In this document: piece after piece, positions 1 through 64,000 of the stretch | Numbering within the stretch: position 1 is the stretch's first letter | How the letters are laid out: each line of letters opens with the position of its first letter | Assembly (NCBI GenBank): GCA_021234155.1 | Contig: JAJEKV010000010.1 | Coordinates: 12,753,116 to 12,817,115, forward strand | Source: Isoetes taiwanensis | Lineage: Eukaryota; Streptophyta; Lycopodiopsida; Isoetales; Isoetaceae | Length of the DNA stretch: 64,000 nt | Direction of reading: 5' to 3' | The notes under the pieces: model-generated | The model's database searches: none | Seen by the model: only the letters and a program-made list of their open reading frames with translations | What the model was told of the DNA's origin: nothing | Position numbers and translations under genes: made by a program

Positions 1-88
1 AGTCTTGATTATGACCATATATTTTCCCTTGTCATTTATATGGATAGCCTCCAGATCATTTTGGCATTGGCAGCTCAAAGGAAATACA
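1..88 (+). pseudogene. Copia reverse transcriptase stub (copy 1)
   Basis: The plus strand reads as a Copia RT segment of the type 'LDYDxIFSxVxYMDSLxIILALAAQRKYNL', the stretch that follows the K-W...YKxxLVxxGF motif in Ty1/Copia polymerases. The start is cut by the window edge, and homology stops after about 88 bases at an in-frame stop. The identical stub in copy 2 is joined to upstream integrase and RT sequence, which confirms the identity. Confidence 0.65.
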
Positions 89-670
89 ATCTTTAAAGTG
101 TTGCAGATACACCGCAATCATTGCACTTCATACTCTTACATTTTTAATTGGGCAAGCATCAACAAGCAGGTGCTTCCAAAGTGCCATATCTTGCATACAT
201 ATCAATGAGTGCACAACCAATGATGTCGATTGAAGTTCACCACAATGTAGTCATGGATATACCTATATATATATCATCGAGTGCATAACCAACAATGTCG
301 GTTTGGAGTCCAATTCCTACAATGTGGTAATGGATATACCTACTCTACTCTAGGGCATTCGTATTAATGCATATCTTTATACTAAAAAATTATGTTACTA
401 CCCTTCTTGTTGAGACCTTTCAAAGCATTGCAAGGCAAGCAGACCTTTCCTATATCTTTATAATTTTCTACACTTCATGATCTTATATCCCTTGTCAATC
501 AATCAAACAAGCAGCAAACATCTTCTAAATACCATTCTTTTTAAGAAATTTAGAAGCATATTTCTAATAAAATTGTCGTTGGAAGCCATCCTCTATAATT
601 ATGAATGCATCTATTTAGCTCTATATTACCTAGAGTCTTATACACTTTCAAGATGTTTAATATGTAACTT

Positions 671-1015
671 TTAAGACATGTTGCAAAGGAAATGCTCTAG
701 CTTTAAGACACTTTGCGAGGGAAATGCTCTAGCTTGACCAATGCTATGCATAGCCTCGTAATCATTGCTAGATTTCAAGACTCTATATGCTTCTAACAAG
801 CTTCCACGTTTAGAATACATGCCAAGAAGAGTGCTATTCACATCAATGTCATGTTGGAATTCCATCCCAATAATCCACTCATGGATGTGCTCCTTGCTCA
901 TGGATGCTTTCAACTTGCTCAAAGATATGCCTTTGCTCGGTGGCAATCCATCATGTTGCACCACTTGAAGATAGTTCATGTTCACCATTAAGGCCAAAGG
1001 CATTAAGGATAGCAA
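671..1015 (-). pseudogene. PPR protein fragment (copy 1)
   Basis: The minus-strand frame contains an L/S-type pentatricopeptide segment: 'HIHEWIIGMEFQHDIDV' followed by 'STLLGMYSKRGSLLEAYRVL'. This matches the usual HxxIIxxGFxxDVxVxxxLxDMYxKCGxLxEAxxVF pattern of land-plant PLS-class PPR proteins. Only about one and a half motifs remain, with no start, no other repeats and no C-terminal domain, so it is a decayed piece. The same fragment is at 27,305-27,589. Confidence 0.7.
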
Positions 1016-2033
1016 TCTGTGAGGTATCGCTCTAGTTTAGCATTTGTTGAAGACTCTGGACATATAACTTTAACATACATGGTTACTTTTAAATTATGCA
1101 ACAAACAATACTTTAACTTGCAAAGAAACACGATGTTTTTGCTATTTCGCTAAATGTTTTCTTTTGTGCCCATCTACCTGAATAGCAATGATTGATAGCT
1201 CCTATTTGTTGTTCCATATTTGAGTTCCAATAACGATTGCTTGTGTTACTAATCATGTTATTAAATGCTTGATAATGGTCTTTAAAGGCGGGCTTGCACG
1301 AAAGTAACTATTAAACTCCACCCAAACTATAACTTGATGATAAACATCTTTGTTACATTTACAAATGTGGCAATGATATTTAATTAAATTAAACTTTAGG
1401 GACAGCCTTCAATACAAAAAAAAAAAAAAATCAAAATAAATAAACTTTTAGGGTTGCGCTTTGATATTGTTATGAGTTCGCTTTGAGGTTGAGGTCGTTT
1501 CTATCAAGTTTAAACTCCTTCAAGTTGCTTTTATGGTCCACTCGCACACCCCACCCTAATAAGTTCCCTTTGTTTATCAAGTCGCTGGCTTTTCTTATAT
1601 ATTTCTTCCTTTCCTCAAGCCCGCCCTATTGCAAATTTGTTTTTGTTTCATTTGCAAAAGAAGAAACAATGTTAACAATAGCCCAGGAGATGAAGGGAAG
1701 GCAAGCAAAGAAGATGAAGACTAAGGTGACGAAGAAAATGAAGATGAAGACAAGGAAAAGAATGAGGAAGAGGAAGAAGCTCCGAGAACGAGAAAGCATC
1801 TCTTTATGGTAGTTGTTATGATGCAAGACCAAACAAGAGACAACAAATCGAGATAACAAGAAGAGAATATATGATCTGAATGACCTAACCCTCCTCTAGT
1901 TTTTGAATAAATTGAAAAGTATGTATCACTTTTATAGCCCTTTTTTCGTATAAATTTTTTCTATGAATATGAAATGCCTAATCTAACCTTGTAACTCTAT
2001 TTCTATATCCTCGTAATTTCGTCTGACTTAGTA

Positions 2034-2383
2034 TCAGATGATGAAGATGGCACATCGTCTAGATCTCGCTTTGTTATAATTATACCGTGTGTACCAAGTC
2101 TTGGTCCTCCTTCTCTTCTTAAAGGGGCCCTCTAGTTCCGATGACTTCTTTTTTGTGTTATTCTCCTTCTTTTTTTTCGCCTTTGCCTTCAGCTTTCTTT
2201 CGTTGTTTTTCCAATCTCTTCGCTGCTTCGTACCTCTTTGCAAAAGTGTCGAAATCCGCCTCTCTTCTATGGTTCCTCCTTTGTTATTTCCCGCCTTTGA
2301 TTCTTCTATTCATTGATGAGAACTTAGGTGCTTGCCCTTTTGGGTTTCAGAGTTTTCTTGGCTGTTTGTTTGGTACGAGCCAT
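2034..2383 (-). pseudogene. Small lysine-rich ORF beginning like histone H3 (copy 1)
   Basis: On the minus strand, from an ATG at 2,383, the first codons read MARTKQTAKKTLKPKRAST and then a stop. Histone H3 begins MARTKQTARKST, so H3 K4, Q5, T6, A7 and K9 are kept and R8 is K. After the stop, overlapping frames continue as a very basic stretch ('KKRRRTKT') with a serine/acidic end ('SSSSDTKSDE') to about 2,034. No H3 histone fold follows. A TATA box (TATAAATA, minus strand, 2,489-2,496) sits ~106 bp upstream of the ATG, a good plant promoter spacing. The frame is split identically in both copies, so the breaks predate the duplication unless the real gene is spliced. A related architecture is at 43,079-44,274. 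Confidence 0.5.
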
Positions 2384-2488
2384 GACAAACGATAGCTCAA
2401 TCACCTTCCTGATGCACTAAAATTGGTTTGATGGCTGGAGCAGAAGAAAGTCGAAAAATGAAACCTTAATTTTGGATTTTGCATTTCC

Positions 2489-2496
2489 TATTTATA
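2489..2496 (-). promoter_or_regulatory. TATA box upstream of the H3-tail ORF
   Basis: The minus strand reads CCTATAAATAGG, a consensus plant TATA box, about 106 bp upstream of the ATG at 2,383. Copy 2 has the same box at 29,056-29,063. Confidence 0.45.
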
Positions 2497-2499
2497 GGC

Positions 2500-5400
2500 T
2501 TGGCAATTTTAGGATCTCCTTGGAGGAAAATCACATTTTAAGGGTCTCCTTCAGGGCTCGAAAATAGCAATGAGTCTAACCAGTAAAAATGCCGTTAGCT
2601 ATTTGAGGCTACCGGAAAAAAATATATGTTAGTGTAGTTTTTAGTGTATTTTGCCGGAAATTTGTTAATTTCTTGCCGGAATATTGCCGGAAAAGTTTCA
2701 AGGGAATCGGAATTTAACACAAGTGGGCGGATTTTTAGAGGAGGAACTTCCCTTATTTTCGAACCATGGTCTCCTTAGGGGAAAATCATGATACCTAACT
2801 TTAAAATAACTTGTATATACCGATTTTAAAAATTTTATTGTTTCACACATTTTATAGTACATTTACTCTCGAAATGCACCGGAGGGATGTTTAAAATTTT
2901 TGAACAGGCTAGCCGCATACTTTGTGAGTATTTGCTCCAATTTTAATGTTCTTTTATCGTTTTTGTAGTTTTAGGTTGTATTCTAGCTTAATTTCTCGCT
3001 TTTAAAGCTCGCTTTCAGATTTTTGATTTGGTACTTTTTAGAGTCTCAACTAGGTGTTTTACTCTCGAAGTGTGCCAGGGACGTGTTCAAAAATTTTGAA
3101 AGGGGCTCCTACGCATTTTATGAGTATATAGTCAATATTGGTCCAAAGATTTTATTTTTTCCGATAAAGTTTTTCATTTCAGTAACTTACTTATATTTAA
3201 CTATATACTTATTCTAGAGTTTACCACTCTCTAACACTTCTAGCCTATGGGAAAAAAAATTCCATGTTGCTCGAGGTAATCATTTGAGATTTCTTCCAGA
3301 TTTCAAGTTCTACTAGGTTAATTCTTCTTACTAGGGTGTATAGCTAGTGCATTGATCTTGGTCTGCCATGATCATTTACATGACGTCCCCTTATCCTCTA
3401 TAATGCTCCCATGGTATACGATCTATAGATCCAGTCATGTCCACTCTGCAAGTCGGTAGGAGGTCATCCACACAATCATCGGCTGCTGGCTAGTGCTCCA
3501 GAAGAAGGATGTGTCATTGCCACATCTTCTCCGGTGGTCGATCTCACTACGGAAGCTTAAAATGTACGCACAAGCATCAATCATATAACTCAATAAATGA
3601 CGGTCTGGGCCTCAAGATATCTGCAGTCGAAAGTTGTAACACTGGAGTTGGTTGGCATAGAACAATGGCTGAGGTAGTCCCTCCATCTGTCCCTCCTATG
3701 CTTACTTTGTAGATAGATCGACAGCCCTCGAAGTCTCACTATAGCTTGTCGAGAGACGTAGCCCTACGGCTACTCGGGGTTTCATCTCACCTAGTCCGAT
3801 GAGGCAGGAAGGCTAGTATACTGAACTAAGGGAGATGTTGTAGGAGAGTGGCATTTTGAAGTTTCTCCTCTAACCAGTTTTATGCCACCATTGATATATC
3901 TGAATCAGATGAATCAGGGCACTTGTTTATAGTGGAAGTATTCATCTCCTTTATCACAAGAGTATTGCCTCTTGACTGTATAGATGTTTCCAACACATTC
4001 TCCCTTAGAGCTATTACTTCCTTTTTTTATTTTAAATTAAGGTCTCGACCATTTGGACTTAGAAGGACATTAGCATTCTCTACTCCCTGGCCAATTGGAC
4101 TTATAGGGCCCTTAGAGATATCTAATCCTTGGCCATTTGGAATCACAAGTACCTTAATTTGACTGGCAAGATTTCCATATTCTTGTTTTTCCTTCCCCAT
4201 ATTTCTATGACTTGTATGTCCTTCTGCTTGCTTCCTTATGAGTTCTTTAGCTTTCTGCTTCCTTGCCTTTTTATAGGCACTACCATTCTTATTTGTTCGG
4301 CTTGATCTAGACGGGTTCCTGCACTGCCCTTTGCCTTGATCTTTGAGCAATATACATCCGTTTAGTATGAGGTTCCAACGTATAGAAAGAGTCTGCAGAA
4401 GGAATCGGCAAAAGTGATCGGATGCCAAGGATCGGTAGCAAGGAATTGGCAGCAAGGATTGAAGGCGAAAACCCAATAGGATTTGCGTAGAATCAGGCTA
4501 TAGACGCTTGGGCTGTCGGGTGTGGGCAATAACTTTGTTAAATAGCAAAGCTTTGCAGATGCATAATGCTAAATTTCCCCTCAATTTTCTGTTTTATGCC
4601 GAACCAAAGGTTTGTGTCGGTCAGTGATAGAGGCCAAGACAAGCTCATACTTGCCACGATTCTGACTCCTTTCAGATATAAATTACAGGCACTTTTCCAT
4701 TTCTTCCATAACCCTATTTCCAAAATATGGGTTCCAACTCTTCATCAGGCCACTTTAGCACGAAGATTAAACTGAGAGACGACTATGGCAGCAGATTGCC
4801 AAATGTGCTTCGTCGCCACAACTCAAAAAATTTCTCCGAAAAACTACACCGGGAATCTGTACCCAGGAAAAAGAAGGATATGTATCGTCAAAATAATAGA
4901 GCATAAAAGAATCGAAGCTTTAGAGAAAATTATTTATGTGTAGATGAAGGGCTTTTTGGGAAATATATAAAAAATTAACAGTGTTTTGATAAGGTTGGCA
5001 AATTTTCTCCGAACTAAGATTCTTGCAATGGTTTGACGAGAAAAGGAGGATGGAATTGAAAATGGTTTCAGAATAGAATTTCCTGCCGCTTGTTGCCGCG
5101 AGCATGGCCACCAAACAGCCTCCCGGCAAGCATTGTGGACGGCCAGATTTTGTTTGTTTGCCATCGGATTGAAGCAGCGTAATTGCCGGTCGTGATTTTG
5201 GTGTTGAAATGGAGGTACAGGGGTACGACCGCTTCTACGAGCTCGTATGTAAGAGATGTTGTGTGAAGCTTCAAGTTTGTTTGTGGAGTTTGTATATGAA
5301 AGCCTGTTTTCCATGACCTATGCGCTGCCATGCCCGAATTCATCAACCGAGCTGCCCAGAAATTTGATGCACAACTCGATGCGGAGAGGTTCGTGAAAGC

Positions 5401-5990
5401 GTGAGGTTATGAACGCCTCGATAAGCCTCGATTGGAAATATTTTTTTCCATTCCAATGGTTCGTGGCCCTGTACTTAGCATTCCCATTCGTATTTTTTGT
5501 ACGTATATACATATGTAGGAGAGCGCTCAAGTATACGGGGTGTGAGGTGTATATTTGTGGACCCTATCTGGCATATTTTTAGGAATATGCCAAGATCCAA
5601 CGAACCTAAAAAAAAACAATGGGGATAGTGCAATAAGGATAGATTTTTACATCCTTGCACTGAACAAGTTTACTATGTTTTCTTCCACATACCACATTCT
5701 TTTGGAGACGTGGCCAAGATTTAAGGGCTTTTGCCCAATTTCAACAATTCAGTACGTCTCGCCATTATGTTAAACCCAAACCCTGCACGCCAAATCTCGG
5801 ACCAGGTTGCATTGGCTAAGAATCCTTCCGTGAACGGTATTCCATTTGATCTTCATTCGTGGTTTTTGCAGTTCTTTAGATGTTTCAGGAGGTAGTTATT
5901 AATTCGGAACAATCTTTTGACGAGTATATAGTCTCGTGTATAAGCAGATAGATTGTTCAGGCTAGCAAAACTAATGTTGGTATAGTTTAC
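2500..5990. other. Non-coding or unrecognised stretch (copy 1)
   Basis: No recognisable gene, apart from a conserved minus ORF at 4,027-4,476. The 1,016-2,033 stretch is likewise empty except for a short acidic/basic coding-like tract (about 1,660-1,812, plus strand, rich in E, D and K codons). The region at 3,345-3,830 looks repeat-derived but shows no identifiable domain. The copy-2 equivalent is 29,070-32,570. Confidence 0.4.
4027..4476 (-). CDS. Unrecognised 149-aa ORF
   Basis: The minus-strand ORF has an N-terminal third that looks unrelated, then a basic coil-like stretch ('AYKKARKQKAKELIRKQAEG') and three short imperfect repeats with the pattern PNGQ/PIGQ/PNGR at the C-terminus. The last ~95 residues are identical in frame in copy 2 (30,602-31,018), which is mild support for past coding. 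I do not recognise a family. It could be part of a decayed retroelement. Confidence 0.2.
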   Translation of the reverse strand: MGFRLQSLLPIPCYRSLASDHFCRFLLQTLSIRWNLILNGCILLKDQGKGQCRNPSRSSRTNKNGSAYKKARKQKAKELIRKQAEGHTSHRNMGKEKQEYGNLASQIKVLVIPNGQGLDISKGPISPIGQGVENANVLLSPNGRDLNLK

Positions 5991-5992
5991 AG

Positions 5993-6588
5993 AGTCAAGA
6001 AGTGAAAGCTTAATGCACCTTTTTGGTTGCCAAGTGGGGGAATCACCAATACAGAATTTTTTAAACAGTCTTGCTGAGTCCAAAAAGATACTAAAGCTAG
6101 GAAATTCTGAAAAGCAAGCCTTTAATGCAATCGGTAACAGACCAGCATGCGAATATCACAATTACAAGGAACTTGGTGTTTCTTTTTGCTTCGAAGCTTC
6201 AAAGTTGGAAGCGCTTCACATATATAATGGAACACATGGTTATGCAGTTTATGATGGAGAACTTCCACACGGCCTCAGGTATTTACTATTTGGAGGATTG
6301 TCAATTACATTACAATACTTTACATGCAAATACCCTACTTGCAAGAATTTAATAACAGTCTTCTTTTTTCTTTTGTTTGGGACTTGTTATGCAGCATGAG
6401 CATGAACGGAGGAGATATTGTTAGGCTACTAGGAGAGCCTGATGGAAAAATGGGGGGCGGTCGAGGCGGTGGTCCTATCTCTATTGCTTATAAAGAAAAG
6501 GGTCTGCAGATTAACTTCTTGGGAGGTAACTGGGAAGACAGCAATAACCTAATAGATTCTGTTACTATTCATGAACCTCTACATCCCT
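5993..6588 (+). CDS. Two-exon unrecognised conserved protein, partial (copy 1)
   Basis: Exon A starts after a TTTACAG acceptor at 5,992, reads open through 'LFGCQVGESPIQNFL' and 'GYAVYDGELPHGL', and ends at a donor, CTCAG/GTATTT, near 6,280. A ~115-bp intron ends TTATGCAG/C near 6,395. The frame then continues 'DIVRLLGEPDGKMGGG', 'PISIAYKEKGLQINFLGG' and ends TGA at 6,586-6,588. The halves share a pattern (short glycine turn, then a Y/L-rich strand, then a G-E/D-x-P motif), suggesting a duplicated beta-rich module. Upstream exons are not resolved, so this is the 3' end of a gene. I do not recognise the family. The coding frame is fully open in copy 1. Confidence 0.5.
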
Positions 6589-6604
6589 GAAGCATATTCC
6601 ATGT

Positions 6605-7565
6605 CTATTCTTCAAATATGACAATGTGACAAAAGAGTTGCCATGCTATGGGACAATTTTGAATCTTAAGTTGTGGGTGATGCTGAGAATGGCATTTAAA
6701 AATATATAGAACCTGATGATATAAGAGATGGAAATGTGAACATATACGCTGTGGGATATTAACGCTATACCCTGGAACTTTGGTGTATTTTTTTTCCATC
6801 ATCGACTCTGGGCATGGTACATGTGGGTGCCTACATATGGCAAGGAACCTTTGTAACAGGGCTGACATAGTTGTTTTGAAGTTGTTTTGAATGGTCAATT
6901 AAACTTGATGCAGAAAGAACTATTTATACTTATACTGGACAAAATTTGTTGTTTATTGTGTGAAAAGGACTTTCTAGTCAAAGACGCTTCGCAAATCAGC
7001 TATCGCAGAATATTTTGAACCAGAGATTTTGAGCCAGGGGTTCAAGCTCTGATAGTGTGAAAGCATTTCAAAAAATTACTGGGACGAGCACTGTAAATCC
7101 ATTCGATGATTTATGATAAGCAAATAGTGTATTGGCATGATATAATACGTTTTTTGTTGGGAAGGGGAGAAAGACTAAAGGATGTTAAAGGTCTATTGAT
7201 TTTTGTTGCATGTGGTCTGCAGTTATGTTAAACAACGTAGTAAAACGTTCAAACTACTTTGGTGGATAGCATTCTCCAGGCCAAGAATCATTTACAGCAT
7301 TTTCTGCAACACAAGGTGTAAAAACGCAGCAACAGTACGATGAGAATGTGTATTTTCACACCTTCTGGTATCAACATGAATCTCATCAAAAATATGCAAC
7401 TTATTCTTTAAAATGCACCTTGTAGTATCAACATGAATCTCATCAAATATATGTAACATATTCCTTAAAACATCCTGTTCCAGTGTTTCACAGATGTTAC
7501 TAGTAGAGCTTGCATTTTAGGTTATAACAGCACATATCTGACATGATCAAGAGACACGATTTGGG
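6605..7565. other. Intergenic stretch, no gene seen
   Basis: No ORF with recognisable similarity. There is a direct repeat near 7,365-7,450: two ~45-bp copies of a sequence containing TATCAACATGAATCTCATCA, separated by ~60 bp. The copy-2 equivalent is 33,190-34,145. Confidence 0.4.
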
Positions 7566-7846
7566 TTAAAACGGGTCTTCTGCTGCTTCAAAAGCTCTTG
7601 AAGATACCAAAAGACCAACCTTACAATTATCTTGAATTGTGCTTGGCATTATGCCATGGATTTGTCTCATATATTTGCAATATTCACATCCTTTGTCATC
7701 ACTGGGTAACCTCATCTGGCTGTATGCTATCAGACAGCAGCTCATCAAACCATGAAGAGTAGCCAATGTAGCACTGCCAACCTGGGTATAACCAGCCCAT
7801 TGCACTCTATGATGCAAAATTTTAACTTGGCAATTCAGGTTTCCAA
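7566..7846 (-). pseudogene. Decayed second PPR tail behind the PPR gene (copy 1)
   Basis: Directly after the PPR stop, the minus strand reads 'GYTQVGSATLATLHGLMS', 'IAYSQMRLPSDD' and 'RQIHGIMPS', ending 'RAFEAAEDPF'. This follows, in order and spacing, residues ~528-612 of the neighbouring PPR protein (GYAQIGD, VGIQPDE, HGIVPN, YFKEAEDLL). It is therefore a degenerate duplicate of that gene's last repeats, or the tail of an older tandem PPR gene. The same arrangement is at about 34,146-34,427. Confidence 0.6.
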
Positions 7847-9862
7847 TTAATAACAGCCAACACAAGCATAAATATTTGACATGAGCACATATGCCTGAGT
7901 AAACCCTGGATCCAAGCAAATAATTTCATCAAAACATCGTTTCCCGACCTCCACATTTGCATTCATACTGCAGGCATAAAGAAGTGCCATCAAGCCACAC
8001 ATGTTGGGTTTAACTGCAGTATACAACAAATCTTCTGCCTCTTTAAAGTATCCTGAAGACCCCAAAAGATCAACCATGCAATTGTAGTGAAATAAGTTTG
8101 GCACTATGCCATGGCACTCTCTCATACATTTGAAATACTCACGTCCTTCGTCCACTAGACCAGCATGACTGCATGCATTAAGAACACCGCAAAAAGACAT
8201 CTCATCTGGCTGTATGCCAACAGATTGCATCTCATCAAAGCATCGAGAAGCCGATCTCGGATCACCAATCTGAGCATAACCAGTAAGCATTGCATTCCAT
8301 GACACAACATTTCGGATCGTCAAGTGAGAGAAGCTACTCCACGACTCTTGCAAGCTGCCACAATTGGCATACATATCAACTAGGGCGCTCCCTATAAAAG
8401 GGTCATAATGAAGACAATCTTCAAGAATTTTGGTGTGGATGTACCTGCCCTGGCACATGGCCCCTATGCTACCACAAGCTTGTAGGATGCTGGGATATGT
8501 AATATTATCTGGTTCTATCTCCTCCTGCTGCATATTATCAAAACATTCTAATGCAATAAAACATTCATTATGCTGTGAATATCCAGCAATCATGGTGCCC
8601 CACGAGACAGCATCCCGATTCGTTAACTGATTGAAGACTTTGCCCGCATCCTCCAGGCTCCCACACTTAGCATACATATCTACAAGTGTGCTTCCTATAA
8701 AAGGATCAGACTGGAGACTGTTGGCAACTATCTGTTCATGCATTTGTTTGCCTGCTTCCACAGCACCAATGTTACCACATGCTTTTAAGATGGCCAAAAA
8801 TGTGATCCTGTCTGGCTTTATACCCTCTTGCTGCATGTATTCAAAATAGTCTAGGGCAATAGCGCATTGATCATGTTGGACATATCCAGATATCATGGCA
8901 CCCCATGACACTGCATCACGATTACTCAATTTGTCGAAATTTCTGCTTGCCTCCTCCAAGCACCCACATTTAGCATATACATCTACAAGTGTGTTCTGCA
9001 GACTAACATCCAAATGTAGATGACAGTTAATTATCTCTTCATGGACCTGTCTGCTTTGCTCTAAAGAGCCAATGCTTCCACAAGCTTTTAAGATTCCCAA
9101 AAATATAACTTTATCTGGCCTTATACCATCTAGCTTCATACTATCAAAGCTCTGCAAAGCAAGAAACCCTTCACCATGTACAGCATACCCAGTAATTAGT
9201 GCACTCCATGACACCACATTTGCTTTCGACAACTTGACAAATACATCATATGCATTGTCCAGGCATCCACATTTGGCATACATATCTATAAGTGTACTCC
9301 CAACAAAAACATCAGAATAAAAGCCACTTGTAATGATCTGTTCGTGTACCATCCTACCATGGAAAAGAGAACATGTGAGTGTACATGCTTTGATGACAGC
9401 AATATAAACATATTTATCCCTTTTCGCACCTGATAGTTGCATTTGTCTATACATTTCAAGACCAGTCTTGGGTTGGCGAAGATTTGCGTAAGCTGCAAAA
9501 ATTGCACTCCAGGAATACACACTGGGATCTAAAATTCTAATAAACGCTTGGCTTGCTTCGATTAAACAATCAGAGTTGGTATAGAGACGAATAAGATGAT
9601 CATCCAAGTAGCCAAACGAATCAATGCCATCTTGCGTCATAATTTTTTGCACATGCCTGCCGCATTTCAAGTCTTTTCTTCTGATACACTGTTGCAAAAG
9701 AGTGTATGCATTGCTTTTTGACGGACCGAGACTTTGCCACTCCATAACTCTTCTGAATTTCTGACCAATACCAATTGCGCATAAGTAAAATGTACAAATT
9801 GGTCTGTGATTCCTTGAGCAGAGGTTGAAATAGCCATAGCCGTTATCAGCCGACCAACTCAA
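7847..9862 (-). CDS. PLS-class pentatricopeptide repeat protein
   Basis: A 671-residue intron-less ORF. PPR proteins are RNA-binding solenoids that act on organellar transcripts. P-L-S triplets repeat every ~101 residues, marked by SW at residues 118, 218, 319, 420 and 521, each preceded by a V/A-V/Y pair and followed by a GY-type turn. Each triplet also has an H-(E/T)-x-I helix and an (I/V)DMYAKCG motif. The C-terminus enters an E-type region ('VEVGKRCFDEIICLDPG', 'YVLMSNIYA') and then stops at 'CVGCY', so the rest of the E region and any DYW cytidine deaminase domain are absent. The start chosen is the first in-frame Met. Residues 10-35 are Cys/Phe-rich and only weakly resemble an organelle transit peptide. 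A decayed repeat tail follows directly. It is probably a truncated RNA-editing-type PPR protein. Confidence 0.85.
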   Translation of the reverse strand: MSWSADNGYGYFNLCSRNHRPICTFYLCAIGIGQKFRRVMEWQSLGPSKSNAYTLLQQCIRRKDLKCGRHVQKIMTQDGIDSFGYLDDHLIRLYTNSDCLIEASQAFIRILDPSVYSWSAIFAAYANLRQPKTGLEMYRQMQLSGAKRDKYVYIAVIKACTLTCSLFHGRMVHEQIITSGFYSDVFVGSTLIDMYAKCGCLDNAYDVFVKLSKANVVSWSALITGYAVHGEGFLALQSFDSMKLDGIRPDKVIFLGILKACGSIGSLEQSRQVHEEIINCHLHLDVSLQNTLVDVYAKCGCLEEASRNFDKLSNRDAVSWGAMISGYVQHDQCAIALDYFEYMQQEGIKPDRITFLAILKACGNIGAVEAGKQMHEQIVANSLQSDPFIGSTLVDMYAKCGSLEDAGKVFNQLTNRDAVSWGTMIAGYSQHNECFIALECFDNMQQEEIEPDNITYPSILQACGSIGAMCQGRYIHTKILEDCLHYDPFIGSALVDMYANCGSLQESWSSFSHLTIRNVVSWNAMLTGYAQIGDPRSASRCFDEMQSVGIQPDEMSFCGVLNACSHAGLVDEGREYFKCMRECHGIVPNLFHYNCMVDLLGSSGYFKEAEDLLYTAVKPNMCGLMALLYACSMNANVEVGKRCFDEIICLDPGFTQAYVLMSNIYACVGCY

Positions 9863-10080
9863 ACAGAGTAACCCCTTGAAATATTCCTGAAATATTCTTT
9901 CCGATCAGTAACCTTGTTTTGGTCGTATGCATCTAATTCTCAGGTACTGTACTGCATCCAACAATACAATAAATTTGGGTATCTAGTGCAATGGTCTATT
10001 GTGTTTTTATGGTGTATGTAGCGTGCACAATGCATTAGAACATTGTAGATAGAGACACTTTGTGTTTTTTCATACTTCCT

Positions 10081-10315
10081 CTTCATATTTGTAGCTGAGT
10101 TTTAATGCACCCCTGGGAGTCGAACCCAGGTGCGGCCTTCGGTGCGGCGCCCATGGTGTAGAGGGAGCATCGCTCTCCGAGGGGAACGATGTTCCATCTA
10201 CATCCTAGGCATGAGATGGAGGGAGTGTGTTTTTTTTTTTTTTTTTTTTTTTTTGGGGATGCATACCTTATTTATGGAAGCAGCTTTGTAGATCGATGTC
10301 CATTATAGTTTTGTT
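10081..10315. other. B-box-like motif and long T tract (copy 1)
   Basis: The minus strand carries GGGTTCGACTCCCAG, identical to a tRNA T-arm/RNA polymerase III B box, but no tRNA fold or A box is visible around it. About 110 bp away is a run of 24 T (10,231-10,254). In copy 2 the same tract is only 10 T (near 36,811-36,820), showing how unstable it is. It may be an old SINE-like remnant. Confidence 0.35.
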
Positions 10316-10321
10316 TGTATT

Positions 10322-12394
10322 TTGACTCGTCAAGAAGGATCAAAACATCTTCTCTTTTTTCGCATGCGTGTGAGCGCTATGTACAGTTGCCCGTGTGTGA
10401 AGACCTCAGTCCGTAGGTCGAGGACTATCTTGTCTAGGGTCAATCCTAAGCAGCTGTGGAATGTTGTTGAATACGCGGGTCGTAGTGGGAGCTGTCATCC
10501 GGTTGGTAGAAGAAGTCAACTCGGGATATGGGATGTATGTTTTCGACATCTTTGTGGTCGGCCGTTAAATTTTGATTTCTGAACTTGGCATGCATTGAGC
10601 ATACTATGACTCTTGCGTTTTTTATCTTTGTCCAGTGTTTTTGTGATGTGGCATATGGTGTTGGGCTTTAACTGGAGTTCGTGTTGTGGAAGTGCTGGGT
10701 GTTTGAAGCCGTTGAGGAAGTCTGTCGTTGCCATTGGATGGTCTTCGATGGTTTAGTCGTTTTTCGTGAGCCTATCGACACAAAAGTAGCTTTTGTGATT
10801 TGCTAGGATCATTCATATAATTTCGATGTTGAATGCGTCAACATGGATGTTTTTTGGGGATATGAATGCTCTCTTCTCGCATATTATAGACGTTAGTAAT
10901 ATGTGGAAGCTGACGACGTCTTCTATTTTCGTTGTTGTCTTGAATAATGTTAGTGGAATATCATTGAGTAGACGGCCCTCTCCGATGTCATCGACGAGCC
11001 GTATAAGGTCTGGGTCGGTTGCGTTTCTTACTGGCTCGTTGAGTTCTAGCACTTTGAAGTGGTTCCATAAGTGATGGATGCATTTATTGTTGCTGTTTTT
11101 CCTCCTCGTTTGATGACCTGAGTGATCTGTCTAAAATCTCTCGCAGCTATAAATAGTTTTCCAAAGAATGGGCTGTGTATGCCTGTTATATTTTGTAGAA
11201 GGATGTCAACTGCCTCTATGACAGCTTTGTTGGCCATGGGGAACTCGTCCCATATGATCACCGCTAAAGTTGATTAATCGCGGCTTTTTGGGGAATGTGG
11301 ATCGGTAGTGAATGGATTCCAATATTGTTATCGATGGCGGAGTATTTGAAGCGGGGAATATCACGGTTCTTCCAAATGGGTTATTGTAGCGATGCCAATC
11401 CGTGGGTGGCACCGCAGTGCGATTACTTGGTTCAATCCTCGTATGAAGAGGCAGATAGCATTGAGTACGTATGTTTTCCCAGTTCTTGCTTTTCCATAAA
11501 TGAAGATTGAGGTTGGGCAATTTTTGTTGTTGATAAGTTCGCATATGTAGGTGTAGATTGAGGATTGGTTTTTGTTCATGATGCGTAACATACTTGAGCT
11601 CTTTATAAGGTACTCTTCGCGGATCGGGAACTTGTTGAGTTCGTTTTGTATTTCTTTAGATGGGATGTTGTGCATAGGCAGGCCAAAAGCTCCAGTGTCA
11701 ATTTTGTGTTGATTAAGATGTTGTTAATAGCGAGGAGGCTTTTATTGGCCGCAGCTAGTTGGTTTCATAGGTATTGTTCTAGAAAGTCGACTATCATGTG
11801 ATGTTCAAATGTTTCCCATAGTTGAAGTGCCAGTCCGGAATCTAGTATTAGGAGTGCAAATAGGAATCGTAATTGCGATGGAGTTTGAAGACATGAGATT
11901 GCCTCTTCCATTACTGCTATGGCTTCAGTTGTTGGTGCAATTAGTCCCATGGCTTGAGCAGTTTCATGATATATTTTGTACTGTTGTTGGTCATGGCTCT
12001 TGAGTTCCTCCCAAGATCGTGCGGCCTTGTGGAGCAGGATGAGTCTCAGGTAGAATGGCTCTCCAACCTTTGAAAGAGGTAGCCGCATTCTACAGATTAG
12101 TTGTCCTCTTGTTCTCTCATTGATGATGTTCTGGGTTATGCCTGCAGATTGTTGTTCTTGATAATCGGCTGGTTTGAGGACAGTGTTTGGTTTGTATGTA
12201 GTAGAGGTGTATTGTTCATTGTAGTCGATATAGGTAACATGATCAAATATTGGATCAAGCAATCGTAGGAAGCAGCTGTCTAATAGGGAGATTCTGAAGT
12301 CTATGAATGCATTTTTAAAACGTCTGTTGTGTCCTTCTGAATGTAGGGGAAGACATTTTACGGAGGAATGCTTTTCTGTTATGTGGTAGGACAT
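10322..12394 (-). pseudogene. Decayed Helitron-type Pif1 helicase (copy 1)
   Basis: Read on the minus strand from 12,394, several frames give in order: 'YLRLILLHKAARSWEELKSHD' (the Helitron RLLL...GA.SFE.L region), 'SIFIYGKARTGKTYVLNAI' (Walker A with G to R), 'IIWDEFPMANKAVIEAVD' (Walker B DE), 'DFRQI...VIKRGGKTATINASI', and 'PALPQHELQLKPNTICHI' (Pif1 domain 2). This is the order of a Helitron SF1B helicase. There is no Rep domain, and the final SH3/motif VI part is missing, cut near the T tract at 10.25 kb. Stops and shifts make it inactive. Helitrons move by rolling-circle replication. Confidence 0.8.
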
Positions 12395-12896
12395 GATTCT
12401 TCATGTGGCCTCCATGGATGATAGATATCGTGCGGAGATATAGTCTTGGATTTCATTCTTTGTGTGATCTTGGTCACTGTTGTTTGTTGTGGTAGATTGG
12501 TTTGGAATATATGACGTTCCATGTATTTATACGGTATATGTATAACCACTGACACGTCATCGGGACCATTGGGGACTAACCTAAAAGGGTTTATTGCAAC
12601 TAAATTAGCCTAATTAGGGTAAATAATGGTATTAATTAGTAACGTAGAATGATTAGAGAGTGCCACTTGGCCTAGATCGATTGGCCCAGAGGCAGGTTGC
12701 CATTTTGGGATGGCAAATTGGGCTCCCATCCCCAATTCTGCCCAATTCAAATTTGGGAGAAGATTGAGGAAGATTGAGGAAGATAGGAAGATACTGGCTC
12801 CAGCCCGGATAGTGGTTAGTTTTAGTCTTAGCGTAGTTTGTGTTCTGCTAACCCTTGTTTGAGTAGATGAATGATTAGATTCTATTCTATGATCTA

Positions 12897-12924
12897 CTAG
12901 TAATGGTGCCCAGCGTTGCTGGGC
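12897..12924 (-). mobile_element. Helitron 3' terminus (copy 1)
   Basis: On the minus strand the sequence reads GCCCAGC-AAC-GCTGGGC, then ACCATTA, then CTAG, then T. A short GC-rich hairpin ~8-10 bp before a terminal CTAG followed by host T is the standard 3' end of plant Helitrons. The element body therefore lies to the right (>12,924) and includes the pyrimidine tract. The helicase remnant on the other side is outside this element. Its 5' TC end was not located. Confidence 0.7.
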
Positions 12925-13040
12925 ATAAGTTGGAAATTTGTGTGGACGAAAATTTATTCAGCTCAAACTCCTTTTCATAAATCTAATATAATAGAAACCC
13001 GACCCAGCATTGCTGAGCTTTAAGAAGCTTTTGTGCATTC

Positions 13041-14640
13041 GACACCCTTCCTCTTCCCTTTTCCTTTGTTCTATCCCGCATTTCCCTTTTTTCTTGTTTT
13101 CCTACACACTTTCCTTTTTCTTTTTTCTCTCATTTTTTCTATACACGTCCTTTTTTTTGCTTCTCTTGTTTTCTTTTTATCCCCTTCACCCTTCTCTTCC
13201 CTTTTCTTTCCCCTTTCCCTTTTTCCCTTCCTTTTTTTCTGAAGGACCTTTTCCCTTCCCTTTTCATCCTTTCCCCGCCCTTCCCATCTTTTCCCTTCCT
13301 TTTCCTTTTCTTTTTCACTTTCCTTTTTCCCATGCATTTTTTTCGTTCTCTTTTCCTCACCTTTTCATGTGCCCCTTTTCTTCCTTTCCCCATCCTCTTC
13401 CTCTTTATCCCTTACCCTTTTCCGCTTCTCTTTTCCCATTTCCCTCTTCCCTTTTTCCTCGTGCAGTTTTCCTTCCCTTTTTTCCTTTTCCCTTCCTTGC
13501 CTTCCTTTTCCTTTTTCATTTTCCTTCATTTTTCATTCTTTTTCCCACCCTTTCACTTTTTTTCGATTACCCTTTTTTCCCTTTTTTTTTTTCCATACAT
13601 TTCATCTTAGTTTTCCTTATGCCTCTTTCCATTCCTTTTCTCTACCTTTTTATGTGCCCCTTTTCCTCCTTTCCCCAACCTTTTTCCCTTTTCGTCTTCC
13701 CTTTCCTCTTTTTTTTTTTTTTCCTTTTCCTTTTCCCATGCTCTTTTTCCCCTTTCCTCACCCTTTCCCTCTTTCCCTCTTCCTCTTTTACCCATGTCCC
13801 TTTTTCCTTTCCTTCACTCTTTCTCCCTTCCTTTCCTTTTCCCATGCCCTTCCCACATTTGTTCTCTTTCCTTTTTTTCCATGCCCATTTTCCTCTTTTC
13901 TCCCACCCTTCCCTCTTCCCCTTTTTCTTTTTTTTTCCATGTCTTTTTTTTTTCCTTCCTTTTTCCTTTCTTAAGCCCTTTTCCTCTTCTCTTTTCTCTC
14001 TCGTGCCCTTTTCTCCCCCTTTTTTTTTCTATTCCCTTTTTCTAATGCCCTTTTTCCAGGTTCTATTTCCTCCTTTGCCCTTCCCTTTCTTTCTCCTTTC
14101 ACTTTCCCTTTTTCCCCTTCGCTTCTCCCCACCCTTTTCTTTTTTCCCCTTTTCCCTGCCCTTTTGCTCATTTTTCCAACCTTTCACTCTTTTCCTTTTC
14201 TCAGTGCTCCTTTTCCCTTCCCTTTCCCTTTCTCTTTTCCTTTCCCATGCCATTTTCCCTTCCCTTTTGTTCTTTCCTCATCCTTTCTCGTTTTTTCCTC
14301 TTTCCCATGCTCCTTTTCCCTTTTCTTTTCCCGTGCTCTTTTTTTTTCCTTCTTTTTCCCATTCTTCACCATTTTTCTCACTCTTTCCCTTTTTCCTATG
14401 CCATTTCCCTTTTTCTTTTTCCCTTTCCCTCTTCCCTTTCCTCATGCCCTTTTCTCAGGTTCCCTTCCACCATCCCTTTTGATTTTTTCTTTCCTTTTCC
14501 CTTTTCCCATGTATTTTTCTCCTCTTATCCCCACCCTTTTCCCTCTCTCTTTTTTCCCTTTTCCCGTGCCTTTTTGCCCCTTCACGTTCTCTCTTTCCTC
14601 CTCCCTTTTCATTTTCCCCCTTTTCCTTTATCCTTTCCCC
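13041..14640. repeat. 1.6-kb polypyrimidine tract (copy 1)
   Basis: About 1,600 bases consist almost only of C and T on the plus strand, built from loose repeats of CCCTTTTCC-like units with occasional CATGC, GTGC or CAG interruptions. All three plus frames and the minus frames are open for long distances, giving artefact proteins of F/S/P/L or of K/R/E/G. No periodic coding signal is present. The tract lies just inside a Helitron end, so it may be a minisatellite that grew within that element. Confidence 0.95.
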
Positions 14641-15187
14641 ATAAGACCAATCATGGTGGTAGGAAGTTGTGCAAGAAATCCCGGCCTTTGGATGTATCTA
14701 GATGATCTCAGCCATTCAAATTAGGGCTTGATCCAATCCAAGACTTACGGTATAACATTATAATATAAGATTTGAGAATGATGATGGATGCTTTGTATAT
14801 GATTGTTCCCTCCTGCTGTTTCTCCTGTTTTGGATTGGTTTAAGGGTGTATAATGTTCCTAGCTAGAACCCCTTAAATCCTAGTAAATGCGGCCTGCGCA
14901 CAAAATCCCACCTGACTATGGATGCTATGCTGTGATTCAGCACCAGACAATGAGCACGATGGTGAAACGGGGGTGGAATCCTGCCTAGTTTGATTACAGG
15001 ATTCCAATAGTGTGCTAGGCATATAGTCGGTCACAGTGTAAGGCCGGGTATGGGCCTGACACCCCCTGGGTCGCAAGATACGTACCTAAAGGGATGTCTT
15101 GGGCTCGATGGGTGTGCCGGGGTTTAGGGTGATCCGCCTTTTAAGAATAGCAATCTCTCGAAAGCAAATTTTCCTGAAGCTTCTTAT

Positions 15188-15330
15188 TTAACCTCTCTCA
15201 TTGATTTCCTTGATGGCAACTTCATAGCCGGCGTGCACCTTATGTGCTGCCTTCGGACAACGACAAATGAGCCCACCCAATTTCTTTGTATGGTAAGATA
15301 ATCCCCAATACTTTTCTGAGCGTGTTCTTG
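15188..15330 (-). pseudogene. ATG1/ULK-like kinase N-lobe fragment
   Basis: The minus strand reads 'IGDYL...VGSFVVV' in one frame, continuing 'KAAHKVHAGYEVAIKEI' in the next. Together these match the glycine-rich loop (GxGSFxVVW) and the beta-3 lysine motif (VAIKEI) of plant ATG1 autophagy kinases, whose first exon reads GDY...IGSGSFxVVWxARHxVxGxEVAIKEI. One frameshift separates the loop from the lysine, and a stop follows directly. It is most likely a captured or retrocopied exon piece, since nothing of the catalytic lobe is nearby. It lies just beyond the right breakpoint of the 15-kb copy 1. Confidence 0.5.
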
Positions 15331-15769
15331 TTGTCCTCCTTTATCGCCATGTTTTAATCCTGTTTTCCCTCTCTTTCGGCTTACATCGATGGTTACGGCC
15401 ATTACGTGATAAGGGGCGTCATATGAGGAATTTATCGTTTTGTCGAGCCATTTGTTATTCCCCTTTCTGCCGTTTTTCAACGCGTTAAGCAAAAAACGGG
15501 GCATATGTGAGTAATCCCTTGTAAGCTATCGTGAAACGGTAAAATATAAGCTATGTAAGTTAATATAGATAGATAGTATTTTACGTCATGCCACGTTAGC
15601 GGCATCCATGAGGACATATGATCTAACCCCGAGAGACTTGAACACAAGATCTCTTAGTTGCTAACCCAATGGACTAGCCAATAAACCGAACAAGGGGGAA
15701 CAAGGGAGAAAGGGCAGATTCTAGATATACCCTCAAGTTTTAAAAATTAATGTAAGTTAATATAGAAAA

Positions 15770-16998
15770 GGGAAAATTCTAAATATACCCAAGTTTGTGA
15801 AAATTTAAAAATACCCTTCAAATGAAGACCATTTTAAAAAAAATAGTAATAGAGTTTTTGTTGCTCCTCAAATTCAAAAGTTGTCCCATGACGTTACCGG
15901 ACGTTGGTTATTCATGATACTTTACCTCCTTCTGAAGTGGGCACTGAAGCTTCAGGGTTCCTGTTGGCGCTCCGTCTGGACATGGACTTGGAACTCTCTC
16001 CCCCCACCAAAGGTTAGGGTTCTCTTGTGGCAAGTGGTGCACCGCTGCATCAGGGTAAATGTTCTTGTGCATAGATTTAAGCCAGCTGTGAGTTTTCTTT
16101 GCCCTTGTTGTGGCTCTCATCGAGAGTCCATTGAACATTGTCTAGTCTTGTTTTCTTTGCCCTTGCTGTGGCTCTCATCGAGAGTCCATTGAACATTGTC
16201 TAGTCTTGTGCCCACATTTGCAAATTCATGGTCCTCTCCTAAGAAGCAGGCTTTCCATCTGTGTAAGGCATGGTTGGTTTGGTTGATTTGGAAACGGCGT
16301 CGTTTATGGATTTTTCAAGGAATTCAGCAACCTTCAGCCTCTCTAGTTCCAAGACTCAGACATAAGCTATTCCAGAGTTTTTTGGTGTTTACTGGCCTAG
16401 AGGAGACAAAGTTTGCATCTGGCGAGATATTTTGCACATTGTAAATGCGAATGGGGAGTTTGTACAGTGATTACTAGAGGTAATTGGAAGTTTACGCACT
16501 AGATTTTTAGTATGGAGTGCTGAGGTGTCTTTGTCCCTTCGGAGCATTCTTTTTCCTCACTACTCGTGTATCATTGCCATTCTTTTAATATAAGTGTCTC
16601 AGTTCTTCAAAAAAAAAAGTTGTTCCATGAACATTATAGATAGGAGAGCTTTTTGTTGCTCCTCAAATTCAAAACTTGTCCCATTAACATTATAGATAGG
16701 AGAAGATCTTCTCAACAACGTCAAATTCATCGAAATTGGAATTGAAATTCATAAGTTATGTTCATTTATGTTGTTCTTTATAACACTTACTTAAAACGCT
16801 ATAACTTGAATATTCCAACTCCGTTCTAGATGATTCTACTGTTACTGGATAGTCTCACTCTCATTTATAAGTATCATGAAGGGTCCTTTGTTTGTTGGTT
16901 GATCACAATAAAGTTATTGCCATTTGAGCTAAATATCATGTTTCTAGGGGTATTTTTGAAATATTTGTAAACTTGAGGGGTATATCTGGAATTTTCCC
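15770..16998. mobile_element. Mutator-type non-autonomous element with 9-bp TSD
   Basis: Terminal inverted repeats of ~50 bp start GGGAAAATTC and continue with an ATATACCC...AAGTTT motif (left 15,770-15,822, right 16,946-16,998). They are flanked by an exact 9-bp direct repeat TATAGAAAA (15,761-15,769 and 16,999-17,007). Long TIRs with a 9-bp duplication are the hallmark of Mutator-like elements. No transposase is inside. A LINE is nested within it. A second partial TIR of the same family lies immediately upstream (15,712-15,747). Confidence 0.8.
15892..16614 (+). mobile_element. 5'-truncated LINE nested in the Mutator-type element
   Basis: The plus strand encodes a reverse-transcriptase zinc-binding region ('PPKVRVLLWQVVHRC', then C-P-C-C-G-S-H-x-E-S-I-E-H-C) and a tryptophan-rich C-terminus ('WLIWKRRRLWIFQG'), as in plant L1-type LINEs. 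The element ends in an A tract (about 16,609-16,618). It is flanked by a 16-bp target duplication with one mismatch (AAAAGTTGTCCCATGA at 15,876-15,891, AAAAGTTGTTCCATGA at 16,615-16,630). A 58-bp tandem duplication (16,093-16,150 and 16,151-16,208) doubles the zinc-knuckle codons. Confidence 0.75.
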
Positions 16999-17007
16999 TA
17001 TAGAAAA

Positions 17008-18131
17008 TCACCAGGCCACGAGAAGGAGTTTTCATTGCGGAAACTTTCCTGTGACCCCCACCAGAAAATCCCTGCTGTAGAAACTCTGGCACGTGGTGGT
17101 TACACAATGTAAGGCCCAGATTCCACTAACCACAAAGTTTCTTGACTTGCTTGCAAAAACTAGCGGGGTGTCGATGATAAATCTGGCCTAAACTGCCATG
17201 ATCCCCATTCCGTTTGCAGTTTTTCGACGCGGCGATGACTTTGCCGAAAACTCTATTTGCATGTTTTGGTTATGGCATAGTTCTTGTAGAGCATATGCTT
17301 TTCTAGATTTTTTCTGTGGCACCTGTCGCATAAATAGCTTCTGCAGCGGTGCCATGCATGTAACTTTCACCTTTTGTTTGATTTGGAGCTGTCTTTGAAG
17401 GATTTTGAAGTATTTTGCTTGGCACTTTGTTCTGTCTGTGCTTTTATTCAAGACAATTTCTTGTCGCCTTGTTCTGGCTGTGTTTTTCTTCGAGAGAGTT
17501 TCTTGCGCATTGTTTAAGTTGTGTTTTTCTTGGTTGTAGTTTCGGAAGATATTGAAGATCTTGGACTTTCTTATACCTAAAGGAGAATTCGGTGTATTTC
17601 CAATCAGTAACGGAACCAATCATCCCTATCGTCGTAGAGAATACTCCAAGATATTTCGTCGGGAGTTTGTTTTAGGTTGTTGATGCCTATACTCCCTACC
17701 ATACATGTCTCATGTAGTAGATTCACCTTGGATCACACAACTGTCCTAGATTTCTGCCTCTTTAGTAGTTACACCAGGAGGCAAAATCCAAGGCTAAACT
17801 CATGGCATAAACCATGCTCAATGATGTAATGGATTCAGGTTTAATTCAATAGGATTCACTTGTCTTTTTCTATCTCATCTTGTGTTCTAGCATTTACATA
17901 GTATTAAAAGAACTTCTCTAGCTAGAACTGCCATCTTCTCTTATCCTCTTGAAGATCATGGTCATGGCATTTGCAAAGTCTGGTCCTTTGAATCTTGAGC
18001 CTCGGACTTTTGGTGACAAGGATTTTGACGGGTAGAAGCGAATGATGGACCTTTATCTTATGGGACTGAGACCCAAGCAGAAGTGAAGGAACCTACTGAA
18101 GAAGTCCAATAAAATGCTCGATTGATCTTGA

Positions 18132-18140
<9 letters not shown>
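17008..18140. other. Stretch without a clear gene; possible Copia gag start
   Basis: No convincing gene. A minus ORF (17,188-17,619, K/Q/R-rich) has no recognisable family. Near 17,960-18,080 the plus strand reads like a Copia gag N-terminus (F-G-D-K-D-F-D-G-stop-K-R-M, then D-L-Y-L-M-G-L), so an old Copia 5' part is possible. Confidence 0.3.

Positions 18141-18142
<2 letters not shown>

Positions 18143-18192
<50 letters not shown>
18143..18192. repeat. (GA)n microsatellite with GAAAT tail
   Basis: About 24 GA units are followed by four GAAAT units. On the minus strand this is the 3' tail (ATTTC)n(TC)n of the LINE next to it. The same structure is at 23,549-23,670. Confidence 0.9.
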
Positions 18193-20577
<2,385 letters not shown>

Positions 20578-21941
20578 CCCACATCTTGACTTAGAGATGA
20601 CGAGAGACAATACGAGAGAATACGAGAGATGAGAGATGGGGGAGAGATGGGTGAGAGTGGGAAAACCCAACTCTCACCTTGAGAGATGATTCGCCCCTAA
20701 CAGCCGTTAGGGGCGTTTTCATTGCCCACTAACCAAACAATTAGGCTTAATTTTCACTGCCTGAAAAAACTGCCCGAAATGTTTCCCACACCGAAAACTA
20801 GGGGCGCCATTTCCCCTGCTTCTTGATCTTCAAGGCCGCCTAATTCTTGCTCCAAGTATCCAATTTCTCGAAGCAATTAGCCGATTACGATCCAGGTATT
20901 CGTCAGATTTCGCACCCATTTGCATTCTGTTTTTTGAGCATTCATACATTAAGTTCTGAACCTCACTTTTGTTTTAAGTCTTCCTTATTCCCCTACAATT
21001 ATTTGGAATCAGATGTCTAAGGCCTCTCAATCTGCTTTGCCAGCAAGCAGCAAGCCTTTCGTGATCATCCAGTTAGTTTGGAAAACATCTTTCAGGAGAA
21101 CCAGGTTTCGGATGAAGACTCTTCGGACGAGCAATTAAGAAGAAAGCCAGTTCTCCTCCCCCTCGGTCCAGGTTGCAAACCCTGAAGTAGAAATCATCTC
21201 TCACAAGGTTATCCATTGCAGCTTCTCCAAGAAGAGCATTGCAGTTTTTCTGGAAATGGGGGTGAGTGTGGAAGATGAGGTTTTGGAATGGGCAGCAAAT
21301 TCTGCTAACAACCGGACAGGGCATATGGAATGTGTATACGTTAGGCTTCATGAAAAATGGTGCCTCCATGAAATACGTAGTGTGAGCTTTCAATGTGAGC
21401 TGTGTCCCCGGATTTTCTTTTTACAACATGCTTTTGGTTTCTATAAAATGGCATGCCTGCCATTTTTTTGCTCATATGATTGCTCGGGAACTGACAGATG
21501 AAAAAAAATGTCTCCATCTATTCATGCAGATTTCCTATGATCATTGGAAGGCGTGCAGATTTTTTGTTTTGTATAGTGAAGTGATTTGACTCACTCAGAT
21601 TGTATCGGGCAGTTCAGATGCTGAAGTATTTTGAACAGGGCATTATATGCCTATGTAATCTTGTCTTATGAATACAAACTTGGTTTATCATACTTGTTCC
21701 TGTACTCTTGATTTCTTTTAGTTTTGTTTGTTCTTTAATTGTGAAGTCATTTGACTCACAATGCCTGTAACAGGCTGTTCCGTATTTCTAATGAAATGTT
21801 TTGGAGCTCTAAATGGAAACTTAGCTCTAAACTTAATTATTTTTTCATCATTATGTAAAAAATGAATGACAAAGAATTAAAGAGAGCGAAATCGAATAGA
21901 ATTGCATTTTGAATTTAATTTTTATTGTCTACAAAAAACAT

Positions 21942-23298
21942 TCAGAGGATCACATGTCCATCCAGATTCTCAAATAACACGTGCCTCATTTGATCACCTT
22001 GTTTTTTCAAGGACCTGTTCATGGCTTCTGTTTCATAGTAATATATTGGCGGAGGATCATCTTCAATTGGCAGCATGTCCCAGCCCTTGTCTTCCATTAT
22101 ACAAAAGTTCCAAAGAACACAACATGCATGTATGATCTTGGAGGCTTTGGCAACATGCACGGGCAAGTATTTCAGAATTCTGAATTTTTCCTTCACAATG
22201 CTAAATCCATTTTCTACACACACTCTGCCCCTACAAATCCTTTTGTTAAACTTACCATAAGCACCCTGATTTTGAGGAAAGACTTTAAGGAGAAAGGGCC
22301 TGCTAGAATAAGCTGAATCACCTAATAGTAGAGGTGGAATAATTACCTGAACCTCTTGGTCAGTAGGCTGCCCCTTCTTCAGTTTTCTGCCACTCAGAGT
22401 CACCACTGGTTCTTGCAAAATTTGTTTTGAAGCAATTTTATTATAAATGGAGCTCTTCTTGAACTGGTTGGAATCATGGACTGAACCCGTTCTAGTTACA
22501 CAAACATTTATAAACAATCTGCTATGTGTAACAATTCCTTGCATGAAACATGAGTGCCTCTTACGTCTGCTGTAATAGTCATCCCCATTATCCTTTTTTT
22601 TTGGGTTTCCTCCATAAAAAAATATGGGAACCGTCAACTGCACCATATATATTGGGCAACCCAGTTGCATCATGGAATTCCTTAATACATTGAGTTAATC
22701 TGGCTTCTGTAGGCATAGCAACAAACCGTTTGTACAGCATTGTCTTCGAAGCCAATACAAGCGTGACTTTTTTGGTATATTTTTGCACTGTTGCTTTCCC
22801 AACACAAAATCTCTGTCCCACATGTAAGGGCATATCCCTGTGTGCTAGGAAATACAGAACCATAGCTATCGCTTTCCTTGGATCAACAGGGGGCCTTACT
22901 TTAATCCCAGGCCTGACAAGATAAGGCACAATTAAACCTACAAGTCTCTCAAATGTGGTCCTCTTCATCCTGTAAAATTGGTGCCACATATCGTCTTCGA
23001 AGGATGGCAGACAATTACAAGCATGGTTGTCGATATTATCCCACTGTGTTCTTTGCCTTGGAGCAATCCAAAATCTTCTTGGTGGTCTTCTAACCCTATT
23101 GGAACCCGCTACCATTAAAGCTGCAGATGCGCAAAAAAGCAAACCATTGCTATCTTCTAAAACTTCATCATCGAACAGGGTCATTGGGTCTTCGAGCTCG
23201 TTGAGCTCTAGTAGCTGCAAACAGTATCTCTGTAATGCAAATCCGAGTGTCAAAGCCCGAAAAAGAATGGCAATCATGTCAAGAATGACCGGATCCAT
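21942..23298 (-). mobile_element. PIF/Harbinger transposase (DDE_Tnp_4), one frameshift
   Basis: Two overlapping minus frames (23,298-22,588 and 22,673-21,942) form one ~450-residue transposase. The N-terminal half has a helix-turn-helix-like region ('VGKATVQKYTKKV'). The catalytic triad is visible as 'YGAVDGSHI' (first D), 'LLGDSAYS' (second D) and 'VENGFSIVKEKFRIL' (E). The only break is at an A8-10 tract on the minus strand (plus-strand T run near 22,592), which could be a sequencing error. Harbinger elements normally encode a Myb-like partner protein, which I do not see. Terminal inverted repeats were not found; a GGGGCG-containing sequence near 20,705-20,720 may be one end. Confidence 0.85.
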
Positions 23299-23545
23299 GG
23301 TTTAGTGGCCGGAATCGAAAGCGTAGAGAGGCAAAACTAGAAATGAAATATCCCACATAGACTGCCGAACCAAGAAAAAACAAACTTGAATATCCCACAA
23401 TTTGTTGCCCGAATGGAACGTTAAGGTCGAATTATCCTACAAAGAGTTCATCGGCCGGAACGTACAAAACATCTCGAAAAAATATGTACATTTAGGGGAG
23501 GAACCGTATGTGACGAGAGATGGATTTTTTTACAAGCATGTGGCC

Positions 23546-23654
<109 letters not shown>

Positions 23655-23939
23655 GAAATGAAATGAAATGTTATTACGTATGTGGAGACCTCTTAGTTCT
23701 ATTAGACGAAAAAGAAATTTATTACAACAAATCTTCTGGGAAGTCCACATTAAGGGCTTTCAGAGCTCCCTCTTCCCAATCACCGTCACTTTCATTATCA
23801 TATAACAATGTTTGTATTTATTTTATACATATCTCTCTATTCTATTCTATATTGTATGACCCAACTATATTAGCATCTAGCTCAAATAGTTAAGTTAATG
23901 TGTCTACTTCTATATTATATTTGTCTTTAGAGAGAACCA

Positions 23940-25629
23940 TGCTTTAGCATGTATCGCAATGTGCTTCTCAAAAAACCAGGTACAAGTGGTTAAGGAGGAA
24001 CTAGGATTTTCTGGTGCAAAGGTACTCAAAGAGGACTGACATAGAAGTCGTGCAGTTTCTTACCAAATTGAATGAAATTCAATATCGACCGGGATGATCT
24101 TCGAGCCCAGATTATGAAGTTCTAAGAAAGATGTGAGTTGCTTGAAGATTCTTGTGTGAAGCACGCATTATTAGCAGCTCAAAAGAAGCTGAAACTTTAT
24201 CGCTCCCTCCCCAAATTATAGAGCACTACAATACAGCTAATTGGAAAGCTGATTTCTTGTGAGAATATGTGTGATGATCTTTTGGAACTTTCTCTCATGC
24301 ATTGCCAAAGGGGTGACAAGGGATCTCATGAATAAGCATGCATGACAAATAAGACAAGGAAGTACCATAATGGGAATCATGTCAAGTCTTCTTTTGATTC
24401 CTCCAAGTGCATGCTCATTCAAAAGGGATAGTGCAAGAATTGTTTTCGTTAACTGCATTTTGCCTATCAATTCCTCCTGTGGAAATGCCACCCGACTCCG
24501 CGAAGAAGATGACTCCACTAGAAAATCTCAGTCATCCAAATTAGTTGAAGCTTTAGTGATTGTTGAAGAAGTGGAAAGCTTGATATTCCTACACTCGCAG
24601 TGGATTCAGTATGTACTCAGTGATGATAAATGATCTGACTTGATATACCACCCTATTGGCAGAAATCGCAACATGCAATTGGAAACAAACTCAAAGTATC
24701 TCATACAAGCAATAAGAACTTTCAAACTTCTCCTTCGGCAAGGAAACATTGTTGAGATTCCTCGCGCTCTTCTAGTGCCCCAGTAAAGGGAAAACCTTCT
24801 ATCACAATTGCAAAAGTGGATGGTACAAGTTTCTAATAAGCATTATATCTCCTTTTATACTTTACATGTTTCAATTTCAGGAGATATAGGCTAGGGATCT
24901 CAAGTGAGAAATTTGTATGAATTGCCTATCGATCTACCTCAAGCATTGATTGTAAATGGAGATGCTCTCAAATTACTCCAACTATGGCATACATGGCTGG
25001 CAAACGTCTATTTTAGAGAAATGTACAAGATTCTTAGCCAAGAACTGACGACTAGTATTCTAGTTGTTACACGCATTGAAGCAGGCATCTGTCAAGCTTG
25101 TATACTTGGCAAACAACATAAATGGTCCTATATAGTTGTGGGGGAACAGGCATCCAACTTACTGAAGCTCATCTATGATGGAGCTTTTAGGAAGATCGAT
25201 GATTTTAATCAAAGAACTTCCTTGCTTTTTTTCTCAAAAGACGCAATGACCATTGCTGAAGCAATCAGTCATTAAATTAATTCCATTCAGGCACTTCGTA
25301 TAAAAAGAGAATAGGAGCATTTAAGTAATCTCTTCTCTCGGGTTTGTGAGGAAGTTGGATCCATCGACAGCTTAGTACCCATTACACTCCCAACAGAATA
25401 GGGTTGCAGAGAGGAAGAGCGGGATGCTTTGTGAAAATGCAAAAAGTCTGCCTATCCACGGTAAAAGAGTGTTTTCTTTCAAGAGGCCCTTGCCACAACT
25501 GTTCATGTCCATAATATGTTACCCACAGTCACCTGATCCAAATCCACTCCACATGAGGCCGGATAGGAGCAAAGCCAGACTTTGAGCATCTAAGAGCTTT
25601 TGGTGTCATATGTAGATGTTCACATTCCA
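23940..25629 (+). mobile_element. Degraded Copia retrotransposon, gag to integrase
   Basis: The plus strand holds a GAG-pre-integrase domain: 'LWHTWLANVYFREMYKI', then 'GICQACILGKQHKWSY' with the CxxC pair (24,904-25,160). A broken integrase core follows (25,390-25,620, ending 'LRAFGVICRC' in one frame). Upstream bases 23,940-24,900 read as gag-like scraps. A LINE interrupts the element at 25,630, and its sequence resumes at 26,230 in the expected order. Confidence 0.7.
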
Positions 25630-26229
25630 AAAGAGTTAGAAGGAAGGAAGGAAGGAAGTATATTTTAACGTCCGCGGAGGCCAAACTTGACCTATGAGAC
25701 GGTACATGCAGTACACAAAGCAGATAAAACCACACCAAAAAGACAAGTGCTACTATACAATGTGTCCCTACTACTTGGATGAAAAAACCCCCACATGGGA
25801 GGAAAAACCCTGGTAGTAGGCTCTCAGATCCCTTGTCCTATAAGGGATTCTCTGACGGTAGAGACTTGCAAAATGTAGGATGCGAGACGTGCAACCATTG
25901 GCGATGCCAGCAATTGATGCAGCGGTGCCGCAAAGCATCTAAGATCAGCATGTGTTGCTCGAATATACGTATATGCCGGACACTCTGCAGAGCATGGTGC
26001 TCATCCTCTACTGTCCGCGTGTGGCAACACTGGCATATTCTCTCATGCCGGGGGATTCTCTGCCCTCCATCTGTAGTCCAACGACCTGTTTCAATTCTGA
26101 GATGATGGGACCCCGTCCTCACGGAGGCAATAGCTCTCCGTTTCTTCATAGATATATGCGCTTTCAAGTACTGGTGTGGGCCATGTTCCAGTGTTGGATT
26201 AACTTGCGTGTGGTAGTGCTCTAAAGAGT
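25630..26229 (-). mobile_element. 5'-truncated LINE inside the Copia element
   Basis: The minus strand has the LINE C-terminal zinc region 'RAIASVRTGSHHLRIETGRW' followed by C-x-C-C and V-E-D-E-H-H (26,167-25,838). The 3' end is a GAAG repeat tail (25,639-25,659, read CTTC on the minus strand). The same 7-bp AAAGAGT borders both ends (25,630-25,636 and 26,223-26,229), a likely target duplication. The Copia frame continues on both sides. Confidence 0.7.
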
Positions 26230-26660
26230 GGGATGATAAGAGTTTTCATGTCATTTTGTGGGCTATTCCATGAACCACAAAGCCTATAAATGCTAGAATC
26301 CAGTCAATAACAAGATTATCACTAGTTCAGATGTTTCTTTGATGAATATTGTTTTCCAGGTCACAGTGAACATCATCCTTATGGATGAGAACATGTTGGT
26401 TGTTGATCCTCCCTTCACACATATCGTTAACCTCATCATTGAACAATTAGCTCCTCAAAGGGCAGAAGACAGTTGGCTGGGAATCGATCTTCACAAAGAA
26501 ATTGGATGCAAATGGATCTCTTGAGCGTTACAAGACATGCCTTGTACCATGGGGTTTCACATACAAATATATAGTCTTGATTATGACCATATATTTTCCC
26601 TTGTCATTTATATGGATAGCCTCCAGATCATTTTGGCATTGGCAGCTCAAAGGAAATACA
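26230..26660 (+). pseudogene. Copia integrase end and reverse transcriptase start
   Basis: After the LINE the plus strand reads 'VGYSMNHKAYKC' and 'NKIITSSDV', the standard end of the Copia integrase region. It then gives a K-W-I...G-S-L-E-R-Y-K-T-C-L-V-x-W-G-F RT motif and the LDYDxIFS stretch that enters the 15-kb duplicated block at 26,573. Stops and shifts are frequent. Confidence 0.75.
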
Positions 26661-27304
26661 ATCTTTAAAGTGTTGCAGATACACCGCAATCATTGCACTT
26701 CATACTCTTACATTTTTAATTGGGCAGTTATCAACAGTGTGTGCTTCCAAAGTGCCATATCTTGCATACATATCAATGAGTGCACAACCAATGATGTCAG
26801 ATTGAAGTTCAGTTTCACAATGTAGTCATGGATATACCTATATATATATCAATGAGTGCATAACCAACAATGTCGGTTTGGAGTCCAATTCCTACAATGT
26901 GGTAATGGATATACCTACTCTACTCTAGGGCATTCGTATTAATGCATATCTTTATACTAAAAAATTATGTTACTACCCTTCTTGTTGAGACCTTTCAAAG
27001 CATTGCAAGGCAAGCAGACCTTTCTTATATCTTTATAATTTTCTACACTTCATGATCTTATATCCCTTGTCAATCAATCAAACAGTGTGCAAACATCTTC
27101 TAAATACCATTCTTTTTAAGAAATTTAGAAGCATATTTCTAATAAAATTGTCAGGTTGGAAGCCATCCTCTATAATTATGAATGCATCTATTTAGCTCTA
27201 TATTACCTAGAGTCTTATACACTTTCAAGATGTTTAATATGTAACTTTAAGACATGTTGCAAAGGAAATGCTCTAGCTTTAAGACACTTTGCAGAGGAAA
27301 TGCT

Positions 27305-27589
27305 CTAGCTTGACCACGTTATGCATAGCCTGTAATCATTGCTAGATTTCAAGACTCTATATGCTTCTAACAAGCTTCCACGTTTAGAATACATGCCAAG
27401 AAGAGTGCTATTCACATCAATGTCATGTTGGAATTCCATCCCAATAATCCACTCATGGATGTGCTCCTTGCTCATGGATGCTTTCAACTTGCTCAAAGAT
27501 ATGCCTTTGCTCGGTGGCAATCCATCATGTTGCACCACTTGAAGATAGTTCATGTTCACCATTAAGGCCAAAGGCATTAAGGATAGCAA
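27305..27589 (-). pseudogene. PPR protein fragment (copy 2)
   Basis: Duplicate of the fragment at 671-1015, with the same GMYSKRGSLLEA motif. The reading frame ends slightly earlier because of a small difference near 27,330. It is a gene remnant, not an expressed protein. Confidence 0.7.
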
Positions 27590-28568
27590 TCTGTGAGGTA
27601 TCGCTCTAGTTTAGCATTTGTTGAAGACTCTGACATATAACTTTAACATACATGGTTACTTTAAATTATGCAACAAACAATACTTTAACTTGCAAAGAAA
27701 CACGATGTTTTTGCTATTTCGCTAAATGTTTTCTCTTTGTGCCCATCTACCTGAATAGCAATGATTGATAGCTCCTATTTGTTGTTCCATATTTGAGTTC
27801 CAATAACGATTGCTTGTGTTACTAATCATGTTATTAAATGCTTGATAATGGTCTTTAAAGGCGGGCTTGCACGAAGTAACTATTAAACTCCACCCAAACT
27901 ATAACTTGATGATAAACATCTTTGTTACATTTACAAATGTGGCAATGATATTTAATTAAATTAAACTTTAGGGACAGCCTTCAATACAAAAATAAAAAAA
28001 ATCAAAATAAATAAACTTTAGGTTGCGCTTTGATATTGTTATGAGTTCGTTTAGGTTGAGGCTGTTCTATCAAGTTTAAACTCCTTCAAGTTGCTTTATG
28101 GTCCACTGCACACCCCACCCTAATAAGTTCCCTTTGTTTATCAAGTCGTTGGCTTTTCTTATATATTTCTTCCTTTCCTCAAGCCTGCCCTATTGCAAAT
28201 TTGTTTTTGTTTCATTTGCAAAAGAAGAAACAACAGCAACAATAGCCGAGGGAGATGAAGGGAAGGCAAGCAAAGAAGATGAAGACTAAGGTGACGAAGA
28301 AAATGAAGATGAAGACAAGGAAAAGAATGAGGAAGAGGAAGAAGCTCCGAGAACGAGAAAGCATCTCTTTATGGTAGTTGTTATGATGCAAGACCAAACA
28401 AGAGACAACAAATCAGATAACAAGAAGAGAATATATGATCGGAATGACCGAACCCTCCTCTAGTTTTTTGGAATAAATTGAAAAGTATGTATCACGCCTT
28501 TATAGCCCTTTTCGTATAAATTTTTTCTATGAATATGAAATGCCTAATCTAACCTTGTAACTCTATTT

Positions 28569-28950
28569 CTATATCCTCAGAATTTCGTCTGACTTAGTAT
28601 CAGATGATGAAGATGGCACATCGTCTAGATCTCGCTTTGTTATAATTATACCAGGTGTACCAGTAGTCTTGGTCCTCCTTCTCTTCTTAAAGGGGCCCTC
28701 TAGTTCTGATGACTTCTCTTTTGTGTTATTCTCCTTCTCTTTTTTCGTCTTTGCCTTCAGCGCTTTCTTCGTTGCTTTTCCAATCTCTTCAGTGCTCGTA
28801 CCTCTTTGCAAAAGTGTCGAGCCTGCCTCTCTTCTATGGTTCCTCCTTTGTTATTTCCCAGTCTTGATTCTTCTATTCATTGATGAGAACTTAGGTGCTT
28901 GCCCTTTTGGGTTTCAGAGTTTTCTTGGCTGTTTGTTTGGTACGAGCCAT
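28569..28950 (-). pseudogene. Small lysine-rich ORF beginning like histone H3 (copy 2)
   Basis: Duplicate of 2,034-2,383, with the same H3-like 19-codon start from 28,950 and the same stop. The basic part is longer in one frame here ('SELEGPFKKRRRTKT', then 'IIITKRDLDDVPSSSS'), so copy 2 probably shows the original sequence better. The matching TATA box is at 29,056-29,063. There is no histone fold downstream. Confidence 0.5.
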
Positions 28951-31900
28951 GACAAACGATAGCTCAATCACCTTCCTGATGCACTAAAATTGGTTTGATG
29001 GCTGGAGCAGAAGAAAGTCGAAAAATGAAACCTTAATTTTGGATTTTGCATTTCCTATTTATAGGCTTGGCAATTTTAGGATCTCCTTGGAGGAAAATCA
29101 CATTTTAAGGGTCTCCTTCAGGGCTCGAAAATAGCAATGAGTCTAACCAGTAAAAATGCCATTAGCTATTTGAGGCTACCGGAAAAAAATATATGTTAGT
29201 GTAGTTTTTAGTGTATTTTTGCTGAAATTTGTTAATTTCTTGCGGAATATTCTTGGAAAAAGTTTCAAGGGAATCGGAATTTAACACAAGTGGGCGGATT
29301 TTTAGAGGAGGAACTTCCCTTATTTTCGAACCATGGTCTCCTTAGGGGAAAATCATGATACCTAACTTTAAAATAACTTGTATATACCGATTTTAAAAAT
29401 TTTATTGTTTCACACATTTTATAGTACATTTACTCTCGAAATGCACCGGAGGGATGTTTAAAATTTTTGAACAGGCTAGCCGCATACTTTGTGAGTATTT
29501 GCTCCAATTTTAATGTTCTTTTATCGTTTTTGTAGTTTTAGGTTGTATTCTAGCTTAATTTCTGTTTTAAAGCTCGTTTTCAGATTTTTGATTTGGTACT
29601 TTTTAGAGTCTCAACTAGGTGTTTTACTCTCGAAGTGTGCCAGGGACGTGTTCAAAAATTTTGAAAGGGGCTCCTACGCATTTTATGAGTATATAGTCAA
29701 TATTGGTCCAAAGATTTTATTCTTTCCGATAAAGTTTTTCATTTCAGTAACTTACTTATATTTAACTATATACTTATTCTAGAGTTTACCACTCTCTAAC
29801 ACTTCTAGCCTATGGGAAAAAAAATTCCATGTTGCTCGAGGTAATCATTTGAGATTTCTTCCAGATTTCAAGTTCTACTAGGTTAATTCTTCTTACTAGG
29901 GTGTATAGCTAGTGCATTGATCTTGGTCTGCCAAGATCATCACTTTGATACAAACATGACGTCCCCTTATCCTCTATAATGCTCCCATGGTATACGATCC
30001 ATAGATCCAGTCATGTCCACTCTGCAAGTCGGTAGGAGGTCATCCACACAATCATCGGCTGCTGGCTAGTGCTCCAGAAGAAGGATGTGTCATTGCCACA
30101 TCTTGTCCGGTGGTCGATCTCACTACGGAAGCTTAAAATGTACGCACAAGCATCAATCATATAACTCAATAAATGACGGTCTGGGCCTCAAGATATCTGC
30201 AGTCGAAAGTTGTAACACTGGAGTTGGTTGGCATAGAACAATGGCTGAGGTAGTCCCTCCATCTGTCCCTCCTATGCTTACTTTGTAGATAGATCGACAG
30301 GCCTCGAGTCTCGACTATAGCTTGTCAGAGACGTAGCCCTACGGCTACTCGGGGTTTCATCTCACCTAGTCCGATGAGGCAGGAAGGCTTGTATACTGAA
30401 CTATGGGAGATGTTGTAGGAGAGTGGCATTTTGAAGTTTCTCCTCTAACCAGTTTTATGCCACCATTGATATATCTGAATCAGATGAATCAGGGCACTTG
30501 TTTATAGTGGAAGTATTCATCTCCTTTATCACAAGAGTATTGCCTCTTGACTGTATAGATGTTTCCAACACATTCTCCCTTAGAGCTATTACTTCCTTTT
30601 TTTATTTTAAATTAAGGTCTCGACCATTTGGACTTAGAAGGACATTAGCATTCTCTACTCCCTGGCCAATTGGACTTATAGGGCCCTTAGAGATATCTAA
30701 TCCTTGGCCATTTGGAATCACAAGTACCTTAATTTGACTGGCAAGATTTCCATATTCTTGTTTTTCCTTCCCCATATTTCTATGACTTGTATGTCCTTCT
30801 GCTTGCTTCCTTATGAGTTCTTTAGCTTTCTGCTTCCTTGCCTTTTTATAGGCACTACCATTCTTATTTGTTCGGCTTGATCTAGACGGGTTCCAGACCT
30901 GTTCCTTTGCCTTGATCTTTGGAGCAATATACATCCGTTTAGTATGAGGTTCCAACGTATAGAAAGAGTCTGCAGAAGGAATCGGCAAAAGTGATCGGAT
31001 GCCAAGGATCGGTAGCAAGGAATTGGCAGCAAGGATTGAAGGCGAAAACCCAATAGGATTTGCGTAGAATCAGGCTATAGACGCTTGGGCTGTCGGGTGT
31101 GGGCAATAACTTTGTTAAATAGCAAAGCTTTGCAGATGCATAATGCTAAATTTCCCCTCAATTTTCTGTTTTATGCCGAACCAAAGGTTTGTGTCGGTCA
31201 GTGATAGAGGCCAAGACAAGCTCATACTTGCCACGATTCTGACTCCTTTCAGATATAAATTACAGGCACTTTTCCATTTCTTCCATAACCCTATTTCCAA
31301 AATATGGGTTCCAACTCTTCATCAGGCCACTTTAGCACGAAGATTAAACTGAGAGACGACTATGGCTGCAGATTGCCAAATGTGCTTCGTCGCCACAACT
31401 CAAAAAATTTCTCCGAAAAACTACACCGGGAATCTGTACCCAGGAAAAAGAAGGATATATATCGTCAAAATAATAGAGCATAAAAGAATCGAAGCTTTAG
31501 AGAAAATTATTTATGTGTAGATGAAGGGCTTTTTGGGAAATATATAAAAAATTAACGGTATTTTGATAAGGTTGGCAAATTTTCTCCGAACTAAGATTCT
31601 TGCAATGGTTTGACGAGAAAAGGAGGATGGAATTGAAAATGGTTTCAGAATAGAATTTCCTGCCGTTTGTTGCCAGAGCATGGCCACCAGACAGTTCCCG
31701 TTAAGCATTGTGGACGGCCAGATTTTGTTTGTTTGCCGCTGGATTGAAGCAGGCAGAATTGCTGGTCGTGATTTTGGTGTTGAAATGGAGGTGCAGGGGT
31801 ACAGATCTGCTCTACAGAGCTCTGTATGTAAGAGCTGTTGTGTGAAGCTTCAAGTTTGTTTGTGGAGTTTGTATATGAAAGCCTGTTTTCCATGACCTAT

Positions 31901-32573
31901 GCGCTGCCATGCCCGGATTCATCAACCGAGCTGCCCAGAAATTTGATGCACAATCTGATGCCCGGAGAGGTTCAGAGCAGGAGGTTATGAACGCCTCTGA
32001 TCGCCTCTGATTGTGAAATATTTTTTTTCCATTCCAATGGTTCGTGGCCCTGTACTTAGCATTCCCATTCGTATTTTTTGTACGTATATACATATGTAGG
32101 AGAGCGCTCAAGTATACGGGGTGTGAGGTGTATATTTGTGGACCCTATCTGGCATATTTTTAGGAATATGCCAAGATCCAACGAACCTAAAAAAAAACAA
32201 TGGGGATAGTGCAATAAGGATAGATTTTTACATCCTTGCACTGAACAAGTTTACTATGTTTTCTTCCACATACCACATTCTTTTGGAGACGTGGCCAAGA
32301 TTTAAGGGCTTTTGCCCAATTTCAACAATTCAGTACGTCTCGCCATTATGTTAAACCCAAACCCTGCACGCCAAATCTCGGACCAGGTTGCATTGGCTAA
32401 GAATCCTTCCGTGAACGGTATTCCATTTGATCTTCATTCGTGGTTTTTGCAGTTCTTTAGATGTTTCAGGAGGTAGTTATTAATTCGGAACAATCTTTTG
32501 ACGAGTATATAGTCTCGTGTATAAGCAGATAGATTGTTCAGGCTAGCAAAACTAATGTTGGTATAGTTTACAG

Positions 32574-33172
32574 AGTCAAGAAGTGAAAGCTTAATGCACC
32601 TTTTTGGTTGCCAAGTGGGGGAATCACCAATACAGAATTTTTTAAACAGTCTTGCTGAGTCCAAAAAGATACTAAAGCTAGGAAATTCTGAAAAGCAAGC
32701 CTTTAATGCAATCGGTAACAGACCAGCATGCGAATATCACAATTACAAGGAACTTGGTGTTTCTTTTTTTTTGCTTCGAAGCTTCAAAGTTGGAAGCGCT
32801 TCACATATATAATGGAACACATGGTTATGCAGTTTATGATGGAGAACTTCCACACGGCCTCAGGTATTTACTATTTGGAGGATTGTCAATTACATTACAA
32901 TACTTTACATGCAAATACCCTACTTGCAAATTTAATAACAGTCTTCTTTTTTTCTTTTGTTTGGGACTTGTTATGCAGCATGAGCATGAACGGAGGAGAT
33001 ATTGTTAGGCTACTAGGAGAGCCTGATGGAAAAATGGGGGCGGTGAGGCGGTGGTCCTATCTCTATTGCTTATAAAGAAAAGGGTCTGCAGATTAACTTC
33101 TTGGGAGGTAACTGGGAAGACAGCAATAACCCTAATAGATTCTGTTACTATTCATGAACCTCTACATCCCTG
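32574..33172 (+). pseudogene. Two-exon unrecognised protein, frameshifted (copy 2)
   Basis: Same gene as 5,993-6,588. A T-tract near 32,763 is four bases longer, and the G-rich tract near 33,040 differs, shifting the frame in both exons. An extra C near 33,131 also changes the end. These are homopolymer differences, so sequencing error and true decay cannot be told apart here. Confidence 0.5.
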
Positions 33173-34145
33173 AAGCATATTCCATGTCTATTCTTCAAAT
33201 ATGACAATGTGACAAAAGAGTTGCCATGCTATGGGACAATTTTGAATCTTAAGTTGTGGGTGATGCTGAGAATGGCATTTAAAAATATATAGAACCTGAT
33301 GATATAAGAGATGGAAATGTGAACATATACGCTGTGGGATATTAACGCTATACCCTGGAACTTTGGTGTATTTTTTTCCATCATCGACTCTGGGCATGGT
33401 ACATGTAGGTGCCTACATATGGCAAGGAACCTTTGTAACAGGGCTGACATAGTTGTTTTGAAGTTGTTTTGAATGGTCAATTAAACTTGATGCAGAAAGA
33501 ACTATTTATACTTATACTGGACAAAATTTGTTGTTTATTGTGTGAAAAGGACTTTCTAGTCAAAGACGCCCAAATCAGCTATCGCAGAATATTTTTGAAC
33601 CAGAGATTTTTGAGCCAGGGGTTCAAGCTCTGATAGTGTGAAAGCATTTCAAAAAAATTACTGGGACGAGCACTGTAAATCCATTCGATGATTTATGATA
33701 AGCAAATAGTGTATTGGCATGATATAATACGTTTTTGTTGGGAAGGGGAGAAAAGACTAAAGGATGTTAAAGGTCTATTGATTTTTTGTTGCATGTGGTC
33801 TGCAGTTATGTTAAACAACGTAGTAAAACGTTCAAACTACTTTGGTGGATAGCATTCTCCAGGCCAAGAATCATTTACAGCATTTTCTGCAACACAAGGT
33901 GTAAAAAACGCAGCAACAGTACGATGAGAATGTGTATTTTCACACCTTCTGGTATCAACATGAATCTCATCAAAAATATGCAACTTATTCTTTAAAATGC
34001 ACCTTGTAGTATCAACATGAATCTCATCAAATATATGTAACATATTCCTTAAAACATCCTGTTCAGTGTTTCACAGATGTTACTAGTAGAGCTTGCATTT
34101 TAGGTTATAACAGCACATATCTGACATGATCAAGAGACACGATTT

Positions 34146-36443
34146 GGGTTAAAACGGGTCTTCTGCTGCTTCAAAAGCTCTTGAAGATACCAAAAAGACC
34201 AACCTTACAATTATCTTGAATTGTGCTTGGCATTATGCCATGGATTTGTCTCATATATTTTGCAATATTCACATCCTTTGTCATCACTGGGTAACCTCAT
34301 CTGGCTGTATGCTATCAGACAGCAGCTCATCAAACCATGAAGAGTAGCCAATGTAGCACTGCCAACCTGGGTATAACCAGCCCATTGCACTCTATGATGC
34401 AAAATTTTAACTTGGCAATTCAGGTTTCCAATTAATAACAGCCAACACAAGCATAAATATTTGACATGAGCACATATGCCTGGTAAACCCTGGATCCAAG
34501 CAAATAATTTCATCAAAACATCGTTTCCCGACCTCCACATTTGCATTCATACTGCAGGCATAAAGAAGTGCCATCAAGCCACACATGTTGGGTTTAACTG
34601 CAGTATACAACAAATCTTCTGCCTCTTTAAAGTATCCTGAAGACCCCAAAAGATCAACCATGCAATTGTAGTGAAATAAGTTTGGCACTATGCCATGGCA
34701 CTCTCTCATACATTTGAAATACTCGTCCTTCGTCCACTAGACCAGCATGACTGCATGCATTAAGAACACATAAAAGACATCTCATCTGGCTGTATGCCAA
34801 CAGTTGCATCTCATCAAAGCATCGAGAAGCGATCTCCGGATCACCAATCTGAGCATAACCAGTAAGCATTGCATTCCATGACACAACATTTCGGATCGTC
34901 AAGTGAGAGAAGCTACTCCCACGACTCTTGCAAGCTGCCACAATTGGCATACATATCAACTAGGAGCGCTCCCTATAAAAGGGTCATAATGAAGACAATC
35001 TTCAAAATTTTGGTGTGGATGTACCTGCCCTGGCACATGGCCCCTATGCTACCACAAGCTTGTAGGATGCTGGGATATGTAATATTATCTGGTTCTATCT
35101 CCTCCTGCTGCATATTATCAAAACATTCTAATGCAATAAAACATTCATTATGCTGTGAATATCCAGCAATCATGGTGCCCCACGAGACAGCATCCCGATT
35201 CGTTAACTGATTGAAGACTTTGCCCGCATCCTCCAGGCTCCCACACTTAGCATACATATCTACAAGTGTGCTTCCTATAAAAGGATCAGACTGGAGACTG
35301 TTGGCAACTATCTGTTCATGCATTTGTTTGCCTGCTTCCACAGCACCAATGTTACCACATGCTTTTAAGATGGCCAAAAATGTGATCCTGTCTGGCTTTA
35401 TACCCTCTTGCTGCATGTATTCAAAATAGTCTAGGGCAATAGCGCATTGATCATGTTGGACATATCCAGATATCATGGCACCCCATGACACTGCATCACG
35501 ATTACTCAATTTGTCGAAATTTCTGCTTGCCTCCTCCAAGCACCCACATTTAGCATATACATCTACAAGTGTGTTCTGCAGACTAACATCCAAATGTAGA
35601 TGACAGTTAATTATCTCTTCATGGACCTGTCTGCTTTGCTCCTAAAGAGCCAATGCTTCCACAAGCTTTTAAGATTCCCAAAAATATAACTTTATCTGGC
35701 CTTATACCATCTAGCTTCATACTATCAAAGCTCTGCAAAGCAAGAAACCCTTCACCATGTACAGCATACCCAGTAATTAGTGCACTCCATGACACCACAT
35801 TTGCTTTCGACAACTTGACAAATACATCATATGCATTGTCCAGGCATCCACATTTGGCATACATATCTATAAGTGTACTCCCAACAAAAACATCAGAATA
35901 AAAGCCACTTGTAATGATCTGTTCGTGTACCATCCTACCATGGAAAAGAGAACATGTGAGTGTACATGCTTTGATGACAGCAATATAAACATATTTATCC
36001 CTTTTCGCACCTGATAGTTGCATTTGTCTATACATTTCAAGACCAGTCTTGGGTTGGCGAAGATTTGCGTAAGCTGCAAAAATTGCACTCCAGGAATACA
36101 CACTGGGATCTAAAATTCTAATAAACGCTTGGCTTGCTTCGATTAAACAATCAGAGTTGGTATAGAGACGAATAAGATGATCATCCAAGTAGCCAAACGA
36201 ATCAATGCCATCTTGCGTCATAATTTTTTGCACATGCCTGCCGCATTTCAAGTCTTTTCTTCTGATACACTGTTGCAAAAGAGTGTATGCATTGCTTTTT
36301 GACGGACCGAGACTTTGCCACTCCATAACTCTTCTGAATTTCTGACCAATACCAATTGCGCATAAGTAAAATGTACAAATTGGTCTGTGATTCCTTGAGC
36401 AGAGGTTGAAATAGCCATAGCCGTTATCAGCCGACCAACTCAA
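34146..36443 (-). pseudogene. PPR gene, frameshifted copy 2 with decayed tail
   Basis: Duplicate of 7,566-9,862. The first 266 or so codons (from 36,443) are intact. A one-base insertion near 35,640 (CTGCTTTGCTCCTAAAG against CTGCTTTGCTCTAAAG in copy 1) breaks the frame. A second open block runs 35,593-34,973, followed by further shifts near 34,960, 34,800, 34,730 and 34,490. All PPR motifs are still recognisable. The gene is either a recent pseudogene or intact with consensus errors. Confidence 0.8.
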
Positions 36444-37085
36444 ACAGAGTAACCCCTTGAAATATTCCTGAAATATTCTTTCCGATCAGTAACCTTGTTT
36501 TGGTCGTATGCATCTAATTCTCAGGTACTGTACTGCATCCAACAATACAATAAATTTGGGTATCTAGTGCAATGGTCTATTGTGTTTTATGGTGTATGTA
36601 GCGTGCACAATGCATTAGAACATTGTAGATAGAGACACTTTGTGTTTTTTCATACTTCCTCTTCATATTTGTAGCTGAGTTTTAATGCACCTCTGGGAGT
36701 CGAACCCAGGTGCGGCCTTCGGTGCGGCGCCCATGGTGTAGAGGGAGCATGCGGCTCTCAGGGGGAACGATGTTCCATCTACATCCTAGGCATGAGATGG
36801 AGGGAGTGTGTTTTTTTTTTTGGGGATGCATACCTTATTTATGGAAGCAGTTCTTTGTAGACGATGTCCATTATAGTTTTGTTTGTATTTTGACTCGTCA
36901 AGAAGGATCAAAACATCTTCTCTTTTTTCGCCTGCGTGTGAGCGTTGTGTACAGTTGCCCGTGTGTGAAGACCTCGGTCTGTAGGTTGAGGACTACCTTA
37001 TCTAGGGTGATTCCTAAGCAGATGTGGAATGTTGTTGAATCTGGCGTCGTCGTAGTGGGAGGCTATCATCGGTTGGTAGAAGAAG

Positions 37086-38979
37086 TCAACTCCAGATATG
37101 GGATGTATGTTTTCGACATGCTGTGGCTGGCCCGTTAGAATTTTGACGGTTACGAACTTGGCATGCATTGAGCATACTATGACTCTTGCGTTTTTTATCT
37201 TTGTCCAGTGTTTTTGTGATGTGGCATATGGTGTTGGGCTTTAACTGGAGTTCGTGTTGTGGAAGCGCTGGGTGTTTGAAGCCGTTGAGGAAGTCTGTCG
37301 TTGCCATTGGATGGTCTCCGAGGTTTGGTCGTTTTCCGTGAGTCTATCGATATTAAAGTAGCCTTTTGTGATTTGCTAAGATCATTCATATAATTTCGAT
37401 GTTGAATCGTCAACATGGATGTTTTAAGGGATATGAATGCTCTCTTCTGCATATTATAGACGTTAGTAATATGTGCGCATTGTATAAGAAGCTGACGGCG
37501 TCTTCTATTTTCGTTGTTGTCTTGAATAGTGTTAGTGGAATATCATTGAGGAGATGGCCCTCTTCGATGTCATCGACGAACCGTATAAGATCTGGGTGGT
37601 TTAGGTTTTCTTCTTGGCTCGTTGAGTTCTAGCACTTTGAAGTGGTTCCATAAGTGATGGATGCATTTATTATTCTTTGTTTTTTCCTCCTCGCTTGATG
37701 ACCTCGAGTGATCTGTCTAAAATCTCTCTGACTATAAATAGTTTTCCAAAGAATGGAAGTACGTGTATGCACATTTATATTTTGTAGAAGGATGTCAACT
37801 GCCTCTATGACAGCTTTGTTGGCCATGGGGAACTCGTCCCATATGATCACTGTTGCAGTGTTGATTAATGCGGCTTTTGGGGAATGTGGATCGAGTAGTG
37901 AATGGATTCCAATATTGTTATCGATGTGGTATTTGAAACGAGGGGAATATCACAGTTCTTCAGTGGGTTATTGTAGCGATGCCAATGCTGTGGTGGCACA
38001 CGGTACGATTACTTGGTTCAATCCTCGTATGAAGAGGCAGATAGCATTGAGTACGTATGTTTTCCCAGTTCTTGCTTTTCCATAAATGAAGATTGAGGTT
38101 GGGCAATTTTTGTTGTTGATAAGTTCGCATATGTAGGTGTAGATTGAGGATTGGTTTTTGTTCATGGTCTGTAACATACTTGAGCTCTTTATAAGGTACT
38201 CTTCGTGATCGGGGAACTTGTTGAGTTCGTTTTGTATTTCTTTAGATGGGATGTTGTGCATAGGCAGGCCAAAAGCTCCAGTATCAATTTTGTGTTGGAT
38301 TAAGATGTTGTTAATAGCGAGGAGGCTTTCATTGGCAGCAGCTAGTTGGTTTCCTAGGTATTGTTCTAGAAAATGTGATGTTGAAATGTTTTCCATAGTT
38401 GAAGCGTTGGTCCGGAATCTAGTATTAGGAGTGCAAATAGGAATCGTAATTGCGATGGAGTTTGAAGACATAAGATTGCCTCTTCCATTACTGCTATGGC
38501 TTCAGTTGCTGGTGCAATTAGTCCCATGGCTTGAGGGTTTTCTGATATGTTTTGTACTATTGTTAGTCATGGCTCTTGAGTTCATCCCAAGATCGTGCGG
38601 CCTTGTAAAGCAGGATGAGTCTCAGGTAGAATGGCTCTCCAACCTTTGGAAATAGTAGCCGTATTCTACAGATTAGTTGTCCTCTTGTTCTCTCATTGAT
38701 GATGTTCTGGGTCATGTCCTGCAGATTGTTGTTCTAGATAATCGGTTGGCTTGAGGACAATGCTTGGTTTGTATGTATTAGAGGTGTATTGTTCATTGTA
38801 TTCGATGTAGGTAACATGATCAAATTCTGGATCAAGCAATCGTGAGAAGCGGTGTCTAATAGGGAGATTAAAAGTCTATGAATGCATTTTTTAAACGTCA
38901 CATTTGTGTCCTTCGAATGTAGGGAAGACATTTTACGGAGGAATGCTTTTCTGTTATGTGGTAGGACATGATTCTTCAT
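37086..38979 (-). pseudogene. Decayed Helitron-type Pif1 helicase (copy 2)
   Basis: Same remnant as 10,322-12,394. The Walker A segment is in a slightly longer open frame here (38,471-37,968), with 'VIVPCATTALASLQ' after the P-loop, closer to the Helitron consensus. The Walker B segment is more damaged. Together the two copies show the helicase was broken before the duplication and kept decaying, or that the consensus is noisy. Confidence 0.75.
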
Positions 38980-39472
38980 GTGGCCTCCATGGATGATAGA
39001 TATCGTCTTGGAGATATAGTCTTGGATTTCATTCTTTGTGTGATCTTGGTCACTGTTGTTTGTTGTGGTAGATTGGTTTGGAATATATGACGTTCCATGT
39101 ATTTATACGGTATATGTATAACCACTGACACGTCATCGGGACCATTGGGGACTAACCTAAAAGGGTTTATTGCAACTAAATTAGCCTAATTAGGGTAAAT
39201 AATGGTATTAATTAGTAACGTAGAATGATTAGAGAGTGCCACTTGGCCTAGATCGATTGGCCCAGAGGCAGGTTGCCATTTTGGGATGGCAAATTGGGCT
39301 CCCATCCCCAATTCTGCCCAATTCAAATTTGGGAGAAGATTGAGGAAGATTGAGGAAGATAGGAAGATACTGGCTCCAGCCCGGATAGTGGTTAGTTTTA
39401 GTCTTAGCGTAGTTTGTGTTCTGCTAACCCTTGTTTGAGTAGATGAATGATTAGATTCTATTCTATGATCTA

Positions 39473-39500
39473 CTAGTAATGGTGCCCAGCGTTGCTGGGC
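39473..39500 (-). mobile_element. Helitron 3' terminus (copy 2)
   Basis: Duplicate of the terminus at 12,897-12,924: CTAG at 39,473-39,476 and hairpin arms GCCCAGC/GCTGGGC at 39,484-39,500. The arrangement to the neighbouring pyrimidine tract is identical. Confidence 0.7.
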
Positions 39501-39616
39501 ATAAGTTGGAAATTTGTGTGGACGAAAATCTATTCAGCTCAAACTCCTTTTCATAAATCTAATATAATAGAAACCCGACCCAGCATTGCTGAGCTTTAAG
39601 AAGCTTTTGTGCATTC

Positions 39617-41190
39617 GACACCCTTCCTCTTCCCTTTTCCTTTGTTCTATCCCGCATTTCCCTTTTTCCTTGTTTTCCTACACACTTTCCTTTTTCTTTT
39701 TTCTCTCATTTTTTCTATACACGTCCTTTTTTTTGCTTCTCTTGTTTTCTTTTTATCCCCTTCACCCTTCTCTTCCCTTTTCTTTCCCCTTTCCCTTTTT
39801 CCCTTCCTTTTTTTCTGAAGGACCTTTTCCCTTCCCTTTTCATCCTTTCCCCGCCCTTCCCATCTTTTCCTTTTCTTTTTCACTTTCCTTTTTTCCATGC
39901 ACTTTTTTCGTTCTCTTTTCCTCACCTTTTCATGTGCCCCTTTTCTTCCTTTCCCCATCCTCTTCCTCTTTATCCCTTACCCTTTTCCGCTTCTCTTTTC
40001 CCATTTCCCTCTTCCCTTTTCCTCGTGCCCGTTTTCCCTTCCCTTTTTCCTTTTCCCTTTCTGCCTTCCTTTTCCTTTTCATTTTCCTTCATTTTTCATT
40101 CTTTCGCCACCCTTTCACTTTTCCCAGTACCCTTTTTCCCTTTTTTTTTCTTCTGTTTCATTTTCGTTTTCTATTCTATTCTATTCTTATGCATCTTTCC
40201 ATTCCTTTTTCTCTACCTTTTTTATGTGCCCCTTTTCCTCCTTTCCCCAACCTTTTTCCCTTTTCCTCTTCCCTTTCCTCTTTTTTTTTTTTTTTTCCTT
40301 TTCCCATGCTCTTTTTCCCCTTTCCTCACCCTTTCCCTCTTTCCCTCTTCCTCTTTTACCCATGCCCCTTTTCCCTTTCCTTCACTCTTTCTCCCTTCCT
40401 TTCCTTTTCCCATGCCCGTCCCACATTTGTTCTCTTTCCTTTTTTTCCATGCCCATTTTCCTCTTTTCTCCCACCCTTTCCCTCTTCCCCTTTTCTTTTT
40501 CCATGTCTTTTTTTTCGCTTCCTTTTTTCCCTTTCTTCGCCCTTTTCCTCTTCTCTTTTCTCTCGTGCCCTTTTCTCCCCCCTTTTTTTTCTTTTTTCAT
40601 TTCCCTTTTTCTAATGCCCTTTTTCCAGGTTCTATTTCCTCCTTTGCCCCTCCCTTTCTTTCTCCTTTCCCTTTTTTCCCTTCGCTTCTTCCCACCCTTT
40701 TCCTTTTTCCCCTTTTCCCTGCCCTTTTGCTCATTTTGCCAACCTTTCACTCTTTTCCTTTTCTCAGTGCTCCTTTTCCCTTCCCTTTCCCTCTCTCTTT
40801 TCCTTTCCCATGTCATTTTTCCCTTCCCTTTTCTTCTTTCCTCATCCTTTCCCTTTTTTTCCTCTTTCCCATGCTCCTTTTCCCTTTCCTTTTCCCGTGC
40901 TCTTTTTTTTTTCCCTTCCTTTTCCCATTCTTCACCATTTTTCTCACTCTTTCCTTTTTTCCGATGCCATTTCCCCTTCCCTTTTCCCCTTTCCTCATGC
41001 CCTTTTCTCAGGTTCCCTTCCCCCCTCCCTTTTGATTTTTTCTTTCCTTTTCCCTTTTCCCATGTATTTTTCTCCTCTTATCCCCACCCTTTTCCCTCTC
41101 TCTTTTTTCCCTTTTCCCGTGCCTTTTTGCCCCTTCATATTCTCTCTTTCCTCCTCCCTTTTTCTTTTCCCCTTTTTCCTTTATCCTTTC
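39617..41190. repeat. Polypyrimidine tract (copy 2)
   Basis: Same tract as 13,041-14,640 but with many length changes of individual units, about 25-30 bp shorter overall. The differences are mostly gains and losses of T or C runs and short blocks, as expected of slippage or of poor consensus in low-complexity DNA. Confidence 0.95.
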
Positions 41191-41279
41191 CCCATAAGAC
41201 CAATCATGGTGGTAGGAAGTTGTGCGAGAAATCCCGGCCTTTGGATGCATCTAGATGATCTCGGCCATTCAAATTAGGG

Positions 41280-42361
41280 CTTGATCCAATCCAAGACTTA
41301 CGGCATTATAATATAAGATTTGAGAATGATGATGGATGCTTTGTATATGATTGTTCCCTCCTGCTGTTTCTCCTGTTTTGGATTGGTTTAAGGGTGTATA
41401 ATGTTCCTAGCTAGAACCCCTTAAATCCTAGTAAATGCGGCCTGCGCACAAAATCCCACCTGACTATGGATGCTATGCTGTGATTCAGCACCAGACAATG
41501 AGCACGATGGTGAAACGGGGGTGGAATCCTGCCTAGTTTGATTACAGGATTCCAATAGTGTGCTAGGCATATAGTCGGTCACAGTGTAAGGCCGGGTATG
41601 GGCCTGACACCCCCTGGGTCGCAAGATACGTACCTAAAGGGATGTCTTGGGCTCGATGGGTGTGCCGGGGTGGCCCATGGATTTTGGGGGATTAAAGTTG
41701 GGTATGGATGCATGGTTGCCTGAAGGAACCATGATCCTCTAGCCATCATGGAACCATCATGTTATGGGAGTGAATTCATTTTCTCCCTGCCTCATCGGAT
41801 CGGGGAGATGTAACCCGAAGTAGTCTCATAGGGTGAATCCATTAGATTGCGTCTTCGGAAGGCTACAATCATGTCATAGCATGTTTCAGCCTATCTGCAA
41901 AGTGTGCACAGGAGGAGCGGATGGACTGGAGTACCCTTGCCGTTGTTCTATGCCAGCCAACACCATTGCCATGATTTCGTCTATTGTTATCTGGAGGCCT
42001 TGACCATCAGTTGATTCCCTGGAATCTGAGCCTGGGTTAGAGCCCCAAGTGATGCATTGCATATGTTATGTTGTTGTTGGGATGTTATTCATATTGATGG
42101 TGGATGGACCACCCTTCGAGGTGGCATACTATTTGATGTATTATGTGTCAGGTGCTAACTTGTATTTACGCTTCTGCTGTATAGGATTCTTATAGAAGGC
42201 GTGGGACGAATGACACCTCCGTGTCCTTCACCCAGGCATTTGACCATCCCAGGTGGCCCGAGGTAGATGGAGGGCCTTTCTACGGTGATGTGATTGCCAT
42301 GGAAAGGGGATTTCTCGTATTTATACGATGAGAGCATCGTATAGGTCTGGGGAGCATCACA
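41280..42361 (+). mobile_element. LTR of an LTR retrotransposon (5' limit uncertain)
   Basis: A primer-binding site TGGTATCAGAGC (complementary to initiator tRNA-Met) lies at 42,363-42,374, directly after ...CATCACA, so an LTR must end at 42,361. Its start is not determined. The sequence in common with copy 1 (to 15,123) covers the first part, so the duplication breakpoint is inside this LTR. No gag or pol follows on the plus strand. Confidence 0.5.
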
Positions 42362-42362
42362 A

Positions 42363-42374
42363 TGGTATCAGAGC
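42363..42374 (+). other. Retrotransposon primer-binding site
   Basis: TGGTATCAGAGC, the common tRNA-iMet primer site of plant LTR retrotransposons, one base after an LTR ending in CA. The Copia element at 53,766-60,122 has the same site at 55,356-55,367. Confidence 0.7.
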
Positions 42375-42660
42375 ATGATTTTGGTGGACCAAATCATTGC
42401 ACTGGCCATGTTCTAACTCGTTAGAATGTTAATTAGTTGTGAAATCCATAAATACAAAGTTAATACATTGATGATGCTGTCAATAACAAAAATAATTACA
42501 AAAGAAAATAATGTCTATTCTTGCCAATATCAACATGTATTATTATCGAAGTTGCACGTATGGACGTTAAAGGCCGAGTAAAAACACATGCCAGGACATT
42601 AGCCCGGCAATGCATGGCACACGTTTTCTAGTGTCAATCTAACATGTAAAAGCACAAAAA

Positions 42661-42950
42661 TAGATTACTCGGATTACACCACACGAAATGCATCTGCATT
42701 CCGGACGCAAGGCCCATCGGCGTAGAGTGACCCGAATAGGTCAATCTAGACTATCTTTCCACATTTTTGACAAATTTAAGATGATACAATGTAAAATTTA
42801 ACTAATTCTAAACATTCCAACAACTTTTCTTGCAGAAATTAGACAATTTATGCCACAAAGAAGGGACTCAAGTTACTCGGCGCAAAACGCGTCTGCGTTC
42901 GCGACGCAAGGTCCTTCGGCGCGGAGTGACTCGAGTGGGTCAATTTTGAT
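42661..42950. repeat. Two ~80-bp direct repeats 3' of the H3-like gene
   Basis: Imperfect direct repeats at about 42,665-42,750 and 42,875-42,955 share TACTCGG, TCTGC(A/G)TTC, GACGCAAGG, TCGGCG and GAGTGAC(C/T)CGA blocks. They are CG-rich in an AT-rich surrounding. Their role is unknown; they may be the 3' regulatory part of the minus-strand element. Confidence 0.7.
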
Positions 42951-43078
42951 TTAAAAAGTCAATTTTAAAGAAAAATTTGAACTAGCAGATATTACAAGAA
43001 GATTTTAATTCTATTATCGATAACTTTACATCAAAATTGTTCATACAATATTTATTTTTATACAAAATTGCAAGCTTT

Positions 43079-44274
43079 CTAAAGCTTGTCTTTTCTGATC
43101 CTCCTAGCCAAATGGAGGTCCTTTGGCACTACTGTTACCCTCTTCGCATGGATGGCACATAGGGTGCCTTCCTTGAAGAGTTGTACCAGCTCTGCCTCTG
43201 CAGCCTCTTGCAGAGATCAGATTGTTAGGGGTGTAACCCTATAATCGGTCCAAAACTCCTGCATAACTTCCCAGAGGAGCCGTTCGAATGGCACCTTCCA
43301 GATCAGGAGATTAGTGCACTGTTGGAAGTGCCTAATCTCCCGAAACACCCTGGCGTGCTTGGAGTTGGGTCCATGGTGGATCTTCTTTGGAGGTTCTGGC
43401 CGGGGTGATGGCAGCTTCGGCTGATTCCTTGGTCTGCTGCCTTTAATGTACTTTTGTACATTCTGCCTACAATACCAGCCATTGTACCTTTTTCATCTTC
43501 TTAGGTACTCCTGGTATGCTTTCTTCTTCCTCTCGAACTCGCGGTCTTGCTTCAACATGAACTCGCGCTCCCCCGCCTTCTGCTTTTTGGCTACCTTAGG
43601 TGGCTTGGGCCACTTTGGATAAGGTGGTCGGGCGTCAGGATTAGAGGTTTCCCCGACGTCCCCTTCCGGCTCCTCCTCCTCCTCGTTCCCACCTTCTTCC
43701 TCCACCTCTTCGTCGTCCTCCTCCTCCTCATCCGCTTGCTCCTGACGAGGTTCTTCAATATGGATTGTTCCTCTGGGCCTGTCTTGGTCCCTTTTGGACC
43801 GCATCTCCCCTCTTCTAGCCTCCTTCTCTCGCTCCCTCTTCCTTCTTGCCGCCCGATCTTCCGGCCACTCTGCCACCTTCTCCTTCCCTTGGGGCTGACC
43901 TCTGCTTGATGGCGCTCCTCCACCTGCTGCTTCCTGCTTTGCTGCTCCTCCTCCTGCTGCTGCCCGCCTTGGTGCTCCTCCTCCTCATGCTGCTCCTGGC
44001 GGATTTGCTGCTCCTCTTGGCTAGGCAAGGGCATGCCGAGCACGACCGTTTCGCTCGTCCACTAGGTGTCCCTCGACGAGCTGTTGGGCACCTGCTCATG
44101 GAAGGAATAGAAGGTTTCATCCGTGGAGCTGGACAAATCGTGATGCTCCTCCTCCTCCTTCTGGCGCCTGAGGTGCTCTGGGATCTTCTTGCCGCTCCCC
44201 GCTGCCATCTCCGCCATGGTGGGTCTCTGTCTAGGGCTCCTATATTTCCTTGCTGTGCATTTGGTGCGAGCCAT
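43079..44274 (-). pseudogene. Histone H3-like protein with H3 tail, ~290-aa insert and H3 fold
   Basis: From an ATG at 44,274 the minus strand reads MARTKCTARKYRSPRQRP, matching the H3 tail ARTKQTARKS with K4 and K9 kept. It continues in Q/E/R-rich low-complexity sequence, then a basic/acidic stretch (poly-E around 43,690-43,740) ending 'KKAYQEYLRR'. A spacer follows and then a full H3 core (43,345-43,079): 'REIRHFQQCTNLLIWKVPFE', '[13 protein letters not shown]', '[15 protein letters not shown]', 'LARRIRKDK', stop TAG. The alpha1-alpha2 loop is the same length as in canonical H3, so there is no CENH3-type insertion. Breaks: TAG at ~44,062, one frameshift near 43,880, TGA at 43,493-43,495 and TGA at 43,217-43,219 (H3 position ~90). 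A TATATATA box lies ~177 bp upstream. It may be a captured H3 gene, part of the minus-strand LTR element. It would join nucleosome-like particles if ever expressed; that is inference. Confidence 0.8.
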
Positions 44275-44450
44275 ATCTTACAGTCAAGGAAATGGATTAG
44301 CTTAAGCTGGAGATCAAGAAAGAGAGATTTGGGGTGTGTTAGGGAGAGTGGAATCCTAAAAATGAGAAGGAGAGGATGCTCTTAGGGCTAGGAATATTCC
44401 CTCACCATTACTACCCTTATTAATTAGCTCCCCTTATTAAATATCTCTAC

Positions 44451-44458
44451 TATATATA
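44451..44458 (-). promoter_or_regulatory. Possible TATA box of the H3-like gene
   Basis: TATATATA inside CTATATATAG, ~177 bp upstream of the ATG at 44,274 on the minus strand. The region is AT-rich, so chance occurrence is possible. Confidence 0.3.
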
Positions 44459-44820
44459 GTTATTTCCTTATTATAATTAAAATTCGAATTTTTCCTAATA
44501 GTTTGGCATGTCAATTATGGATTTGCACCATTTTTCACCTGGGTCTCGGATTGGGATGATTCTTCGATCCATTTTGGGCGAAATTTGATGATCATGTATA
44601 ATTCCCACTCAAACCTTGCTAGAATGTTAATTTGACTTAACTTTTTCCTTGCATCTATAATTTAGCCTAACTTTATGACCCCACTACTTAGGAGAAAAAT
44701 TTTCTCCCACTTTTCGAGGTTCAATGCTAAAATTTCCATCCCATGTTCTATTAGGCCGGTTACACTACTTAGTCAGGGGTATGGTCAGTGCTAACTCTTG
44801 AACTAAGAACCAAGAACATT

Positions 44821-44840
44821 GCTCTGATATTATTGTGACG
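44821..44840 (-). other. Degenerate minus-strand primer-binding site and LTR edge
   Basis: On the minus strand the sequence reads GTCACA-A-TAATATCAGAGC, which resembles the plus-strand CATCACA-A-TGGTATCAGAGC at 42,355-42,374 with two changes. This places an LTR end at ~44,835 and the H3-like gene in the position of gag on the minus strand, ~550 bp downstream of the site. Confidence 0.4.
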
Positions 44841-44849
44841 CTCTCTACT

Positions 44850-46290
44850 AAAATATCACGGCCTTCCCATCAGATATCTGCGTGGGACCACCTGCGTGAA
44901 CTTCATCGCATCCCGGCAAAGACTGCGCAACCTGCGTCTTCCGCATGTCCACAAGAACAAAGACAAGGACAAGCACAATGACAAAGTGCACGCTGAAATA
45001 ACAGAGCAAGGCATCCTCCTCCACTCTATAGACATGCACGAGGACGTCCGTCCGAGGAGCATCAGCCTACCCATAGACTCTCAAAAGATGCACGGGCTAA
45101 AAGACAAGCTAGAGTTGAAACGGACCATGCTCATTAGCTCACGAGCAACATTGACCTCTCTAATGGCCTCGTCAATTGTGCCGATGGCATCCTGGAGCAG
45201 CACGCGGGTGCGGTGAGACAGAGTCTGGATATCATTCATGAAGCCCACAACAGAAAGAAACTATCAAGACAGGTTGAAACACCTTTACGCCCAAGGGATT
45301 GACCCAACATGGACGCCAATCCAGAAGCTGACCAAGCTATGCCAAGCAAGCAAAAATGAGAGGCACAAGATCATGAGACGCCAGTTCCCCATCCAACCAG
45401 CCGCATCTAGAATGGTACACAGGTCACAGGGCGGCACAGTCGAACAGCTATGCTTCAATCCCAGAGGCATCCACATGCACGGAATGGCCTACAGTCTCAC
45501 GAGTGAAGGCAATGACGGGACTGTTTCTAAAGCCCCCATTGGCGAACCAAAACTTCACTGTGGACAACAGAGTTACAGAAGAGATCCAGAGAATGCAAAG
45601 AGAGATGCCGTGGACGATGAGTATGTCCAACCTCGCCGACGAACGACCACCGACACTCGTCGCAACAACGCTCAACATCCTGATGGCAACAGAGTACATC
45701 GACCACATACTAGCAGATTTACAGTTGACGTCGTCAGACATCCTCTGTCTTCAAGAGACGAGATCGGATGACCCATCCATCTTCGAGACAACTAAGTACA
45801 AGTGCCTGCTCAACAACAACACGTGCGGAACAGCCACAGTCTACGACGGCGATAGGCTCGAGCTTCTCTACCACCAATGAGTTACGGAGCCCTCGGTGAC
45901 AACCATCTTCGCCGCGTTCCAAGACTGCACCACGGGAACCGTTGTGCACACAGCAAACATATATAGGCACCACGGTGAGAATATGCAGCAATTTCTCGAC
46001 AATATCAAAGCGATTGCCGAGAGTTCAACATCGCAATCCACACTCGGAGCCAATGCCACAACGGAAGCCACCAGGACTATCCTCATGGGAGATTTCAACG
46101 TAGATGCTCTGCAACAAAACAACATCATCGCGGCCTTGCAAGCCGCCATGCCCGGCCATGTCCAACAAGTCAATGCCGCCACGCGATCCATGACGCTGCT
46201 CGACCACATCTGGACAGACTTCAAGCCCACGCTTTACGACATCCATTGCTACTAGAGCGACCACAGACGAGTATACATAGCGTTCACTTG
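44850..46290 (+). pseudogene. Helentron-like helicase C-terminus fused to AP-type endonuclease
   Basis: Plus-strand frames give, in order, Pif1 helicase end motifs: 'SNIDLSNGLVNCADGIL' (45,140-45,195), 'QFPIQPAASRMVHRSQGGT' (45,385-45,440), 'GMAYSLTS' and, after a shift, 'RVKAMTGLFL'. An exonuclease-endonuclease-phosphatase domain follows: 'DILCLQETR' (E near 45,755), 'ILMGDFNVD' (46,079-46,105), 'LLDHIWTD' (46,196-46,220) and 'SDHRRVYIAF' (46,256-46,285). The catalytic E, D, N and the SDH motif are all present. A Helitron helicase followed by such an endonuclease defines Helentron/Helitron2 elements. Stops at ~45,214, 45,878 and 46,253 and several shifts make it inactive. No Rep domain is seen. 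Confidence 0.8.
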
Positions 46291-46293
46291 AAG

Positions 46294-46640
46294 CTGGAAT
46301 GTATGGAAGAATCTGGTCTTCCCTTGCAATTAAGCTCTTGTTAATATAAACAAATCTTCATCATTTAAGTTAATGTAAAATAATGCATTTAAGAATTAAT
46401 ATACAACTCTTCTTTCACATAGATAATGTTAAGTCTGTCTTCACAGGGCACTACATAGTCTATAAGAAGGCAGGTTATGCATTGGATTTATTAGGTGGGA
46501 ATGTGTGGAAGAATTTAGTGTGCCCTTGCAAATTAAGCTCGTGTTAATATAAGCAAATCTTCATCATTTAAGTTAAATCTAAAACTATGCATTTGAGAAT
46601 TAAAACACAACTCTTCTTTAACATATTTAATGTTAAGGCC
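46294..46640. repeat. Two ~145-bp direct repeats, ~200-bp period
   Basis: 46,294-46,437 and 46,495-46,640 share GGAATGT(A/G)TGGAAGAAT, CCCTTGCAA, AAATCTTCATCATTTAAGTT and CAACTCTTCTTT in the same order, at about 85% identity by eye. They lie right behind the endonuclease and may be its 3' untranslated or terminal repeats. Confidence 0.75.
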
Positions 46641-46784
46641 CTTTTTCCACGGTAGTCTTATCAATCTTGTTAATTTGGGATTTTCCGGTTTGACTAAAAA
46701 CTCTTTTGGAATTTTTCTTAGTTTGATTTCCTAAGATTATTGGGGCTCTGGCAGCCAGAAAAGTTTCCCGATATCCAAAAATCA

Positions 46785-46787
46785 TAG
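46785..46787 (+). other. In-frame TAG deciding the first visible exon
   Basis: Upstream of the exon at 46,804 the same frame stays open back to an acceptor at 46,721 ('WQPEKFPDIQKS'), except for this TAG. Either the exon starts at 46,804 after TTTTCTGTAG, or a longer exon carries a premature stop. Confidence 0.4.
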
Positions 46788-46803
46788 AATACTTTTTCTG
46801 TAG

Positions 46804-49800
46804 GATTTCGAGTTTTTTATTTCCACCCTTATCGGGTCGAGAGGGCATACCAGATTGATGCCACACAGAACCCGCATGCATCCGGATGGCATCATATGAA
46901 GGATAACTTCAGAGGGCGGATTACAACCGGGCGTTTCCCACATCCACGTTATGCTACAAGTAAGTGTTGCGCTTTTACCCTCATATTTTTCTGTTAATTG
47001 GTTTCGGACGAATTCGCATGAGCAGGGATCTGTATATCTCTGCATACCAGTATTCCATTCTTCGGATGAAAGCACTCCTTGCTTGCCCTAAATTGCTTCT
47101 ATTTCTACTTCGTGATGTTTCTCTTCCGCTTTGACTTCCTTCATTGCGATGATGCATTTATGGTAAAGCTAGTCGATTCTATAAGCAATTTCTGTTTGTC
47201 CATGAATTTCGGGATTGAAGTTGAGGAAGGATAATGATCTACACAGAATTATTTGCTACTTTGGGATACTTGGGAATAGTTTAAGCATATTAGAATTGTT
47301 ACTCTGCTCCTCTTCAATGATAGGTACGATCTTTGTGTTGAACATTAGTTCTTCTAGATTCTTTTTTGCTTAGAATCAGATTGATTGCTTGGACTAGCAA
47401 TCAACTAACATACATAGATTTCAAGTGCATTTGAGGGATAACTCCACCTCAGGTAGCTCAAAACATAACCGATCTCAAATAGAGTTACGTTTCACCATTT
47501 GTCTTAGCATAGCTTCACATGTAAGTTTAGAGTACTTAGCTCCTTTTGAACTTAGAATGACAAGAAAATGGTGGGCTAATCTTTATGGAGTGCTGAAGTG
47601 CAGCAAATTTGGGAGCTTCAGGTATTTAATCTCCTCTTCTTGGATTTAATGATATATATCTTTTATCTAGGCAACATAAAAGCAAACTGCTTGCGTTTCA
47701 TGCCTGACCATTTTTATTTGTGCTTTGTTCTCCATATCTATTTTACTTGCGTGAAGGTCCAATGCACGAAGTTGTTATCATTAACAATATGGCTGCAAAG
47801 TTCTTCTACAAAATGATTCTTACCAAGCTTGCTCCTTCAAAGTTATTCTTGCCATGTTGTTAAATCATTTTTGGCAATAACAACAGATGCAGATACGTTG
47901 GTTACTCTCCTTGCCAGTTATCAGACTATGCTCTTTCTTCTGCATGCAACTTAGGTATATATCAATTACTTGCTGAAAATGTAGTTTTAACTTTTAAGAT
48001 TAAGGCAGATGCTAGAAGCAACTAGCAACTGAAGAGTGACTATTTACTATTCCTGTAGCTCCAAAAATATCAATCCACTATTAACAAATATTAAAAGCAA
48101 CTATTACTGCTCCTCCAGCTCAAGAAACTCAATTACTATGTCAGAAGCAACTTGCTTCTTTAAATTAGAAAAAAGTCTTGCATGTAGGAGAAATTGAGTT
48201 CATTTATTTACAGTATTTTATTAAATTCTAGACAATATGTTATCAAATCTTATACAATATGTTACAGGTAACCAAATATTGCATGTATCTATCAATATTT
48301 GAAATAAGCCTTTAATAAGGTGGTCGTGGATGAAAAGTACAATTATGACCAGGCTTTTGTGAACAAGAATTGCAGGCCAGTTAAAGGTTATGCATCAGAG
48401 AGCGCTTTTCTCAAATAGAGGTATGTTGGCTTTGTAGGTCAATAATCTAGACATGTTGGCCTTATTCTGACATATGTTTTCTGTATTTTGCAATGACTAT
48501 AGAAGATGTTTGGAAATTAGAACATGGATGTAATAGGGAGTGAGATGAAGTGGTGGTGTTGTCAAAGGTTTTCACATTTGCGTGGGTGCTCAAATTCATT
48601 CTCAAAAAATATTGGCTTTAAAAGGCAAGCATTTTGTTTCTATGCATTTTGTTCCGAGTTCTCTATTTGTTTTGTTTTGCTCGAATTTCAGTGTTGCAGC
48701 TTCGGCATGTTTTTGCCTGCCACACGCCAGATCACAGGTTTTGTATATTATGATCATGTTCCCATGTTTTGTATGTTTAGCTCAGCTGGAAACCACTTCA
48801 TTCATAGCTTGGTTCAAACAGATTTTCTTTCCATTGACAAGGAGCATCAAGGAGCACATGGCATGTTTGTGGCCACGATTTTGCCCTAGGTAATTTGCTA
48901 GAACTTTAGGACAGTTGTGCCATTTAGAAGAAAGTTCTTATGTTTTCATATGTATGTGTCACATAAAGTTTATGTATTTGTGCAACTATTTAATTTTCTA
49001 TCATTCTCAGATGTAGATGTCATTGGTATTATTTTCATGATTGTTCAAACTCTAAATAATATATGCTAGGGGTTCTTGAATACAGATGCAACATGTTGAC
49101 TGGCACATCCTTTTTATGGTTGTCCCACCAGCATCCACATGTCTTCTCTAATGAAGGTCTTTTGGCATAATATGAAATGGGTAGATGCATGGATGCTGGA
49201 ACTGCTTGCCACAAGGTTCGAGAGTTCTATCCCTGCATTTATTGTTTCAGAGGTCATGTCTGCTTAACGTTTCAATTGATAAATGAATGGAATTGGGCTG
49301 TTATATATTGGTAATTTTATAGTTTCGTGCTACGGGTGTAGGTATGCATCTTCTGAAGCTTAACTATATTACTTAATGCGCTAACAAGGCCTCTCTTTTG
49401 CCATGCAAATAATTTTACACTATTGTGCATGCGAGATGCTAGGTGTGTTAATAGGTTGCAATGGCTGCATGCTATCATCCCATGCTTACACTATCTGAGT
49501 TTTTCCTTCCAACTAGGTTGCCAATGAATCCCCAAGCTTTTCTTATCTAGGCTATTGCACTTTTGTGCATTGATCTTTGCTTCACTGTACATTGCTATAT
49601 GCATATATTCTATAATGGAACATGTCTTAATGAAAGCCCCAAATTCATATCAATAAATGCCGTAATGTAAAAGCATTCAGCAAGGATGGCACAACTGCAA
49701 GCACTTAATTTGCTTCCTCCTTTTCTCGAACCTTTCAGGCCCTTTTTTATTTGGGATGATAACATTTGCCAAGGTCTTCTAATAATGTAACATGTTCTAT

Positions 49801-52800
49801 TGTGGGTTGCTCCAGCTCATGTTCGAAGAAGCCACTTCACATACTTATGCATTCAACAGAGGCATAGTTGTGAAATTCAAAACTTGGCGTAATCGTAAAA
49901 CTCAAATCCCTATTGAAGCAAACGGAATGCTCTTTTTAAGACGTTGAAGTGGTTGTAGCCAATCCGATGCACTGTCCTTGAAGATGTAATTGCTCCGGGT
50001 CTCATATTGTACATATTCTCTTTATTGCAATATACTCTTATCAATTTCTTTACGTTAGAAGTAGCGAGTATGTGCCAAGCTTATTGTTTAGGAATTCTCA
50101 TACACCACAAGATTATTATTGCATGTATCGATACATGCCTTAATATGTGAGCTCTGAATTCTCTATTTAAACTCATTGGTTTGTTTTTGTAGCACATATT
50201 TGTCTTTGTGTTGATGTTTTGTCTTGATCGTGATATTGCAGAATATTGTTTATCTTACATCCTTGAAGTGTATGGCATGTCATTCTTTGCAATTGGACTT
50301 AAAACACCTTTTTCTTAACACAGCTTCTCAACTTTGCAGGTTGGTATCTCATGGAAAACTTGAGTTATATACATCCTGTCCAGTATGGCATATCTAGGTT
50401 CGGCATATCTAGGTCTATCTAATTCCTATATACAGATATATTGTAGATGAGTGTTTTATACAAAAGCCTCGAGCAACTGCATACAATGCATCATCATGGC
50501 CATGTTTACTACGTGAAGGAGAATTGGGCATTTTACTAATGTGATGACTTTGCAATGAACAAATATGATTCAGACATTGTAGTTTGCATTTGCAGATTTC
50601 TACATCTTCAACCTGCAGAGGCAAGATTTCTGAGTATTGTTTCAAATGTTATGGTAAGGGGTGCAAGTAAGTAGTAGGGAGCAACCAATGAAACTGTAAT
50701 TCAGGTTCCCAATCAGGGATGTTGGGCAAAATAATGTCTCTCGATTGCTACCATATGCCTAGGCATATACCCTCATATATTGCTCCCATTGTTGCGCATA
50801 TACCCTCACTCTAGCCACGTTTGATGTAACCCCCTTCTCCCCAGATGTTGCCTTTGTTCCACTGTCTGGAGTGTGGCTTGGAAAATGGTAGGGATTTGAG
50901 TTTAAAACATTTGCTGCTGAGTTCTAATAAGATTACACTGTTTTCTTTTACCTTCAAAGTGTATAAGAATGTAAACTATTTTACTTTCACACTATTTGAC
51001 GACTTATGATTTAAATAGCAACTAATTCACTATATTTCAAAGCTCTTAATATAGGTTCTCAAGTTTTAGCATCTTCGAGTTTGACATGGAGCTCACTTAT
51101 CCTTTATGATGGTGGTATAGCAACTGAAAATTAGTGCAGAATGCACACATTTACTGGTCTGATACATCAAGATGTAGCATTGTAGATAGGTCTTATCCTT
51201 CGGTTTGCACACATCAATAGAAGACAATTATGAATACGTTATTGACCTCCATCAGGGTATGCACTCCTACTCCTACACAAAACATAACACGGTGATCCCT
51301 TCCTATTACTTTCGTCTTACTTTGTAATTTATCTTTATCTTAATCTTTTAATCATGTGACATGAAGTTCAAAGAGGAAAGGATGTACACGTACAGATATT
51401 CTACATGTTGCATATGCATGTCCAATCAAAGGCACACTTTTTGGATTGGCTATATTTAGGATCAACATCTACATTATAAAAAATAATAGATGTAGAACAA
51501 ATATAGGCTCAAGTAGGTCACATTCGAAAAATCATATGCTCCCAAATTTGAATTTTAATTCCTTCAATTACTTGCATGTGAAAGCACAAAAGGGTCTTTA
51601 TAGTACATTCAGGTTCAATGTTGGGTTGCAACATTTCTAAGTCCAAATATCCTTGCCCCCTCCAAGCCACATTGTCTATTCCCACCAACAATCTTAACAA
51701 CCACCTCTTTAAATTGTTACTAAGCCCGGCAACGCCGGGCACCATAACTAGTTTTTAAAAGTCACATATTTTATCAAATGATGTTTGGCCACCTATTGTC
51801 TTAAAAAACTTTCACTTTTCCACTATGAAAATAAGACATGTCTTATTTAGGTTCGGGATAGGTTTGGATTGTAAATGGAGTCTTATTTTAATCCGGGAGA
51901 TTTCCCCCGCCATAAAATAAGACACCTAGTCTTATTTGAAATTCATGCCGAGGAGGTGGACTCTCGGTATAAATTTATACTGCGAGAGTTCTTCCGCGGT
52001 ATAAATTTATACCGACAAAGTGCTAAGCGGTATAAATTTATACCGCCCGTGTTCACATGGTATAAATTTATACCGGCGAGCAAGGGCGGTATAAGTTTAT
52101 ATCGCTTAGGACCCTGTCGGTATAAATTTATACCGCGGGAGAACTCTCGCGGTATAAATTTATACCGAGAGACCACCTCCTTGGTATAGATTTATACTCA
52201 CACGGTATAAATTTATACCGGCAGAACGCCGAGTCGGAAATCTGTATAAAATCATACAGTTTCCAAGACTTTAGTGTGTTTTAGGTGTTAAAGAAATGGA
52301 AAAAAGTGTAAAATAACATCTCATAGAGGTTCCCTAAGACAACATTTTTAGTACTTAATTACAGAAAAAATTAGAGGTAAACCCAATTTCCGTGACGTTT
52401 AAGCCTATTTTTTACGCGTTTTCAGCCCAAAGATTACCTTTAAAGGCAAAGGTCAACAGTCAGCTCCGAAGCCCAAATCCTACGAACTCAGGGATATTAC
52501 GTGGTACGTCCACAGGGGAGCTAGAGAACGCTACCCCACTGATGCGTACTTGTACGTATGCAAAAAGACAGGAAGGGGGAAGTTCAAGGCTGACGACTAC
52601 CATCCTGCGGAGAAATGACAAGTCTGATGGCCACAGAAAGTGAGGACGAGATTTTAATGAATTGCATCAACGATGAAGGCGACGTCGAGTACTTTCTGAG
52701 CAGCAGAATGTTCAGGATAAGCACGTGTAAGCCAAAGGATGTCAATGAATACATTTCGGAAAATATCAAACTTGGCTATGTGAGTGTAAACCTCTGCCTT

Positions 52801-55800
52801 CTGTCTTTTAATCCTTTATCGTGTAAATTTATACGGGCAGCAAACTAACTGAGCATCCTGAATGCAGGACATAGTAGACATCCTTTCCTCAGTCATTCTG
52901 TGTGATGAGAAAGTTATTGTCAAGGGCTTCTGGTACCCACGGGCCAAGGAAGAAGTGGAAAAAGACATTGAACCAGAAGAGGAGGAGGAGGAAGAGGAAG
53001 AGGAGGTGGTAGTCACAGGGAAGGGGAAGAGGAAAGCTTTGGTCATTCACACACAGGCACCAAAGAAATCTAGGAAGACCAAGGCCTTATCAATAGAAGA
53101 GTCTGCAGAAGCACTTCAAAAGGCACCTGAGGCCGACATTATTTTGAGATCCTCGGACAGGTCAAGTGCAATTCTAAAAAGAATAAATGAAACAAAACTC
53201 CTGAAGCAAACAATTTCTTTAACTCTGAGCACAATCAAGAGGCCGCCAAAGAATGAGGATGGGGTCAGAGTGCTTCAAGTGAGGAAATTGTACGCAGCAC
53301 ATGTGGCAATACTAAAGCAGATAATGCGCAGAAATACACATGCCCATGTGTCGCCGCTGGTTGTTATGGTTGATCGAGAGCAGGTCCAAGAGCTCAGGCA
53401 TTACAGGAAGGCCGACTTTGAGGACTATACATATTACATTCTCGGTGGAACACACAGTTACAAGGCCAGGAAGGAGCTATCTAAGGAGGAAAGCAGAAAC
53501 GAGATCTGGAAGAGCGTGGAGGCCCATATTTACATTGGGTTGACAGATGAGGAGACCAAAGTCATTGCCGTGAGCCACAACCTGGACAATGACTTTAGGT
53601 TGAAGATGAGCCTCATAGACAAAATCCGCTTCATGCACAGAGAATATGTCGAGTTCAAGCAATTGCATGGAGAGGACTTCAAGAAGCAGAAGAACAAGCT
53701 CCAAGAACTTCGGGAGGCTTGTGTGACAGAATGTTGCTTGAGTTATGATTCTGATAAGAAGCCCATGTAAATGTTAAGGTCATGTTATACTGTATGCTGA
53801 AACTGGTTCCAGGGGTTAGTTAGATTCGATCCTTCACATGAACTAGAGATGCAGATTGAAGGTTATCCTTAGGGGGTAATTGCAAGTTCTTCAATGGTCA
53901 AGTAGGAGCACAAATTATATGCTCAAATATTACCTTCAATGGTTCGTGAGCTTTTAAATGTCAAAGTGAATGTGGGATATTGTTTGATTGGTCACGAAAC
54001 TGCAGATATGAATGTGGGATAATTGCTTGACGGTGAGAAGAAATAGAAGGGCCGAAGATCACGCCTGGCCGACCTGCTACTCTGACCTGCACCGACGGAA
54101 TGGATATAAAAGAGGTGTAATGCCATTGTGTTGGGTGGTAGTGCCTGGATTGAAGGTGAAGACGAGTTTATCTATGTGTAAGGAGCTTGGGTTCTCGGAG
54201 ACAATGCACAAATCTTAAGATATTTTGTCCAATGGTTTAATATACAATATTGAGAAGCATTGATTGAACAATGCCACGGTTCTATTGCGACAGCAATAGA
54301 ACCGACATTCCTTGGATGGGGACGTCCCTTTGTCACTCCTCCTATTTATTCAGCCTCTTTTCATTGTTCTATCATCGGCGTTCTCTTGAGCTAGATTTCT
54401 CCTTCTTCTTTATCCTATCAGTTTCCCTCACCCTCCCTCCCTTGATGGTGTTTTTCATTTAATCGTGTTCGTTATTTCCTTTTCTATATCCTTTGAATTT
54501 TCTCTCTTTATTTCCTCAGCGTGGCTTTGTAGCCTCTGAGGCATACTTTTTGGTTTACTCTTTCTCGGCATGGCACTAGTATTTTTATTCATTCATGTTT
54601 TCTCTCGTTATTGGCATTGTAAGCCTCGAGTCAATATTTATTATTCATATTTCTCTTTCCATTGGCGCTTGTTGCCTCCGAGATCATATTTATTGTTTTT
54701 CTCCGTGGCGGCCAGAGTAGCCTCCGAGGCAACACTAATCGGTTGTTTTTCCCTCGCGATGATCATTCCACGGACGGTTCCGATTGGTGGCCGTGTTGTT
54801 TCTTTCTGCATTGGCCACGGAGCCTCAAGTCTTCTTGCCTATGGCATCTAACTCATTGACGGGTTATTTTTCTTCGGCCTTGAGTCTGCCGGGGATTGTT
54901 TACGGTTTTGTGGTTGCCATAGTGCGTGGGGCGTTACTTCAACTATTTGCTTGGGTTTCCTCAAAAACACGAGGCGGCGTGGTTCTTCTTCCCAGGGAGG
55001 AAGCGATCCTGCGAGGGTCTTCTCACCTTTGCATCGACCAAGTGGCGGATAAAACCATCTTTTATGTTGTATTTTTCAGTATCATCATGCTCTCGATGAT
55101 TGTCTAGTTTCGGAGCCTTTGAAAGTTCGTATTTCCAAATTTATCTATCCCTAGTGAGGGATCCATTTGTACTCAATGTTTTACAAAGTTCAATGAGAAC
55201 ACCACTTCACTTCGTATATGCCTATCATAGGACCCATCCTAGGAAAGAAAATTATGTGTGTGCATCACAAATAAACTTGTCTTTGTAGTTTAGAATCAAA
55301 TTGTTGATTCATCTCCATTAGAATTAGAGTACTCACCTCTATAGATTCTTTTCATTGGTATCAGAGCCAGGTTGAAGTACAATGGCTACCAGATTTGGTG
55401 CAAATCTGCAATTCTATAAGGTATTCAAAGGAGATGGTGGCTTTCAAATCTGGAAACAAAGTATCGAGAAAGAAATATTGGAATTTGAAAAAGCTGTGGG
55501 TATTTAGTTGATCCTAATGCTTCGGGAAGCCACTGTGAGTGCAGGGACAACTAGTCAAGGGGGAACTAGTGCCAGCTCAAGTGCTGAAGGCTCTACTCTA
55601 AGGGCAACTGCTGAAAGTGCACCTGCTCGTCCCTCCATTGTAACAGCAAGTGGAGAGGAGGAAAAGCTGAAAATCATGGAAGCACAAGCAATCATCAGTT
55701 GCAAGGTAGGATCTGTGATTAAATTGAAGCTGAGGGGTATGACCCCAAGGGAAATGTGGATGTATTTAATTAAAGAATATGAGGCCAAAACATCCTCTCA

Positions 55801-58800
55801 GATAGATGTGTTGGAGAAGCAGTTGAGAAGGTTAAAACTGCATGAAAAAGATAATGTAACTGAGTTTTTTGAGAAGTTTGATTCCATTATAGCAGACTTA
55901 GAAGGTGCTGGAGTTATTCTCAATGATGCTATAATTGTGATAGTTATGGCCATCTTAAGGCTGATTTGGATGAAGAACCCGAATTTGGAAGAGAGATAAT
56001 ATGTTACAATTGTGAGGCAAGGGCCATATGGCTTCAAAATTTATGCCCAAGCCCGGAAAATACAAAGAGATAATATGTTACAAAGGCAAGGATCAAAGTT
56101 CTGGTTTTAAAAAGGGATATGACCAGGAGAGGAGCATCAAGGAAGAACCCCACGATTAATCTTACTAAAGACAAACAAAGTGAAGAAGATGAGCTTGATG
56201 AAGATGCAGAGGTAAGTCTCCCCGAAATGCATTCTATTGTTAGAAATAACATTGATAATGATGTTATGATAATAGATTCCGGAGCTGAAAAAAGTAAAGT
56301 CGCAAATCCAAATATGCTTAAAAGTTCTGCCGAGAGGAAGAAAAGGAGGACATGTTCAATTAGGAAATGGAGATCTTCAAGAAATTGAAGATGTAGGAGT
56401 GTTAGAGTTGTTTTTGACTTAGAAGAGAAAAAAAGTTGCAGTTGGAGAATGTGCTTTTGTGTGCGGCTTAGTGAGAAATTTAATTTCGTCTCTCAATTAG
56501 TGGATCTTGGATATAAGGTCTTATTTGAGAAGTTACATTGTAAAGTTTTGCTCAATAATAAAGTAATGTTCTTGGGAAAACGTGTTGGCAATTTATTTGG
56601 TTTATGCAATGATCACATTCGGCCCAAGATTAATTTTGTTGGACATCCAACCTTTAAAAATGGCATCATAGAATGTGTCATGTGAATTCCGTGAGCCATT
56701 GAACCTGCTGGCAAAAAGGGAATGATTAATGTTAGCAAAGAGGTCAAGAACTAAAATGTGCGGGGTGCATATTGGGAAAGCATTGGGTGTGCATTACCTT
56801 TTAAAAAAATCTCTCAAAAGAGCCAAAAGGACTATTAGATCCCGATCCACCTGCAGTCTATGTGGGCCACTTAATGTGACAAGCTTATCCAAAACGATAT
56901 TTCATGACACTTATTGATGATTTCAAAAAGACATTTGTTTATTGTATTAAGACAAAAGATGCGACTCACGGAAATCTTCAAAGCGCTTTGTTAATGAAGT
57001 TGAAACTGAAACAGGGAGAAAAAATCAAGTGTTTGAGGTCAGATAGAGGGGGAGAGTTCATATCAGATGAATTCAAACTCTATTGTAGGAAGAGAGGAAT
57101 CAAAAGGCAACTCACATGCAGGTACTCTCCTCAACAAAATGGAATTGCAGAAAGAAAGAATAGAACAATTTTAAATGCAGTCAGAAGCATGCTAAAATTT
57201 TCAGGATTACCCAATTTTCTTTGGGATGAAGCTGTTAGAGCTGCTGTTCATGTTCAAAATATGTTGCCATCATTAGCCTCACAAGGAACAATCCCAGAAA
57301 TGCTGTGGTCTGGAAAGATACCTCATTATGAAAATTTGAAGGCATATGGATGCTTAACTTTTGTGCACATACCTGATGAACTCAGAAAAAAACTTGATGA
57401 CAAGTCACTAATAACTTACATGGTTGGTTATGATAACCAATCAAAGGCTTATAAGAACAGATGATCCACAAAAAAAGGAGAATAGTAATAAGTCGAGATG
57501 TTATATTTGATGAAGACCAATTCTATAAGGTTATACCAAGGTGAATGTACAATATGCAGATCTGGAATGCAAATCATCTGAGGTTACAGCAGAAAAAGCT
57601 AGTGATGAAGCCAAGATTATTCAAGAGGAGCAGGAGCAGGCTAAATATTTTGATTCCTCGGCGAATCCCAAATAAGAAGACATGCAATTTAAAAATATTG
57701 CTAACCCGATAATGATGCGGTAAGGATAATGCTATGTCGGTTCAAGATGAGGAGGTTATAAGTACCAAGCCTACAAGGAAAAAAGAGACAAACCCCAGTC
57801 CAAAAGTTGCGGGGAGGATTGCAGAGATAGATACAACTCATCATGGACGAGATGAACTTGGGAGGAGTAAAAGACTTCACGAGAATGAAGGTGAGATTCA
57901 TGATTTGTTTGAAATCTTAATGCATTTGGATACTAATGTACCCAAGACCTATAATGAGGCTCGACTAAAAGTGACAAGGTTTTGAAGTGGCTAAAAGCAA
58001 TGAATGATGAGTTAGCATCATTGAAGAAGAACATAGACTTTGAATTAGTAGATATACCGAAAGGGCAAAACATAGTGGGGAACAAGTGGCTATTTAAACC
58101 GAAAACCGCCCCCGATGGAAAAACTCCAAAATATAAGGCCAGGTTGGTTGCTCAAGGTTTTCACAAAAAGAAGGTCAGATTATGAGGAGACTTTCTCACC
58201 ACTTGTCAAAATGAACAAGATAGGAATGTTGTTGTCCATAGCTAATGCTTGTGACCTTGAGATACATCACATGGATGTTATCTTGCTTTTGAATGCTAAA
58301 CTTGAAGAAGAAATATATATGAGACGGCCTCCGGTTTTGAAGAAGGGAAAGATAAAGTATGGAAATTAAAAAGAAGCGGTTTATGGCTCAAGCAATCCCC
58401 TCGAGAGTGGTATAAATGCATGGACTCTTATCCGATTGAGCAAGGGTTTAGTAAATTCAAAAAAAATGATGGAAACATCTATAAATTTGTGGCGTGGAAG
58501 TGAATGGTGCATTATTGCACTTTATGTTGATGACAACATTATGATAGCAAAAAGGAAAACAATGTTTAGATCGGTGCAAGAACATTCTCAATAGAAGATT
58601 TAAAATGATGATCTTGGAGAATTGCGTAAATTCTTAGGTGTTGAAGTGAAAAGGAATCGAGCAAATAAAACTATAGTGCTTACTCAAAGGGGTCAAATTG
58701 AGAGCATGTTAAAGAAATTTAAGATGGAGCAATGTAACGGTTTGTAAAAGCCTGGCTGCACCGGGTATAAAATCTCGAGCATATGTGTCCTAAGGATGAC

Positions 58801-60752
58801 ATTGAAAAGAGAAGAAATGATTGACACACCTTACGTATCATTGATAGGATGTTTGTCTTATGTTGCCAACTGCACAAGGCCGGACATATCACACATTGTT
58901 AACATTTTAAGCAGTATAATAATGATCCGGGGACGAGGTCATTGGAGTCGCGAAGAAAAGGGTACTTTCGAGATATCTCCAAAGGGCACCATGGATGTAG
59001 GAATAACTTATCGCACAAATAACATGATCCTAAGTTCATATTGTGATGCAGATTGGGGAGGTTGCATGGACACTAGGAAGTCCACATCCGGTTATTTAAT
59101 GATTCTAGGTGGTGGACCAATTGCATGGAAGTGTAAAAAGCAAAGTTCAATTGCTCTATCAAGTCTTTGAAGCGAGAATATCATTTGCCACTTTGTGTGT
59201 AAGAGAGTTAATTTGGGAGAGAAGATTGCTAATAGAATTTGGTTTTCCACATTGAAAAGCATGTATTGTAATTTGGATGAGTACAAAGCCGCATAGCAAT
59301 GTCTAAGGATCCAGTTTTGCACGAGAGATCCAAGCACATTGAGTTAGAACTGCATTTTATAAGAGAAGCAGTCAGTAAAGGTCTAGCAAAATTGACCTAT
59401 GTGAACACTAGAATGCAACTTGCAGATATACTAACGAAAGTGCTAGCTGAAGGAAGATTTGCAGAACTCAGAAGATTAGTTCAACATACAGATATAACAT
59501 GAAGGGGGAATGTAAATGTTAAGGTCATGTTATACTGTATGCTGAAACTGGTTCCAGGGGTTAGTTAGATTCGATCCTTCACATGAACTAGAGATGCAGA
59601 TTGAAGGTTATCCTTGGGGGTAATTGCAAGTTCTTCAATGGTCAAGTAGGAGCACAAATTATATGCTCAAATATTACCTTCAATGGTTCGTGAGCTTATG
59701 TCAAAGTGAATGTGGGATATTGTCTGATTGGTCACGAAACTGCAGATATGAATGTGGGATAATTGCTTGACGGTAAGAAGAAATAGAAGGGCCGAAGATC
59801 ACGCCTGGCCGACCTGCTACTCTGACCTGCACCGACGGAATGGATATAAAAGAGGTGTAATGCCATTGTGTTGGGTGAGCTGGGTGCCGGATTGAAGGTG
59901 AAGACGAGTTTATCTATGTGTAAGGAGCTTGGGTTCTCGGAGACAATGCACAAAGCTTAAGATATTTTGTCCAATGGTTTAATATACAATATTGAGAAGC
60001 ATTGATTGAACAAAGAAAATTATGTGTGTGCATCACAAATAAACTTGTCTTTGTAGTTTAGAATCAAATTGTTGATTCATCTCCATTAGAATTAGAGTAC
60101 TCACCTCTATAGATTCTTTTCAGCCCATCATGGCAGTGAAGCAGTACGATAACTACTTCCAACTTGCTTTGAGAAATGGTCAAGTAAGTACTCCCTCCTC
60201 CAATTTAAGTTTGTTATAAGGTAGTTTAGAATGTGTAGTTTAGATAAAACTCGTCGCTGGAACCGATATAAATTTATACCGCATCCTGGAGCGGTAGAAA
60301 TTTATACTGCCATGCCATGGTATAAATTTATACCGTTCTAAACCGCGGAGTAAGTTCATACCTCGGCCCTCAACAGTATAAATTTATACCGTTGTAGGGA
60401 CTGCTATAAATTTATACTGCGGTCGAGAACGGTATGCCTCAACTGACTCTAGCATTTATTGTACCGCAACTGGCCATATGCATTAAGCTGCTTGTCCTCA
60501 AATTTCAACAGGTGTGGGATCTACAGGAACGAACCTTTGTATGTTCGAAGATGGTGAACTTAAAGAGCAAGCTAGCACCACTGGTAAAAAACCAAAAAAG
60601 GTTTTGAAACAAAACAAAAAAACATGAGCATAGTACCATGGACACAACTACAGGGCTTGAAGAGCAAAGAAATATTTGTGCGGCTCTTGGAGAAAGATGT
60701 GGCGAAAGAATTTACTCTAGACGAAATGGCTAGTCTCGTAACAAACAATTAG
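46804..60752 (+). CDS. Spliced gene, unrecognised family with ParB/sulfiredoxin-like module
   Basis: Exons inferred from frame and GT-AG sites: (46,722 or) 46,804-46,959; 52,404-52,614; 52,615-52,779; 52,868-53,765 joined to 60,128-60,183 after removing a Copia insertion; 60,512-60,583; 60,654-60,752 (stop TAG). Product in order: 'YFHPYRVERAYQIDATQ...GRITTGRFPHPRYAT', 'YELRDITWYVHRGARERYP', an acidic run of E (52,976-53,005), a nuclear-type basic stretch (KGKRKAL...KKSRKTK), 'VVMVDREQVQEL', then 'YYILGGTHSYKARKEL' (53,432-53,479) and 'YIGLTDEETKVIAVSHN', which resemble the ParB/Srx fold (VD..Q, GG.HR..A, LTDEEA..HN). A one-base shift separates the blocks at 52,614, where a TGA and an ATG overlap as ATGA. 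5' exons are missing. Function unknown; nuclear DNA binding is inferred. Confidence 0.65.
46960..51751. other. Large intron with Helitron-derived AT-rich DNA
   Basis: Between the donor at 46,960 (GTAAGT) and the acceptor at 52,403 there is no coding sequence that I can recognise. ORFs here (for example 48,524-48,893) are short and without known motifs. The part ending at 51,751 is Helitron-derived (see the 3' terminus). The 5' limit of that Helitron was not found. Confidence 0.45.
51723..51751 (+). mobile_element. Helitron 3' terminus in the intron
   Basis: GCCCGGC-AAC-GCCGGGC hairpin (51,724-51,740), then ACCATAA, then CTAG (51,748-51,751), followed by host T. This is the same layout as the minus-strand terminus at 12,897-12,924, with a near-identical hairpin, so both belong to one Helitron family. 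Confidence 0.75.
51829..51945. repeat. AAATAAGAC/GTCTTATTT palindrome cluster
   Basis: A perfect 20-bp palindrome, AAATAAGACATGTCTTATTT, at 51,829-51,848 is followed by three more half-sites: GTCTTATTTT near 51,882, AAAATAAGAC near 51,914 and GTCTTATTT near 51,932. The middle two form a hairpin. The cluster stands directly upstream of the TATAAATTTATA array. Confidence 0.8.
51966..52258. repeat. Array A of 16-bp palindromes GGTATAAATTTATACC
   Basis: Nine copies start at 51,966, 51,998, 52,029, 52,059, 52,088, 52,119, 52,151, 52,183 and 52,204, plus a degenerate one near 52,242. Five are perfect; most others have one to three changes. The first eight are spaced 29-32 bp, close to three helical turns. 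Spacers are GC-rich and different, but paired: spacers and sites from 51,937 to 52,195 form one large inverted repeat centred at 52,066 (site 1 pairs with 7, 2 with 6, 3 with 5). The array lies in an intron, ~150 bp before an exon of the ParB-like gene. Confidence 0.95.
52821..52834. repeat. Degenerate palindrome site in the 88-bp intron
   Basis: GTGTAAATTTATAC inside the small intron 52,780-52,867 matches 12 of 14 bases of the array motif. A single AT-rich match could be chance, but it lies in the same gene as the two arrays. Confidence 0.45.
53766..55354 (+). repeat. 5' LTR of the Copia element (1,589 bp)
   Basis: It matches the 3' LTR at both ends (53,766-54,271 and 55,245-55,354) but has an extra ~975 bp between them. 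That extra part contains five or so diverged ~60-bp repeats built on (G)CCTCCGAGGC(A) and CATATTTATT motifs (54,515-54,835), and a hairpin GGTTCTATTGC/GCAATAGAACC at its left edge (54,279-54,304). Confidence 0.9.
55381..56390 (+). pseudogene. Copia gag and protease region (broken)
   Basis: Begins ATG GCT ACC AGA near the PBS, reading 'FGANLQFYKVFKGDGGFQIW', then a stop. A second open stretch (55,508-55,999) has the UBN2-type gag pattern 'EMWMYLIKEYEAKTSSQIDV...VTEFFEKFDSIIADLEGAG'. The zinc knuckle is not recognisable. A protease-like 'MIIDSGAEKS' (normally DSGAS/T) follows near 56,268. Confidence 0.75.
56904..57464 (+). pseudogene. Copia integrase core
   Basis: A 186-residue open frame with 'TLIDDFKKTFVYCIKTKD' (first catalytic D), 'LRSDRGGEFISDEF' (second D and the GGE/F box), 'YSPQQNGIAERKNRT' (catalytic E) and 'LKAYGCLTFVHIPDELRKKL'. 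The D-D-E triad is intact, but the frame upstream and downstream is interrupted. Confidence 0.85.
57982..59502 (+). pseudogene. Copia reverse transcriptase and RNase H (broken)
   Basis: Pieces in order: 'NIVGNKWLFKPKTAPDGK', 'YKARLVAQGF', 'DYEETFSPLVKMNKIGML', 'HHMDVILLLNAKLEEEIYM', then (in a shifted frame) a YVDD-type box near 58,525-58,540. Next come 'LSYVANCTRPDISHIVNIL', 'SYCDADWGGCMDTRKSTSGY' (RNase H) and 'LADILTKVLAEGRFAELR'. At least five breaks separate these blocks. Confidence 0.85.
59511..60122 (+). repeat. 3' LTR of the Copia element (612 bp)
   Basis: Begins directly after the polypurine tract and ends TTTTCA next to the GCCCA duplication. Apart from the missing ~975-bp middle it is nearly identical to the 5' LTR, with a few small indels, which indicates a fairly recent insertion. 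Confidence 0.95.
60265..60436. repeat. Array B of the same 16-bp palindromes
   Basis: Six copies start at 60,265, 60,293, 60,319, 60,347, 60,375 and 60,403, spaced 26-28 bp, with a half-site near 60,431. One is perfect and the others have one to four changes. It lies entirely in the intron 60,184-60,511 of the ParB-like gene, 8.2 kb from array A (about 1.9 kb before the Copia insertion). Confidence 0.9.
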
Positions 60753-61583
60753 GAGCAGTTTGGATCTGCCTATCATGCTGTGCCACGTGGCATTTTTCTT
60801 TTCCAAGAATGTTAACAGGAAACAAAACAGTGTCGTCCAAATTTTTATAACACTTCTATCGGCATTCTGTTTTTATGCAACATTCAACGGTTCTACCCAG
60901 CATTCTGGCCCACTGAATTGCTCCTACATGTTGTTCACGTCATACCAACGACTATCTACATGCCATTCTTAGCATGGAAATAGGGCGATGAGCATGCCAA
61001 GAATGGCATGTAAATAGCCATTCATGAGTTCTCAAGTCCATATGAAACTGGATAGCGTAAAATGAGGTTGATTAAACACTAATCTTAGGCTTATTTTTCC
61101 TTTTATTATATAAGCATAAATTATTTTATTTTATTTCAATTGGATACGGACAGAAGACAGAGTATGATTTCTTTAGGACCAACAACTAGGCTAGTGATGC
61201 AAGTGGGGGGGCCAAATGAAACAAAACGCACAAGACATGTGAACCTTCAAAGTAAGGAAAGGAACCACGTGCGTATTCTTATTGCTTGCTTTGAACGTAT
61301 CCTGTATTTCCGCCATACTCAGACCTCGCTCCTCTACCTTCTCTCCTTGGCCGCCATAGCCATCCTTTCTCTAGCCTCCTGTCATACGTTTCTGAAAGTC
61401 GTCTAACCTTCTTCATAACGCGCTTCAATTCTGCCCACATCAAGTATTGCTTTCTGTTGCAGAGGATCGGATTTAAGTGCCTCTACGCTGAATTTTGGGT
61501 AATTTTTTGGTCAATTTTTGGATCTTAGAAGACATGTTAAATTTTTAAGGGTTCCTCTAGTTTGTCTGATTTTGATCCTCATC
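60753..61583. other. Intergenic region and probable PEAPOD promoter
   Basis: No gene. It contains a palindromic-looking GCATGCCAAGAATGGCATG near 60,990-61,010 and AT-rich DNA around 61,090-61,140. An ORF at 61,140-61,406 has no recognisable family and is probably leader sequence of the downstream gene. Confidence 0.4.
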
Positions 61584-63622
61584 ATGAGCGAAACAAAAGT
61601 AGCAGTGGACTTTTTGGGTCTTGGAACTCGCCCAAATGATGGGCAGGAAGAAGAGGTTGAAAACTGGCCTAAACCAGTTGATTCTGAAAAGAAGCAGCCC
61701 GTTTCTGATAACAAGGTTGGGGGTGGAGCATTATCTCCTGAGAAATGTTTTCTCGACAAGCCTTTGGAAGACCTCACTGAAACAGACATATTGCAACTCA
61801 CTCGAGAAGATTGCCGTCGTTATTTAAAAGAGAAGGGTATAGTACGCTTTTTTTCCATTCTTACGCTATTAATTCGTTCCCTACGTAGCTTAATAGGATT
61901 TTACAAAGCTGCAAAATTGGATGATCCTCAGAACTACTCAAGTCTGTTATATGTTTTTTGCGGTTAATATTAACTATCTTTAACCATCTTCTAGCGTGTT
62001 GGCCTGGTTCACATTGCTTTGAATGTTATACATTTATGGTTTATCTCCGCAGTGCTAATTTTATGATGTGTACATAGGAATGAGACGCCCATCTTGGAAC
62101 AAGTCTCAAGCAATGCAACAGGTTCTGTCTCTGAAGGGGCTTTTTGACCAAAAGAATGCAGAAAAGAAAGAGGAAGGGAGCTCCTTATCTGCAGATGATA
62201 ACACCGCGTCCTTGGAAAATGAGACACTGAACAATGGTCATGTAAGCTTTAAGAATTTATCTTTTCATCTAGTGATCTGGATATCAGTATCATCTGTGTT
62301 TCCAATTTGTGCTATCTGAAGAGTTGTACTTCTAGGTGGTTCAGGAACAGCAGGCACCTGGAGATCGGCCTGAAGGATTGCCAAAAACTAGAACTGCAAC
62401 ATTCTGCAATCAGAATGTACATTTATCACTTTCTACTCCTGCTGCTCGTGAACCGGTCTCAAGCCCAAATCTGTCTAGCATGTGCAATGGCTTTCCATTT
62501 TCGGATTTTATGCAAGCTGATACAAAGCCTAATCTTGAGCAGTTACAAAGGATGCAGGGGGCATACTCCCAGGGCATCTTAAAGTCAAGGTAACTGTTTG
62601 GTGTTCCTGTAGCACGCTCTTTTCTTCAATTTCTTAATTATATGACCTTTGATTGATCAGGTTGATGGCATGTCATGGACCACTTAAGTCACCCGTTGTG
62701 CATACCATGTCAAAGCCATTCGGTTCCCAGCTGACCATATTCTATTCAGGAATGGTGAATGTCTATGATGATGTTTCTGCTGAGAAGGTACCAAGATGGT
62801 AGTATTATTTTTGTTTGAAAACTAGAATTCATCCTTTAATGTCCACGACTTCACAGCAATTTATATGGGAATCATGATGTCAATAAAAGTAGTATTTGAA
62901 AGATACAGTCCTCAACGTTGCATATGTTAATCTTGTTATGAAGATTAGCAATCTGTATTATTATAGGGAGAAGTAAAACTTTTGCTGCACAATGGTCTCT
63001 TTAGGCTTCTAAATTGTGCTTTGTGTTACTAATTTATTTTTAGGCACATGCAATAATGCGTCTTGCGGGAAATGGTACCTTACCTTCAAAGACAATACTG
63101 CCTATGCCATTGCCTAATAGGACCCCCATTTCAGCTGCAACTCCGCCCAGAAGGTGCACATCAATTGCTTTTCATCTGCAGAATTGCCACAAGCAAAGAA
63201 AAAGCTTGTAAGCTGCAACGTTCCTAGAGAAGGAAAAAGAGGTATGGTTAGCAGACTTTTTTGTCTACTATTATGTGCATCGTTCAACTTGGTACTTGGT
63301 TGTGTTTGCAGACTTACGGCAAAAGGCACCATATCCTGCAGAGAAACAATTAACTGAGGCATCCAATGAAATGTCTCCAAGTCCAAGTGTTTGCACCTCC
63401 ACCCTGATACAACATTGCTCAACCATCCCAGAGTCTTGTGACACTGAAACTTGCTGCTCTTCAAAGCTTTCTGGAGCATTCAAGCATGTCAATGGCGATG
63501 ACATTGGAGTAACTGATATGGTACCCAGAAATGAACAGGATGCTATAAGCGTTCTAAAAGAATGCTCAGATAAAGAGAGGAAGACATACATGGTGCCTGA
63601 ATCATCTTCAATGGAAGTTTAA
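61584..63622 (+). CDS. PPD: PEAPOD-type TIFY4 transcriptional regulator
   Basis: Six exons: 61,584-61,836; 62,078-62,241; 62,336-62,589; 62,661-62,786; 63,044-63,241; 63,312-63,622. N-terminus 'MSETKVAVDFLGLG'. The PPD domain is split by intron 1: 'LTETDILQLTREDCRRYLKEKG' then 'MRRPSWNKSQAMQQVLSLKGL'. The TIFY domain in exon 4 reads 'QLTIFYSGMVNVYDDVSAEK' and runs into 'AHAIMRLAG' (exon 5). The Jas-like region is split by the usual Jas intron, with 'KAPYP' at the start of exon 6. PEAPOD proteins act in the nucleus with NINJA/TOPLESS and KIX partners to repress genes and limit meristemoid proliferation in angiosperms. In exon 5 the Jas helix is spread over different frames (LQR then FLEKEKE), so one or two bases seem missing near 63,210-63,225. 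The start is the first Met giving the TIFY-like N-terminus. Confidence 0.85.
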
Positions 63623-63921
63623 CTGCGGCATGTAATTTTGTTAGCATTTTAGGAATCTAGACTCAATATCTTATTAAGCAGCAGGTGATTGTAAATATGT
63701 TCAGCCGGGCACATATCATAAGAATGTTTTCTAGTGATTATTATGCCTATGGCCGATTCAGGATGTTTGTTATATTAAAAATAACAATGGAATATAATAT
63801 ATAAAGCTTTGCACTAAGCTGTGTTTATTTAGTTTAGTACTAGTGTTTGGCTAGAATCGCATCTGGTGAAAACTAGCTCATCACTAGATAAAACATCAAG
63901 GAGGACGAAGAACGAAGATTG

Positions 63922-64000
63922 CGTATTAAATTTCTCACAGGCAATAGTCACGAGTTACTATTTGTGTATTAAATTTCTCGTAGGCAATAGTCACGAGTTA
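63922..64000. repeat. 43-bp tandem repeat at the window end
   Basis: Two near-identical copies of GTATTAAATTTCTC...GGCAATAGTCACGAGTTA, offset by 43 bp, begin at 63,923 and 63,966. The second is cut by the window edge, so a longer array may follow. Confidence 0.85.

Follow-up and report, generated by a model that had tools for sequence, protein, structure and literature searches.

The question raised by this locus is why a gene with ParB-like motifs in a lycophyte genome should be accompanied by arrays of a 16-bp palindrome, and what reads them, if anything does. Bacterial parS sites are of similar size and cluster near their gene. The sequence-only reading of the 64,000-nucleotide stretch of Isoetes taiwanensis DNA analysed here (the window) had proposed that the encoded protein recognizes the palindromes for autoregulation, or for the marking or partitioning of a mobile or extrachromosomal element. 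We consider it on balance probable that the locus is a dead transposon fragment, and that the ParB-like/methyltransferase protein of its family binds the family's own palindromes and marks the element DNA as self.

The copy in the window is a transposon fragment at 51939..60732 on the plus strand that retains ~2.4 kb of element DNA and has lost both ends. These limits are the outermost points of similarity to other copies when window positions 50000-62000 are compared with 35 reference stretches. No similarity was found between 46.8 and 51.9 kb on comparing the whole window with ten array loci from elsewhere in the genome (L005-L014; matches >150 bp), and therefore the exons that the sequence-only reading had placed from 46.8 kb onward, in a spliced gene of 46.8-60.75 kb, are unsupported. 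The ParB-like exon of that gene is real. Its first part, encoding protein P0001, spans 52868..53765 (+), and its end at 60128..60183 (+) is followed by a GT splice donor. The two parts are separated by a Copia-type LTR retrotransposon at 53766..60122 that is flanked by the 5-bp target duplication GCCCA (53761-53765 and 60123-60127); copies L016 and L017 have the joined empty site as uninterrupted sequence. Upstream lies exon N1 at 52430..52791 (+), located by tblastn with the exon of copy L013 and split between two frames in the window copy, while the next exon downstream, at 60512..60732 (+), is truncated at the limit of similarity to other copies. The window copy has no match at E 1e-3 to the DUF7869 gene or the methyltransferase pieces of the family, and the inverted element end is absent from the window at ≤3 mismatches. 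In the Copia element, inspection by eye shows ~1 kb in the left LTR (window about 54268-55240) that is missing from the right LTR; because 54270-54424 is 98.7% identical to L011 6060-6214, this extra DNA is probably another repeat. Elsewhere in the window, tandem repeats recur at a constant offset of ~26.6 kb between 670-14580 and 27245-41135 (670/27245, 7359/33943, and 12759/39335), which suggests a large tandem duplication, and long perfect GA dinucleotide runs occupy 20444-20576 and 23549-23651.

The palindrome, GGTATAAATTTATACC, occurs in the fragment as an array of nine copies at 51966..52219 (array 1), a single copy in intron 1 at 52820..52835, and an array of five copies at ≤3 mismatches in intron 2 at 60265..60418 (array 2). 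Of the 9-10 and 6 copies noted previously, nine and five are recovered at this threshold, the sixth copy of array 2 being more degenerate. The window contains 15 matches to the palindrome at ≤3 mismatches, compared with 0.45 expected and at most two in any of 100 shuffles, and the genome (the I. taiwanensis assembly, with 1,658,258,908 bases in 1110 contigs) contains 13,337 occurrences at ≤1 mismatch, compared with 57 for a reversed control. The window shuffles and the genome-wide control counts rule out a chance origin of the palindromes. Both arrays had been described as intronic, which holds for array 2; array 1 lies upstream of the first recognized exon in full copies, in the space between two divergent genes. 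A candidate splice acceptor, read from the sequence, precedes exon N1. A further 5' exon may therefore have escaped recognition, in which case array 1 could lie in the intron that follows it. Array 1 also forms a long inverted repeat at 51939..52193, with arms of 116 nt (51939-52054 and 52078-52193) that are 88% complementary. The predicted RNA fold of 51940-52230 is very stable (-206 kcal/mol), as would suit arrays that act as RNA, with transcribed hairpins giving rise to small RNAs or controlling splicing. We regard an RNA role as very improbable, given that a lone 16-bp site is conserved yet incapable of forming a long hairpin, and that the central array is upstream of the first recognized exon, although an unseen 5' exon is possible.

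Whether the arrays belong with the gene can be judged from its other copies in the same genome, a check that the sequence-only reading had put forward. Searching with the ParB-like exon gave 131 scored candidates among 4150 first-look candidates, and we examined 30 gene copies (L015-L044, where L015 is the window copy) that rank highest among at least 131 with scores rather than being a random draw. Arrays are present in 30/30 of these copies, with 3-31 sites at ≤3 mismatches and 1-25 at ≤1 mismatch per ~3.9 kb, while in the same copies the reversed palindrome gives 0-1 matches each and a second control 0-3. In the opposite direction, all ten of the array loci listed genome-wide sit inside elements, as judged from inverted ends for L005, L007, L008, L009, L010, L012, L013, and L014 (with only one end found in L007, L008, and L010), and from element genes for L006, L010, L011, and L013. 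The arrays therefore go with the gene family.

The placement of the sites within the 30 copies is also informative. None of the 596 sites falls inside the ParB-like exon, and 28 of the 30 copies have the lone intron-1 site although the flanking intron diverges; both patterns are consistent with selection on the sites. Each array has its own palindrome spacing: the array at the promoter of the DUF7869 gene mostly has 21 or 40-42 bp, the central array 30-32 bp, the intron-2 array 28 bp, and later arrays 29-30 bp. The spacers themselves recur in both orientations, with 62 inverted and 49 direct recurrences among 570 pairs in the central array and 56 inverted and 54 direct among 221 pairs in the intron-2 array (0-1 in shuffled sequence in each case). 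Because the two orientations are about equally frequent, the arrays seem to grow by copying either way; in the central and intron-2 arrays of L015-L044 the spacers look as if blocks flip during array growth. This balance of inverted and direct recurrence, together with the fact that array 1 makes up a single long inverted repeat, is what would be expected if the arrays were passive palindromic satellites, spread by hairpin-mediated copying and having no reader. Persistence of the lone intron-1 site amid diverging surroundings, the array-specific spacing, and the occurrence of a different palindrome in a second gene family (described below) argue against passive satellites, which we consider decidedly unlikely.

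The palindrome-bearing unit is a DNA transposon with inverted ends and target duplications. Its 30-bp inverted end, AACAARGTTTAAAATGAAACGCACTTATTT, occurs 1095 and 1111 times in the two orientations (2206 in all) at ≤3 mismatches, where the control gives 0 and 0. Among the 100 places listed there are 23 convergent end pairs <20 kb apart, of which 13 span 8.3-9.5 kb, four span 2.2 kb, and six have other lengths, and a G-form end is joined to an A-form end in 23/23 of these close pairs. Identical 4-bp flanks are present in 10/10 chosen end pairs and in 7/8 further elements, with L014 the exception (17/18 overall); the duplicated sequences include ACCC, CTTC, and CACT. Three full copies read from end to end (L013 with L048, 8.6 kb; L047 with L049, 9.7 kb; and L073, 8.7 kb) carry a DUF7869 gene, encoding a putative transposase, that is divergent from the spliced ParB-like/methyltransferase gene. 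Palindrome arrays occupy the space separating the two genes as well as introns of the second. In oriented copies, the order from the left end is the DUF7869 gene (leftward), an array, a second array, exon N1, a single site, the ParB-like exon, an intron array, a linker exon, methyltransferase part 1, a further intron array, methyltransferase part 2, more sites, and the right end. L073 has decayed through frameshifts, but many other ParB-like exons are open, and the exon is conserved at the protein level, as indicated by a median dN/dS of 0.095 (range 0.030-0.375) over the 106/171 pairs that remain after excluding 65 with dS of 0.05 or less or undefined. In L013, ~0.6 kb beyond the right end of the full element, positions 515-1390 hold an open frame whose motifs resemble those of a reverse transcriptase, by eye of the LINE type.

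Three shortened elements chosen by their ends, from the ten listed end pairs outside 8.3-9.5 kb, retain small gene remnants and contain 10, 8, and 10 palindrome sites (control 0, 0, and 1). The 2.2-kb class (L005 3456-5658, L012 3587-5754, L014 3588-5787, and L074) keeps only gene remnants, yet has retained the inverted ends and a palindrome array.

The main rival to recognition by the ParB-like/methyltransferase protein is that the arrays are binding sites for the DUF7869 transposase, serving synapsis or control of its own promoter, with the ParB-like/methyltransferase gene having another role. The DUF7869 match itself has E 1.9e-52, with candidate acidic motifs for a DDE/D (RNase H fold) transposase spotted by eye only, and DUF7869 was not found in the literature searched, which was mostly without subscription papers. 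That the arrays stay with the inverted ends in shortened copies, and that one array with 21 or 40-42 bp spacing lies at the DUF7869 promoter, would fit a transposase-binding role. The arrays are internal rather than terminal, however, and extend into the introns of the methyltransferase gene, while the DUF7869 coding half of L013, L045, L047, and L073 contains no site at ≤3 mismatches. We therefore judge the transposase an unlikely reader, although the palindromes could be read by the DUF7869 protein or by a host factor instead of the ParB-like/methyltransferase protein.

How close the conserved exon is to ParB itself was examined with domain, PDB, and phage searches. P0001 has no notable Pfam match, and PF02195 has 0 matches in this genome, although the same family was found in 11/14 control genomes. 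PF02195 is not among the 25 (of 27) Pfam families listed for 22 copies, and it is likewise missing from those for L077, a member of the second family. DUF6551 is matched weakly in 17/22 copies (best E 0.0037), with unrelated families matching some copies about equally, and L077 gives a weak DUF6551 match below the cut-off (E 0.00047). Searches of the PDB did not find a ParB relative. The ParB-like part matches phage sequences weakly, at E 0.5 and above, and the one match that was checked lacks a Pfam ParB domain hit. When viral contigs were scanned for a viral source, neither the ParB-like exon nor the DUF7869 gene gave a relative, although distant ones can escape such pattern-based scans. The position that we take to pair with the NTP-binding P-motif (Box II) arginine of ParB appears as serine in 21/22 exons, with a gap in the remaining one, and is also serine in L077. 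Because of the PF02195 null result, the weak DUF6551 matches, and reported phage fusions, we call the region ParB-like rather than ParB.

These observations bear on the second option of the sequence-only reading, in which an extrachromosomal element would be partitioned by a genuine ParB/parS-like system. The size of the sites and their clustering by the gene resemble parS. The copies are integrated with 4-bp duplications, PF02195 is absent from the genome, and the gene runs on into a methyltransferase, making a partition system extremely improbable. The proposal of a mobile element is borne out by the ends and duplications of a DNA transposon, whereas partitioning or an extrachromosomal state finds no support.

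In fuller copies, the second gene extends beyond the ParB-like region to include a DNA methyltransferase of the N6/N4 type. The joined downstream exons match PF01555 (N6_N4_Mtase; E 1.6e-8, 35.2 bits compared with a cut-off of 26.7) and, in the PDB, CcrM and MboIIA. A genome search with PF01555 gave 150 scored matches of 1443 candidates, 150/150 of them above the cut-off (best 72.6 bits); for the top 60, a listed ParB-like gene of the second family lies 1.7-2.4 kb upstream on the same strand in 21 cases and on the opposite strand in 0. Phage methylase matches are to short genes and were left out of the argument. In L013 and L081 a (D)xPYG motif precedes DAFSGSGT, and PF01555 with motif IV before motif I places the predicted enzyme in the beta class of amino DNA methyltransferases. 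Motif IV is canonically DPPY, NPPY, or SPPY. The copies read contain none of these, having instead D-I/L-P-Y in L013, L047, and L081, N-I-P-Y in L045, D-I-P-H in L046, and a broken motif in L073, so methyltransferase activity is not assured.

A second gene family also bears on the reader of the palindromes. L077 encodes a protein 46% identical to P0001 and represents a family (family 2) with 150 scored candidates of 3428. In L080, the DNA upstream of the L077 gene, several GTGTATTCCGGAATACAC-type palindromes are present, and the best match to the palindrome of the first family (family 1) is distant, with 4 mismatches, as seen in the upstream DNA of this one family-2 copy. A degenerate copy of the family-2 palindrome is present in intron 2 of the L077 gene. 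Genome-wide, the GTGTATTCCGGAATACAC-type palindrome occurs 7,618 times at ≤2 mismatches (control 12), often at 42 bp intervals. An array search for family 2 gave 39 loci, of which 15, including the query locus, are ≤2.5 kb from a listed family-2 gene, and 0/39 are near any listed family-1 gene; since the query array was taken from beside a family-2 gene, part of this co-location is plain homology. Adding the listed methyltransferase matches places 22/39 loci beside element genes, and unlisted copies may adjoin the remaining 17. The half-sites of the two palindromes have GTAT in common and differ in three central bases, AAA in one and TCC in the other. That family 2 has a palindrome of its own suggests that protein and sites diverge together, and it speaks for a reader encoded by the element. 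The DUF7869 genes, too, might follow the palindromes across the two families.

The ParB-like/methyltransferase protein is the likeliest reader because the arrays cluster in and around the gene that encodes it and change where the protein changes. It would bind its own family's palindromes through repeated sites at set spacing, and the bound protein would mark the element DNA as self. The attached methyltransferase suggests a DNA mark, possibly adenine-N6 or cytosine-N4 methylation of the element, and the likeliest outcome would be anti-silencing or control of expression, as for VANC on VANDAL elements. Shortened copies with gene remnants, arrays, and inverted ends could be served in trans. A more specific version of this mechanism is a private protein-site code, in which a phage-type ParB-like/N6-N4 methyltransferase loads on family-specific arrays and writes N6-methyladenine or N4-methylcytosine on its own element, evading or overriding host silencing, with several families using mutually exclusive codes in one land-plant genome. 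We put this version forward tentatively, as conceivable rather than probable. If the self-marking reading is right, a land plant would have a natural source of DNA methylation other than 5mC that is open to testing, and swapping the sites between the two families would be a direct test of the protein-site idea.

The sequence-only reading knew of no comparable eukaryotic system, which is wrong in part: a ParB-like/methyltransferase gene has been published for a Sola1 transposon of Ectocarpus (PMC12477816), and VANC/VANDAL follows the same site logic (PMC5735166). Palindrome arrays were not seen in the available text. Transposons with accessory DNA-modifying enzymes include, in the portions of the papers available, fungal elements that carry TET/JBP (PMC12730594) and virus-borne Mariner elements that carry methyltransferases (PMC3627910). 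The Isoetes elements resemble them in this respect, with a ParB-like region and matching site arrays not found described in those portions. The available part of the second paper also reports 4-bp target duplications for Sola2, as in Isoetes, although those of Sola2 are AT-rich and those of Isoetes are not (PMC3627910). The domain combination is also described for phage proteins in a 2025 survey: as far as the accessible text goes, they fuse a ParB-CTPase fold to an N6_N4 methyltransferase, and DUF6551 occurs in ParB-fold phage proteins (PMC12704722). The Isoetes protein likewise combines a ParB-like region, weakly matching DUF6551, with a PF01555 methyltransferase, but its gene is eukaryotic, spliced, within a DNA transposon, and unmatched by PF02195; the strings "transpos" and "plant" are absent from the main text of PMC12704722.

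The gene type is already known, from what is accessible on the algal elements, as a ParB-like/methyltransferase class of transposon genes for which self-modification was proposed. In the available text of a 2025 paper, which also cites related elements from green and red algae, Sola1-1_Ec32 of Ectocarpus, at 21.5 kb, has a ParB-like/methyltransferase gene opposite the transposase gene. Its methyltransferase is predicted to make N4-methylcytosine or N6-methyladenine, and the proposal there is that the protein binds the transposon encoding it and modifies that DNA (PMC12477816). The Isoetes elements share this gene arrangement, and from the layout and the 4-bp duplications their family is probably Sola1-like. 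They differ from the brown-algal element, as described there, in their length of 8.6-9.7 kb and lycophyte host, and in having two families with different palindrome arrays, where "palindrom" is absent from the main text of PMC12477816. Among the papers listed, which took in few subscription papers, none described elements of this kind from a lycophyte or family-specific palindrome arrays for them; as far as found, then, the lycophyte host and the family-specific arrays as candidate targets are new. What the Isoetes genome adds is candidate targets: the palindrome arrays, whose sequence changes from one of the two related families to the other. If the private-code version is true, the arrays and their switch would be the missing target sites of the algal self-modification idea.

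The sites have a parallel in the VANDAL transposons of Arabidopsis, where, according to the available text, the VANC protein reduces silencing and binds a family-specific motif that is repeated in the non-coding parts of the element (PMC5735166). The motifs bound by VANC have 8-9 bases and a single orientation, unlike the Isoetes palindromes, and no methyltransferase is described for VANC in the accessible parts of the papers, where binding and demethylation are shown, compared with the sequence-based case made here (PMC5735166, PMC10398659). As with VANDAL elements, the Isoetes motif is short, family-specific, and dense in the non-coding parts of the element, namely introns, intergenic DNA, and upstream DNA (PMC5735166, from the available text). 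The Isoetes elements thus appear to have the VANC-type trait of family-specific motif arrays in their own non-coding DNA, as seen for family 2 in the upstream DNA of one copy. In both systems, on the evidence of the accessible text for VANDAL, the motifs differ among related families and repeat number changes fast (PMC5735166, PMC10398659). If our reading is right, the Isoetes elements would be a second case, after VANC/VANDAL, of a protein and its sites diverging together inside transposons.
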